This document shows positions 1 through 64,000 of a DNA stretch of 64,000 bases, piece after piece; the stretch's first letter is position 1; the number at the start of each line of letters is the position of its first letter. The notes below the pieces were generated by a model. That model was not told the origin of the DNA, did no database searches, and saw only the letters and a program-made list of their open reading frames with translations. The position numbers and the translations under genes were made by a program. The stretch lies in the NCBI GenBank assembly GCA_039583875.1, contig CM077166.1, forward strand, positions 82,706,564 to 82,770,563. Reading direction: 5' to 3'. The stretch is from Platanthera guangdongensis (Eukaryota > Streptophyta > Magnoliopsida > Asparagales > Orchidaceae).

Positions 1-25
1 AACAAGCATCAAGTTAATTCCTAAT

Positions 26-2821
26 CTAGTGCTGATCAGGTTCTTTAATAACAATGCCTTTTCCAGCTTTAACTTGAGCTTTCACAGCAGCAGCAGCAGC
101 AGGCTCAGCTTCAGCAGTCTTCTTCCCTTTTAGATCTTTCTTCTTCTGTTCTTCAGCCTTGATCTTTTGCCTTTCAAAATAATGATAAGGCTTAGGAAAG
201 TACTTGCTAGGCTCCACAGCTGTGGGAGGTAGCTTTCCTAACTTGGCCTTCCTTCTATGTTGGACAATGGCTTCTTGCCTACTTTCATGCTTTCTCCATT
301 CAGCCTCTGAGAACCACTTGTTCCTCTCATGGGCATTGTCCTTGGCTGCTTTCCAGGCTGTAAGAATTATGTTCCTAGAAGTAGGGCTCCATTGTTCAAA
401 ATCTGGCTTTTGCTCAGCAATTTCCCTAAACTTCTTCTTTGACAGCCTAGTTTCTTCTTCCTTGTCCAAAGCCTCTTGCATTGCAGCTGTGATAGGTTGA
501 ACAACCTTTTCCAAAATAACAGTTGGCTTGCCAGCAAGTGGACTATACATAGTGCTTATATCTGCATGAATCATTTCAAAGTCTGGAGGTGGATAGATTA
601 CATCAGCCACTGCTTGTTGCTCACCTCCAAGATATGTTCCTTGAATACCAGATTCAGCCACTTCATTGTCATCACACAGGGGAGGATATCCAAGTGTAGC
701 CCTTATAGAATTTGAAATCCATTTTGCATGCTCAGAACTGGCCTTGACTAACACTCTCTCCCCCTTTATGACTTCTTGAGCCATATGATCCCTTACATCA
801 TCTTTCTGAAATCTGATTTGGCTATCCAAATATCTTATGCCCTCTTTAAAGAAAGGTCTAAGCTTTGTAAGCTGTTCTGATATGACCTTCTGGGAATCTG
901 TTATGGCATTCTTTACAGCAGCAAGCTCTGCTTGAAATAGCTTATCAAAATCAGCTTTGGCAGCAGCAGATGAAGTTGAAGGTTCATCTGACTTATTCTT
1001 GATTTCAGTGACTATTGCATTGTGAGATGCAGTCAAGTTATCATTCATCCTCAACTGATTCTCTAGCACATAGCCTTGTTTGACTGCTATATCATCCACT
1101 TTCTCTTTAATAGTTTCTTGATGTTTAGCCAGATATACCACAGCATGAGCCCCCTTTGTAAAACAATCAGTCATCTCCTGTTTATTAAGGTTCATTTCAA
1201 ACCTTATGGACTTGATTTCCTGGCCCAGATCAGATTGTAGAGCTTTGTGTCCTTCATCCACATATGTTTCCAAAGCCTTTCTTTGTTCATCCATCTTGAT
1301 TTGCAAGGCAAGCAATAGAGAACTATAATCAGTGGATGGAGCTTGTTGAACTAATGAATGTTGAGCAACAGTTTGAAGAGCCTTCTTATAGCTCTGGCTC
1401 CTTCTCTTGAATACAAAGAACTTCTTTTTCTGAGCTTGCTCAGCTTCATCATCTTCAGATTCAGATGTACTTGCTATATCCACCCTATCCTTAGGGCTGG
1501 ATGGTTTTTCAGTATGCACATCTTGTGCCTTCTCAGAATCTAGCCTTATAGGCTCTTCCTCAATTTCCATGTTCTCCCCCTCAGCAGCAGCATCCTTTCC
1601 TGTATCAGCAGTATTCTTTTCCATATCAAAATCTTCTTGATCTAAGTTCAAAAACAGATCTTCCATGGTATACTCTGCTGGAGTCTGTGCAGGAGATGTA
1701 CTTGGTTCTTCAACCACTTGATCAGGTACCACAACAGATGTGTCTGGAAGAACAACATCTGGTTCTTGGTTTTCTGGCTGATTTTGCTGAGGTTCATCAG
1801 ACAAATCAGAATTTGTTACAGAAAAATTCAAAGTGTTAAGATCAACAAGTACCTCTTGAATGAGGAGGGTGGCTTGTTCACTCTCCAGGGTAGATAGTTC
1901 TGCTACACCTGGAAGCTCCCCCTGGATGTCAGCTGCCTCCTGAGGAGCAGGTGTCTTTTCTGCAGCCACATCAACTGGAGTTTCAGGAGTGAAGACCACA
2001 TGTTCTTCACTGCCTGAGCTGCTGGAGGTCTCTTGAGGCACAGCAGCTATCTTCCTCTTCTTCCTGGGAGGAGAGTCTCTCTTAGAAGTTTGTTTCTCAG
2101 GGGTGGCCAAGTCCTTTGACACCAGCACCCTTTCCCATCTTGAGAATATCCTTGAGTCCATTCTCCTCATGTGATTGATCTTTGTTCCTGCTGCAGAGCT
2201 CATTACCTCTGGAATGGATCCAGCCAGGTAGAGACTTATTATCCTGCCCAGATTGGGCTTCTTCAGGCTTTCTTTTATTTTCTCATAAACCACCATTGAC
2301 CAATCTGTCTTCAGAGTGAAGATGATTCTGGTCATGACTTCAAACATGGAGGCAGACACCCTGTCATGCCCTCCTGGTTTGCTCAGGATTACCTTGCCCA
2401 CTACTTCAGACAAGAACTTGCCTTGATTGTTCATCCCCTTCCTGTTGAAGACTGATCCCACCTTCATTTTTGGATCCAGGCCACACCAAGTAAGAGCTTC
2501 CCTGGTCTTGGAAGCAGTTACCTCCTCTTCTTCTTGAATCTTAGGTAGCTGAAGTACCTTTCTTAAAGACTTGGGGGATAGTTTGACTTTGGTGCCATGC
2601 ACCCTTGACTTAATCCTGAAGCCTGAGTCATCTATAGACGCGCCTGAAAGGAATTCAATGACTTCCTTCTTCCAGATTTTTGTTGGTTCTGAAACCAAGA
2701 ACTCCAAGCCTGAATTGGCAATTAGGGTTATCACTGTTTTGAATTCCTGATCGCTGTCGTCGAATGCGCCTCGCACGAGCTCATAGCCCTCGTTGACATT
2801 CTCTTCCAGCTTGGGAGCCAT
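26..2821 (-). CDS. E1 env-like (third) ORF, 931 aa
   Basis: This is an intact ORF downstream of pol, in the position of the env-like gene of SIRE-type copia elements. I take the ATG at 2821 because E4 and E7 env-like ORFs begin at the equivalent place; the frame stays open 67 codons upstream, but that stretch is mostly palindrome spacer. A conserved N-terminal domain covers about residues 1-235 and resembles a domain widespread in plant transposon proteins. It is followed by an acidic Ser/Pro/Glu-rich region (about 240-490), a long region of probable coiled coil (about 520-720), and a Lys-rich C-terminus ending in GKGIVIKEP. I see no signal peptide, no hydrophobic membrane span and no cysteine-rich ectodomain, so 'envelope' is a positional label only. 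Its biochemical function is unknown. A TATA box lies 100 bp upstream of the ATG. Confidence 0.85.
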   Translation of the reverse strand: MAPKLEENVNEGYELVRGAFDDSDQEFKTVITLIANSGLEFLVSEPTKIWKKEVIEFLSGASIDDSGFRIKSRVHGTKVKLSPKSLRKVLQLPKIQEEEEVTASKTREALTWCGLDPKMKVGSVFNRKGMNNQGKFLSEVVGKVILSKPGGHDRVSASMFEVMTRIIFTLKTDWSMVVYEKIKESLKKPNLGRIISLYLAGSIPEVMSSAAGTKINHMRRMDSRIFSRWERVLVSKDLATPEKQTSKRDSPPRKKRKIAAVPQETSSSSGSEEHVVFTPETPVDVAAEKTPAPQEAADIQGELPGVAELSTLESEQATLLIQEVLVDLNTLNFSVTNSDLSDEPQQNQPENQEPDVVLPDTSVVVPDQVVEEPSTSPAQTPAEYTMEDLFLNLDQEDFDMEKNTADTGKDAAAEGENMEIEEEPIRLDSEKAQDVHTEKPSSPKDRVDIASTSESEDDEAEQAQKKKFFVFKRRSQSYKKALQTVAQHSLVQQAPSTDYSSLLLALQIKMDEQRKALETYVDEGHKALQSDLGQEIKSIRFEMNLNKQEMTDCFTKGAHAVVYLAKHQETIKEKVDDIAVKQGYVLENQLRMNDNLTASHNAIVTEIKNKSDEPSTSSAAAKADFDKLFQAELAAVKNAITDSQKVISEQLTKLRPFFKEGIRYLDSQIRFQKDDVRDHMAQEVIKGERVLVKASSEHAKWISNSIRATLGYPPLCDDNEVAESGIQGTYLGGEQQAVADVIYPPPDFEMIHADISTMYSPLAGKPTVILEKVVQPITAAMQEALDKEEETRLSKKKFREIAEQKPDFEQWSPTSRNIILTAWKAAKDNAHERNKWFSEAEWRKHESRQEAIVQHRRKAKLGKLPPTAVEPSKYFPKPYHYFERQKIKAEEQKKKDLKGKKTAEAEPAAAAAVKAQVKAGKGIVIKEPDQH

Positions 2822-2847
2822 TAGGGTTTGGAGATTGAGTCTTGAGA

Positions 2848-3305
2848 TGAGAGAAATGTCGACACAAGAGTTTAGGTCTCGAAACTTTGAAAGCGTGTCG
2901 ACAATCAAAGACAGAACCCTATTTATACCTTTCTTGTTTGAAGACGAACAGGCGGGATGAATTTCTAATAATGTGTCGACACTGTCAATAAGTGTCGACA
3001 CTGACTTATAATGTCTCGACACTCATGTGTCGACACAAATTTAGTCAACAGATTTTATGTGTCGACACTTGGTTAAGTGTCGACACCACTATACTCGACA
3101 TGTGTCGAGACTTTACTTAGAAAAATTCTGAGTAAAACTTAAGTGTCGACACATTATTGGATGTGTCGACACCTACTCGACATGTGTCGACACTAACATT
3201 CTGAAGTGTCGACACAAACTTCCTAGATGTGTCGACACCATTTTTCTGAAGTGTCGACACTTACTATTCTGTGTCGACATAGACTTGTCTATGTGTCGAC
3301 ACCTT
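2848..3305 (-). repeat. E1 pol/env spacer array of GTGTCGACAC palindromes
   Basis: About 15 perfect or one-mismatch copies of the 10-bp palindrome GTGTCGACAC lie between the pol stop (3335) and the env-like ATG (2821). Start positions I read include 2973, 2992, 3013, 3027, 3059, 3077, 3143, 3163, 3184, 3206, 3229, 3251, 3271 and 3293. Neighbouring steps are mostly 18-23 bp. The same motif fills the E1 LTR. Confidence 0.9.
2921..2928 (-). promoter_or_regulatory. TATA box of a probable internal promoter for the E1 env-like ORF
   Basis: On the minus strand the sequence reads GGTATAAATAGGG, a strong plant TATA box. It lies 100 bp before the env-like ATG and directly downstream of the palindrome array. 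E4 has the same box at the same distance (22035-22042, ATG 21935). E8 has one at 58446 and E7 a degenerate one near 41126. Promoter activity is inferred, not shown. Confidence 0.6.
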
Positions 3306-3334
3306 TTTACTTAGCCAATTTTTGTTCTGTATAC

Positions 3335-6300
3335 TTAGTCTAAGTTTATCATACCTAGTTCAATTTTGAACCTATTAAACTTAGCTTCTTCTAAGGGCTT
3401 AGTGAACATATCAGCTATCTGATTATCTGTTTTAACATATTCAAGTGCAATATCATTTCTTTCTACATGCTCCCTAAGAAAGTGATATTTTATCTCAATA
3501 TGTTTAGTTCTACTATGTGATACATGGTTATTAGCTATGGAAATAGCACTAGTAGAATCACAATAAAGTGGAGTTCTACTTACCTGACATCCATAGTCTT
3601 CTAGCTGATGTTGAATCCACAGAAGTTGAGCACAGCAACTTCCTGCAGCTACATATTCTGACTCAGCTGTGGAGATGGCCACACTGGTTTGCTTCTTACT
3701 ACTCCATGAAATGAGTCTTCCACCTAGGAATTGACAGGATCCAGTAGTGCTCTTTCTATCTTCTTTGCATCCTGCAAAGTCTGCATCTGAATAACCTGTT
3801 AGATCAAAATCTCCATTCCTAGGGTACCAGAGGCCTAGATAAGGTGTGCCCTTTAGATATCTCAAGATTCTCTTGACTGCAGTCAAGTGAGACTCTTTAG
3901 GGCAGGCTTGATACCTGGCACAAACACATGTAGCATACATAATGTCAGGTCTACTTGCAGTCAAGTAAAGTAGGGAGCCAACTATCCCTCTATACAAGGT
4001 TTCATCCACAGGTTTCCCTGCATCATCCTTGCTTAGAGACATACTTGACCCCATAGGAGTCTTCATGGTACTGGAGGAATCCATACCATATTTCCTTATG
4101 AGTTCTAGGGTGAACTTAGACTGACATATGGATAATCCACTTTCAGTCTGTTTAACTTGGAGACCCAAGAAAAACTTCAGCTCTCCCATACTACTCATTT
4201 CAAATTGACTCTGCATAAGCTTTGCAAACTTTTTGCAAAGGCTACTTTCAGTAGACCCAAATATAATGTCATCTACATATATTTGGACAAGTATTACTTT
4301 GCCTCTAGATTCCCTAAGGAATAGAGTCTTATCTATTTTCCCCCTTGTGAACTTGTTCTCAATGAGGAAACTAGATAGGGTTTCATACCAAGCTCTAGGA
4401 GCTTGCTTTAACCCATACAATGCTTTCCTAAGTCTATAGACATAATGTGGAAGAGTAGGATCAACAAAACCTGAAGGCTGCTCCACATATACTTCTTCTT
4501 TTAAATTACCATTAAGGAATGCTGACTTCACATCCATTTGGTATACTTTGAATCCTTGGTAGGTTGCATAGGCCAAGAACATCCTGATGGCTTCCAGTCT
4601 GGCTACTGGAGCAAAGGTTTGATCAAAATCAATACCTTCTTCTTGCCTATATCCTTTTGCAACCAATCTTGCCTTATTTTTAATGATGACTCCTTGTTCA
4701 TCTAACTTGTTTCTGTAGATCCATTTTGTTCCTATCACATTGTGATCTTTAGGCTTAGGAACTAAGTCCCAAACCTTGCACCTCTTGAACTGGTTTAGCT
4801 CTTCTTGCATAGCTTCAGTCCACTGTGGATCTTGTATTGCTTCTTCAAATTTCTTTGGTTCTATTTGAGACAGAAAACTTGAATATACTGCTGCATTCTG
4901 ATTTCTGCTCCTTGTCTGAACACCTTGTCTTGGATCTCCAATGATCAGCTCCACTGGATGATCTCTTAGATGCCTGTTGGCTGGAGGCATCCTTACTTCT
5001 GGTTGTACTTCTTCAGCATCTTCATTATGCTGAGTTCCTTGTACTTCTTCAGCTTCTGGTACATGTAGTTCTCCCCTGGACATGAGCCATCTTCTTCTTC
5101 TTGCTGTCTTGCAGCAGGTACATCTTCCATGGTTAGCTTGTCCATCTTCTTAGAAAGACCTGAGGGGCTGCACACACTACTAGACAACTCATTGTTAATT
5201 AGTTGTGACTCATCAAAAACTACATGCACAGACTCCTCTACAACTTGTGTAGTCAAGTTGTAGACTCTATAAGACTTACTATTACTGCTGTACCCAACAA
5301 ACACTCCCTCTTGGGATTTGGCAGCAAACTTAGTTAAGTAAGTCTTCCCATTGTTAAGTATGAAGCATTTACAACCAAAAATCCTGAAATAGGATAGATT
5401 TGGTTTCCTGCCTTTCACTACTTCATAAGGGGTCTTGTTTAACCTTTTAGTGATGGTAGCCCTATTTATCACATGGCATGCAGTGTTTACTGCTTCAGCC
5501 CAGAAATATTCTGGCAGTGATGAATCACTTAATAGAGTTCTACCAGCCTCAATCAAGGTTCTATTTTTCCTTTCAGCAATGCCATTTTGCTGAGGTGTTC
5601 TAGGTGAAGAGAATTCTTGAAATATCCCATAGTCTTCACATAATTTTGTCATGCTTTCAGATTGAAACTCTGTACCATGGTCACTTCTAATTTTGACCAC
5701 TGTACAGTTTAATTCATTCTGAATTTGCTTAACAAAACTGTGGAAGACACTAGGTGTTTCAGATTTCTGCTTTAAGAAGAACACCCAGGAAAACCTTGAG
5801 TAGTCATCAACAACTACAAAGGTGTAGACCTTCCTACCTAAGCTGTGAACTGGCATTGGACCAAATAGATCCATATGCAAGAGGTATAAACACCTCACAG
5901 CATCCTTGTTGTCAATGCTTCTAAAGGTGGATTTAGTCTGCTTGCCCTTTTGACAAGCTGAGCAAATGCCATCTTTGACACACTTTACTTGAGGACCATT
6001 CCTCACTAACTCTTTACTAAAGAGTTTGCCAATAGTCTTGTAATTAAGATGAGCAAGCCTCTTGTGCCACTTGACACATTGAGAGACTGTCTCATCAGCT
6101 ACAAGACAAACTGGAGAACTATTGTTCTCAACCATAATGTCTAAACAATAGACATTTCTCTTCCTATAACCTGTCAAAATGATCTTTTGATCACTTGACC
6201 TCTTGATATGACAACCATTTTTAACAAATGAGATGTCATACCCTACATCACTTAATTGACTTATACTAATGAGGTTATGTTTCAAACCTTTAACATAAGC

Positions 6301-6501
6301 CACTTGAGTAATGGTAACAAGGTTAGAAGAAATGTTACCAAACCCTTTGATGATTCCTTTTTCAGAACCACCAAAGGTCACCTTTGGACCATTTTTGATA
6401 GGGATGTAGTCCTTCAGTAGTCCCCTAGTTCCAGTCATGTGTCTGGAACATCCACTATCCAAGTACCATGTAGGGGTATGGCCACTTGGATTCTCCTGCA
6501 A
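3335..6501 (-). pseudogene. pol: E1 copia pol (protease-integrase-RT-RNase H), one frameshift
   Basis: The polyprotein makes the element's DNA copy and integrates it. Reading from 6501: protease WYLDSGCSRHMTG near the start; GAG-pre-integrase HHCC (WHKRLAHLNY, then CSACQKGK); integrase core D-D-E ([27 protein letters not shown]); RT with [11 protein letters not shown] and the catalytic YVDDIIFGS; RNase H with [18 protein letters not shown] and CDSTSAIS, ending at 3335. The order integrase before RT defines copia. The frame breaks once, near 5075, where the integrase C-terminal linker leaves frame at a G-run (one base missing relative to E4). The rest is open, so this copy is one base from a full pol frame. 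There is no ATG at the pol start; gag ends in TAA at 6510-6508 in the same frame. Confidence 0.93.
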
Positions 6502-6507
6502 AACAAA

Positions 6508-8532
6508 TTAATGAACCTTAGAACCCAAAGTAAACTTGGGTCCTTGGTGATTGTTAGTTTGCAAATTGACATAGCTACCTGCTGTCTTTCCAACAGGTAA
6601 CTTGCTACTCAACTTGGCACTCACATTGTGCCAACAGTCCAAAGCAAAGTGGCCAATTTTGCCACAGCACCAACATTCAAATTTGTTGTACCTTTGCTTA
6701 GGTACAGACTTGGCTGTCTTAGTGAATGTTGGGGCTTTGCCCTTGGACTTGGACTGGTTCTGAACAGTCCTAGCTGGATTAACAAATCCCACTCCAGTCT
6801 TTCCTTTATGATGAACAAAGTCATCAATCAAGGGTAGCACTGATTTAGGTTTTGAAAACCTAGCTACTAGCTCTTTCTCCTTCTGAAGATTAATCTCCAG
6901 TTTCTTAATTTGATCATTCTTAAATGCAATGGTACCCATCTGAATCACAGTAATGTGTTTCAGCCTGGCCACTTCATTCAGTTTTTGATCATAATTCTTC
7001 TCATAATCTATTGCAGCTGCCTTGAGATCAGCAATTTCCTTAGCCAAATTTTTGGCTAGGGTCTTGCTTTTCTTATAGGCTTGCAATAGTACTTGATATT
7101 CATCTAGGAGTTGATGAATGTCACCCTCAGACTCAGATATATTCTCATCACTTGATGAAGAATACTCTGACTCTGAACTAGAACTGGAATCAGAACTTTG
7201 AGTTAAACCTTGTACCTGACTGGGTCCTGGCTGCTCCAGGTTTTTGGTACTTTCAGTCAAAGCCATCAGTCCTTGGCTTTGACAGTCTTCTTGCTCATAG
7301 ATAGATTCCATGATCTGCATGAACTCTTCTTCTTCTTCAGCAAATAGCCCAATATAGGCTTCAGCATCTTCATCAGTGTCTGAAGACGACATATCTGAGA
7401 GAGTCTTCTCATTCTTTGCAACAAAAGACTTCTCCTTCTTTCCTTTGAAGTGTGTTTTCTTCTTGTCACTGGATTCCTTCCTTCTTTCAGGACAGTCTGC
7501 AATAACATGGCCCTTTCTATTGCAGCAGTAACAAATTATCTTGGATCCAGTTCCCTTACTAGTCTTGGTCCTTTTCTTGTCCTTCTTTGAAGGCTTCTTT
7601 TCCTGATACTGAACCTCTTTCCCTTTGGAAGATGAAGGTCTAGACCTCCACTGTTTCTTCTTAAGGAACTTCTGAAAATGTCTGGTGAATGCAACAAAGT
7701 CTTCATCACTTTCACTGCTTGTAGATTTTGTACTTTCTGACTCTTCAGATTCTGATTCAACTACCTCAGGAGGAGGAGTTGATGACTTGGTCCTGCTCTT
7801 TCTGGGTACATCTGACTTAAAGGCAACAGTCTTTTCTCTGTATTCAGTCCTTGTTGACTTTTCTTCTTCTTTTCTCACTGACAATTGCATCTCATAAGAT
7901 AACAACTTGCCAAAAAGTGTGGGAGGAGGAATTTCTCCCAACTTTGCCATTTCTCTGATGGCACAGATCTTGGTGTCCCAGTCTTTGGTGAGGGACCTTA
8001 AGAATTTATCATTCAACTCATAGTTTGTGAACTCTCTTCCATATGACATGAGTTCATTTACAATTCTGTAAAATTTCTTATAGCATTCAGTGATGCTATC
8101 TCCTCTTCCTTGCCTAAAACTCTCATATTCTTGATTAAGCAAGGACTTCCTATCTTGCCTTACTTCTTCAGAACCTTCCATATAGACAATGAGGGTGTCC
8201 CACATTTCTTTTGCAGTTTTACAGTGAATAAGGTTCTGGAAGGTGGCATCATCAATTGCACTAACTATTATATTCTGTGCTCTTTTGTCCATGGTTGCTA
8301 GGACAATCTCATCCTTGGTCATTTCAGAGAAATCCTTTGGAGTCCTCTGATTTGCATCCAATACTGAAATCTTCATGGGCACATATGGCCCTTCTTTGAC
8401 TGTGATGTATATCCTAGGGTCAGAGGCTTCCATAAAAAGCCTAACCCTCTCTTTCCAGATCCCAAAGATCTCTTTTCTGCATATAGGTAGTTTCATTGAA
8501 CCCAACTCCTTATGATTCTCTAAAGAACCCAT
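6508..8532 (-). CDS. gag: E1 copia gag, 674 aa
   Basis: This is the structural capsid-nucleocapsid protein. The first 220 residues are the copia gag domain (UBN2 type), with the typical tract containing MWDTLIVYMEGSEEVR and the Leu-rich FLRSLTKDWDTKICAI. A CCHC knuckle CYCCNRKGHVIADC lies near residues 335-348 and a second, CWCCGKIGHFALDC, near 618-632. Between them is a Glu/Lys-rich probable coiled coil. The long gag with two knuckles fits the SIRE lineage. The ATG at 8532 follows the primer site by about 100 bp. The frame ends in TAA in phase with pol, leaving either stop readthrough or splicing for pol expression. Confidence 0.92.
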   Translation of the reverse strand: MGSLENHKELGSMKLPICRKEIFGIWKERVRLFMEASDPRIYITVKEGPYVPMKISVLDANQRTPKDFSEMTKDEIVLATMDKRAQNIIVSAIDDATFQNLIHCKTAKEMWDTLIVYMEGSEEVRQDRKSLLNQEYESFRQGRGDSITECYKKFYRIVNELMSYGREFTNYELNDKFLRSLTKDWDTKICAIREMAKLGEIPPPTLFGKLLSYEMQLSVRKEEEKSTRTEYREKTVAFKSDVPRKSRTKSSTPPPEVVESESEESESTKSTSSESDEDFVAFTRHFQKFLKKKQWRSRPSSSKGKEVQYQEKKPSKKDKKRTKTSKGTGSKIICYCCNRKGHVIADCPERRKESSDKKKTHFKGKKEKSFVAKNEKTLSDMSSSDTDEDAEAYIGLFAEEEEEFMQIMESIYEQEDCQSQGLMALTESTKNLEQPGPSQVQGLTQSSDSSSSSESEYSSSSDENISESEGDIHQLLDEYQVLLQAYKKSKTLAKNLAKEIADLKAAAIDYEKNYDQKLNEVARLKHITVIQMGTIAFKNDQIKKLEINLQKEKELVARFSKPKSVLPLIDDFVHHKGKTGVGFVNPARTVQNQSKSKGKAPTFTKTAKSVPKQRYNKFECWCCGKIGHFALDCWHNVSAKLSSKLPVGKTAGSYVNLQTNNHQGPKFTLGSKVH

Positions 8533-8630
8533 GTTCTTGATTTTCTTGAAACTGTTTCCTGTTTCCTGACTTATACTGAATCTGCCAAACAGGATCTCCT
8601 CAGACAGTTAGTCCTGATTTTGAGGAACCT

Positions 8631-8643
8631 CCCTCTGATACCA
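8631..8643 (-). promoter_or_regulatory. E1 primer-binding site (tRNA-Met initiator)
   Basis: The minus strand reads TGGTATCAGAGGG two bases inside the LTR edge. This is the standard complement to the 3' end of initiator tRNA-Met used by plant copia elements. Confidence 0.92.
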
Positions 8644-8665
8644 CTTGAAAGATATGGTACCTAAA

Positions 8666-8694
8666 CACCTAGAGGGGGGGGGGGTGAATAGGTG
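8666..8694 (-). other. C-run stem-loop near the E1 LTR end
   Basis: The arms CACCTA and TAGGTG flank a run of G on the plus strand (C in the element's RNA) followed by TGAA. E7 has the same loop with different, still complementary, arms. It lies about 25-50 nt upstream of the primer site in the RNA leader. Confidence 0.6.
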
Positions 8695-8934
8695 ACCTAA
8701 ACCTTTTTAACTTTTGTTTGGCAGCACAACAGTTTTTCACAGATTATTACAGTTAACAGCAATTACAGAAATCACACAGTAAAGCCACAACACAGCACAG
8801 CACAGCAGACACACTAATTTTATAGTGGTTCCCCAATCTTTGGGTACATCCACTTTCCCCCTTCGCCTATCTAGCAGTGTACTAGATTCGGCCAAACTTC
8901 TCCACTAGCTCAGAACCCAACAAGGTTCCTACCT

Positions 8935-9066
8935 CAGGCCCAAAGCCTTACACTCAGCCAAAAGGCCTACACTCAGCCACCCAGGCCTACACTCAGCCAA
9001 TCAAAGGCCTACACTCAGAGTTCTTCAACTCCTACACTCAGGCACCAAGCCCTACCCTCAGCCTTT
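8935..9066 (-). repeat. Short tandem repeats in the E1 LTR
   Basis: Five or six imperfect units built on GCCTACACTCAG, about 20-28 bp each. The same block occurs in both E4 LTRs (about 17150-17330 and 28000-28180). They lie downstream of the TATA box, so they would be transcribed. Confidence 0.7.
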
Positions 9067-9532
9067 ATAAAATAGGCTTACAATCACTCAGATCCAATGG
9101 ATCTTACAAGTTATAATAGAAATTATAAATGCTAACTCTACAACCCAGAAAAGATGAGAGGAGTTGAGAGTTTCTTGAAGAGTTCTTGGAAGAACTCAGC
9201 TTGATCCAAACTGACTTAGCTTTCTTCAAAGCTTCTTGAGTAGAACTGAATTAGTCTGAATCTTCTGCAGTTGATCCTTGATCTCTGCTTCTTGAAATCC
9301 AGATGACTCTGAATTCTTCTTCTCAGCCTTAGTTCCAAAGACTGAATCCTTGGTTGGAGCTCTCTCTCTCCAACTACTTAGATCTGCAGTTGGACTGCCT
9401 GATCTTCTTGTGTTGATCTTCTGTGTATCACTTCTTGATTAAGTCTGATCAACTACTTCAATTATTATCACACCATGTAATGATTGTGAACTTCTTAACA
9501 ACTACTCCTCTTCCACTTTAAACTGTGGGTGC

Positions 9533-9541
9533 CTATTTATA
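9533..9541 (-). promoter_or_regulatory. E1 LTR TATA box
   Basis: The minus strand reads CCTATAAATAGG. It lies about 130 bp downstream of the last palindrome of the LTR array, which places the array in U3 as upstream promoter sequence. E4 has the matching box at about 17728-17740 and 28578-28590. Confidence 0.65.
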
Positions 9542-9675
9542 GGCTTCCTTTATGGTAACCGGCTGATCCGGTTCATAACAGACTTCTGACATCTCTGACA
9601 GTTGCTGTCGACCGGCTGGATTGGCAGCTGTCATGTCAACCAGTCACTTCTTGAAATTCTGCTAACTGTCAGTTA

Positions 9676-10611
9676 GTGTCGAGACTTTCTGTTCTTAAGT
9701 GTCGACACTTATAGACCAAGTGTCGACACATGTTGTGTAAGTGTCGACACAAGTCTACAAGGTGTCGACACAATTCCTTGTATGTCTCGACACAGTTTCT
9801 TCTGCATGTGTCGACACTAAAATTGAGTGTCGACACAAGTACTTGTACTTCATTCTTTATCTGTTATTCTTCTAAGTGTCGACACATCTCCTTTGTGTCG
9901 ACACATGTTCATGTGTAGAAACTGTCAAGTGTCGACACTGCTTCTTGGTGTCGACACAAGTCTTCATTCTTGATTCTTCAGCTGAGTGTCGACACATTCC
10001 CTTAGTGTCGACACTTATACTTAGAATATTTTTTACAATTTCCTGTTCTTTGCTAAGTGTCGACACAGCTCCTTGTGTCGACACTTTCTTCAAGTGTAGA
10101 GTCTTCAACTAAGTGTCGACACATTGTGCTGAGTGTCGACACTTTCTTCAAGTGTTGAGTCTTCTGGTTGTGTGTCGACACATTGTACTGAGTGTCGACA
10201 CATTCTTCAAATACTAAGTCTTTAGCTAAGTGTCGACACATTGTGTTGAGTGTCGACACTTACTTCCAGTGCTGAGTCTTCTGCATAGTGTCGGCACACT
10301 GTGTTGAGTGTCGACACTTGTACTTAGAATCTGTAGACTTTTGCTGAGTGTCGACACTCACTTCAAGTGTCGACACTTTCTGATGTAGACACAGCTCTTC
10401 TGGGTGTCGACACTTCTGCTAAGTGTCGACACAGCTTTTCTGCATTCTTCTACACTGAGTGTCGACACAGCTCCAAGTGTCGACACTTTCTGACTGGTGT
10501 CGACTCTTCTTCCCAGGTGTCGACACAATGACTCCAAGTGTCGACACTGCATGTCTGGGTGTCGACACAAGCTTTCTCAAGTGTCGACACTTTGCCTCTG
10601 GGTGTCGACAC
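9676..10611 (-). repeat. E1 LTR array of GTGTCGACAC palindromes
   Basis: I count about 32 perfect copies of the 10-bp palindrome plus several one-base variants. Starts run as ladders, for example 9699, 9720, 9741, 9762, 9784, 9808, 9827, and 10459, 10477, 10497, 10517, 10538, 10559, 10581, 10602. Between 10057 and 10423 pairs about 20 bp apart recur every 56-60 bp, and the skipped third position holds a decayed site (AAGTGTAGAG, AAGTGTTGAG). The basic step is therefore about 19-21 bp. The core GTCGAC is a SalI site. Confidence 0.95.
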
Positions 10612-10756
10612 ATGGACTTAGAAATTTTCAGCTCCAGTCCAGTGTATATCTAACCTGCACAAGTAACTCAAACAAACATCAAATACATTCTGATGTATAT
10701 CATTGAGTTAGGTGAGGCTTCTTCAAATCAGGTACATTTGACCAATGTACCCAACA

Positions 10757-11722
10757 GTTAAGGAAGGGATCGATGGGCGGCAATGCTAGGGGAGCCGAGT
10801 TAAACCCGGGTTGCTGCACCACATGGTGTGGGTCGATCGGATTAGGAGGGGGACCGATGGGTAGACATTGCCTGGGGAGCTTAGATAAACCCGGCTTGCT
10901 ACGCCACGGAGTGTGGGTCGGTCTGCTCTGTTTGTGATGCTGTGAGGATGGACCTCTGAGTGGCTTGGGCGGGATGTCGCCAGCCTGCGAGCTGGTGGAC
11001 TAGGGCCGGTCAACCAACAAGTTAAAGCCTCGAGAGACAGCGGTGTACGACGGTGGATTCCGGTACGCCAAGAAGGTGCCCTGAGTGCACGGAGCGTTGG
11101 TGGACTCCAGCGTTTGTGACGTGATGTGTTTGTTAGTTAGTGGAATAAAGAGAATGATCCTATGATGTGATTTGGTGATGTTTGCTGATGTTTGATGAGA
11201 AAGGAAGCAATGTATACAGGGAAGGAACCACTACGCCGGGTAGGGGGTAGGGTCGTTATAATGGGTCAGCAATGCTGACCGTTACTTTGTTTTCTGTGTT
11301 GGTTTGGATGATGAATTGCAGGTGCTGCGGTTTGGAAAGGATAAGTGGATTGGCTAGTCTGGTGTTCGTAGTCCCTGAAGGCGATGTGAAGAATCGTGGT
11401 TGGATTTCATGTGTGGCCGGCCTGCGTGCCGATGTACGAAACCATTGATGTGAAAGAGGAACTTGTAAGGCCATAAGGCCAGGGTGTGTGAGTTGTATAC
11501 ATTCCTGGTGTTGTTCTATATAAATGTGGTATTTATATGTGGGTGGACATTCTGGTTTGAGTTCATGCTAACAAGAAAAATGCTGCGCTAGAATGGAATG
11601 AGTTAAGGACACGAGTAGAGTTTGATTACCACACGTGACTCCTTTGCTTGTCTGTGCTATATGGCGTGGGGCCCCGGCCGGACCCACCGTTATATATCAT
11701 GTGACAGGTGGGGGGCGTTACA
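10757..11722 (+). repeat. E2 left LTR, 3' 966 bp (rest cut off by E1)
   Basis: It matches 14750-15715 base for base apart from four substitutions, with no indels. It ends GGCGTTACA, followed at once by the primer site. Its upstream part, including the dyad array and the 24-nt exon seen in the right LTR, must lie on the far side of E1. Confidence 0.93.
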
Positions 11723-11725
11723 AAG

Positions 11726-11738
11726 TGGTATCAGAGCC
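11726..11738 (+). promoter_or_regulatory. E2 primer-binding site (tRNA-Met initiator)
   Basis: TGGTATCAGAGCC lies three bases after the LTR end, the standard gypsy/chromovirus primer site. Confidence 0.93.
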
Positions 11739-11890
11739 AGGTTTCGATTGTTTGGGAGGAGAGAACATAATTGAACTCATGAATGTCCACTAGGAATGTA
11801 TGTCATGCACATGATGTGCGTGCGTGTGTAGTCAATGCACCAGTACCATTATGATTTGGAAGAATTTAATGGTGTTCTGTACATTGATAG

Positions 11891-13039
11891 GTGGCGAGGG
11901 ATGGAGCTGGGCCGTCTGAGCCCCAGCGGTCGGATGAAAGTGCAGCACCCGTGGAAGCGCCGATGCCTCCCTCGGCAGAGGCCATACGGGTGGTGGCAGA
12001 GACAGTGCTTGCAGTGTTACAAGCACACCCAACTGGACAGGCAAGATCTGATGGAAGGCAAGAGCATGCTGCCGAGGTGGTGGAAGCGCAAGCAAGTGAC
12101 GATGCCTTGTCACGTTTTATGCACTTTCACCCACCTACGTTTGGTGGCGCGCTTTCACCAACGCAGGCAGAAGATTGGTTGGCAAGAGTAAAACGGATCT
12201 TAACTGCAATCAGGACGGTCGAAGAACAGAAAGTGATGTTGGCCACTTTTCTGTTGGAGGGTGATGCGCGATTGTGGTGGGATGAGATTGAAGTACATCA
12301 CTTGGCAGGTCGAGGTTTAACGGAGGTTTCCATGGATGAATTCTCGCAAATATTTTTAGCCAAGTATGTGCCAGTGTCGCAGAGGATTGCGATGGAAAAT
12401 GAGTTTCTCCGCTTGGTGCAGGGTGAGCAAGATATTGATACCTACCTGCATGAGTTTACAAGATTGGGGCGATATGCGGGATCGACCTTTGCGGAGGAAG
12501 CGCGAAAGACAAATCGGTTTTATGGAGGATTGCGGGATGAATTGAGGTTGGCACTTCCGAGTTCCGTGAGCCAAGGTTTTCAGGCGTTGGTTGATACAGC
12601 TCGTGCGTTGGAGAAGGATATGAAGCGAGTACAGGAGAATAAGAAACTGGTAAGGGAAAAGTCTGAGTTGAAAGAATCGGAGTTTCGACGACAAGAGAAG
12701 AAAAGATTTAGGCCGGTGGACGTAGCTCCGTCGACTGTTTCTTCGGGGGCAACGTATGGTCCAGGACGTGTGGAGACACGTATATGTTATAAATGTGGGC
12801 AGCAAGGACACATCGCAAAATTCTGTTGGAATGTCCCTCCAGGGAGTGAGAAAAAGACGGGTGCGTCATATGAAGAAAAAGGGAAAGCAGTGGCCGAATC
12901 ATCTGCACCCCGGACGCAACCTCGCTTGCATGCAATGGAAGTACAGGAGCCGCAAAGTTCAGTTGGTGACATTTGGCCTCGAGCGGTTCATTTATCGTTA
13001 AATCGTGAATTTCAAAATCGCGAGGCTGAGCAGAAGTGA
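11891..13039 (+). CDS. gag: E2 gypsy gag, ORF without its own ATG
   Basis: This is a capsid-nucleocapsid protein of about 382 codons. The Retrotrans_gag core is clear (FHPPTFGGALSPTQAEDWL, then LLEGDARLWWDE, then FSQIFLAKYVPVSQR). A CCHC knuckle CYKCGQQGHIAKFC lies near residues 299-312, followed by about 70 low-complexity residues and a stop. The frame opens at GTG (11891) straight after an in-frame TAG that also forms a 3' splice site (TTGATAG followed by G). The first in-frame ATG is about 25 codons in. I infer that the true start is a spliced exon in the LTR (see 14351-14374), which joins in phase. The alternative is initiation at the internal ATG. Confidence 0.88.
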   Translation: MARDGAGPSEPQRSDESAAPVEAPMPPSAEAIRVVAETVLAVLQAHPTGQARSDGRQEHAAEVVEAQASDDALSRFMHFHPPTFGGALSPTQAEDWLARVKRILTAIRTVEEQKVMLATFLLEGDARLWWDEIEVHHLAGRGLTEVSMDEFSQIFLAKYVPVSQRIAMENEFLRLVQGEQDIDTYLHEFTRLGRYAGSTFAEEARKTNRFYGGLRDELRLALPSSVSQGFQALVDTARALEKDMKRVQENKKLVREKSELKESEFRRQEKKRFRPVDVAPSTVSSGATYGPGRVETRICYKCGQQGHIAKFCWNVPPGSEKKTGASYEEKGKAVAESSAPRTQPRLHAMEVQEPQSSVGDIWPRAVHLSLNREFQNREAEQK

Positions 13040-13420
13040 GCGGTGATGTGAATGATTTCAATGTTAAGTTGTGTATGTAACTATGTGTTGCTAGCAAGTG
13101 TGATGCCTAATAGCTGATGTGCTTCACTTTTGGTTGAACTGGCTGGTTGATGGACATGATGTTGATGTATCACTTTAATAATGTTTTGATATCTATAGTT
13201 GTCGAGCTCTTGTGCTTGTGCTGGAAGCCATCAATTCGGTTATTTTGTTTTGAGGTTGTATGTGGCTGCATGTGCACAAGTGGAAGTTAAGGATGTTTGT
13301 TGTGTTGTCTATTTGGTAGTGTGTGCGGAGAATTGCGGTGTACGTTTTGGTGATGATTGTGCCTAATTGGCTATTTGAAGTCAAATTTCGAGGACGAAAT
13401 TATTTGAAGGGGGGGAGGAT
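13040..13420 (+). other. E2 gag-to-LTR tail and polypurine tract
   Basis: No coding signal is visible. The last 40 bases carry the conserved gypsy pol end (TTTCGAGGACGAAATT) followed by a purine run GAAGGGGGGGAGGA directly before the LTR, the plus-strand primer. Its presence shows that the pol of an autonomous ancestor was deleted between about 13040 and 13385. Confidence 0.8.
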
Positions 13421-13477
13421 TGTAACACCCTGAAGTCAAGAGGGTCATTTTGAGCAAAATTGGGTTCAGGATTGGGT

Positions 13478-14065
13478 GACACGGCCTGGGACACGGGCGT
13501 GTCCCAGGGCGTGTCAGTTGACACGGCCTGCGACACGGGCGTGTCGCAGGGCGTGTCGGGTTGTGTCGACGATCGGGCCTCGGGTGTCGATGAGTTTTGC
13601 GTGACATCGTCGAGAATGGGGCACACGGCCCAGGACACGGCCGTGTCGGATGCCGTGTCGTTTGTTCGGCGAGTATTCTCGACGATCGTCAAGTATCGGG
13701 TTTCCCGTGAGGACACGGCCTGTGACACGGGCGTGTCACAGGGCGTGTCAGTGGGCGTCGAACTCAGCTCGATGTCTCGGGTTGGGGCATGTTTGAGGAA
13801 CACGGGCGTGTCCGGGTGCACACGGCCATGAACACGGGCGTGTGCCAAGCCGTGTGCCAGGCCGTGTGACGTCTCGGGTTGGATTTGGGATTATTTTCCT
13901 TGAGGCACACGGCCTCAGACACGGGCGTGTCTGAGGGTGTGTCGGGTACACGGCCGTGACACGGGCGTGTCACACGGGCGTGTACTGGTTGGATTGAGTC
14001 GGTTGTTTGCCGCTTAGGGGGACACGGCCTGTGACACGGGCGTGTCACAGGGCGTGTCAGGCCGT
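13478..14065 (+). repeat. E2 LTR array of ACACGGGCGTGT dyads
   Basis: Seven or so units are built as GACACGGCC, a 2-4 base variable part, GACACGGGCGTGTC, the complement of the variable part, and GGGCGTGTC. Units start near 13481, 13519, 13620, 13711, 13798, 13905 and 14021. The variable bases flanking the core are GG/CC, CG/CG, TG/CA and CA/TG, always complementary. The array ends just before the CT-rich start region. Confidence 0.85.
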
Positions 14066-14350
14066 GTTTTAGCTTTTCTGGCCAGATCTGAGCCGTTTGT
14101 TTCCCTCTTCCTGGATCCAGTGGCTGGGCTTTGTCCAGGTGTCTAGAAGGCCGAGATTTGGAGGATAAATCCTATTATTCTCTTCTTCTTCTTCTTCTTT
14201 TCCATTCCAAGGGAGAGAGAAGAAAGGCTAAGGCAAGAGGGAAAGGGAGGAGTCTTCCAGCTGCTGTAGGAGCTGCGGAGTGCGGATCGAAGATCCGAGA
14301 GCGGATTCGTGAAGGCAGAGCCGAGGCGGTGATTTCCATCCGGCTACTTC

Positions 14351-14374
14351 ATGGCGCCGAAGCGATCTTCAAGG
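14351..14374 (+). other. Probable LTR-encoded first exon of gag (8 codons)
   Basis: This is the first ATG after the CT-rich region, giving MAPKRSSR and then a 5' splice site GTAACGA. E3's LTR has the same at 31249-31272 (MARKRSQK, GTAACGA): equal length, same phase, similar basic peptide. Joined to the acceptor at 11890 the frame runs directly into E2 gag. In this copy the exon is in the 3' LTR, so it only documents what the 5' LTR would carry. Confidence 0.6.
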
Positions 14375-15715
14375 GTAACGATCTCCTTCTTGGACATCGA
14401 AGTCCTTTCTCTATACATATGCTTGGAATCCTCCACCAAGAGGTGGATCGCGGAAGAGATTCCTTTGTTACGTCTGCATCTAGAGCCGGAATTATGAAGT
14501 ACGGTGTAGGCATGCTGTGTGAAGCCCATCCGGACCAGTAGTCTGGATTGGTGATGCTCATGGGTAAACCGGAGAAGACTCCGTGGCTTTGATGATGTGC
14601 AAAATGGATTTTATTGTGATTAATGTATGGATGTACTGCTTGTGAGGAGGCTTTGGTGAAGCTCCTGGTTATGAGATGATCAATTGGTAGCACGCCTGGG
14701 GAGCGCGTGATAAACCCGGCTTGTTACACCACTAGGGTGGGTTGATCTAGTTAAGGAAGGGATCGATGGGCGGCAATGCTAGGGGAGCCGAGTTAAACCC
14801 GGGTTGCTGCACCACATGGTGTGGGTCGATCGGATTAGGAGGGGGACCGATGGGTAGACATTGCCTGGGGAGCTTAGATAAACCCGGCTTGCTACGCCAC
14901 GGAGTGTGGGTCGGTCTGCTCTGTTTGTGATGCTGTGAGGATGGACCTCTGAGTGGCTTGGGCGGGATGTCGCCAGCCTGCGAGCTGGTGGACTAGGGCC
15001 GGTCAACCAACAAGTTAAAGCCTCGAGAGACAGCGGTGTACGACGGTGGATTCCGGTACGCCAAGAAGGTGCCCTGAGTGCACGGAGCGTTGGTGGACTC
15101 CAGCGTTTGTGATGTGATGTGTTTGTTAGTTAGTGGAATAAAGAGAATGATCCTATGATGTGATTTGGTGATGTTTGCTGATGTTTGATGAGAAAGGAAG
15201 CAATGTATACAGGGAAGGAACCACTACCCCGGGTAGGGGGTAGGGTCGTTATAATGGGTCAACAATGCTGACCGTTACTTTGTTTTCTGTGTTGGTTTGG
15301 ATGATGAATTGCAGGTGCTGCGGTTTGGAAAGGATAAGTGGATTGGCTAGTCTGGTGTTCGTAGTCCCTGAAGGCGATGTGAAGAATCGTGGTTGGATTT
15401 CATGTGTGGCCGGCCTGCGTGCCGATGTACGAAACCATTGATGTGAAAGAGGAACTTGTAAGGCCATAAGGCCAGGGTGTGTGAGTTGTATACATTCCTG
15501 GTGTTGTTCTATATAAATGTGGTATTTATATGTGGGTGGACATTCTGGTTTGAGTTCATGCTAACAAGAAAAATGATGCGCTAGAATGGAATGAGTTAAG
15601 GACACGAGTAGAGTTTGATTACCACACGTGACTCCTTTGCTTGTCTGTGCTATATGGCGTGGGGCCCCGGCCGGACCCACCGTTATATATCATGTGACAG
15701 GTGGGGGGCGTTACA

Positions 15716-16883
15716 GCAGGTGGGTTGAGTTTCTTGGAGACTACGAGGTGGCGATTCAGTATACGCCAGGTAAAGCTAATGTGGTGGCGGATGCCTTGAG
15801 TAGGAAGTACTCGGGGCAAGGGAATTGGATCGAAGCTCATGATGAGCGGTTGGTACGGGAATGGGAGTCCCTTGGTTTGGAATGTGTTGCGAGAGGTGAG
15901 TTCGGCGTGGCTCGGTTGAACTGGATTGAAGTACAGAATGACTTGTCCGATCGCATTCGGGAAGCGACTCGGTTGGATGTGGATTTTCAACCATTTGTGT
16001 TGGAGGCTCAAACGGGCGAGAGCAGCGCCTGGGAGATGATTGATGGGATTCTGAGGAAGGACGGAAGGGTTTGTATACCGCAGTTCGGCAAACTCCGTGA
16101 GGAGTTGATGTTTGAGGCTCACTTCACAAAGTACTCCATTCACCCGGGCAGTACAAAGATGTACTTGGATATGAAGAAATCCTTTTGGTGGCCGAGGCTG
16201 AAGCGGGACGTAGCTTTGTGTATGAATCGTTGCCAGACTTGCGCCTTGGTGAAGGCCGAGTGTCAGAAGCTGGGCAGGTTCCTGAAGCCCCTTCCAATCC
16301 CTGAATGGAAATTTGATGACATCTCCATGGACTTCATTCATGGTTTGCCTAGATCGCAGTAGGGTAATGATGCTATTTGGGTGATCGTGGACCGCTTAAC
16401 CAAGGTGGCCCACTTCATCCCAAATCGAAAAGAGGACAGCGTGGAGAAGCTGGTGGAGTTGTATGTTCGCAATATTGTGCGGCTGCATGGGATTCCAAAG
16501 AGTATAGTCAACGATCGAGATGGACGGTTTACGTCCAAGGACTGGAGACTGGTTCAAAAGAGTTTGGGCACGAAGCTGAAGTTCAGTACGACGTTCCATC
16601 CTCAAACTGATGGGCAAACTGAAAGAACGAACCGTACTATGGAGGATATGTTGAGAATGTGCGTTCTTGACTTCGGCAAGAAGTGGGAGGATCACCTCTT
16701 CATGGTGGAATTCGCGTACAACAACAGTTTTCAAGCAAGTATAAAAATGACGCCATATGAAGCTTTGTATGGGAGACGATGTCGAACACCGATGTCTTGG
16801 GCAGAGGCGGGAGACACCAAAATTTTGGGAAAGGAGGTGGTAGTTTACGCTTGTGATATGGTACAGACCATACAAGAGCGTAT
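15716..16883 (+). pseudogene. pol: E3 pol, RNase H end and integrase (first part)
   Basis: The frame starts mid-RNase H (EFLGDYEVAIQYTPGKANVV, then ADALSRK), cut by E2. Then come the integrase zinc domain (H..H, then NRCQTCALVKAE) and the catalytic core with D in IVDRLTK, D in NDRDGRF and E in NRTMEDML. One in-frame TAG at 16360-16362 interrupts the start of the core, between GLPRSQ and GNDAIWV, so this copy cannot make an intact integrase. The frame then runs open to the E4 insertion at 16883 and continues at 29675 with the usual integrase C-terminal sequence. Confidence 0.9.
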
Positions 16884-18817
16884 TGAAAGAAATTGTACCT
16901 AATCACCTAGAGGGGGGGGGGGTGGTGAATAAGTGACTTTAATCTTTATAAATGTTTAGGCAGATTTAATCACAGGTTTCACAGAATATACAACAACAAC
17001 CACAGAAGCATACACACACAGAGTACACACAGTTTTATAGTGGTTCCCCAAGGTCTGGGTATATCCACTTTCCCCCTTTGCCTATCTAGTAGTGTACTAG
17101 ATTCGGCCAAACTCCTCCACTATTCATCAGATCCTCAGATCTTACACTCAGAACCCCAACCAGGTTCCTACAACTCAGGCTCAAGGCCCTACCACTCAGT
17201 CTTCACCAAGACCTACACTCAACCTTCAACAAGGCCTACACTCAGCCCTCAACAAGGCCTACACTCAGAGAAATCAATCTCCTACACTCAGGCACACAGG
17301 CCCTACCACTCAGCCTTTATAATTTCAGGCTTACAACTCAGATCCCTAAGGATCCTACAAGAAATTAAGATTACAAAGTATAAACATACAACTCAGAATA
17401 AGAGAGAAGAGTTGATAGGTTTCTTGATGAGTTCTTGGAAGAACTCTGCTGAGATCAACCTCCCTTGGCTTCCTTCAAAGCTTCTTGAATGTAGAACACA
17501 TTGGGGTTGATTCTCTATGCAGCTGATCTTCAATCACTGCAACTTAAGATTCAGATCTCAATCTGAAACCTTCTTCACAGCCTAGTTCAACAGATGTCTT
17601 CTTGGAAGGAGCTCTCTCTCTCTCCAACTACTTAGATCTTCACTTGAATTGATTCTTCAATGAATTGCTTGATCTATTTTTCAATCCTCTTTGATGTGTT
17701 AATCATCTTCTGTTGTTGACAGAATAAGCCTTTATATAGGCCTTCTTCATGGTGACCGGCTGATCCGATTTCTAACGACTTTCTGACAACTCTGACAGTT
17801 GCAGTAGACCGGCTGGAATGACAGCTATCATGTCATCCAGTCACTTCTTGAATTTTCTATAACTGTCTGAAAGTGTCGAGACAGTCTGTCTTTAAGTGTC
17901 GACATAAGTAGACTAAGTGTCGACACTAGCCTTCATGGTGTCGACACAACTCCTTGTGTTGTAGAAATTACTTCTCGACACAGCTTCTTCATCATGTGTC
18001 GACACTGATAATGTGTGTCGACACAACTCCTTGTTCTTCAGTACTTTGTTGATTTCTTGTAAGTGTCAACACAACTCCTTTGTGTCGACACATCTTCTTG
18101 TGTTGAACTTGTTAAGTGTCGACACATCTTCTTGGTGTCGACACATGCCTTCTATTTTGATACTTTTGCTGAGTGTCGACACATCTGCTTGGTGTCGACA
18201 CTTGTACTTAGACTTCATTGAAATTTGCTGAGTGTCGACACAGCTCCTTGTGTCGACACTTTCTTCATGTGTTAAGTCTTTTGCTGTGTGTCGACATATT
18301 CTTCATTATGTCGACACTTGTACTTAAACTCTGTTGAAGTTTGCTGAGTGTCGACACAGCCTCCTAGTGTCGACACTTGTACTTGAATATTGTTGTTGTT
18401 TTGCTGAGTGTCGACACAGCCTCCTAGTGTAGACACTTTCTGATGTCGACAAAGTTCCTCTGGGTGTCGACACTGCTTCTAAGTGTCGACACAGCTTCTC
18501 TGGACATTTCTTCATTGAGTGTCGACACAGCCTGTATGTGTCGACACTTTCCTTCTGGTGTCGACTCTGCATCCCTGGTGTCGACACAATTACTCCAAGT
18601 GTCGACAATGCTTCTCTGGGTGTCGACACAAGTCTTCTTAAGTGTCGACACTTTTCTTCTGGGTGTCGACACATGGACTTAGAATCTTTTAAGCTTTCCC
18701 TGCAATTACTTAACCTGCATAAGGTAACTCAAAACACATCAAATACATTTTGATGTATATCATTGAGTAGGGTGAGGCTTCTTCAAATCAGGTACATTTA
18801 TTCCAATATACCTAACA
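16884..18817 (-). repeat. E4 3' LTR, 1934 bp
   Basis: TG..CA ends. On the minus strand it is preceded by the polypurine tract AAATAGGGGGAGAT (18818-18831). It holds the palindrome array (17873-18671), a TATA box near 17728-17740 and a C-run hairpin (16903-16936). It differs from the 27732 copy mostly by substitutions and by module-sized indels in the array. Confidence 0.94.
17873..18671 (-). repeat. E4 3' LTR palindrome array
   Basis: More than 25 GTGTCGACAC sites or one-base variants spaced about 20 bp or multiples, collinear with the E1 array. Several sites are decayed by CpG-type changes, for example GTGTCAACAC near 18065. Confidence 0.93.
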
Positions 18818-19035
18818 ATCTCCCCCTATTTGGAGAAGTCATAACCCTTAGTAAATGATATACACCATACATAACAAATTCACAGTATGATGTAAAACAG
18901 GATTATGTAACAGGGTAAGTACATAAACATGTATAAACAAAACATGTATACTCAAATTTCTCAGAACATTAATGTAATAGATTTAACATATATCACATTA
19001 TTCTAACAACTTCAACATATTCATTATTCAAAAGT
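18818..19035 (-). other. E4 3' untranslated region and polypurine tract
   Basis: Between the env-like end and the 3' LTR. The minus strand carries GACTTCTCCAAATAGGGGGA against the LTR, which is the plus-strand primer. Otherwise the stretch is AT-rich and I see nothing in it. Confidence 0.8.
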
Positions 19036-21935
19036 TTATAGAGAGTTTAAAATCAAATGATTACACAAAGTAAACTTAAGAAAAATTCTATCATATTGCT
19101 GCTCAGGCTCCTTGATCACAATGCCCTTTCCAGATTGTATCTTTGCTTGGACAGGAGCTTCAGTATCTTCATCAGCAGCAGGCTTCTTTCCTTTAAGATC
19201 CTTCTTTTTCAAATCTTCAGCTTTGATCTTCTGCCTTTCAAAGTAATGATAAGGCTTAGGAAAGTACTTGCTAGGCTCCTGCGCATTAGGAGGTAGCTTT
19301 CCCATATTAGCCTTTCTTCTATACTGCACAATGGCCTCTTGCCTTGTCTCATGCTTCCTCCACTCCAGTTTAGAATACCACTTGTTTCTATCCTGGATAT
19401 TGTCCTTGGCAGCCTTCCATGCAGTTAAAATGATATTCCTGGAGGTGGGGCTCCATTGTTCAAAATCAGGCCTAAGTTCAGCTTGCTCTCTGAACCTTTT
19501 CTTAGATAATGCAGTCTCTTCTTCATTCAGCAAAGCCTCTTGTTCTTTCAAAATTGCCTCTGGCACTGGCTGAACAACTTTCTCAATAATGACATTCTGA
19601 ATTCCTTTAGGAGGACTATACATTGATTGTATGTCTTGATATATCATATCAAAATCTGGTGGAGGGTATATCACTTGAGCAACTTCAGCTGGCTCCCCTC
19701 CAAGATATGCAGGATTAATTCCAGACTCTGCCACATTATCATCATCACATAATGGAGGATATCCAAGGGTGGCTCTGATGGAATTTGAAATCCACTTTGC
19801 ATGATCAGAGCTGGCTTTGACTAACACCCTCTCCGCCTTTATGGCTTCTCTTTCAATGTGATCTCTTAGATCATCTTTCTGGAATCTTATCTGTGCATTC
19901 AGATAATTTACTCCATCCTTGTAGAAAGGTTTCAACCTTTGTAGCTTTTCAGTTATTAACTTCTCGGAATCCTGAAGTGCAGAAGTAACAACAGTTAAGC
20001 TCTCTTACAATGCTTTGTCAAATTCTTCTTTTGCAGTGGTCATGGCTGTAGTCTGACCAGTAACTATATTCTTCATTTCTGGTACTATTGCATTGTGTGA
20101 AGCAGTGAGATTGTCATTCATTCTCAGCTGGTTCTCCAGGACATAGCCTTGCTTCACTGCAATTTCATCCACTTGAGCTTTGATCTTCTCTTGATGAGTT
20201 GCTAGATAGACTACTGCATTTTCTCCCTTTTAAAAGCAGTCAGTCATCTCTTTCTTATTCAGATTCATTTCAAATCTGATAGACTTAATATATTGTGCCA
20301 GATCAAATTTCAATGACTTATGCCCTTCATCCATATAAGATTGCAAAGCCTGTCTTTGCTCATCCATCTTTATCTGTAATGTAACCATCAGAGAGCTGAA
20401 ATCTGTAGATGGGGCAGGCTGTGGTGCAGGCTGTGGTGCTATTGTTTGTAAAGCTTTCTTATATGTCTGGCTCCTTCTCTTGAAAACTTGAAATTTTCTC
20501 TTCTTGGCTCTTGCAGGCTCTTCATCTTCAGAAGCAGATGTGCTTGCAATATCAACCCTGTCCTTAGGACTTGGAGGTAACTCCTTCTCAGTCCTTGGTG
20601 GTTGCTCAGCTTCCTTTTGCTACTCAATCTCTTTGCCTGCAGTGTCCTCTATATTCTCCACTTGCTCCCCCTCAACATGAGCTTTCTCCCCCTCAGCAGC
20701 AGCACTTTCTTTCTCAAAGTCAGTTTGTAGAAGATTTGGGAATAGCTCTTCTAGGGTAAATTCTTGTTGAGGATGGGGTGGAGAAACTCTTATCTCATCA
20801 ACAACTTGATTAGCAACAGATGTGTCTTCCATGACAACATCTTGGGGTTGGCTATGTGTTTGTGTTTGCTGAGTAACATTAGGTAATCTGTCAGTCATAT
20901 CTTCATTTACAATAGAGAAATCTAATTGGTTGATTTCAGTTATTACCTCAAGTATTGTGTGGGTAGCTTGTTCACTCTCTAGTGGAGTTGGTTCTTCCAC
21001 CAGTAGAGGCTCCCCCTGGATGGAATCTAGGTTAACTGGGCTAGCTTGTGGTAGCTCCCCCTGCCTTGATGCATCTTCTTGTCTAGCAGGTGATTGGCCA
21101 GCATTTCCTGTATCTTCTTCATCATGAGTGAACACTACATGCTCTTTAGAGCTGCTTGATGATTCTTGAGCCACAGGGGCTGTCTTTTTCTTCTTCTTCA
21201 GAGGTGTTTCCTTCTCAGGAGTTGGCATTTCCTTGGTCAAGACTCTATCCCACCTAGAGAAGATTCTCAAATCCATTCTCTTCATATGGTTAATCTTAGT
21301 TCCAGCTGCTTGACTCATGACCTCTGGTATACTACCACCTAGGTAAAGACTTAGAATTCTACCAATATTGGGCTTCTTCAAACTCACTTTATCTTCTCAA
21401 ACAATACTGCAGACCAATCAGTATTAAGTTGGAAGATTAACCTTGTCATTAGATTGAACATATAAGCTGAAATCCTGTCATGTCCTCCAGACTTACACAG
21501 GATAACCTTGCCAACAATCTCAGATAAGAATTTGCCTTGCATGTTCATTCCTTTTCTATTGAATACAGATCCTATCTTCAGGTTGGAGTCCAGTCCACAC
21601 CATGTTAGTGCTTCTCTAGTCTTAGAAGCAGAAACATCATCTTCTTCCTTAGTCCTTGGTAGTTGCAGTACCTTTCTCAGACTCATAGGAGAGACCTTCA
21701 CCTTTTCCCCATGAACTCTTGACTTAATCTTGAGTCCTGATTCATCTAGTGTTGCTCCATTCAGAAATTCCAGGACTTCCTTCTTGCAGATCTTAATTGG
21801 TTCTGAAACAAGAAATTCTAATCCAGTCTCTGCGATTAGGGTTATCACGCCTTTGATATCAGGTTCCGCGTCATCAAATGCGTGGCACACGAGTTCATAT
21901 CCTTCATTCACATTCTCTTCTAGCTTGGGCGCCAT
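19036..21935 (-). pseudogene. E4 env-like ORF, broken
   Basis: It is homologous to the E1 env-like ORF from its MAPKLEENVNEG start (ATG at 21935) to the GKGIVIKEP tail near 19110. The N-terminal domain is open to about 21384, where the frame shifts. A second open stretch runs to about 20620 and ends at a stop, followed by shifted or stopped coiled-coil sequence, and the last 300 residues are open (19935-19036). Conserved parts match E1 closely, including the SEP(T/I)KI(W/C)KKEV block and the C-terminal KPYHYFERQKIKAE block. No signal peptide or membrane span is seen in this copy either. Confidence 0.88.
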
Positions 21936-22006
21936 TAGGGTTTGAAGAAATTTGAATTAGAGAAGAGAGATGTCAACGCACAAGTTTGGTCTCGAAACTT
22001 TGGTGA

Positions 22007-22424
22007 GCGTGTCGACAGACAAAGGCAAAAACCTATTTATACCTTTCTAGAATCGAAGATTAAAGGGCGCGTCAAAATACTCAAATTGTTTCGACACTGT
22101 TGAAAAGTGTCGACACAGACTTATAATATCTCGACAACTATGTGTCGACACAAGTATAGTCGACAGAATATATGTGTCGACACTTGTTTATGTGTCGACA
22201 CCGCTTAGCTCGACACTTTGTCAAGACTTTACCAGACTAATGTTGAGTAAATCCTAAGTGTCGACACCACCTTAGATGTGTCGACACCTACTATTTATGT
22301 GTCGACACTAATTCTCTTAAGTGTCGACACAGACTGTCTAGATGTGTCGACACCATTTCTCTGAAATGTCGACACCACTTTTATGTGTCGACACAGGCAA
22401 CTCTGTGTGTCGACACCTTTTTAC
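22007..22424 (-). repeat. E4 pol/env spacer palindrome array
   Basis: About a dozen GTGTCGACAC sites and variants sit between the pol end (22443) and the env-like ATG, in the same position as in E1. Steps are again near 20 bp. One degenerate site near 22010 lies between the TATA box and the ATG, as in E1. Confidence 0.88.
22035..22042 (-). promoter_or_regulatory. TATA box of the probable E4 env-like promoter
   Basis: The minus strand reads AAAGGTATAAATAGG. The distance to the ATG at 21935 is 100 bp, identical to E1 although the flanking sequence has diverged. Confidence 0.6.
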
Positions 22425-22442
22425 TTAGCCAATTTTGAAAAC

Positions 22443-25400
22443 TTATTCTAAGTTTATCATACCTAATTCAATTTTGAACCTATTGAATTTGGTTTCATCT
22501 AAGGGCTTAGTATACATGTCAGCTAGTTGATTATCTGTATTTATATATTCTAGTGAAATATCTCCTTTTTCCACATGTTCTCTTAGAAAATGGTATTTTA
22601 TTTCTATGTGCTTAGTCCTACTATGGGAGACAGGATTGTTTACAATAGAAATAACACTAGTAGAATCACAAAATAGAGGTGTTCTACTTACTTGTATACC
22701 ATAATCTTCTAGCTGATGTTGTATCCATAGTAGTTGAGCACAGTAACTTCCTGCAGCCACATACTCTGATTCTGCTGTGGAGATAGCCACACTTGTTTGC
22801 TTCTTGCTACTCCATGATATTAGTCTTCCACCTAGGAATTGACAGGTACCTGTTGTACTTTTCCTATCTTCCTTGCATCCTGCAAAATCTGCATCTGAAT
22901 AACCTGTCAGTTCAAAGTCTCCATTCCTAGGGTACCACAGGCCTAGATTAGGAGTGCCCTTAAGATATCTCAGTATTCTTTTGACTGCTGTCAAATGAGA
23001 TTCTTTAGGGCAATCTTGGTACCTAGCACAGACACATGTAGCATACATGATATCTGGTCTACTTGCAGTCAAATATAATAGGGAGCCAACTATCCCTCTA
23101 TACAAAGTCTCATCTACAGGTTTCCCTGCATCATCTTTGCTAAGAGACATACTTGACCCCATAGGAGTTTTCATGGTACTGGATGATTCCATACCATACT
23201 TCCTTATCAATTCTAAGGTGAACTTAGACTGGCATATGGATAAACCATTCTCAGTCTGTCTAACTTGGAGACCCATGAAGAACTTAAGTTCCCCCATACT
23301 GCTCATTTCAAATTGTCCTTGCATTAGTTTTGCAAACTTTTTACAAAGATAGCTTTCTGTAGACCCAAATATGATGTCATCTACATATATTTGGACTAGT
23401 ATGATCTTGCCTCTAGATTCCCTAAGGAATAGAGTCTTGTCTATTTTCCCCCTTGTGAATTTATTCTCAATGAGGAAACTAGACAGGTTTTCATACCAAG
23501 CCCCAGGGGCTTGTTTTAACCCAAACAAAGTCTTTCTAAGTCTATAAACATAATTAGGTTTAGTTGAATCAACAAAACCTGATGGCTGTTCCACATACAC
23601 TTCTTCCTTCAGATTTCCAGTTAGAAAAGCTGACTTGACATCCATTTGGTATACTTTAAACCCTTGATAGGTTGCATAGGCCAAAAACATCCTTATTGCC
23701 TCCATTCTGGCTACTGGAGCAAAGGTTTGATCAAAGTCAATACCTTCTTCCTGCCTATATCCCTTAGCAACCAGTCTTGTTTTGTTCTTTACAATAACTC
23801 CATGTTCATCCATCTTATTCCTAAAGATCCACTTGGTTCCAATTATGTTGTGGTCTTTTGGTTTAGGAACAAGCTCCTAGACTTTGCATCTCTTGAGCTG
23901 ATTCAGTTCCTCTTGCATAGCCTCAATCCAATGAGGGTCTAGGATAGCTTCTTCAAACTTCTTTGGTTCTACCTGGGATAGAAAACTTGAGTAGAGTACT
24001 GAAGTTAGATTTCTGCTCCTTGTTTGTACCCCTTGTCTTAGATCACCAATAATTTGATTAGCTGGATGATCTTTTAGATGTCTATTTGCTGGAGGTAGCC
24101 TGTCTTCAGGTTGTACTCCTTCAGCTTCTTCAACTTGCTGCACTCCTTGGTCTTCTTCTGTATCAGGTGTATCTAATACTCCCCCTGGACAACAACCACT
24201 ATCTTCTACTTGCTGTCTTGCAGTAGGTCCTTCTTCTATAGTGAGCTTGTCCATCTTCTCAGTCACACTTGTGGAGCTGCAAATACTTCTAGACAATTCA
24301 TTGTTAATTAGTCTAGCTTCATCAAATACTACATGTACTGATTCTTCTACAACTTGAGTAGTCAAGTTGTAGACCCTATAAGCCTTACTGTTGTTGTTGT
24401 ACCCAACAAAAATCCCCTCTTGGGATTTGGCAGCAAACTTGGTTAAGTAAGACTTACCATTGTTAAGTATATAGCATTTACAACCAAAGATCCTGAAATA
24501 GGATAGGTTTGGTTTTCTGCCTTTCACAATCTCATAGGGGGTCTTATTGTGGCTCTTGGTGATAGTATCCATATTAATTACATGGCATGCAATGTTTACT
24601 ACCTCAGCCCAGAAATATTTAGGGAGAGATGTGTCACTTAATATGGTTCGACCAGCCTCAATCAAGGTTCTATTTTTCCTTTCAGCAATGCCATTTTGCT
24701 GAGGTGTTCTTGGTGAAGAAAATTCCTGAAATATCCTAAACTCTTCACATAGCTTTGCCATACTATCAGACTGGAATTCAGTACCATGATCACTTCTTAT
24801 TTTGACCACTGTACTATCTAACTCATTCTGAATTTGTTTGACAAAACTATAAAAGATAGTAGGAGTTTCAGATTTCTGTCTAAGGAAGAACACCCAAGAA
24901 AACCTTGAGTAGTAATCTACAACTACAAATGTGTAGACCTTCCTACCTAGGCTGTGAACTGGCATAGGACCAAATAGATCCATATGCAAGAGGTATAAGC
25001 ACCTCACAGCATCTTTGTTTTCAATGCTATTAAAGGTAGATCTAGTCTGCTTGCCCTTTTGACAAGCTGAGCATATCCCATCTTTAATACACTTAACCTG
25101 AGGACCATTCCTCACTAACTCTTTGCTATAGAGTTGGCCAATTGTCTTGTAGTTAAGATGGGCTAGCCTCTTGTGCCATTTGACATAATGAGAGACTTTC
25201 TCATCAGCTATAAGACACACATGAGAAACATTGTTCTCACACATAATGTCTAGACAATAGACATTTCTCTTCCAGTAACTAGTCAGAATGATCACTTGAT
25301 CATTTGATCTCCTGATATGACAACCATCTTTGACAAATGAGATGTCATATCCTAAATCACTCAGCTGACTTATACTAATGAGGTTGTGTTTCAAACCTTT

Positions 25401-25610
25401 AACATAAGACACTTGAGTAATTGTTATAAGGTTGCTAGAAATGTTACCAAAACCTTTGATGATTTCTTTTTCAGAACCACCAAAGGTGACTTTAGGACCA
25501 TCCTTGATTGCTGTGTAGTCCTTTAGCAATCCCCTAGTTCCAGTCATGTGCCTGGAACATCCGCTGTCCAAGTACCATATTGTGACATGGTCACTTGGAC
25601 TCACCTGCAA
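22443..25610 (-). pseudogene. pol: E4 copia pol, one nonsense codon
   Basis: Same domain order as E1: protease WYLDSGCSRHMTG, HHCC (WHKRLAHLNY, CSACQKGK), integrase D-D-E ([24 protein letters not shown]), [11 protein letters not shown] and YVDDIIFGS, RNase [10 protein letters not shown] and STAESEYVA. The only break is an in-frame TAG at 23877-23879, where E1 has a Trp codon ([10 protein letters not shown]), just ahead of the RT. The frame before and after it is open, so the integrase half could be made but RT could not without readthrough. There is no ATG at the start; gag ends in TAA (25619-25617) in frame. Confidence 0.92.
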
Positions 25611-25616
25611 AACAGA

Positions 25617-27626
25617 TTAGTTAACCTTAGAACCCAAAGAATTCTTGTGTCCTTGGTGCTGGTTAGTTTGCCTCTTAACAAAACTACCTGTAGCTTTTCT
25701 AGCAGGCAGATTGCTCCTCACCTTGGCACTTGAATTGTGCCAACAGTCCATGACAAAGTGGCCTACCTTGCCACAACACCAGCACTCCAATCTGTTGAAC
25801 CTTTGCTTTGGTACAACCCTGGCTGTTCTATCTACAGCAGGCTTATTGAGTACTGGGACTTTGCCCTTAGACTTGGACTTTATAGTCCTTATAGGTTTTG
25901 TAAACCCTAATCCAGTTTTACCCTTTTGATGTCCAAATTCATCTATCGAAGATAGAACAGACTTTGGTTTAGAAAACCATGCTACTATATCTCTCTCTTT
26001 CTAAAGACTAATCTCCAGATTTCTGATTTGATCATTCTTGAATGTAATAGTCCCCATCTGAATAACAGTAACGTTCTTCAGTTTGGCTATTTCATTTAGT
26101 TTCTGATCAAGCAACTTATCAAAATCTGTTGCAGCCACTTTGAGATTAGCAATCTCCTTAGCCTGACTCTTCGCCAAGGATTTCCTTTTCTTCAAATCTT
26201 GCAATACTACTCTATATTCATCAATTAATTGATGAATGTCTCCTTCAGATTCAGATTCACTCTCATCACATGATGTTGATGAATCTTATTCTGATGCAGT
26301 ACTAGAAATTGAACTAACTGAACAATTTTTTACCTGACTAGGTCCAGGCTGCTCCTGGAATTTATGTCCTTCTGATAAGGCCATCAGTCCCTGGCACTTA
26401 TTGTCCTCTTGTTCATATATTGAGTTCATTAATTGGATGAACTCATCTTCTTCTTTTTCAGCAAACAGTCCAATGTAAGCTTCAGCTTCTGAATCAATTT
26501 CTGAAGAAGACATATCTGACAGACTTTTGTCCTTCTTTGCAACAAAGGACCTTTCCTTTTTGCCGTTGATTTGAGTCTTCTTCTTATCAGTTGACTCTTT
26601 CCTTTTCTCTGGACAGTCAGCAACAACATGTCCTTGTCTGTTACAACAATAACAAACTATCTTTGAAGATGTAGTTCTACTTGACTTGGGCTTTCTCCTG
26701 TCATTCTTTGATGACTTCTGTGAAGTGGATGGCTTAGACCTCCACTGTTTCTTCTTTAGGAACTTCTGAAAATGTCTTGTGAAAGCTGCAAAGTCCTCAT
26801 CACTCTCACTATTTTCAGAATTCTTACTTTCTGACTCATCTGTCTCAGTCTCAGTAACTTTTGGGGGTGGAGATGGAGACTTACTTTTATATTTCTTGGT
26901 GGCTTCTGTCCTGAATGCCAAAGCTCTTTCTTTATGCTCAAGTCTTGTAGTCTTCTCTTCCTCTTTCCTAACCATTAGCTGCATTTCATAGGATAACAGC
27001 TTTCCAAACAATGTTGGAGGAGGAATATCTGCTAACTTGGCCATTTCCCTTATGGCACAAATCTTAGTATCCCAGTCTTTAGTTAGGGATCTCAAGAACT
27101 TATCATTCAGCTCATAATTGCTGAATTCTCTTCCATAGGACATCAACTCATTGACAATCCTATAGAATTTCTTGTAGCATTCTGTTATACTATCAGACCT
27201 GCCTTGTCTGAAGCTCTCATATTCTTGGTTTAATAATGACTTTATGTCCTGTCTAACTTCTTCAGAACCCTCCATGTTCACTATCAGTGTGTCCCACATT
27301 TCCTTTGATGTTTTACAGTGTTTCAAATTCTGGAATGTGGCATCATCTATTGCACTCACAATAATATTGTGGGCCCTCTTGTCCATGGTGGCCAGAATAA
27401 TCTCATCTTTGGTCATCTCTGAAAAGTCCTTAGGGGTTCTCTGATTTGCATCCAGGACTGATACTTTTATAGGCACATATGGCCCTTCTTTGACTGTGAT
27501 ATAGATTCTAGGGTCAGAGGCTTCCATAAATAGTCTAACCCTTTCTTTCCAGATGCCAAAAATCTCCTTTCTACAAATTGGCAACTTCATGGATCCAAGT
27601 TCTTTGTGATTCTCTGTGGAACCCAT
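25617..27626 (-). pseudogene. gag: E4 copia gag, two premature stops
   Basis: Homologous to E1 gag over its length. It has the UBN2-type N-terminal domain, knuckle CYCCNRQGHVVADC near residue 330, an acidic region, a coiled coil and a second knuckle near 25770-25800. Stops fall near 26286 and near 26001 on the minus strand, so only the first 446 residues (capsid plus first knuckle) are translatable as one frame. It ends in TAA directly before the TTTTGCAG at the pol start. Confidence 0.9.
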
Positions 27627-27716
27627 TTTCTTGATTTTCTTGATTCTGCACTTGAGTATACTGAATCTGCCAATAGGATCTTTTACTCAGAAAGTTATGT
27701 CCTTTTTGAGTAACCT

Positions 27717-27729
27717 GGCTCTGATTCCA
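27717..27729 (-). promoter_or_regulatory. E4 primer-binding site
   Basis: The minus strand reads TGGAATCAGAGCC, the tRNA-Met site with one T-to-A change, two bases from the LTR edge. Confidence 0.88.
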
Positions 27730-27731
27730 CT

Positions 27732-29669
27732 TGAAAGAAATTGTACCTAATCACCTAGAGGGGGGGGGGGGGTGGGGTGAATATGTGACTTTAATTTTTA
27801 TAAACTTTTAGGCAGATTTAATCACAGATTTCACAGAACATACAACAACAACCACAGAATCATACACACACAGAGTACACACAGTTTTATAGTGGTTCCC
27901 CAAGGTCTGGGTTCATCCACTTTCCCCCTTCGCCTATCTAGTAGTGTACTAGATTTGGCCAAACTCCTCCACTATTCCTCAGATCATCAGATCTTACACT
28001 CAGAACCCCAACCAGGTTCCTACAACTCAGGCTCAAGGCCCTACCACTCAGTCTTCACCAAGACCTACACTCAGCCTTCAACAAGGCCTACACTCAGCCC
28101 TCAACAAGGCCTATACTCAGGGAAATCATTCTCCTACACTCAGGCACACAGGCCCTACCACTCAGCCTTTATAATTTCAGGCTTACAACTCAGATCCCTA
28201 AGGATCCTACAAGAAATTAAGATTACAAAGTATAAACCTACAACTCAGAATAAGAGAGGAGAGTTGACAGGTTTCTTAATGAGTTCTTGGAAGAACTCTG
28301 CTGAGATCAACCTCCCTTGGCTTCCTTCAAAGCTTCTTGAATGTAGAACACAGTAGGGTTGATTCTCTATGCAGCTGATCTTCAATAACTGCAACTTAAG
28401 ATTCAGATCTCAATCTGAAACCTTCTTCACAACCTGGTTCAACAGCTGTCTTCTTGGAAGGAGCTCTCTCTCTCTCCAACTACTTAGATCTTCACTTGAA
28501 TTGATTCCTCAATGAATTGCTTGTTCTATTTTTCAATCCTCTTTGATGTGTTAATCATCTTCTGCTGTTGACAGAATAAGCCTTTATATAGGCCTTCTTC
28601 ATGGTGACCGGCTGATCCAGTTTCTAACGACTTTCTGATAACTCTGATAGTTGCAGTAGACCGGCTGGAATGGCAGCTGTCATGTCATCCAGTCACTTCT
28701 TGAATTTTCTGTAACTGTCTGAAAGTGTCGAGACAGTCTGTCTTTAAGTGTCGACACTGATAGACTAAGTGTCGACACAAGTAGACTAAGTGTCGACACT
28801 AGCCTTCATGGTGTCGACACAACTCCTTGTGTTGTAGAAATTACTTCTCAACACAGCTTCTTCATCATGTGTCGACACTGATAATGTGTGTCGACACAAC
28901 TCCTTGTTCTTCAGTACTTTGTTGATTTCTTGTAAGTGTCGACACAACTCCTTTGTGTCGACACATCTTCTTGTGTTGAACTTGTTACGTGTCGACACAT
29001 CTTCTTGGTGTCGACACATGCCTTCTGTGTTGATACTTTTGCTGAGTGTCGACACATCTGCTTGGTGTCGACACTTGTACTTAGACTTCATTGAAATTTG
29101 CTGAGTGTCGACACAACTCCTTGTGTCGACACTTTCTTTATGTGTTAAGACTTTTGCTGTGTGTCGACACATTCTTCATTATGTCGACACTTGTACTTAA
29201 ACTCTGTTGAAGTTTGCTGAGTGTCGACACAGCCTCCTAGTGTCGACACTTGTACTTGAACTTTGTTGTTGTTTTGCTGAGTGTCGACACAGCCTCCTAG
29301 TGTCGATACTTTCTGATGTCGACAAAGTTCCTCTGGGTGTCGACACTGCTTCTAAGTGTCCACACAGCTTCTCTGGACAATTCTTCATTGAGTGTCGACA
29401 CAGCCTGTATGTGTCGACACTTTCCTTCTGGTGTCGACTCTACATCCCTGATGTCGACACTGCTTCTCTGGGTGTCGACACAAGTCTTCTTAAGTGTCGA
29501 CACTTTTCTTCTAAGTGTCGACACATGGACTTAGAATCTTTTGTGCTTTCCCTGCAATTACTTAACCTGTACAAGGTAACTCAAAATACATCAAATACAT
29601 TTTGATGTATATCATTGAGTAGGGTGAGGCTTATTCAAATCAGGTACATTTATTCCGATGTACCCAACA
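27732..29669 (-). repeat. E4 5' LTR, 1938 bp
   Basis: TG..CA ends, ending CCCAACA against the target duplication CATAT. Palindrome array 28723-29523, TATA box near 28578-28590, CTCAG repeats 28000-28180, C-run hairpin 27751-27788. The array differs from the 3' LTR by loss or gain of whole units of about 21 bp. Confidence 0.94.
28723..29523 (-). repeat. E4 5' LTR palindrome array
   Basis: Collinear with 17873-18671. It has one extra 21-bp unit near 28757-28777 and one fewer unit near 29445-29465 relative to the 3' LTR. Confidence 0.93.
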
Positions 29670-29674
29670 CATAT

Positions 29675-30170
29675 GAAGGTGGCGCAAGACAGACAATCAA
29701 AATACTTTAATGCTCGTCACCAAAAGTTGGAGTTTGCGGTAGGTGATTGGGTCTATTTGAAGATCAAACCGTTGAAAGGCATCTCACGGATTCACCGACT
29801 CAAGAAGTTGACTCCAAGGTTTTTGGGGCCTTTTGAAGTTGTTGAACGGGTGGGAGAAGCAGCCTATCGGTTCGCGTTGTCCGCAGAGCTGAGTGGATTG
29901 CATGACGTCTTCCATTTCTCCGTCTTGAGGAAAGCCTTGGTGGAGGCTAGTGTGGTGATCGAGCCGGCATCGGTGCCGATAGAAGAAGAGTTGAGGACGC
30001 GAGTCCGTCCGATTGCTATAGAGGATTCGGAGACTCGGCAGTTGCTGAATAAAGAGGTTAAACTCGTGAAAGTCCGATGGGACAACTGCGGTCGAGAGGA
30101 GTTCTCTTGGGAGCGAGAACAGGCCATGCTAGAAGAGTATCCAGAACTCTTCATTTCAGGTACAAGTTAA
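29675..30170 (+). CDS. pol: E3 integrase C-terminus with GPY/F motif and chromodomain
   Basis: It continues the frame broken at 16883. After KVAQDRQSKYF come the SH3-like GPY/F region (LGPFEVVERVGEAAYRFAL), the LHDVFHFSVLRK motif, and a chromodomain-like tail (ETRQLLNKEVKLVKVRW, then EFSWEREQAMLEEYPELF). Chromodomains target chromovirus integration to particular chromatin. The stop at 30168-30170 lies about 65 bp before the LTR. The segment is open, but it is only a fragment of a broken pol. Confidence 0.9.
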
Positions 30171-30213
30171 GTTTTTGTTCCCTTTTGTTTTGTAATTTCC
30201 GGACGAAATTCTG

Positions 30214-30234
30214 TTAAGTGGGGGGGGGGAGAGT
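30214..30234 (+). promoter_or_regulatory. E3 polypurine tract
   Basis: A purine run of G with GAGAG lies directly before the TGTAACACC LTR start and after GGACGAAATT, the same arrangement as in E2. Confidence 0.85.
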
Positions 30235-30299
30235 TGTAACACCCCAGTTTTGGAGAAAAGGTCGATTTGCATTTCTGGATAATTTTTGGTTTCTCACAG

Positions 30300-30960
30300 G
30301 GGGCACACGGCCCGGGACACGCCCACATGGGCGTGTCCCGGGCCGTGTCAGGCCGTGTCGACGACTTGGCCGCGTGGTCGACACTTTGCGCTCGACGATG
30401 TGTCGAGACAGGGCACACAGCCTGCGACACGGGCGTGTCGTAGGGCGTGTCGCGCCTGTGTCGACACTCGGCCCAGGGTGTCGACATTTTTGCTCGACCA
30501 GGTGTCGAGACAAGGCACACGGCCTAGGACACAGGCGTGGCCAAGGCCGTGTGGGACTATCGACGAGCTTCAGTCGATGATGTTCACTCGACGAGTGTCA
30601 AGTGTCGAGTGTCGAGTGTCGAGACTGGGGCACACGGCCTGTGACACGGGCATGTCCCGCTTGGTCGACGATCTTCGCTCGACATTTTTCCACGGTGTCG
30701 ACACAAAGGCTGTCGACCAGTGTCGAGACTTGGCACACAGCTTGGGACACCGGCGTGTCCCAGGCCGTGTCCCTTCTCGAGATGTTTTCGGGGCCGTGTC
30801 GTTGGAGGCACACGGCCGGCCACACGGCCATGTTAGTGGGGACACGGGCGTGTCGGGTCGAACATGGGCGTGTCGGATGCCCGTGTGCTGTTCCAGGCGC
30901 ATCAATTTGAGATAGCAAATGGGGGACACGGCCATGGACACGGGCGTGTGCCAGGCCGGG
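30300..30960 (+). repeat. E3 LTR dyad array, mixed motifs
   Basis: It holds ACACGGGCGTGT-type dyads (near 30303, 30414, 30516, 30631, 30731 and 30925) interleaved with GTGTCGACAC (30459 and 30693, exact) and TGTCGAGAC / CTCGAC variants. The family A copia palindrome thus occurs in a gypsy LTR. Confidence 0.85.
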
Positions 30961-31248
30961 TTCGGCCCAGGTATTTTATTTTTCAGGCGGATCGTGGCCA
31001 TTCTTCCCCTGATTTTAGGATCTGACGGTTCAGAACTGTTCTTTGGGAGTTAAGTCCGAGAATAGGGTTGGAAACCCTCATTCTTCTTCAAGCTTTTCTC
31101 TTACTAATTTCTAGAGAGAAGGGAGAGCAAGGAAGAAGGAGAAGGAGGGTTTGGGCTGTAGGAGAGGTTTCGGTGCTCCAAATCGCGAGCCGAGTCCAGA
31201 TCCGTGGAGGCTAGATCTTTGCGAAGGTTTTCATCCGGCTATTTTGCC

Positions 31249-31272
31249 ATGGCAAGGAAGAGGAGTCAGAAG
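31249..31272 (+). other. Probable LTR-encoded first gag exon, E3
   Basis: First ATG after the CT-rich region: MARKRSQK followed by donor GTAACGA. Homologous to 14351-14374 in E2. E3's own gag is not in the window, so the acceptor cannot be checked here. Confidence 0.55.
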
Positions 31273-32825
31273 GTAACGACACTTCTCCTCTCGATCTTAG
31301 GATGCATGTCTTTAGCATCTTTTCTTTTTAGTTTTTGGGCACCAAACACTCAAATGAGAGGGGTTTTGGGTTGCCAAGGTTCAAGAGGAAGCTCCGGGTT
31401 GATTGAGTCTGTCCCCGACATATTTTGCATTAGAGATCCGCTCCGTTAGTGGATTAGGCATGGTGGGTGAAGCCGTAGTCGCGACCGTTAGTCCGACTCA
31501 GTGATGTTGCATACGAACGTTAAGGATTCGTAGAGATTCCGTCGCGACAAGATGCCGTTTGTGATGTGGTGATGTTTCCCCCTTTTTCTCAAGTGAGTAC
31601 GTGTAGTCGGAACTGGACAAGGTTAGCTCCTCGTGGTGGTAGATGGTTTCCTTGGTGGACAAGTTTAGCTCCGCATGAGTTGTAGATGTTTCCTTGGTGC
31701 GCGGGAACGCTGCAGTACAAATGAGGGACTAGGGTGGAATTGTCTTGGTTTGTGATGTGAGAAGGCGTGGCTATGTCTCCGTGGTCGGCTGGCTATCCCG
31801 TGACGTTCACGTCATGTGTGGAGAGTGTCCCGGCGAGACTAGTCCCCTTCTGTGAGACTGACGAGAATGTCAAGCATGGGGACAAGCCCGGGCAATGAGG
31901 CCATGAGCGGGTGGGGTCCGGCAAGGCTTCTTAGAATCGGTCAGTTTTGTGTTTGTTGGAATCCTGACATGAGACGTCAGAGCTTGAGGCAATCCCGGGT
32001 CTAAGACCTTGAGCGGGTGGGGCCTTTGCAAGAGTTCCATGTGGCGGCCTGTGTGCCGATGAGGGGAATGGTTTTACCCCTTTGTTTGCGGCTTTATGCC
32101 AATGGGGAATCGATGAGTACCCATATAATGTGAAGATGTGCTAGATGCATACGCGATAGGGTGCCTTTGGTGAAACCTGGGTTGTTACATACATGATTGC
32201 ATAAGTAGGCCCTTTTTATTATATGCTCAACCAGTAGAGACAATGTATGATGTGTGTGACATCCAAGCCTGTTTCTGTAGCTGCTTTTCTTGCTTATGAT
32301 TATTTCATACGAAGTGCTAACTTGCAGGTTGGAGGGGTACCCCGGGGTCCGTTAGGGGCGGCCAGGAGGAGATGTGTTGTTACACAGTTTGAGGTCAGCC
32401 TTTGCTGACCCACGTTACTAATAAATTTTACAGGGCAAGGATAGCATCCAGGAGCTAGCTCGCCGGCCAGAAAGGCCTAAGATTCATGAAGTGCTTCTCT
32501 CTTTTGTAGTTCTACTTATATGATGCTGTATGTTTGAGATTCATGTTGTCCGGCTTGCATGCCGAGGTAGACTAGGAGTGCTATGCACTTTCTTTATTGA
32601 TGTATTATTTGAGTATTGGACACTTGTTGTAAGGCCATAAGGCCATTTGTTTTACTCTTCTTGTAGTGGATAGCTTCTTGTCTTGCTTGTGTTTCCGCTG
32701 TGTTGTGCAAAGTGTTTTGAGTGTGGGTAGCTATATCAACTTATAATACTAAAGCTGTGGCTTCCGTATGTTGTGGGGCCCCGGCCGGACCCATATTATA
32801 CGGTCATTATAGGGGAGGTGTTACA

Positions 32826-34529
32826 TGTACCGCAGAAATAATCAAAAAAAGTTGGTGTGGAAAACCATAAACACTCATGGGTTGACCGTTGTCCATCTTG
32901 AAGTCCAAGTGCTTAACCTTGCACTGGATGACCGCATCATATTTGGACAACCAGTCCATCCCAAAATCACATCAAAATCTTCCAAGTATATCACCTTGAG
33001 ATCAACAATGGCTAGAAAATCTCATAACAGAATCAGATAACACTGAACGTCTTGGTCTGATACCACAGATTCGCTAGAGGGAAACTTGACACAAAACGCG
33101 TCGCCAACAAGATCGAGGGTCAAAATGTGAAACTCTATGAAGGTTCTAGCCACGAGCGAGTGGGTAGCACCAGAATCGAAAAGAACATGCGCCCAATGGT
33201 TCTTGACCTTAAACTTTCCTATAAAATAGAATACGCAACTAAGGGAACGAACGTCGAAACTACAAGAAAAATTAAAAGCTGGAACTAGGTTAGAATCTAA
33301 CCTGAAATCACTTGAGAAGATGTCTGAGCTTCCTCCAATGACACCATGTTCAACTTGCCCTTCCTCTTGTCAAAAAGCTGCAGTGGTGGTAAAGCCTGAA
33401 GTGGAACTGGCTACAATAGGGGGTGAGCCTGCTGGCACTTCGACCTGAAATGTCCTTCTTGCCCGTACTAAAAGCAACCTCTTCTCTTTCTCCAACAATG
33501 GGCAGCATCGTGCCCCTTTTTATTACACGCAGAACAGACTAAATCTCTGAGAACTCTAGATCACATTAACTTGCTCCTGCTTCTGTGCTCCAATCCTCTT
33601 GAAGCATTTTTCGAACGGATGGCCTGGCCGGCCACAGAAACTGCATATATCCTAACTTATTTTCCTCCATGCAATGCCGAATTCTTGGAAACTCTTACCA
33701 TCACCGGTCTTCCTCTTATCCTTTCTCATTTGCTGACCTCGATTCTTGGCATTATAAATCACCTTAACCTTTATAGCAGCCTCCACAACTTCAGCATAGC
33801 TTTCAAATCCATAGGCACGAGCTAGCTATTCAATGTCATTCCTAATACCACCGAGAAATTATTTAACTCGGTTAGACTCTGAAGACACCATGTTCGGGGA
33901 AAATCAGCTCAATTTGATGAACTCCACCTCGTACTCAGTAACAGTAAGCTGCCTTTGCTTAAGATGTAGGAAATCATTCATCAAATTGTCTCTCTCGACC
34001 GATGGAAGAAACGTTTTCAGCAACAACTCCTTAAAGGATTCCAATGAACACCAATCTTTATGGTTCTCCTTCTCTCTCAGCCACTAACTCTTAGCAAGTC
34101 CCTTGAGCTGACACGCATCGACTATTATCCTCTGGTTCACTAAAACTCCCGAGTAAGCAAACATCTCCTCGATGGCTATTATCCAATCATTCAAAGCCAT
34201 AAAATTTGCTCTACCGTCATAAGTGGGGGTCCTAGTCTCTAGAAATGTGAAATTAACGTCATCTCTGGTGGCAACAACACCGGGAGAACCAGAGGAGCAA
34301 GTGGGACATGAACAGGAACAGTCTGACCCACCATAGGGTCTTGTACTCTTAGCAATTGTCCTGACAAAACTGATAATAATGCTTGGATCTGCGACTGCAT
34401 CTCCACCATCTGTCTAGATAAAGTCTCATTACTCTGCCACAGACTTTTGATCACCGCTTCGCTCTACACACTTGAAAACTAGCCCTCCAACTAGGGAGTC
34501 GACCTAGTCGCCACACGCTTAGTCACCAT
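32826..34529 (-). pseudogene. gag: E5 gypsy gag-protease remnant
   Basis: Read on the minus strand from the ATG at 34529. It has a gag N-terminus rich in Gln/Met, a degraded Retrotrans_gag core (near 34250-33900: TPTYDGRANFMALNDWI, then LKQRQLTVTEYEVEF), and three CCHC knuckles (CSFCGRPGHPFEKC near 33610-33655, CSACNKKGHDAAHC near 33500-33540, and YGQEGHFRSKC near 33440-33470 with its first Cys lost). The aspartic protease follows with LFDSGATHS at 33157-33177, then YLEDFDVILGWD near 32950. Many stops and shifts break the frame. It is cut at 32826 by E3, so RT onward lies outside the window. Confidence 0.82.
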
Positions 34530-34872
34530 TCTAATAAAGCAACGAACACAAATCAAAACCTAGCTCAACTGGTAGCACCAAACAACATAGTCCAGACAAA
34601 ACATACTTATGTACTTGCTCATGCTGCTAACTTGCTCTGGGATTTTCAATAATGATGTCGTGCCTAAACTTAGGATGATACACCATCATCCTGTTGACTC
34701 ATATGCTTAAACCATGAATGCATGAATTTTTTATTCTTTTTGACTCAAAACCATGTGTGTACATTTGTCATCATGTAAATCTTTAGCTTGGTATGCGTGC
34801 TGATACAATGTTATGTCATGCATGTTGTGTTATGCAATCTAAAAAGGCCTTAATGAATGTTATGAGCGGCGT
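34530..34872 (-). other. E5 leader, distal part
   Basis: Non-coding sequence between the E5 gag start and the E6 insertion. Its continuation toward the E5 primer site is 55199-55532. I see nothing else in it. Confidence 0.55.
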
Positions 34873-36495
34873 TGATAGGTTAAAACTCCAAAAATAATTA
34901 CGGTCATGCAGTGACCCGGCGGTTTTATTTAAGTAAAGCGGAAGTGGTTTTATTTAGAAAACGGGGCACGCATATTTATTTATTTGGATATAAAATGGGT
35001 TAGATCGAGTTTTAACGAAAAGAGGCAAGTGCACCTATCGTGAGTAGTACAGGATATTCCGGGTGGAATATCGAGGTCGTATTGTTCTCGGGGTCGGTTC
35101 AATTATTTCTACTCTTCCCTAGAGGGGACTATTATTTTACCGATAATTAACTTGTCGGGTTATATTTTATATATAATAAAAAGACAGAAAATGGCAGAAA
35201 GAAAATGAAAGCATGAAGGTGGTGCTGATGAAGATCTTAGCTCGTGGGCACCAAAAAGAATTTGAACTAAAATATACTTTTAATAAAAAGAGCTCCTAAG
35301 TTTCTAATTAATTAAGGCGGAGACTTGGCCGTGGAGGTTCCACTAGAATGACCTCACATATCTCTAGGACTATCGATCACTTGAACGCTAAGACTATTCG
35401 ACCGAATATTAGTCCGACGAAGGATTCCTCCTAACGCCCACATTACGCTAAGAACCCCCCTATTGGGTGGGGAACCCAATCCGGTAGAGTTTGCGCGCCT
35501 CCTCTCTCAAGGGTTAGTGCGGAACTCTCTTTACCAAGGGGTGATCTGTCCATACGCACGGCCTCTCGGCTAGCGTATGGAAAACAGAAATAGGGCCCAC
35601 ACATCGATATGTGGTCCTACGCGTCGTTAACCCCAGGAAAACCTTAAGTACTTTTAATTAATTAGAAAGTAAGGACCTTTAATTATTTTAAGCTATTTTA
35701 TCTGTCCCAATGCTCTTCGATACTGAGGGCTAAGAACGGTTAGCCACTCATCAGAATGGGGACGGCAGCGGTGAAAGCAATAAAATAAAGCAGTAAATGA
35801 AAGCGATAAAGAAAGCAGGAAAGTGAAAGCAGTAAAATGAAAGCAGTATAGGAAAGCAGAAAATTGCAAGTCCTACTCAAACGAGTAGGGATGAAATGAA
35901 AACGGTAAAATGCGAGTCCCGGCGCAAATGAGTGGGCAGGAGAAAGAAAGCGAGTCCTACTCAAATGAGTAGGACTAAATAAATGCAACACACGCACACA
36001 CTCGACAGAAAGTAAAACTCACGCACACACTCTCTCGACATAAAGTAAACACACGCACAGAAATCCTACTCAAATGAGTAGGGAAAATAAAGAAAATTAC
36101 AAGCTCACGCACTCTACAGAAAGTAAAAAAAAGCAAAGCGTCATTTAACTCTTAACGAGTAGGCAGAAATAAATACGCACACAACAAAAATTGAAAAAAA
36201 AAACTAAGTTATCAAAAAATTAAAACGACTGCATTTCTACCGCTAGAATGCGGTTGACATGCGTAAAAAGTTGAAATAAAAATAAACCGGGCAAAAAGAT
36301 TTGCAAATAAATGCAAAATGAAAATTCCCGAAAAATTGAAATGATTGCATTTCTACCGCTAGAATGCGGTAGAAATTCGTAAAAGGAAGAAATAAAAATA
36401 AAAGGGGCAAAAGGTTTTGGAAAATAAAGGAAAAATACAAGTGTTTAAAAAATTAAAATGTCAAATTATTCATTCTTATAATGCTATAAAAATGC
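34873..36495 (-). repeat. E6 3' LTR, outer part
   Basis: It begins TGATAGGTTAAAACTCC and matches 52323-53945 closely. It contains short repeats of a CCTACTCAAATGAGTAGG-type inverted repeat (about 35870-36090) and two CATTTCTACCGCTAGAATGCG units (36233 and 36350). It is interrupted by E7 at 36496. Confidence 0.9.
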
Positions 36496-38101
36496 TTAAA
36501 GTGCAAAGTGGATCTGATATACTCTAGATGGGGGGTGAATAGAGTATTGTGCTTTCTTATAAAATCTTTACAACTTTTGTTGTATTCCTAAGTGAACAAG
36601 TTAGCAAATAAAATAAACTAAGCACAACAACTAAGCAATCACAGAGCACAACCAAAACAAAAGAAAAGGGCAACCAGACGACATAAGAAATTTTATAGTG
36701 GTTCCCCAACCTGGGTACATCCACTCTTCTACCACCCTGGTAGGAATCCACTTAAGTTTTTGATCAGGTGCCGGACACCAATGAGCTTTTGTTCAGGTGC
36801 TCAAAAACCAAAACCTCAAGTCTTTTGGAAGGAGACTTGCAACCAGAATAATTTTGAAGGGAATTAAAACCCTGTACAGGAATTAGAAATAAGGTGATGG
36901 TGTTTTCTCTTTCTCAAAATAACTGAGAAGACTGTGGATTGATGTCAGCAACTTGCTCCCCCTGAGATCAGGAAAACTGGAGCACTGCTTCAGGGTGATA
37001 GGTCTTCAAAGACCTAGATTTCCTGGACCAGAGATGCTTCAGAAACTTCTTTGACAGATTGAAATTTGTTGTTTGAAGTTGTCCCGAGGATTGACAAAAG
37101 AAGACTCTTGATAGTGATTGGTTGTTCTTCTTCATCTTCTTGAAGATGTTCTCTGGTTAGGCTGATTGCAATAGAACTTTTGATTTCTGTGTGGTTGTTC
37201 TTCTATGCAATCTGAGTGTCTGTCTGATTGTCTGTATTGCTTGTCTGTCACACTGGTAGTGCTTGATCCTCTCTTTTCTTCACTTTAGACTGACTAAGAA
37301 CATTCGAAATTCGAATGTTGAGCAGTAATTGCAGTCGGCCTTGGAAGGAAGCGGCAATCAATGATTTCCCCAACTGTCCCGTAGAAAAACGGCATGAGAT
37401 AATCCATGATTAATTGCATGTTCTAACGGTAACATTCCGAGAAGATCTGGCATTAATAACTCCGGAATCATCGCCAAGAAATGGGACGGGAAACCTGGGG
37501 AAGACCTAGTCTGGATTCGTCGAACGAAGAACACAATTCGTCGAGCTGAGTTTGAGTTCGTCGAGCTGAGTTGAGAAGTTCGTCGACCAGATAAAAGAAA
37601 TAGTTTTCAAGTCAAAGCTGCTACAACCTTCGTCGAACAGACAATCTATATTCGTTGACCAGAGAAGCTAACTTTGTCGACCTGAGAAGCTGAGAACTTG
37701 AGGTCCAAGTTCATCGAGCTTAGATTCTAGATCGTTGACCAAAGCTTGAAGCTGGACTTAGAAAAATTCTGAAGTTGTCATGACTTTAGCTTGATGTAGA
37801 ACATCAACATTCGTCGAACAAATAACTAAGATTGTCGAGTTCAGCACTAAGAATTATCTCACGATCGTCGAGCGCAGAACACCTTTCGTCGAGCTGAGTT
37901 CGACGAACGTCGAACTCACTTCACTTAGTCTTGAAAACTTCTAAGTCTGGAGTCTTCGAAGGTCTTGTTCATAGCTGGTCCATCTGAAATAGAACCTAAG
38001 GACTTGGCTTAAACTCTAGGACACAACTTTGACCCTGGCTATACATGATGGGTCACATCCTAAGCTAGTGAACCTAGCCCAAATCAACTAAGGATCCAAC
38101 A
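36496..38101 (-). repeat. E7 3' LTR, 1606 bp
   Basis: Ends GGATCCAACA; the other end has decayed from TGAAAG to TTAAAG. It carries TCGTCGA half-sites and dyads (37519-37917), a long A/T-centred palindrome (37301-37321) and a C-run hairpin (36519-36547). Confidence 0.93.
37519..37917 (-). repeat. E7 3' LTR array of TTCGTCGA sites
   Basis: About 12-15 TTCGTCGA half-sites or one-base variants, often followed by RCTGAG or CCTGAG. Full dyads with TCGACGAA occur near 37884-37907. The collinear array in the 5' LTR is 47905-48303. Confidence 0.85.
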
Positions 38102-38292
38102 ATCTCCCCCTATTTGAGTGAGGTCACTAACAGCGACTCAAAATAGAAAAAAACAGAAAAACAAAGCAAGAAAAGAAATATATCTTGCAGAGAGTTACCA
38201 ACAAATACAACAGATATATATACACAACTTTGTTTAAACAAATATCATAGTTCTGAAAGAAAGAGCAGAAAGAAATTAGACCAAAATAAAGA
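38102..38292 (-). other. E7 3' untranslated region and polypurine tract
   Basis: AAATAGGGGGAGAT on the minus strand abuts the LTR. Otherwise AT-rich with no visible content. Confidence 0.75.
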
Positions 38293-41039
38293 TTACTTCT
38301 TCTTCTGCATAGGTTTGTCTTCAGTTTTCTTTTCTCCTGGCTTTTTGAAGATGATTTCTCTCTTTGGATCTGAAGCCTGAGCCTTTGTCATAGTCATATT
38401 AGCTGCCCCAATAATGTTCAATGATGTTGCTCTGGGGACAACTGCTTCTGGATGAAGTTTCATATAGTCATCAACATTAAACAGTTTATTGCCTTTGTCA
38501 AACATTTTCAACTCTTCCTTTCTATACTTTGATATGGTTGTGAGTCCTGATGTATCCTTGCCTTCAGCCTTGGCTTTATTAATCAAGGATAGTCCAATTA
38601 GCTCCTGGAATCCGGCCATTTTTGCAGTATTAGCTATTTTAGGATCTTCAAATGGGATTGGAGTAGAGTATGGCCTTTTTGGACTGTCAGCTTTCTGTAC
38701 TTTAGAGGTTTGTTACTGCTGCTGCTGATGCTGTTGATGTTGATGTCCTGAAGAGGATGGCTGCCTCTGCTGGCTGCTTCTAGATGATCTCCCTGACTGT
38801 CTCTGATATGTTTGCATTGGGGCAGATATCTGAGAGCTAGAAGAGCCAGTGGCACCAGCTGCTGGAGGAGGAGGAGGAGGAGGATCCTTTCTGAATCTGT
38901 GCACTGGAGGTGGGGAATATCATCTACTTCTCTTTCTATCCTTCTGCTGGTTCTTGGATAGCCACATCCATCCAGGCATTCCCTTATATGGAGTTACATT
39001 GTGCAGAATGTAGTAAGGGTTGTCTGCAGTGGGATTCAGCTTTGGAGTTGGAGGAGGAGGAGGAGGAGCCTTCCTTTTCTATGCTAGCATCTTCTTTTTC
39101 TTACTGGCAGCATCTTCATCTGAGTCATCATCATCATCTTCTTCAGAATCAGAATCCTGAGGGATGTCATACAAGGCATCCAAAGCTTTTAAAGCTTTAT
39201 CATCAATAATAGCTTTTGCTGGAGGAGGGGCAGAAGGTGAGGTTTCAGGAACTAGGATTTCAGCAACAAGAGAGGAGGAGACTGCGCAGAATCAGAAATA
39301 ATGGGGATAGAGCTTTCAGCTGCTGGCTTGTTTTCCTCCTCAATGTCAGCCAGGATTAGCTCATACAAATCAGGCATTGGTGAGTCATCCATAACAAAGA
39401 CTGGGGCTGAAATATCTTCTAAAATGACTGAAGATGATGGAGTAACAACTGGAGGAGCAAAACTGTCACAGAGTTGCTTAGCAACTGCTGGACTTATTGT
39501 GGTGGTATAGGGTACAATAGCCAAACTTGGCTTAGTAAAATCAGCTGGAAGAAACTGCATAAAAGCTGTATCAAAACTTCTTAATAAAATAGACAAATTT
39601 ACTGTGGGATTTGAATGGAAATCACCAACAGGTTTTATTTGCTCAACTGACTCATCTAAATCGAGGTCAGTATCCATAAACTGAATTAAAATCTGGCAAA
39701 CTATCTGTATCTGTATTTGAAACTGCTGCTGTAGAGGGGGCTGCTACTGTATCTGCTGCTGCTGCATCTACTACAGCTTCATCATAGAGCATCTCCCCCT
39801 GCCTGGGTTCAGGAAGACCTGGAGCCAGGCCCCTGAATGAAGAGGGGGGAGCAGATAGGGTGGAAATCTGGGCAGATAAAGAACGGATAGAGGTCATAAG
39901 AGGTGTAATGGCCTCTTGGATGAGAGATTTGATGAGAGGAGTGAACAAGGATATGATGGTAGATGGATCAAATGGGGAAGGGGAAGAGGAGGGAATGGAA
40001 GGTGGAATGACAGATGGAATGGGGGCATCTTGTATGATAGTGTCTGTGGGTATGTTGTAAGATGGAATGGATGATAAATGAGGGGGAAGTGGAGACTGAG
40101 GAGGTGTAGGGATATGAGTGTCATGAGGTGAAGCTGGAGGTGTTTGAATGTTGGTGACATCCAGAGGTGGTGATGAAGGAGGAGTAGGCACATGAAGAGG
40201 CTATTTTGGTGGAAGGGGTGCTGGAAGTGATGGTGGAGATGGAATGACCTCTTCAGTAGGGTGGGGAGTGGCCTTCACAGCCCTGGTGCTCTCAGAAGCT
40301 GGATGGAAGAGGAGGAAGCCTTGGAGGGCTTGGAGATAGTCCTCTCCCATCTGCCAAACAAGGCGCAGGTGAGGCGCTTGCTGGCATTGATGAAAATGGT
40401 CGGGGAGACCATTAATTCACCAGCCTTTTCCTGGAGGAAGATCCCCAGGATTCTGCCGAAGCAGACTTCCTTCTTGCTGTTCTTTTTCTTTATCAACTCA
40501 AAGAAAACTTTACTCCAATTCACAGAACGCTTATTCACCACAACACACATAATGAGAAATTGATGACAGGTAATGTAGTCATGCGCTGAGTGTTTGCCCA
40601 TCAGTATTTTTCCCACGATGTCCGCCAGAAACTGGTAGGCGGCGGACTATTGCTTCTTCAACAGCTTGTTAGGGTTGCTTCCAGAAAACCCCATTAACTT
40701 CAGCATATCATCAAATTCTTCAGAATCCATTTCCATGTTATCTTCTCCATTCACCAAACCAAAAATTTCAGAAATAATTGTGGGAGATAACGGAACAGCA
40801 GTACTCCCGATATTGCCTGTCAGAGCGTCTTCCTCAGTAACCGATGATGTATACACCCATTCTCTGATTTCCGTTCCATGGAGTTTAATCCCTCTGGTCA
40901 TGAAATCCTTGAGATGATGTTCTTCTTGCAGTTCCAGAATATAAAGAAATATGGGATCAGAATGTTGGAAAGAATTGAAGTCCATATCAAAACCAGTATC
41001 AAATTTCATAGCCGCCAAAGCTCCTACTGGAATCGCCAT
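38293..41039 (-). pseudogene. E7 env-like ORF, broken
   Basis: It starts MAIPVGALAAMKFDTG at 41039 and is open to 40647. Further open pieces (40616-40275, 40191-39667, 39677-39252, 38904-38713, 38619-38293) need several shifts to connect. The N-terminal part has the same kind of gag-unrelated domain as family A (RGIKLHGTEIREWVY). The middle is Pro/Ser/Thr-rich, with a Gln/His-rich tract near 38720, and the C-terminus is basic. No signal peptide or membrane span is seen. Its position between the pol spacer array and the polypurine tract identifies it. Confidence 0.78.
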
Positions 41040-41119
41040 TGATGACCTGCAAGAAGGACACAGAGAAAATGTCGATCAAGAGCAAGAGAACTGAAAGCGC
41101 GGGATGGAGGTCAAAGAAA

Positions 41120-41135
41120 ACCTAGATATAAGATT
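41120..41135 (-). promoter_or_regulatory. Degenerate TATA-like box upstream of the E7 env-like ATG
   Basis: The minus strand reads AATCTTATATCTAGG about 90 bp before the ATG and directly downstream of the dyad array. Weak by itself; it is listed because E1, E4 and E8 have strong boxes in this position. Confidence 0.35.
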
Positions 41136-41145
41136 TTCAGAATAT

Positions 41146-41430
41146 GAATCGACAATCTCCATTCCACGAAAAAGAAACAATTCTTCGAACTGAGCTCGAC
41201 GAAATGAATTATAAACAGATAATTCGTCGATCTCATCTAGAGGAATCGAAAATAGTTCGTCAAACTCCGTTCGACGAAACGTCTTCTGAAGCAAAGTTCG
41301 TCGATCTCCGGTTGATGAAAATTGTTTCCACACAGAGAATTCGTCGGTCGCCGGTCGACGAGAATCTCTCAAACTTTCCCTAATTCGTCGAACTTCATTC
41401 GACGAACTCTGGAAAATTCGTCGAATGCAG
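41146..41430 (-). repeat. E7 pol/env spacer array of TTCGTCGA dyads
   Basis: About six 23-bp dyads of the form TTCGTCGA, 7 bp, TCGACGAA, near 41180, 41226, 41257, 41298, 41339 and 41384, plus half-sites. Copies have one or two mismatches. Spacing is about 30-46 bp. It occupies the position of the GTGTCGACAC array in family A. Confidence 0.88.
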
Positions 41431-41464
41431 ACAGAAACTAATTTAACTCTTCTCCATTAATCAT

Positions 41465-44400
41465 TCACAGTTGATTTATAAAGAACAGATGAGTTTTCTC
41501 ATCCAAGGGCTTGGTGAAAATGTCTGCTCTCTGTAAATCAATCGGAATATGGATCAAGTTAATTTTCTTTTTGTCTACATTATCTCTAATGAAATGATGT
41601 CTTATTTCAATATGCTTAGTCCTAGAATGGTGAACTGGATTCTGTGCTATAGCAATAACACTAGTATTATCACAAAATAAAGTTGAATTAATTACGTTGA
41701 TACCATAGTCTAGGAGTTGGTTTTATATCCAAAGCATTTGTGAACAGCAGCTGCCAGCAGCCATGTATTCTGCTTCTACAGTTGATGTAGACACAAATGT
41801 CTGCTTTTTACAAAACCAGGAGACAAGTCTCATACCTAGGAACTGGCAAGTTCTAGAGGTACTCTTCCTGTCCACTCTACATCCCGCATAGTCAGCATAT
41901 GAGTATCCAGTTAACTCAAACTCTGACTCTGCAGGATACCAAAGTCCTAGATTAGGACAACTCTTTATATATCTCAAAATTCTTTTTAGGAAAATAAGGT
42001 GAGATTCTTTAGGGTTCACTTGGAACCTAGCACAAAGGCATGTGGCAAACATTATATCAGGTCTGCTAGCTGTTAGGTATAATAGGGATCCAATAATTGC
42101 CCTATAATGCTTCTGATCCACAGGTTTCCCTGCTGCATCAGAATCCACAACAACATTAGTAGCCATATGGGTTTTCATTCCTGAAGCATCACCCATCCCA
42201 AACTTCTTAATAAGCTCTTTAGCATACTTAGCTTGGGAGAGGAAGATACCATCAGGGAGCTGCTTCACTTGGAGACCAAGGAAGTAGGAAAGCTCACCCA
42301 TGATACTGATCTCAAATTTAGAATGCATGAGGTCAGCAAACCTCTTGCACAATTTGGGATCAGTAGACCTAAAGATGATGTCATCCACATATATTTGTAC
42401 TAACAATATTTAGTCCTTATGATGTCTAGTGAAAAGAGTTTTATCTAAGGTTCCTCTTGTAAATTTATGCTCTAAAAGAAAGCTTGCTAAGGTCTCATAC
42501 CAAGCTCTTGGAGCTTGCTTTAAACCATAGAGAGCTTTATGCAATTTAAAAATAAAAGGGAGTTGAGTTAGAGAGATAAAACCTGGAGGTTGTTCTACAT
42601 AAACGTCTTCTTGAAGTACTCCATTCAGGAATGCACTCTTGACATCCATTTGGTAGACTTTGAATCTCTTGTGAGCTGCATATGCAAGGAAGATTCTTAT
42701 TGCCTCTAACCTTGCAACAGGGGCAAAGGTTTGGTCATAATCAATTCCTTCCTCTTGCCTGTCACCTTGAGCAACAAGCCTAGCCTTGTTTCTCACTATG
42801 TTTCCTTGTGCATCCAACTTGTTCCTGTAGACCCATTTGGTTCCAATAACTGGGTAGTTATGGGGTCTTGGAACCAAATCCCAAACTCTACATCTCTCAA
42901 ACTGATTTAGTTCCTCCTGCATTGCAATGATCCAGTGGGGATCTTGCTCTGCTTCATGGATAGTGAGAGGTTCAGTCTGAGAAAGAAAACAGGCATGCAT
43001 CAAGTCTTGGTTGAGTTGATGCCTTGTCTGCACACCTGCTAAAATGTCTCCAATCACTTGAGATCTGGGGTGATCTCTAAGTGTGACAAGATCAGTTGAT
43101 GGAGTTTGTTGAGCAACAACTTCTGTAATTAATTCCTCTTGGGGAATGGTACTAGCTGTTGAGGGAAGGTCAGCCACTTCCACTTGAAGTTCTTCTTCAC
43201 TATCTTCAGCAACCTGTGGAGTAGGATGGGTTGACAGCTCTTGGGTAAGGTTTAGTCCATCCATAGACTCACACAGTTGTGGAACCTGCAAAAAGCTATT
43301 GGTAGAAATCACTTTTTCCTTATAAGACATGTTAGCTTCATCAAAAGATACATGAACAGACTCTTCAATTTTAAGAGATGATTTATTGAAAACCCTATAA
43401 GCCTTGCTTACTTGGGAGTATTCTAGAAAAATCCCTTCTTCAGCCTTAGCCTCAAACTTTCTAATGTATCTCTTGTTATTTGTGCGAATGTAACAAATGC
43501 AGCCAAAAACTTTAAAGTATGTGATTTTAGGTTTCTTCCCTTTAAGCAATTCATAGGGGGTCATATTTTTCAGCTTATGTATAAGACTTCTATTCAGTAC
43601 ATAATTAGCAGTATTTACAGCTTCTGCCCAAAAGGATAGAGGCATGTAAGCATCTGTTAATAATGTACCTGCAGATTCAATGAGTGTCCTATTTTTCCTT
43701 TCAGCAACCCCATTTTGTTGGGGAGTTCTAGGAGCTGAGAAGCACTGCCTGATACCTTCCTTCTCACAGAACTCATGCATAAGAAGAGACTCAAACTCTG
43801 TACCATGATCACTTCTGATCAATGCAACATGAGTAGAGAACTCAATCTGTATGGTCCTGAGAAAATCTGTAAGAACCTTGAATGTATCTGACTTAGCTCT
43901 CAGAAAGGCTATGCAACTGAATCTAGAGAAGTCATCAACAATCACTAAAGTATAAGACTTCCCTCATAGGCTTTGTACAGCAATGGGTCCAAATAGATCC
44001 ACATGAAGCAAATACAATATCCTAGGTGAATCACTTTTATTAATGGATTTAAAGCTAGTTTTAGTTTGCTTACCTAATTGACAAGCCCTGCATAGGTTTT
44101 CCTTCTTCTAGGGGCCAGAAGGTAAACCTCTAACAAGGTTGTCTTTAGATAACCTAGATATATTCTTAAGGTTTACATGCCCTAATCTTTTATGTCATAA
44201 CTCATTTTGATTACTAGTGATATTAAGTAAACAAACATCAGTTTTGGCAGAAATAAAATCTACTAGATATATGTTGCCTTGTCTAAGTCCAATTAAAACA
44301 GTTTAGTTTTCATTATTAATAATAGAGCAAGAGGTAGAGTTAAAGTGTACCTGATAACCTTCATCACATAATTGACTTATGGATATTAGGTTATGTTTAA

Positions 44401-44624
44401 GTCCTCTTACATAAGTTACTTTCTTGAAGGTAACTGTCCCAATCTTCACTGCTCCATATCCTTCTGATTGGCCACTTTTTGAATCTCAAAAAAATCACCT
44501 TTGGTCCTAGTTTGGACTTGTAATTGGATAGATTTGCCTTGCTGCCTGTCATATGCTTGGAGCAACCACTGTCCAAGTACCAGGTCTGACTCACCCTTGG
44601 ACAGCTCTTCACCTGTACCTGCAA
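41465..44624 (-). pseudogene. pol: E7 copia pol, multiple breaks
   Basis: Protease motif WYLDSGCSKHMTG is near 44585; a frameshift follows near 44400, and the HHCC stretch to 43946 is degraded. Integrase D-D-E continues ([26 protein letters not shown]), then RT ([20 protein letters not shown]) with a stop at 42409-42407, and RNase H (ELTGYSYADYAG, altered; STVEAEYMA) with a stop near 41722. The frame ends near 41465. The catalytic RT YVDD is intact. The pol start follows TTTTTCTTTGCAG, a strong 3' splice-site match. Confidence 0.9.
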
Positions 44625-44639
44625 AGAAAAACAAAATTC

Positions 44640-46746
44640 AATTGTTCTTGACCCAGGTCACCTTGGGTCCTTTATTTTGTTGAAAAGTAAAGCTGGAAAT
44701 AACTGATAAAGCAGGTTGAGATTTATAATCTAAGGGGGGATATCTCTTAGGTGGAATTACCCAATCAGCTTCTGGATTAAATGTCTTATTAGGTGGCTTA
44801 GAGTTTCTGTAAGAGAAATGGTTTAAGTTTGGTCTTTCTGGGTTCGACGAATTGTTGTAAGTTCGTCGACCAGAGTTCGACGAATAGGGATGAGATCGTC
44901 AATCTCTGCTCAGAGAATGACAGTACTCATTTTCTGTGCCCCAAGTTCGTCGACCTTTGCTCGACGAACCATACACAGTTCGTCGATCGCAGTTAGACGA
45001 ATTGTTATTAATAAAATTTACGTTCAGCATTCGTCGATCTGGGTTCGACGAACTGGCCACATTTCGTCGATCTGCGTTCAACGAATGCTGCTGAACTTTG
45101 TTTTTATTAACTGCTTTCTATTTTCTGTTTCGCTTGTCTATGGGTTTTGGGTTGTTTTCTTACATTGGTTTGTCTATTAACTTTTCTTTTCTTTTGGCAG
45201 AAATGAACTTGATGGGGGTTGTAAGAATATTTTTCTTTATTATGGGGGGCAAACTTGATGAAGCACCCAAGCCCAGCTTGCCATTTCATCTGGCATTAAC
45301 TATGCTTGTTATGTCCATCAGCTTGAGGCTTCTCCCATTGAGAGATTGCTCAAGTTGTTTGGCCTCACATAATTAAAATTTTAATTTGATTATTTGTTCA
45401 TTTGCTAGGGTTAGTTGGTCGGTTAACTTTATGTTTTCTGAGTTAACTGATTCAAGATTACCTAATCTTTCTTTAATAGTTTTTATTTCCTTTTCTGAAT
45501 TTATTAAGTCTAAGCACATAGTTTTGAATTCAGTCTTAAATGAATCATAATTAAAATCAAAACTGGAAATTACCTGATCTGTCTCTGAGTCTGAGGCTGC
45601 TTCTTCTTCTGATCCAGAACAGCTCCTGGAGGCATCAATTGCCATAAGGCACACCTCCTTGGATCTTGCTTCTTCCTCTTCTTCACTTGAACTGGAGGAA
45701 GATGTTTCTTCTTCTGTATCACTCCATGTCTCAGCAACAAAACCCTTGTCTTTCCTTTTATATTTGCTGGAGGAGGGTTTGCTGCTGTGTCTTCTCCTGG
45801 AATCCTTTTCTCTGCTCTTATCCTTCTTCTGGTTTTCTAGACATTCTGAGATGTAGTGTCCAGGCTTTCTGTACCCAAAGCACACAACCTCCTTGGTTGG
45901 TGTCTTGTCATACTTGGGCTTATCATCCTGTCTGGATGATTTCCTTCTGAAGTCCTTTCTAGCCATCTTGTAGAACCTTTTTGCAAAGAGGCTCATGAGT
46001 TCCTCATTGGAAGTTGATGTCTCACTGTCCTCAGATGCTTTGAAGGCTATGTTGTGCTCCTTTCTCACTGGAGTTGTTGCCTTCTGTTCTGATACTTCTC
46101 TTGATTTGATCAGCTGCTCATAGGATTTTAATTTGCCTAGTAGAGACTCAGTTGATATCTCATTGAGGCTTCTGGCTTCTTTGATTGGCCAGATTCTGGA
46201 ATCCCAAAAGCTAGGGAAGCACATCAATATCTTATCATTCACCTTTGTCAATATAATGTCTTTATCGAGGGTTTTGAGCTCATTGATGATTGAACTCAAC
46301 CTGTTATACATTTCAGCCACTAATTCTGTCTCATCCTTTTTGAAGTTCTCATACAAGGAGATGAGATTGGATCTCCTGTCTTTTCTCTCATCTGCTTAGC
46401 CAGCTACCATTTGGTTGAGGGAATCCCAAATGGCCTTGGCTGAGGTGCACTCAGCCACCTTTTGAAATATGTCATCTGACATGGTTTGAGCTAAGATATT
46501 CATGGCTTTAGCATCTGCCATTTTGGCTTTCTTGTAAGCTTCATTGTTCTCTGGAGGAGGTACTGCAATCATGTTTTTTGAGGTACTTGTAGCTGCAGGT
46601 GCTGGAGGTACACCTGTCAGGATAACAGAAAAAATATACTCATCAATAAAATTCATGTATAACCTGATTCTTGCCTTCCAGATGGTTAACTTGTTAAGAT
46701 TGCATACTAGAGGTCTGATGCTTGCATAATCTTTGTTTTGGGCCAT
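44640..46746 (-). pseudogene. gag: E7 copia gag, broken
   Basis: It starts MAQNKDYASIRPL at 46746. An in-frame TAA near 46395 splits the UBN2-type domain; the second piece runs 46356-45373. The first knuckle reads CFGYRKPGHYISEC, in which the second Cys is Tyr, so zinc binding is probably lost. The acidic Ser-rich and coiled-coil region follows as in E1. The C-terminal part (45289-44640) is in another frame and contains a dyad array translated as repeats of SSN..DRR. Confidence 0.82.
44838..45085 (-). repeat. E7 dyad array inside the gag 3' region
   Basis: At least five 23-bp dyads TTCGTCGA, 7 bp, TCGACGAA start near 44868, 44946, 44978, 45031 and 45063. The 7-bp centres are similar (CCAGAGT, CCTTTGC, TCGCAGT, TCTGGGT, TCTGCGT). 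They lie in potential coding sequence. Confidence 0.88.
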
Positions 46747-46863
46747 TTCTGTGAAGGAATAAATCTAACAACAGAAACAAAACAATCAGATCTCACCAGA
46801 GGGATCTTTGTGGTTCAGGTGTTAGCCTGTACAACCAATAAGGTGTGGTATATTAACCAACCT

Positions 46864-46876
46864 CCCTCTGATACCA
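46864..46876 (-). promoter_or_regulatory. E7 primer-binding site (tRNA-Met initiator)
   Basis: The minus strand reads TGGTATCAGAGGG two bases from the LTR edge. Confidence 0.92.
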
Positions 46877-46878
46877 AT

Positions 46879-48491
46879 TGAAAGTGCAAGGTGGATCTGA
46901 TATACTCTAGAGGGGGGGGGGGGGTGAATAGAGTATTGTGCTTTCTTATAAAATCTTTATAACTTTTGTTGTATTCCTAAGTAAACAAGTCAGCAAATAA
47001 AATAAACTAAGCACAATAACATAAGCAATCACAGAGCACAGCCAAAACAAAAGAAAAGGGCAACCAGACGACATAAGAGATTTTATAGTGGTTCCCCAAC
47101 CTGGGTACATCCACTCTTCTACCACCCTGGTAGGAATCCACTCAGGTTTTTGATCAGGTGCCTGACACCAATGAGCTTTTGTTCAGGTGCTCAAAAACCA
47201 AAACCTCAAGTCTTTTGGAAGGAGATTTGCAACCAGAATAATTTTGAAGGGAATTAAAACCCTATACAGGAATTGGAAATAAGGTGATGGTGTCTTCTCT
47301 TTCTCAAAACAACTGAGAAGACTGTGGATTGATGTCAGTAGCTTGCTCCACCTGAGATCAGGAAAACTGGAGCACTGCTTCAGGGTGATAGGTCTTCAAA
47401 GACCTAGAGTGCCTGGACCAGAGATGCTTCAGGAACTTCTTTGACAGATTGAAATTTGTTGTTTGAAGTTGTCCCGAGGATTGACAGAAGAAGACTCTTG
47501 ATAGTGGTTGGTTGATCTTCTTCTTCTTCTTGAAGATGTTCTCTAGTTAGGCTGATTGCAATAGAACTTTTGATTTCTGTATGGTTCTTCTTCTGTGCAA
47601 TCTGAGTGTCTGTCTGATTGTCTATATTGATTGTCTGTCACACTGGTAGTGCTTGATCCTCTCTTTTCTTCACTTTAGACTGACTAAGAACATTCGAAAT
47701 TCGAATGTTGAGCAGTAGTTGTAGTCGGAATTGGAAGGAAGCGGCAATCAATGATTTCCCCAACTGTCCCATGGACAAACGACATGACATAATCCATGAT
47801 TAATTGCACGTTCTAACGGTAACATTCCGAGAAGATCTAGCATTAATAACTCTGGAATCATTGCCAAGAAACGGGACGGGAGACCTGGGGAAGACCTAGT
47901 CTGGATTCGTCGAACGAAGAACATAATTCGTCGAGCTGAGTTTGAGTTCGTCGAGCTGAGTTGAGGATTTCGTTGACCAGACAAAAGAAATAGTCTTCAA
48001 GTCAAAGCTGCTATAACCTTCGTCGAACAGACAATCTACATTCGTCGACCTGAGAAGCTGACTTCATCGACCTGAGAAGCTGAGAACTTGAGGTCCAAGT
48101 TCGTCGAGCTTAGATTCTAGATCGTCGACCAAAGCTTGAAGCTGGACTTAGAAAAATTCTGAAGTTGTCCTGACTTTAGCTTTATGTAGAACCTCAACAT
48201 TCATCGAACAGAGAACTAAGATCGTTGAGCTCAGCACTAAGAATTGTCTCACGATCGTCGAGCGCAGAACACCTTTCGTCGAGCTGAGTTCGATGAACGT
48301 CGAACTCACTTCACTTAGTCTTGAAAACGTCTAAGTCTGCAGTCTCTGAAGGTCTTGTTGATAGCTGGTCCATCTGAAATAGAACCTAAGGACTTGGCCT
48401 AGACTCTAGGACACAACTATGACCCTGGCTATACATGATGGGTCACATCCTAAGCTAGTGAACCTAGCCCAAATCAACTAGGGATCCAACA
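46879..48491 (-). repeat. E7 5' LTR, 1613 bp
   Basis: TG..CA ends; GGATCCAACA at the right end against AATGC. TTCGTCGA array 47905-48303, palindrome 47690-47710, C-run hairpin 46902-46936. Very similar to 36496-38101. Confidence 0.94.
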
Positions 48492-48496
48492 AATGC

Positions 48497-49786
48497 CTAA
48501 AAAGTGGAAGAAAAGTTAAAAGCACGAAAAGTTTTACAAAAATAATAAAAAAATGGCTAAGTAAGAAAAATCAAAACCACTTTTTAACCATTTTTATATT
48601 TTCATAAGGATGAACAAGAACGGAAAAGCTAAATTATTAGCACTATTAAAGCTATGAAAAGACAAAAACTTTACACTCATACACTCACACACCCATTTAA
48701 AAGAACGAAAAAACAAAAGCTAAGGGAAAATAAAAGATAAGATTGCATAAGTAAGGGCGTTCCAATGCATTCCAAAGTCATATAAGAGAAGAAAAGACAT
48801 ATTTTATTACATAAAAGAACAAATTACAAGGATACAAAAATAAAAGCTAAGGAGAGGGGGAGAAAATTCCCTTACATAGACTTGGAAGCATCCAAACATC
48901 ACTTCCCCTATACAAAATGGATCCAAAAGGGGAACATAAACTCTTACAGCAAGCTGGTATTTATAGAGAAAAAAAAATCAAAGTACACTCCACCTGATAC
49001 GGGCGTGTAGGTGGGGGGGGGGGGGGTGTCAACACTGTACAAAATGCGGCCGTCGATTTGACGGGAAAGTGGACTTCGGGCAGGACACGTTTCGGTCTCA
49101 CGTTGGTCACACCCCAGGTCACGGGAGTGACGCTGGGCGTGTCGAGGAGGTGGATCTGGGAGCGGTGCGTCAAAATTCGTCGCGCAGGTCTTGTCGGCCT
49201 GGTGGAGTAGTCATGCCCCAGGTAATGGCGTGACTCTGGGCGTGTCGCTGGGCATGTCGGGTTGAGTCGACACTCGACAAACCTCGAGCGGAAATTCTCG
49301 AGTTGAAAAAATCGTCGAGCTACTAGAGAATCGTCGAGCGCGAGTTTGTCGAGCGGAAATCGTCGAGCAGAATTTCATCAAGCGGGAAGATGAGTCACGC
49401 CCTAGGTCACGGGCATGACTCTGGGCGTGTATGGGGGGGTGTCAACGATCGTTGAACGAAAAGTCGAGCTGAAATCGTCGATCGGAATTTGTCGAGCTGA
49501 AATCGTCGATCGGAAATCGTCGACCGGAAATTTCTCTTTAAAATTCGCTGATTCCATGGGTTTGACGAATCACGGCCTGGTCACGGGCGTGACCAATAAG
49601 TTACGGGCGTGACTTGGCAATTTTTGTAGTTTTTTATATTTTTCCTGAAAAATAAAATAAAACAAGTTAGTAAAATATTTACAAAAATAGGAGCATTTTA
49701 TTGAATAAAAACAAGTAAAAATGACAAAAATGAATGAAAATGACTTAAGTAATGTACATAAAAATGGGTATATTTAAAATTCATCA
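48497..49786 (-). repeat. E6 3' LTR, inner part
   Basis: Matches 53940-55198. It contains a TATA box (CTATAAATAC on the minus strand, 48958-48967) and a dyad array (48991-49620) directly upstream of it. Confidence 0.88.
48991..49620 (-). repeat. E6 3' LTR dyad array
   Basis: GTCACGGGCGTGAC-type dyads and variants (near 49115, 49205, 49383, 49570 and 49605) with GGGCGTGTCG tails, plus a run of ATCGTCGAGC / GGAAATCGTCGA units (49310-49535). Collinear with 54434-55025. Confidence 0.82.
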
Positions 49787-52322
49787 AATACTCCCATACT
49801 TAAGATTTTGCTATTCCAGAGCAAAAGTTTGAGGTGAACTTATAATTAATAGAAAAAACTCTAAGTTTAGCTACCGCTTAATCAATTATAAGAGAGATCT
49901 AAATAAATATACGAGGTATAAGAGATAAGTCCTAAAATTATATAGATGATTTAAAAGGCGCAAAAGTTTTGGCCAAAAGACTTCTTGATGTAATCAAATA
50001 GAAAGCAATAATTGTAATGGTTAGATTAACGAAAATAGTTTGGAATTATATGAACTCTAGCTTATAGGAGTGTTACTGGAAATAATATAATTTACTAATT
50101 ATGCTCTCAAATAGATTTTTGAATTAATTCTAGAATCGTGAAATTGGCTAAGGCGGTTGATGTTGGTTTATGAAGAGGGTTTGGATTTTGAGGTGAGTTA
50201 ATTTTTTCTCAAACCTCCATTTTGTTTTCTTTATAGGTTTATTAGGAAAATGAAATCTTATTTTCCTAATATGATCTTTATTTTTTTCCAACTTCATAAT
50301 AAAATTAACCCAATGTATATGTGTAGGAGTAATGAATTTTATTCTCTTACTCCATAACATATAATCTTTTTAATCTTATTGGGTGCCTATGTTTACGGAA
50401 TGAAATCTTATTCCCATTGACATAAGATCTTTTTAAGGATAAAATTTTTATCATGCCAAGTAGGTCATGATAAGTAAGGGGAGAAAAGAAAACTAGATTT
50501 TTAATCCTAAAAATGTTTGAGAGCAACCTTAATAAATTGTACGTTCGAATTTTCCAGTAAGCTAAAAGTAAGTATAATTGAATTCTATAGTCGTTATTTC
50601 CTAACATAATACACATGCTCCTATCACTGAAAAATTAGAAGTAGTGCCTAAAACGAGTTCGCTATCTTTAACAAAGCATAATAAATTCTTTAAAACTTAA
50701 CCCCGACTATTTAAAATTTTCAATCAATAATTAACAAACGAATATCAAACCGAGAATTAATAAAATTCACATATAAATAAACTCAAAACAAAATTTTTGG
50801 ATAACAAGAAAATTAAGAATTGAGATATTCGATTTATGCGTTACATAATTAATAAAATATTTTTGGGATTTTAGGGTTTTTATCTCTTTTTTTTTGTATT
50901 TTTGTGATTATCATCTTTTTTTTGTGAACTTTTAAAATTATTGTCTTTTTTTGGTGAGTTATTTTGGTTTTGCTAATTTTTTTTGAGTTTTTTAGTATAT
51001 TTTTATAAGTTATTTACAAAAAGGAGGAAATAAAGAGATTATTTTACAAAGAAGATAGTGGGGAAAGAGAAATGTTTTTTGTTTTCAGATAATATACAAA
51101 GGAAAAAAAACTCGAGGGCGGCACGCAAACATACCCTTATTTGGGTGGTTGGTTCGATGAGTCGAACGTCGCGGGTATGCTAAAAAGGCGAGCTTTTATA
51201 AATAAGAAGAGGGGGGGAAAAGAAATTTATTTTTTAAAAATATTTACAAAGTAAAAGATATTTTTTTTTGAATTTTTTGATGTTTTATAAGTTTTTTTTT
51301 GTGAATTTTTTGTGTTTTATGATTTTTTTGAGTTTTATGATAATAAAAAAAACAAGGAAATTTTTTTTCAGGTTTTAATTTTTGTAATTTTTTTTGTATT
51401 TTTATGTGTATAGAATAAAAAATGCAGAATAGGAAAACACCCCCATACTTAAACCCAACATTGTCCCCAATGTTGTAATCTAAGTATGCGGAACAGTTAA
51501 TATACAAAATATAATAAGTACAAAAAGAAAAAGAGAAGGTAGAAGCTTACCTTAGGCGAGTTCGGGATGCCCAATTAAATCCCTGTATTATTAAAAGAAA
51601 AGAAAAGAAGCAAAAGAGGATATGATAAAAGCGAAAAAGATAAATTCGGCTAAAAGATATGCGGACGGTAGGGGGCAGGTGTGTGTGACTTGAAGCTAAC
51701 GTTTTAGCTTTTGAGCGTGTATAGAAATGTGCTCCCCTAGCGCGCACAAAAATGGGAAGCGCGCCGAAGCAAAACAAGTGAAAAGAAAATAAGCAAAATA
51801 TATACATTCTTTTTTTTTAAAATCAAATAATTATTATTTTGTGTTTTGTTTTTACAGAAGATTTTTTATTTTTTATTTTTTAGTTGATTTTTTAGGTAGG
51901 TGCTTTAGTTTTTTTTGTTTTGTTTTCATAAAAATAATGAAAATATATGTTTTTTTTAAGTTGTTTCATTTTTTCGAATTTTTTTAGTTTTGTTTGTTTT
52001 ATAGTTTTTTTTTCATAAAAATAATGAAAATAATTTTTTTTTGTTAAGTTTTTTTTCATTTTTTTAGTTTTTTTTTAGTTTTATAGTTTTTTCAAATTTT
52101 TTGTTTTTAAGGTTTTTCAAATTTTTTTAGTTTTATAAGTTTTTCAATTTTTTGTTTTATAATTATGTAATATTTGTTTATAGTTATTATTATTATTATT
52201 ATTATATTTTTGTTGGCCATTTTAAATTTTTTTTGTGATAAATATAGATGTAAGTAAATTAATAGATTTCCAGGGTTCAAAATAACGACACGAATAGCTC
52301 CCTGGCAATGGCGCCAAAAACT
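49787..52322 (-). other. E6 internal region, non-coding
   Basis: 2.5 kb, strongly AT-rich, with long T and A runs (50880-52260). I see no gag, pol or other gene in any frame. At 51435-51478 the minus strand reads ACATTGGGGACAATGTTGGG, then TTTAAGTATGGGGGTGTTTT, a block usual near the 3' end of Athila/Tat internal regions. A second polypurine tract abuts the 3' LTR at 49787-49802. Confidence 0.75.
52301..52316 (-). promoter_or_regulatory. E6 primer-binding site (tRNA-Asp type)
   Basis: The minus strand reads TGGCGCCATTGCCAGG, six bases from the LTR edge. It fits the Athila/Tat site with one or two changes. Confidence 0.75.
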
Positions 52323-55198
52323 TGATAGGTTAAAACTCCAAAATTAATTACGGTCACGCAGCGACCCGACGGTTTTATTTAAGTAAAGCGGTAGTGGTTT
52401 TATTTAGAAAACGGGACGCGCGTATTTATTTATTTGGATATAAAACGGGTTAGATCGAGTTTTAACGAAAGGAGGCAAGTGCACCTATCGTGAGTAGTAC
52501 AGGATATTCCGGGTGGAATATCGAGGTCGTATTGTTCTCGGGGTCGGTTTGATTATTTCTACTCTTCCCTGAAAGAGACTATTATTTTACCGATAATTAA
52601 CTTGTCAGGTTATATTTTATATATAATAAAAAGATAGAAAATGGCAGAAAGAAAATGAAAGCATGAAGGTGGTGCCGATGAAAAGCTTAGCTCGAGGGCA
52701 CCGAAAAGAATTTGAACTAAAATATACTTTTAATAAAACGAGCTCCTAAGTTTCTAATTAATTAAGGCGGAGACTTGGCCGTGGAGGTTCCACTAGAATG
52801 AGCTCACATATCTCTAGAACTATCGCTCACCTGAACGCTAAGACTATTCGACCGAACGTTAGTCCGACGAAGGATTCCTCTTAACGGCCGTATTATGCTA
52901 AGAACCCCGCTATTGGGTGGGGAACCCAATTCGGTAGAGTTTACGCGCCTACTCTCTCGAGGGTTAGTGTGGAACTCTCTTTACCAAGGGGTGATCTGTC
53001 CATACGCACGGCCTCTCGGCTAGCGTATGGAAAACAGAAATAGGGCACACACATCGATATGTGGTCATACGGGTCGTTAACCCCGGGCAAACCTTAAGTA
53101 CTTTTAATTAATTAGAAAGTAAGGAACTTTAATTATTTTAAGTTATTTTATCTGTCCCAATGCTCTTCGATACTGAGGGCTAAGAGCGGTTAGCCACTCA
53201 TCGGATTGGGGACGGTAGTGGTGAAAGCAATAAAATAAAGCACTAAATGAAAGCGATAAAGAAAGCAGGAAAGTGAAAGCAGTAAAATGAAAGCAGTAAA
53301 GGAAAGCAGAAAATTACAAGTCCTACTCAAACGAGTAGGACTGAAATGAAAGCGGTAAAATGCGAGTCCCGGCGCAAATGCATGGGCGAGAGAAAGAAAG
53401 CAGGTCCTACTCAAATGAGTAGGACTAAATAAATGCAACACACGCACACACTCGACAGAAAGTAAAACTCACGCACAAACTCTCTCGACATAAAGTAAAC
53501 ACACGCACACAAATCCTATTCAAATGAGTAGGGAAAATAAAGAAAATTATAAACTCACGCACTCTACAGAAAGTAAAAAAAAGCAAAGCGCCATTTAACT
53601 CTTAACGAGTAGGCGGAAATAAATACGCACACAACAGAAATTGAAAAAAAACTAAGTTATCAAAAAATTAAAATGTCTGCATTTCTACCGCTAGAATGCG
53701 ATAGAAATGCGTAAAAAGCTGAAATAAAAATAAATCGGGCAAAAAGGTTTGCAAATAAATGCAAAATGAAAATGCCCGAAAAATTGAAATGATTGCATTT
53801 CTACCGCTAGAATGCGGTAGAAATTCGTAAAAAGAAGAAATAAAAATAAAAGGGGCAAAAAGTTTTGGAAAATAAAGGAAAAATACAAGTGTTTAAAAAA
53901 TTAAAATGACAAATTATTCATTCTTATAATGCTATAAAAATGCCTAAAAAGTGGAAGAAAAGTTAAAAGCACGAAAAGTTTTACAAAAATAACAAAAAAA
54001 CGGCTAAGTAAGAAAAATCAAAACCACATTTTAACCATTTTTATATTTTCATAAGGATGAACAAGAACGAAAAAGCTAAACTATTAGCACTATTAAAGCT
54101 ATGAAAACACAAAAGATTTACACTCATATACTCACACACCCATTTAAAAGAATGAAATAACAAAAGCTAAGGCAAAATAAAAGATAAGATTGCATAAGTA
54201 AGGGCATTCCGATGCATTCCAAAGTCATATAAAGAGAAGAAAAGACATATTTTATTACATAAAAGAACGAATTACAAGGATACAAAAATAAAAGCTAAGG
54301 AGAGGGGGAGAAAATTCCCTTACATAGACTTGGAAGCATCCCAACAGCACTTCCCCTATACAAAATGGATCCAAAAGGGGAACAGAAACTCTTACAGCAA
54401 GCTCGTATTTATAGAGAAAAAAAAACAAAGTACACGCCCCCTGACACGGGCGTGTAGGGGGGGCGTGTCAGCACTGTACAAAATGCGGCCTTCGATTTGA
54501 CGGGAAAGTGGACTTCTGGCTGGACACGTGTCGGTCTCGCGTTGGTCATGCCCCAGGTCACGGGCATGACGCTGGGCGTGTCGAGGAGGTGGATCTGGGC
54601 GCGGTGCGTCAAAAGTCATCGCGCGGGTCTTGTCGGCAAGGTGGAGAAGTCACGCCATATGTCACAGAGTGACTCTGGGCGTATCGCTGGGCGTGTCGGG
54701 TTGAGTCGACACTCGACAACCGTCGAGCGGAAATTGTCTAGTTGAAAAAATCGTCGAGCTGCTGGAGAATCGTCGAGCGCGAGTTTGTCGAGCGGAAATC
54801 GTCGAGCAGAATTTCGTCAAGCGGGATGATGAGTCACGCCCTAGGTCACGGGCGTAACTCTAGGCATGTATGGGTGGATGTCGACGATCGTCGAACGGAA
54901 AGTCGAGCTGAAATCGTCGATCGGAAATCGTCGACCGGAAATTTATCTTTAAAATTCGCTGATTCCATGGGTTTGATGAATCACGGCCTGGTCACGGTCG
55001 TGACCAATAAGTCACGGGCGTGACTTGGCAATTTTTTGCAGATTTTTATTTTTTTCCTGAAAAATAAAATAAAACAAGTTAGTAAAATATTTACAAAAAT
55101 AGGAGCATTTTATTGAATAAAAACAAGTAAAAATGACAAAAATAAATGAAAGCGACTTAAGTAATGTACATAAAAATAGGTATATTTATAATTCATCA
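52323..55198 (-). repeat. E6 5' LTR, 2876 bp
   Basis: TGATAGG..TTCATCA. A TATA box (CTATAAATAC on the minus strand) is at 54410-54419 and the dyad array 54434-55025 begins 15 bp upstream of it. The transcribed part is AT-rich with short inverted repeats and no ORF of note. Confidence 0.88.
54434..55025 (-). repeat. E6 5' LTR dyad array, abutting the TATA box
   Basis: GACACGGGCGTGT near 54441 and GTCACGGGCGTGAC variants near 54557, 54655, 54845, 54992 and 55011, with TCGTCGAGC / ATCGTCGA units between 54718 and 54935 and one GAGTCGACACTCGAC block near 54705. Confidence 0.82.
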
Positions 55199-55545
55199 AG
55201 AGTACACTTGAAATGTTATGCATCTCATACTACATAACATCACATGCAATGAAAGAGAAAAATGGGCTAATGGGTATCCATGTGATGGTGGTTATGCATC
55301 CCATACTACAAAACCGTCACATGTTGCTTCCTATGGTGGATCCTTATACAAACACATATTATGCATCCCATAATACATAATATGCCCCGTATACTTCTCA
55401 TCACGCTTATGACTGTAGTGTTCATGCTTCAGCCAAGACGTACTGATGACACATCAGTGTTTGTAAGAAACGACATTAGACGACTAACACAAACCTGAGG
55501 TAGCTATTCGATAATTGTGAAACAACCCATACTTCTGATACCAAC
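55199..55545 (-). other. E5 leader (proximal part) and primer site
   Basis: The minus strand reads TGGTATCAGAA at 55533-55543, the tRNA-Met primer site against the E5 LTR. The rest contains imperfect repeats of a CATCCCATACTACA block and no gene. Confidence 0.7.
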
Positions 55546-58276
55546 TGTCACAACTGGTATTTTCTCCACAATTAAAAGATGCATTAAAGTATTTAGAAAA
55601 CACGCGCCGTGATGCCACGTCACGTAGGGGATAACTACAGAGGCTCAAGCAGACTCCAACTGTACTTTTCATAAGAAATTCATAAGTTATCGTGAAGGAA
55701 ATTTAGTTTTAAGTTAAGGTGGCCGTATCCCTAGGCTCAGTGGATCAACTAGTCCACAAGAAAAATATAGTTATACGCTGTATAAATTCTTTGATTATGT
55801 TGATTTAACATCCTACGCAAGCATAAACATTCCCGAAGGACAACCCGCGACATGAAAGACTCTAGATTTATTGTAAGTATAGAAATAGTCTTTACATTAG
55901 CTAGAAAATAGTATTTTAGTTTTAGAGAGATGTCATGTATGAAATACTAGTAGTAATACTTTTATAAGTTAAAATATCTAACATGCATTCTAACATAAAG
56001 CCTTCCCATAGAGCAAGTAAAAAATAATCACAAAAGGTAATCTTAGCAGCTTAACAAAATACTTAACATCTAAAAGGAAACCACTAGTGGGCGTCAACAA
56101 CCCAACACGAACCCACTACATGTATATATCTATGTACTAACAAGGAATCAACAAATAACTACCTCACAAGGGTGAGGAAAACCTCTGCAACCAAGTAGTC
56201 CACTAGGAAACTCTCAAACCTAGTCGCTACACCGACTAATGCCCTGAACCTGAGGCATTCAAAATAAGAACACCTCAGCAAGAAAATACAAGTGGCGAAG
56301 GAATCAATTAGATAGTAATCAAGTAAAACAAAAAGGGGTTTACCAAACCCTACTATATAGAAAAGCTGACAACCTCAGCTGAATAAGAAATCAAACAAGG
56401 GTAAAAGCTGACTTACCGACTCCAAGAGTAAGAAAATTTGCACCAAGTGCGATAAAGAACTATGCTTTAAGGAACGTGTACATAAGTAAGTATAAGTATC
56501 ATGAAATGGCCTGCTCATAACTTAATAGGTAAAAACATCGGGGAAAAACCAGCACCTGTAGTGGTGGGGACCTACCCAACACACCAATAGTCACAAAACA
56601 ATACCACTGGGGAAAACCGACACTTGCATTGGTTGGAACCTACCCAACACCCCAATAGTCACAAACATTGCAAGGATCCAAAGAAATACAGTCTTATACC
56701 TTAACACACCCAATACCGGGGAAAATCGGCACCTGCGGTGGAGGGAACCTACCCAACACACCAATAATCACAAACCCAACAGGGTCAAATATCCATAGCC
56801 AACCTTGGCCATACCAAATATACGTTCAATACAAAATAAACCACAAACAAACCCCTTAAAACCCAAATACCAAAACCCAAACACTTCCCAAGACAAACGA
56901 GATAAAATACAGCAAAAATAACCAATAAGGACCAAATCTTGCCGAATTAGACAAAAACGGCAAGAAATTCTAAGTCCCGGCCAATTCGGCGAGTATACAC
57001 GTCCAATAAACATGATACTCAGCCAATTCAACACTAATCGGTGAAATTGACCATACGATATTCGACGAATTCAAATGATATACACCGAATTTTACTTGGA
57101 AACTTTACAAAGTTCGACGATTGACGATACTCCGCAAATCCTACGATCCTCAGCGGGAATGAACTAACGATACTCGACGATTTACCAACCGATTCCTGCT
57201 GAATTCTACATAGTAATATAACAATATTCGACGGTTGACGATACACGACGAATTCCTATACACGCCGAAATCGTCAGCCAATATTCGACGAAAATCCCTT
57301 AGACTAGTCTACTATACTTGCCGATTCCAGACACCTATACTGGACGAATTACTACCTGATACCGCCGAAAATTCCTTTATCCGTTAAACCTAGCTTTCAC
57401 AGTTTGGGCCGAAATCATGTCGTATCCTAGGGGGGGGGGGGTCCTTTGGCTTTACCTATACTACTCCTACTTTCTAAAGGAGGAGGAAGAAAGGAAGAAG
57501 GTAAGCTATACAAAGAACAAGCAAGGGGAGAAAATCCACTTTCCTTAAACCATCGAAGAAATGTCGGCCACTCGCACCGTGTCAAGGGTCGGCGTGAAAA
57601 TGTCCTGGCAACACATCTTGAAATATTGGAGGGAAAAAGGGTCAAAATCGCTAACCTTAATGTATGAAATAGAGGAATTAGGAAAACCTTCCACGATCGT
57701 GTAGCCCTTGCCGAGAGCTTTCCAAATCTCTATTTTATTGACTAATCCGACCACCGGATCACCGAAAATCACTGGCAGAAACAAGCCCATCTGCTGCTCC
57801 TTCCATCCTCGTGAAAGCTTCCGCCTCTCAGTTTAGGAAAATGATGAATAGTAGATATTGGGTTTCAGTTCACGCTTTTATATATAAATAATATAATAAT
57901 AATTAATTAAGTAATGTCAAAATGACCCGAAATCCAAACTACCTCGCAATCTTATGATGATCGAACGGTAGCTAAATACCGATCCTACGAATCTAACGGC
58001 AAGTAGAAATCGAGATCCGACAAACCAAACTCGGGAAAACACCTCCCGAAGCCAAAACACAAGCATTCCAAAAAAGGCTCCACCGAGTCACCAAAACAGA
58101 CCCGTCTCGTAAGGGAGTCTTGCAAACAGGCTAAACCCAGCAGTGCTGAAAAACTAAAGAGAAAAAATGACGCTCTACCCACGACACATGCCAAACACAT
58201 GTCAACGTAACGCCATGACATCATAAATACGGCAAAAAGGAATTAAACTAAACATTGAAATATCGTTGGCGTTACA
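55546..58276 (-). repeat. E5 5' LTR, 2731 bp
   Basis: It runs from TGTAACGCCAACG on the minus strand (58276) to TTGTGACA (55546). A strong TATA box (TATATAAAAG, minus strand) lies near 57876-57888. A repeated GGGGAAAACCGGCACCTG-type block lies near 56540-56720. TTCGACGA sites cluster at 57055-57300. Its last 120 bp resemble the E10 LTR end. No gene is visible, and the ORF-like stretches here are chance. Confidence 0.8.
57055..57300 (-). repeat. TTCGACGA cluster in the E5 LTR
   Basis: About ten copies of TTCGACGA, ATTGACGATAC and CGACGAATTC variants. Unlike the other elements, this cluster lies downstream of the likely TATA box. Confidence 0.65.
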
Positions 58277-58445
58277 CAGACCATAGGTTCCAACATAGTG
58301 GACAGCTTTGGCGTTGAATGGACTCGACGCAAATGTTCTCTGGGGTTAGAAAGCATCAAATTTATCAGGTTAAATAAAGGCCGTCCAACAAAATTATCAA
58401 TCAAGCCAAGGTACACGCCTCTCCACCTCCTCGAATTTAGAAGGG

Positions 58446-58453
58446 TATAAATA
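58446..58453 (+). promoter_or_regulatory. TATA box upstream of the E8 env-like ATG
   Basis: GGGTATAAATAAAAC lies about 115 bp before the ATG at 58566. The spacer upstream contains ACTCGACGCAA (58321), which recurs in the E8 LTR (61448). Confidence 0.5.
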
Positions 58454-58565
58454 AAACATCTGGCAACAATAAAATCTACACTTTTAGAGCCCTTTTGAAA
58501 CTCTGCATCCCTAAACCTAGATTTCTCGCACAACCCTCTACTTCTCAATCAATATCTCTACATCA

Positions 58566-60958
58566 ATGCCTCCCAAGGGTATTGACATTATGTTTGAGGG
58601 CTGTGAACTTGTGCGCAGTGGATTGAAAGAGGTTCTAGAAGAGATTCAATCTATCATTCATCTTCTATCAGCCGCCGAACTGGAATTTCTTCTATCAGAA
58701 CTTTCTGCCAACTATAAAAGGGAGGTTCTAGAACTATTTGCAAATTCCAAAGTGGGCTCTTAATCCACGAAAATTAATACCACCATAAATGGAGAAACGA
58801 TTAAGATCACTAGAAGGACGATAAGCAAGGGACTGAGGCAGCCCAAGTTCAGCTCCAACAAAGAGGATGATGAGCTGCATTAAGAAGATGTGAAGACAAC
58901 TCGTAATTGGTGTGGTCTTTCTGAAGATACATGTGTAACCTTGAAAGGAAAGACATGAATCAGATGGTAAAGTTCTTAGCTGATGTAATTGGAAAAGCTT
59001 TGTTATGCAAAACTGGCTTTCATGACAAAATCTCCAGGAAGATGTTTGTGCTAATAGTCAGAGTGATTCTTACCAAGAGAACCAATTAGGGTAAGGATGT
59101 GTTTGACAAAGTGATTGAGAGCATCCCTATGCCTAATCTGGGAAAGCTTTTGTCTATGTTTCTCATCAACTCTATACCAGAGATTCTAACATAAGGCTTG
59201 GTGAAAAGATCCACCATATGAGGAGAATGGACATAAAAAATTCTTGAGAGATGTGATAGGGTGCTGACCAAACACCCTCGTTGGTCAAAAACAAGAAAGA
59301 AAAGGAGAACTAAGTTAGTTATAGAAGAAAGCTCCAGCAGTGGGCCTGCAAACATCAAGAGCACTGAACCTCATAACCCTCACTTGTCCAGTTCAAGTGA
59401 TTTTGAGAGAAGACATGTAAGTGCTTAAGTGTTAATCTGATCTAACCTTGCTGCAAAGTATGTTACCAAGCAAATGTCTCCCACTGTCTTTGAAGAGAAC
59501 ATTATTATGGAACATGTTGAAGTTCCCATGCACATTGATGTGGATAGACTTAGTGTTGATATTGAGGGGGATACTCTAGGAGAGGGTGAACTTATTGAGG
59601 GGTACTGCAAAAACGCTAGTGCTACTGTTGAGGGGAGACTCACTCGGAGCCCGTTGTTCAAGAAGCTGAAGCTAGAGTAGAAGTATTTAACAAAGAGGAA
59701 AAAGGAGATGATGTCATGTCACCTACTGAGGATCATGAGATGGCGGCATTCAGAGAAATGATGCGATTCTTGCTGATGAACATCAAGATAACTACTCAAA
59801 ATATGAAGTGGCTGATTCCCAAATAGGGAGAGATTTTCAGAAGGGAAATGAAGAAGTAAACTCTCTACCATCTGCTCAAATGAATAATGCATTTCCTATA
59901 TCCTTTATGGCACAGCTAAGAGTGCTCTTTGATGAGCAAAAGAAAAATTGAGATGTATGCAGATAACTCAATCAAAGACTTAAGTAAGGACCTCACTCTT
60001 GAGATCTCTTCTATTAGATTTGAAGTAAACTTGCTAAAATAGAACACTGTCAAATTCTTCATGAGAGCTGCCCCTGTTGGTAGATCACACAACACTTCAA
60101 ATTAATCAAATCCAAAAGGCTCTTGCAGATATCCTCCTAAACCAATGTATAACCACTAAAAACATGCATATGGTTCATAATGTAACAAAAACACACATGG
60201 AAGAGCATAATAAAATCATTGAAAGAAGAATGGATGCCTGCACCCAAATCTTATATGATCATATGTTGGAAGTCAAAAATCACATCAGTGCTGGTATAAT
60301 CCACCAAAACAAGAAAATAACCTCCTCCAAGGAATTCCTGAGCAATCTAATTACAAAAGAAGTCATAAAGGGGGTGAAGTCAATGATAAAGGCTAGTGGA
60401 GACATACTATCTGGACCTCCATTGTGATCAGGGAAGCATTGGTCCTAGATGTCATCCTGTATGAAGGTCTGTTGTTCCTGAAGCTAGAGTTGGAGATGGT
60501 GCTAAAGTTGATGTTGTAGTTGTAGTTCCTGATGTTGAAGATGAATATCTATCAAAGGCCAAGGTCAAAGAAGTTGATGACGAGGAAGGGGATGCGAGGC
60601 TAAGGAAAAAAGTCACAAAGAAGAGATGGAAATAAGGCCAGATTATGTACATTGGAGCCCAACCTCCAAGATCATCATTCTAGATGCTTGGAATCAAATC
60701 AAAGAGAACAAGTTAGTGGAGCCAAGCTATACAGTTTTATGGAATAGGCTAGTTATGATAATATGAAGACATTAAGAGAAAATTCAGAAAAAAAAAGCTG
60801 GTTTGAACTCTACCCGTGGATGCCTTAGAATCCTGTAAATACCATCCAAAGCCCTACAACTACTTTGAATGACATAGATAGAAAAATAAGGAGGTTGTAG
60901 AGAAGGATTCAAAGTAATCTGGGTGGGGGGAATTGTAATTAAGGAACTTCAACCTAAG
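58566..60958 (+). pseudogene. E8 env-like ORF, heavily decayed
   Basis: It starts MPPKGIDIMFEGCELVRSGL. The first 65 residues align with the E1 env-like start (an EGYELVR-type motif, then LEFLLSEL, then KREVLELF). A stop at 58761 follows, after which the same frame still encodes recognisable sequence. An open piece at 60077-60427 matches the coiled-coil region. Near 60840-60890 is a relic of the KPYHYFERQ block, and near 60927-60950 of the GIVIKE tail. Many stops and shifts; no product expected. Confidence 0.8.
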
Positions 60959-61149
60959 CATTGTTTAAAAGTTATAGGTTCCTAAGAGATTTTGAATGTA
61001 GAATGTTTATTATAGACCTGCTAGAAAATTTCTCTTTTATCAAATTTAATATGATCTATCATAGTTATATGTGTGTCTGTATTTCTTTGGTTGAACATTG
61101 TTATTTGTTATGAAATAATTTATATCTTTGACTAGGATTCCGACTTCTT

Positions 61150-61164
61150 TAAATAGGGGGAGAT
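61150..61164 (+). promoter_or_regulatory. E8 polypurine tract
   Basis: TAAATAGGGGGAGAT directly before the TGTTGGGAAC LTR start, identical in core to E4 and E7. Confidence 0.88.
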
Positions 61165-62087
61165 TGTTGGGAACATTGATCACATTTTAGTAGATTTGAA
61201 AAGCCCCAAAAGTAAAGAATATACACATATATGTATTTGATATTTCTGTGTTTAGTTGTGCAGGTAATTAGTAATTGATTAATAAGCAGCCTAGGATTTG
61301 TTCGAAATTCAATTGGATATAAGTCATCACATTCTAAAGAGAAGAATATTTGACTATGTACAAATCCCAATTAAATTTAAAACATATTCAATTGAATTTA
61401 TTATTAAATATTATTCACTATAGAATGTGCTGAGTTAACAGCAGTCACTCGACGCAATTTAGAAAGTCAAGTATTTGACTAAGTTAAATTTCTTCACATC
61501 AATTTCAATGACTCAACGTCTCTATAGAAGCAAAGAAGTTTATTCTAAGTCAAAGGACACCAAGACATTTTGCTGACATCATGCTTAATTTAGATTGACG
61601 CCAAATATGCACTAAAAGATGAAAACTGCCACATTCTTTGTACACGTAATCTTGGGAAGATACAATTGTTAAGGCCGACCATGCCACATACCTAAATAGA
61701 ATTATAGCAACTACTGATACAGAGATATATAATCTAAGTGTGTGTGACTTTTAAAATACATTCTAAAAACCCTTATTCGCAAAAGTCATCCACAACAAGA
61801 AAGATCAATTCACTTATCTTCAAGATCCATAAGCCTTCATAATAATGTTTTTGAAGCTTGAAGAAAAAGAGATCTCTGCTAGTATTCAACACAACACAGT
61901 ATATTTCCAATCTAAAGATCATTAGGCTCTAGAGCATCTGTTCTTGAGTCATTGTACCACAAACTCCTTAACAATCTCTATTGTAAGATCTCTCTGAATC
62001 TAAGTGTAGGACTTTATCCAAAGTTTGAGGTAGGATTCTTGTATAGAATCTGAGTGAAGCCCTAAGTTATAAAGGCTGAGAGCAGGA
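61165..62087 (+). repeat. E8 3' LTR, truncated
   Basis: Starts TGTTGGGAACATTG after the polypurine tract. It contains ACTCGACGCAA (61448) and decayed relatives (GACTCAACGTC near 61510). No CA end is found; it stops where the E9 sequence begins. Confidence 0.78.
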
Positions 62088-63035
62088 GTAACACCCCCAA
62101 TTGTCACCCAGAATATAACAGAATGACTGGTCAGGGACCCACGCCATATTCTACGGATAGTTAGTAGAGTTATGCATTAGTCCCAAACCATTTACGTATC
62201 CTAACTCAGGGTTGCATTATAGCAGAAGCATTAAGAGTATTAAGAACTGAAACAAAGTAATGTCCACTAACCAACAAGTAGGAATGATAACCAAAATACA
62301 CAAAGATTTTAGCCTTAAGTCCTTATAAATGGTTTCCAAAAAATTAAGGTGATTTGCATACATCGGCATGCATGCCGACAACATAAGAAAGTAGTAAAGA
62401 TGCATCGCATTGCCTTCGAGGGCCGACATAGCACAAAGGGCTTCACCCCATTACTTTCCACTTGGCTCCCCAGCACCTGCATAGGAATAATCCACAAAGA
62501 TGTGGCAAACAAGGTAAAGGTCAGCTTTAGCTGACCAAATTATAACGACCCTGCCCCTAACTCATGGTGGCGGTGCTACTTCCCTAAAGATAAACATCAT
62601 GTACATATAATGGCATTAGAACATGCAACTTAAGCACAATTCACCACAGATGTTGGTACAGCCTACCACAAACCTCGTATGCTCCGGGCACATTTTGCTG
62701 CATACTGGAATCCCTGTCCTACCACCATCCTTAGTCCCAGACCGATGGTTTGACATTGAGCATTACTATACTTTCTGTACCGTAGCCTAAGACTCTCTTA
62801 CTCTTATTCTACAACAAAGTCAAAGGCGCTCTATTACCTTTAGATACATGCTAGTGACTTACTCCAAGTCGATCTCCATAGGGTGGGTTCAAGTTAGCCA
62901 TAGCCCGTTGATCCAACCGTTAGGCTCCCAAGCCATGATGTGGCTCAGCCTCCCCTTTCCCATTCATATAATATATAATCACGTTATGTTTCAAGGTTGG
63001 CTCTCATGACCACCATAGCTATGCACTTTAAGCTT
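62088..63035 (-). repeat. E9: gypsy LTR fragment
   Basis: On the minus strand it carries blocks in the same order as the 3' part of the E2 LTR: a GGGGAG(G/C)(C/T)GAG..ACATCATGG-like block, GGGTCGTTATAAT with GGTCAGC..GCTGACC, and a GGCGTGGGTCCCTGACC end followed by GGGGGTGTTA. The 5' part of the LTR, including any dyad array, is missing. The right edge is my estimate. No primer site is found on its left, so it is a solo LTR, 3' LTR or truncated piece. Confidence 0.55.
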
Positions 63036-63636
63036 ACAACTAAACATATTGTCCATGCAACCCTTTGTAGAACCGCTTCACATACCCGTGATCATCCAAA
63101 TTGTTTGAGTCAGCGAACTTAGCGAGGTGCTTAAACTCCCATTGGTACTTCATGACTGACTTCGAACCTTGTTTCAACTATAGGAATATTTACTCGGGCT
63201 CATCTCGAGCAGTGGAGAGAACAAAATGCTTTATAATAGACTCAGAAAACTCGTTCCAGCTGATGTCGGTGTATACACATCCTTAAAAAGTAGAGCCCAT
63301 AAGGGACTTCCACCACCTTTTTGAATGCTACTCTAGGACATACACAGCTATGGTAACAACCATACTGGCTTGGCATCTAATTCCGGTCATCAGTTCTTGT
63401 ATAGTATATAACAATTCCTCAGTTCGAACAGACGACTCAGTCCCGTGGTAGACGGGTGGAGAAAGAGCTCGGAAGGTACTCAGCCAATTGGAGCACGGGG
63501 CATGTTGTTGCACCGGAGCCTGCGGAGACCTAAAGTCATCCAAGATTACAATTAGGGTCTGCCCCAACTTCGATTGTTGGAATGGAGTAAGGATTGGGGC
63601 GATAAGAGTGCCCGTCGTCGACTCTGTATGTACCAA
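63036..63636 (-). pseudogene. gag: E10 gypsy gag fragment
   Basis: The N-terminal part (63636-63328) contains RALSPPVYHGTESSVRTEEL and TIAVYVLE, which match the start of the Retrotrans_gag core. The rest is in another frame and interrupted, but still shows KRWWKS (the usual HWW position), SWNEFSESIIKHF, and LKQGSKSVMKYQWEFKHLAKF. Knuckles and pol are absent; the frame ends where E9 sequence begins. It belongs to the element whose primer site is at 63821. Confidence 0.7.
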
Positions 63637-63820
63637 AATCTATAAATAATTGTACAAACCTAATGTCAAGTTGGCTAATCGTAAGGTAATAACTTGACAT
63701 ACATAGTGTTAATTACAAATGGGCACACCACTGTGTCCGCAATGTCAGTTTGACCTCAACTCACCAGTTGAGCGGGGGGTGTCACCATTATTCAATGACT
63801 TCTTTAGTTCAGCATGATTG

Positions 63821-63833
63821 CAATCTGATACCA
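63821..63833 (-). promoter_or_regulatory. E10 primer-binding site
   Basis: The minus strand reads TGGTATCAGATTG two bases from the LTR edge. Confidence 0.82.
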
Positions 63834-63835
63834 TT

Positions 63836-64000
63836 TGTAATAACCCCCTCAGCAAACACAACACAAGACCGAGGGGAGACTTATGCATAGAATTGCAGCC
63901 TTGCGGTAGTCTCACAACCCGTATTTTCTCCGCAACTAATCGACATATCATAGTAAGAGAAAACACTCGTTGTGATGCCAAGCCATCAAGGGGATAACTG
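63836..64000 (-). repeat. E10 5' LTR, 3' end only
   Basis: On the minus strand it ends GGGGGTTATTACA. The stretch with GGAGAAAATAC and the TGGCATCAC block resembles the end of the E5 LTR, so E5 and E10 are related families. It continues beyond the window. Confidence 0.7.

Follow-up and report, generated by a model that had tools for sequence, protein, structure and literature searches.

Palindrome arrays shared between the LTR and a putative internal env-like promoter in orchid Sirevirus-type elements

The question of the role and expression of the Sirevirus env-like gene goes back to 2002 or earlier (work cited in PMC2829016). A window of Platanthera guangdongensis DNA (contig CM077166.1; the whole stretch analysed, 64,000 nucleotides) puts it in concrete form: do the short palindromes that occupy both the LTR and the pol/env spacer of its elements belong to two promoters under one factor? 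In the reading we prefer, with a probability of about 0.68, the spacer would be an internal env-like promoter built on the same family-specific palindrome as the LTR enhancer, one factor would drive both, and methylation of the arrays would be the off-switch. Palindrome arrays in Sirevirus LTRs and upstream of ENV were described earlier, with an internal promoter favoured and none conclusively identified (Bousios 2010, PMC2829016). Because layout and idea were published in 2010, the "conserved circuit" that an earlier note drew from this DNA is a known proposal, although its observation of paired placement with different motifs per family stands and genome copies agree with it.

Placement and constraint of the palindrome arrays

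The elements have the order of Ty1/copia: in E1 integrase precedes reverse transcriptase (by eye) with the env-like ORF downstream, and in P0006, a relative from Platanthera zijinensis, the Pfam order is rve, RVT_2, Transposase_32. A C-run lies close to the end of the 5'LTR of E7, where we looked for the polyC-rich integrase signal that Sireviruses have at the 3' end of the LTR (PMC2829016). Motif clusters upstream of the LTR TATA box are present in E1 and E4 (E7 has the LTR array only), and motif copies upstream of ENV in E1, E4 and E7, being absent from E8. The CGG-CCG core is replaced by TCGA cores; since it was published for only 12 of 13 motifs, with Tnd-1 an exception, it is not required for membership (PMC2829016).

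Table 1. Positions of the array, promoter-like and coding features in the window.
Element	Feature	Position	Strand	Remarks
E1	env-like ORF	26..2821	-	931 aa; N-terminal domain resembling Transposase_32; basic motif RKKRK; hydrophobic helix not found
E1	spacer TATA box TATAAATA	2920..2927	-	106 bp upstream of env-like ATG 2821
E1	spacer array, GTGTCGACAC	2973..3302	-	between pol stop and env-like ATG; ≤1-mismatch count over 2825-3334
E1	5'LTR	8646..10756	-	99.67% identity with own 3'LTR outside the window
E1	LTR TATA box TATAAATA	9534..9541	-	
E1	LTR U3 palindrome array	9699..10611	-	
E4	3'LTR	16883..18817	-	array 17917-18672; TATATAAA at 17738
E4	env-like gene, first open piece	21384..21935	-	183 aa, Transposase_32-like; gene broken further downstream
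E4	spacer TATA box TATAAATA	22034..22041	-	106 bp upstream of ATG 21935
E4	spacer array	22107..22416	-	≤1-mismatch count over 21935-22442
E4	5'LTR	27731..29669	-	array 28748-29524; TATATAAA at 28590
E7	3'LTR	36498..38102	-	TTCGTCGA/TCGACGAA array
E7	spacer array	41196..41424	-	TATATCTA ~91 bp upstream of env-like ATG
E7	third array, gag tail	44844..45070	-	not preceding any known promoter
E7	5'LTR	46881..48492	-	TTCGTCGA/TCGACGAA array
E8	spacer TATA box TATAAATA	58446..58453	+	120 bp upstream of env-like ATG 58566; without array

The window contains 103 exact copies of GTGTCGACAC, the palindrome of family A (E1 and E4), where a first-order model predicts 0.022; no other perfect palindromic 10-mer is as common (the runner-up has 5 copies). 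All but the copies at 30458 and 30695 fall within five blocks (101 of 103): E1 spacer 12, E1 LTR 32, E4 3'LTR 22, E4 spacer 11 and E4 5'LTR 24. With up to one mismatch, E1 holds 36 copies in the LTR (counted from 8533, the edge later being placed at 8646), 17 in the spacer and none in pol, gag or the part of env inside the window; E4 holds 30 in each LTR, 14 in the spacer and none in env, pol or gag; 10 more lie in the rest of the window. The E1 3'LTR, directly beyond the window edge, likewise carries 36 copies. The claim that family A arrays are confined to U3 of the LTR and to the spacer between pol and env is thus borne out. Spacings within four arrays (E1 spacer, E1 LTR, E4 spacer, E4 5'LTR) are 18-23 in 58 of 87 cases and 36-42 in 16, and no period near 10.5, as helical phasing would give, stands out among these 87. 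TCGAC-rich repeats were also seen within other repeats of the window, at 30325-30720, 49329-49531 and 54768-54942.

E7 (family B) carries an unrelated motif in the LTRs, the spacer and, as the earlier note had also stated, the gag tail. Its half-sites number, at up to one mismatch, 16 in each LTR, 16 in the spacer and 14 in the gag tail, with none in env, pol or the gag body; a half-site is 8 bases long, and the window outside E7 holds 57 at that threshold and 2 exact. Half-sites are paired as TTC[G/A]TCGA-N7-TCGACGAA in six cases, and in five of these the arms are perfectly palindromic. The gag-tail array weakens the motif as a marker of promoters only.

Motif position across further family members, a check suggested in the earlier note, gave the same picture: spacer arrays are present at 30/30 family A and 29/30 family B loci, and the stretch upstream is array-free at all 30 of each. 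The loci read came from 139 scored of 105,408 first-look candidates (family A) and 150 of 84,598 (family B); all are close relatives of the query, and they are not independent, because the window's own copies are included and the env-like domain is 98-100% alike among family A copies. Where no in-frame ATG lay at the expected distance in family B, an ATGGC match or a fixed offset served to place it. Past the ATG, 2 motif copies occur at one family A locus and 1 or 2 half-sites at a few loci of family B. Family B locus L047, which lacks a spacer array and by eye has reverse-transcriptase-like sequence immediately upstream, was scored as a miss and excluded from the family B alignment.

Tandem-repeat noise, or recent recombination copying the LTR array into the spacer, might produce such a pairing, since tandem repeats are detected in both places and the E1 spacer matches the LTR at 76% of 160 aligned positions. 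Against this, the linkers have diverged and the motifs have not: between E1 and E4, motif columns of the spacer are identical at 160/170 positions versus 237/335 for the rest (p 1e-10), and LTR motifs at 305/320 versus 330/466 for array linkers (p 6e-20). The contrast is gone between the two LTRs of the single E4 insertion (283/290 versus 476/489; p 1), and motif-flanking bases differ between spacer and LTR. We consider this origin highly improbable, and the apparent motif conservation, absent from the post-insertion control, is new here.

Also new are nearly CpG-free coding regions next to CpG-rich arrays. Observed/expected CpG is 0.00 in E1 pol+gag (1 CpG in 5,198 bp), 0.03 for E4 and 0.03 in E7 pol; it reaches 1.15-1.76 in the spacers, 0.78-1.25 in LTR arrays and 1.02 in the E8 spacer, which is without palindromes. 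Since most CpGs of the elements lie in or around arrays, CG methylation there could act as a natural off-switch. Post-insertion CpG transitions point to less decay in the motifs of E4 (2/32 versus 4/7 elsewhere; p 0.006), with no such contrast in E7 (6/25 versus 8/25; p 0.75).

The spacer TATA box and a candidate internal promoter

The earlier note placed a second TATA box before the env-like ATG of family A, and TATAAATA is indeed found there in both E1 and E4. It lies at -105 or -106 in 30/30 family A loci and recurs in E8, within a block, AGAA(G/A)GGTATAAATA, that E1, E4 and E8 have in common amid otherwise diverged sequence. Across the window, TATAAATA lies at -135..-90 from 0.36% of positions on the + strand and 0.65% on the - strand. 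This conserved box, at 106 bp in E1 and E4 and 120 bp in the distant E8, is new here. Another conserved non-motif run of E1 and E4, 20 bases near the pol end, exceeds the TATA block in length. The Platanthera zijinensis gene model P0005 has GINR...VDTL...MAPK at the corresponding place, which would be the reading expected from translated GGTATAAATAG.

The cassette of array plus TATA box is not confirmed in E7, where a perfect TATAWAW[AG] is missing from both LTRs and from the 300 bp preceding the ATG, the spacer having TATATCTA instead. E8 has its TATA box as claimed, and no palindrome array was found in its spacer; the motif said to be common to its spacer and LTR, ACTCGACGCAA, is a single copy in each, and an 11-mer in common with that LTR turns up in 24% of 1000 surrogate spacers, so we rejected it as chance-level.

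An internal promoter is well supported in family A by the TATA box common to E1, E4 and E8, and more weakly in E7. We propose that a factor recognising a dyad, GTGTCGACAC in family A and TTCGTCGA-N7-TCGACGAA in family B, would find many sites in LTR and spacer, and once bound would co-activate genomic RNA from the LTR and a short env-like mRNA from the spacer TATA box, with the ATG 106 bp on. The paired palindrome probably lets one protein switch on both genes. A single, hypothetical DNA-binding factor, as put forward in the earlier note, is a fair deduction.

The env-like protein could instead come from a spliced or read-through mRNA, the spacer array marking a boundary of chromatin or methylation, or supplying siRNAs. 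Aligned family B copies keep a splice-acceptor-like TTCTTGCAG/GT right before the ATG, so their env-like mRNA could be spliced, and P0005 and P0006 join pol directly to the env-like sequence, as though bridging a predicted intron. Stop-codon suppression is known from SIRE1 (cited in PMC2829016), and maize Sirevirus LTR palindromes are reported as small-RNA hotspots (PMC10760457, PMC5311732). Such a scheme leaves unexplained why TATAAATA sits at a near-fixed distance in E1, E4, E8 and all 30 family A loci, and we think it improbable.

The internal-promoter model is weakened by family B, with its gag-tail array, its splice-acceptor-like site and no canonical TATA box; by the TATA block not being the longest conserved non-motif run; by a CpG-decay contrast in E4 and not E7; and by the E8 box without an array, together with six ENV-containing Sireviruses reported without the boxes (PMC2829016). 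It is supported by arrays restricted to U3 and spacer, motif constraint, the TATA block of E1, E4 and E8, CpG concentration and env-like dN/dS. The conserved TATA box and the LTR-shared enhancer motif make it directly testable.

The env-like protein and candidates for the factor

The E1 protein is read as a divergent Transposase_32 relative: PF20167 scores 24.3 bits (E 3e-5) in E1 and 31.4 in the best relative, neither reaching the curated cut-off of 45 bits. No membrane-spanning segment emerged from a simple, untrained hydropathy scan of this protein (top 19-residue mean 1.17); in its relatives P0003, P0007 and P0009 some windows exceed 1.6, and on our reading of the models these fall beyond the env-like domain. 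This combination in an env-like protein, similarity to Transposase_32 and a basic motif like an NLS, with a membrane helix looked for and not found, is new here, and the protein looks nuclear rather than envelope-like. At the sequence level it is evidently held under purifying selection (E1 versus E4 dN/dS 0.07-0.27, dS saturated); gag dN/dS is undefined because dS is saturated.

The earlier note's VANC parallel gains some support from this nuclear look and from a fold that the protein may share with VANC21 (PDB 9lnj); remote profile comparison is suggestive of kinship with the VANC DNA-binding domain. Against the parallel, DUF1985 (PF09331) was not among the matches listed (25 of 26 families, 11 env-like proteins, E ≤ 10, HMMER filters on). 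The genome's sole weak DUF1985 match (L001; 7.6e-5, under the cut-off) is by eye not a Sirevirus env-like gene. Compared with PDB sequences, the full-length E1 protein gave one match, at E 0.46, and a pol search of viral_contigs for other plant elements gave none.

The two main candidates for the factor are versions of our preferred reading. A host transcription factor driving both promoters, with the env-like protein doing another job, is about an even bet. Among 13 array-bearing Sireviruses, four have no ENV and still carry LTR arrays, and PLACE searches gave mainly stress-related plant sites (PMC2829016); the TCGAC-rich repeats elsewhere in the window also favour a host factor. Motifs that differ radically between families of one genome speak against it, being a better fit to coevolving element-coded factors. 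To our knowledge no plant factor for GTGTCGACAC has been described, which also counts against a host protein.

The second candidate, somewhat less likely, is VANC- or Tas-like self-control, in which a nuclear env-like protein would bind the palindromes of the LTR and of its own promoter and activate or unsilence its family. The ENV-less Sireviruses show that LTR arrays cannot always need their own env-like protein, and together with the ENV-containing ones without boxes that the pairing is not universal (PMC2829016). A stronger form, that the Sirevirus "envelope" is a VANC-type DNA-binding regulator which, bound to the family palindrome in the LTR and at its own TATA promoter, keeps the CpG-rich parts unmethylated in an element that is CpG-poor elsewhere, in a self-reinforcing anti-silencing loop coevolved with the motif in each family, we regard as doubtful.

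Comparison with known systems

In foamy viruses Tas is itself a product of the internal promoter, which makes a feedback loop of the kind suggested for the orchid elements. There too LTR and internal promoter are under one factor, with Tas binding to both reported, whereas our factor is only proposed and homology is not claimed (PMC8670036, PMC4929722). SIRE1 of soybean is a Sirevirus with its env-like gene likewise downstream of pol. The closest likeness in layout is to the Sirevirus RM boxes as described in PMC2829016, which are palindromic, family-specific and multicopy, precede the TATA box of the LTR, cluster before ENV, are associated with CpG islands and led to the same internal-promoter hypothesis; they differ in their CGG-CCG core, the Vitis motif CGGTCGACCG being nearest to our TCGA cores, and the spacer TATA box of E1, E4 and E8 and the gag-tail array of E7 are additional here. 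The 3' additional ORF of Athila likewise follows pol, resembles Transposase_32 and has a nuclear localisation signal, but Athila is a Ty3/gypsy element, and palindrome arrays are not among the features described for it in PMC11728184.

VANDAL transposons and their VANC proteins share with the orchid elements short motifs in fast-evolving non-coding repeats, homologous proteins with family-specific motifs and possibly a fold (PMC5735166; PDB 9lnj). They differ in being DNA transposons, in having DUF1985 and in that the VANC motifs described are not palindromes; binding and methylation loss were shown there, whereas the orchid elements are known from sequence alone (PMC5735166). If the env-like protein were a VANC-related binding factor, plant retrotransposons would possess element-coded anti-silencing, as VANDAL DNA transposons do, and the label "envelope" would be wrong for a very abundant group of them.

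Palindrome arrays in LTRs and spacers

The window lies at C20:82706564-82770563 in a genome of 4.25 Gb. E1 and E4 (family A) and E7 (family B) are Sirevirus-type copia retrotransposons on the minus strand, and E8 consists of the plus-strand remains of a distant element that keeps an env-like start. The E1 insertion is young, since an alignment of its two LTRs over 2,113 bases shows 5 differing positions and one gap. When the env-like protein was used as the query, ten orchid proteins were recovered, of which nine belong to Platanthera zijinensis and the other to P. guangdongensis; in one search, scoring was limited to the 7,989 candidates with most words in common. A gypsy-like stretch that starts at the E1 LTR edge holds a pair of direct repeats, each 967 bp long and 99.6% identical to the other, and E7 has inserted into a ~2.9 kb repeat, a second copy of which (91-95% identical) is also present.

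The palindrome GTGTCGACAC occurs 103 times in the window, against 0.022 expected, and 101 of these copies are inside the LTRs and the spacers (between the pol stop and the env-like ATG) of E1 and E4. Allowing up to two mismatches, none was found in the gag, pol or env of either element (the E1 env was covered as far as it lies in the window). The equivalent role in the E7 LTR and spacer is taken by TTCGTCGA/TCGACGAA, which is also present in the gag tail; in E7, six pairs form gapped palindromes whose arms stand 7 bases apart, and five of these are perfect. Among loci taken from genome searches, 30 per family, all close relatives and each set including the window itself, 16 or 17 spacer motif copies were present in 30/30 family A loci, and spacer arrays in 29/30 of family B. 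The 980 bases upstream held no motif in any of the 30 family A loci, and the upstream stretch held no array in any of the 30 family B loci. The earlier note had described one array placed at both the LTR and an env-like promoter, and this pairing is real and mostly as described.

Because TCGAC/GTCGA-rich tandem repeats, for instance with the 14-base unit AATCGTCGAGCGGA, sit in other repeats of the window, TCGA-core arrays may be a broader theme in the P. guangdongensis genome.

Positions and CpG counts of features in the window
Feature	Position	Description
GTCGACACGCT	2892-2902	half-palindrome
TTCTTGCAG/GT	41047-41055	splice-acceptor-like
E7 third palindrome array	44844-45070	gag tail; perfect TTCGTCGA-N7-TCGACGAA copies; precedes no known promoter
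Direct repeats	10756-11722, 14749-15715	in gypsy-like stretch
E7 target repeat, parts	34872-36500, 48491-49787	
E7 target repeat, second copy	52322-55199	
TCGAC/GTCGA-rich tandem repeats	30325-30720, 49329-49531, 54768-54942	
E1	26-10620	75 CpGs counted within this stretch, 58 of them in spacer or LTR array
E1 gag+pol	3335-8532	1 CpG per 5,198 bp
E4 gag+pol	22443-27730	6 CpG per 5,288 bp
E7 gag	45373-46746	2 CpG per 1,374 bp
E7 pol	41723-43945	3 CpG per 2,223 bp
Gypsy-like stretch		293 CpG per 5,606 bp

The spacer TATA box and the env-like start

In both E1 and E4, TATAAATA lies 106 bp upstream of the env-like ATG, and it is found at -105 or -106 in 30/30 family A loci. E8 has it at -120, and though this element is much more distant, its env-like start is recognisably that of the same protein (BLASTP 2e-11). 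AGAA(G/A)GGTATAAATA is common to all three. Around the TATA box E1 and E4 have diverged, with 23/39 positions identical in the array-to-TATA linker and 62/96 in the 5' leader; their longest identical run outside the motifs, 20 bases, is near the end of pol, and the TATA block is shorter. About 25 bp past the start of the spacer TATA box, E1 and E4 share the half-palindrome GTCGACACGCT, which is close to the predicted transcription start. A P. zijinensis gene model has VDTL at this place, which would fit GTCGACACGCT.

The combination of array and TATA box, which had been extended to E7, does not hold there: its LTRs contain no perfect TATAWAW[AG], and its spacer has TATATCTA instead. This sequence is kept in 29 aligned family B loci (mean identity 90%), and a perfect TATAWAW[AG] is present in the spacer of just 1/30. 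Directly before the family B env-like ATG is TTCTTGCAG/GT, kept in sister loci, and it is possible that the env-like mRNA of this family is spliced. The motif said to be common to the spacer and LTR of E8 is at chance level.

Motif constraint and CpG content

Between E1 and E4, 160/170 motif columns of the spacer are identical (columns defined from E1 alone), compared with 237/335 for the rest. The LTR array gives 305/320 for motif columns and 330/466 for linkers, with column sets that are unions over both sequences. The E4 LTR pair serves as a post-insertion control, because its two LTRs have diverged only since insertion, and it shows no contrast (motif 283/290, other 476/489). In these alignments, the motif conservation has the pattern of constraint during the transposing phase of the lineage.

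The gag and pol regions hold almost no CpGs, unlike the gypsy-like stretch, and the env-like regions are CpG-sparse as well (E1 9, E4 10, E7 21). Arginine in E1 gag and pol is encoded by AGA/AGG only (in pol, 33, with CGN 0). Either the CpG-poor body was long methylated and eroded with the arrays kept, or CpG was avoided. After insertion, 2/32 motif CpGs in E4 decayed, compared with 4/7 of its other CpGs; E7 showed no such contrast (motif CpGs 6/25, others 8/25). The palindromes are not the sole source of CpG richness, since the E8 spacer is without an array yet CpG-rich (27 in 636 bp).

Comparison with known Sireviruses

Sunflower SIRE elements are reported to show a strong drop of CG methylation across the element middle (PMC12844716), later studies in maize that concern LTR palindromes and small RNAs are cited in PMC10760457 and PMC5311732, and MASiVEdb describes the Sirevirus env-like gene as perhaps not a true envelope. 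Within the accessible text of one open-access literature collection, descriptions turned up neither of a spacer TATA box, nor of Transposase_32 (the domain that the env-like protein resembles) in Sireviruses, nor of a link to VANC, the VANDAL transposon proteins proposed as a parallel. Of greater interest is whether the factor that would act on both promoters could be the env-like protein itself.

According to Bousios (2010; PMC2829016), 13 Sireviruses carry palindromic repeated motifs. These form clusters in the LTR, on the upstream side of its TATA box, and their sequences differ from family to family. Nine of the 13 have ENV, with motifs upstream of it as well, and six additional Sireviruses with ENV are without repeated motifs. 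An internal promoter was discussed there but not conclusively identified. That a single array could serve two promoters has already been proposed in print, and family A adds the missing TATA box.
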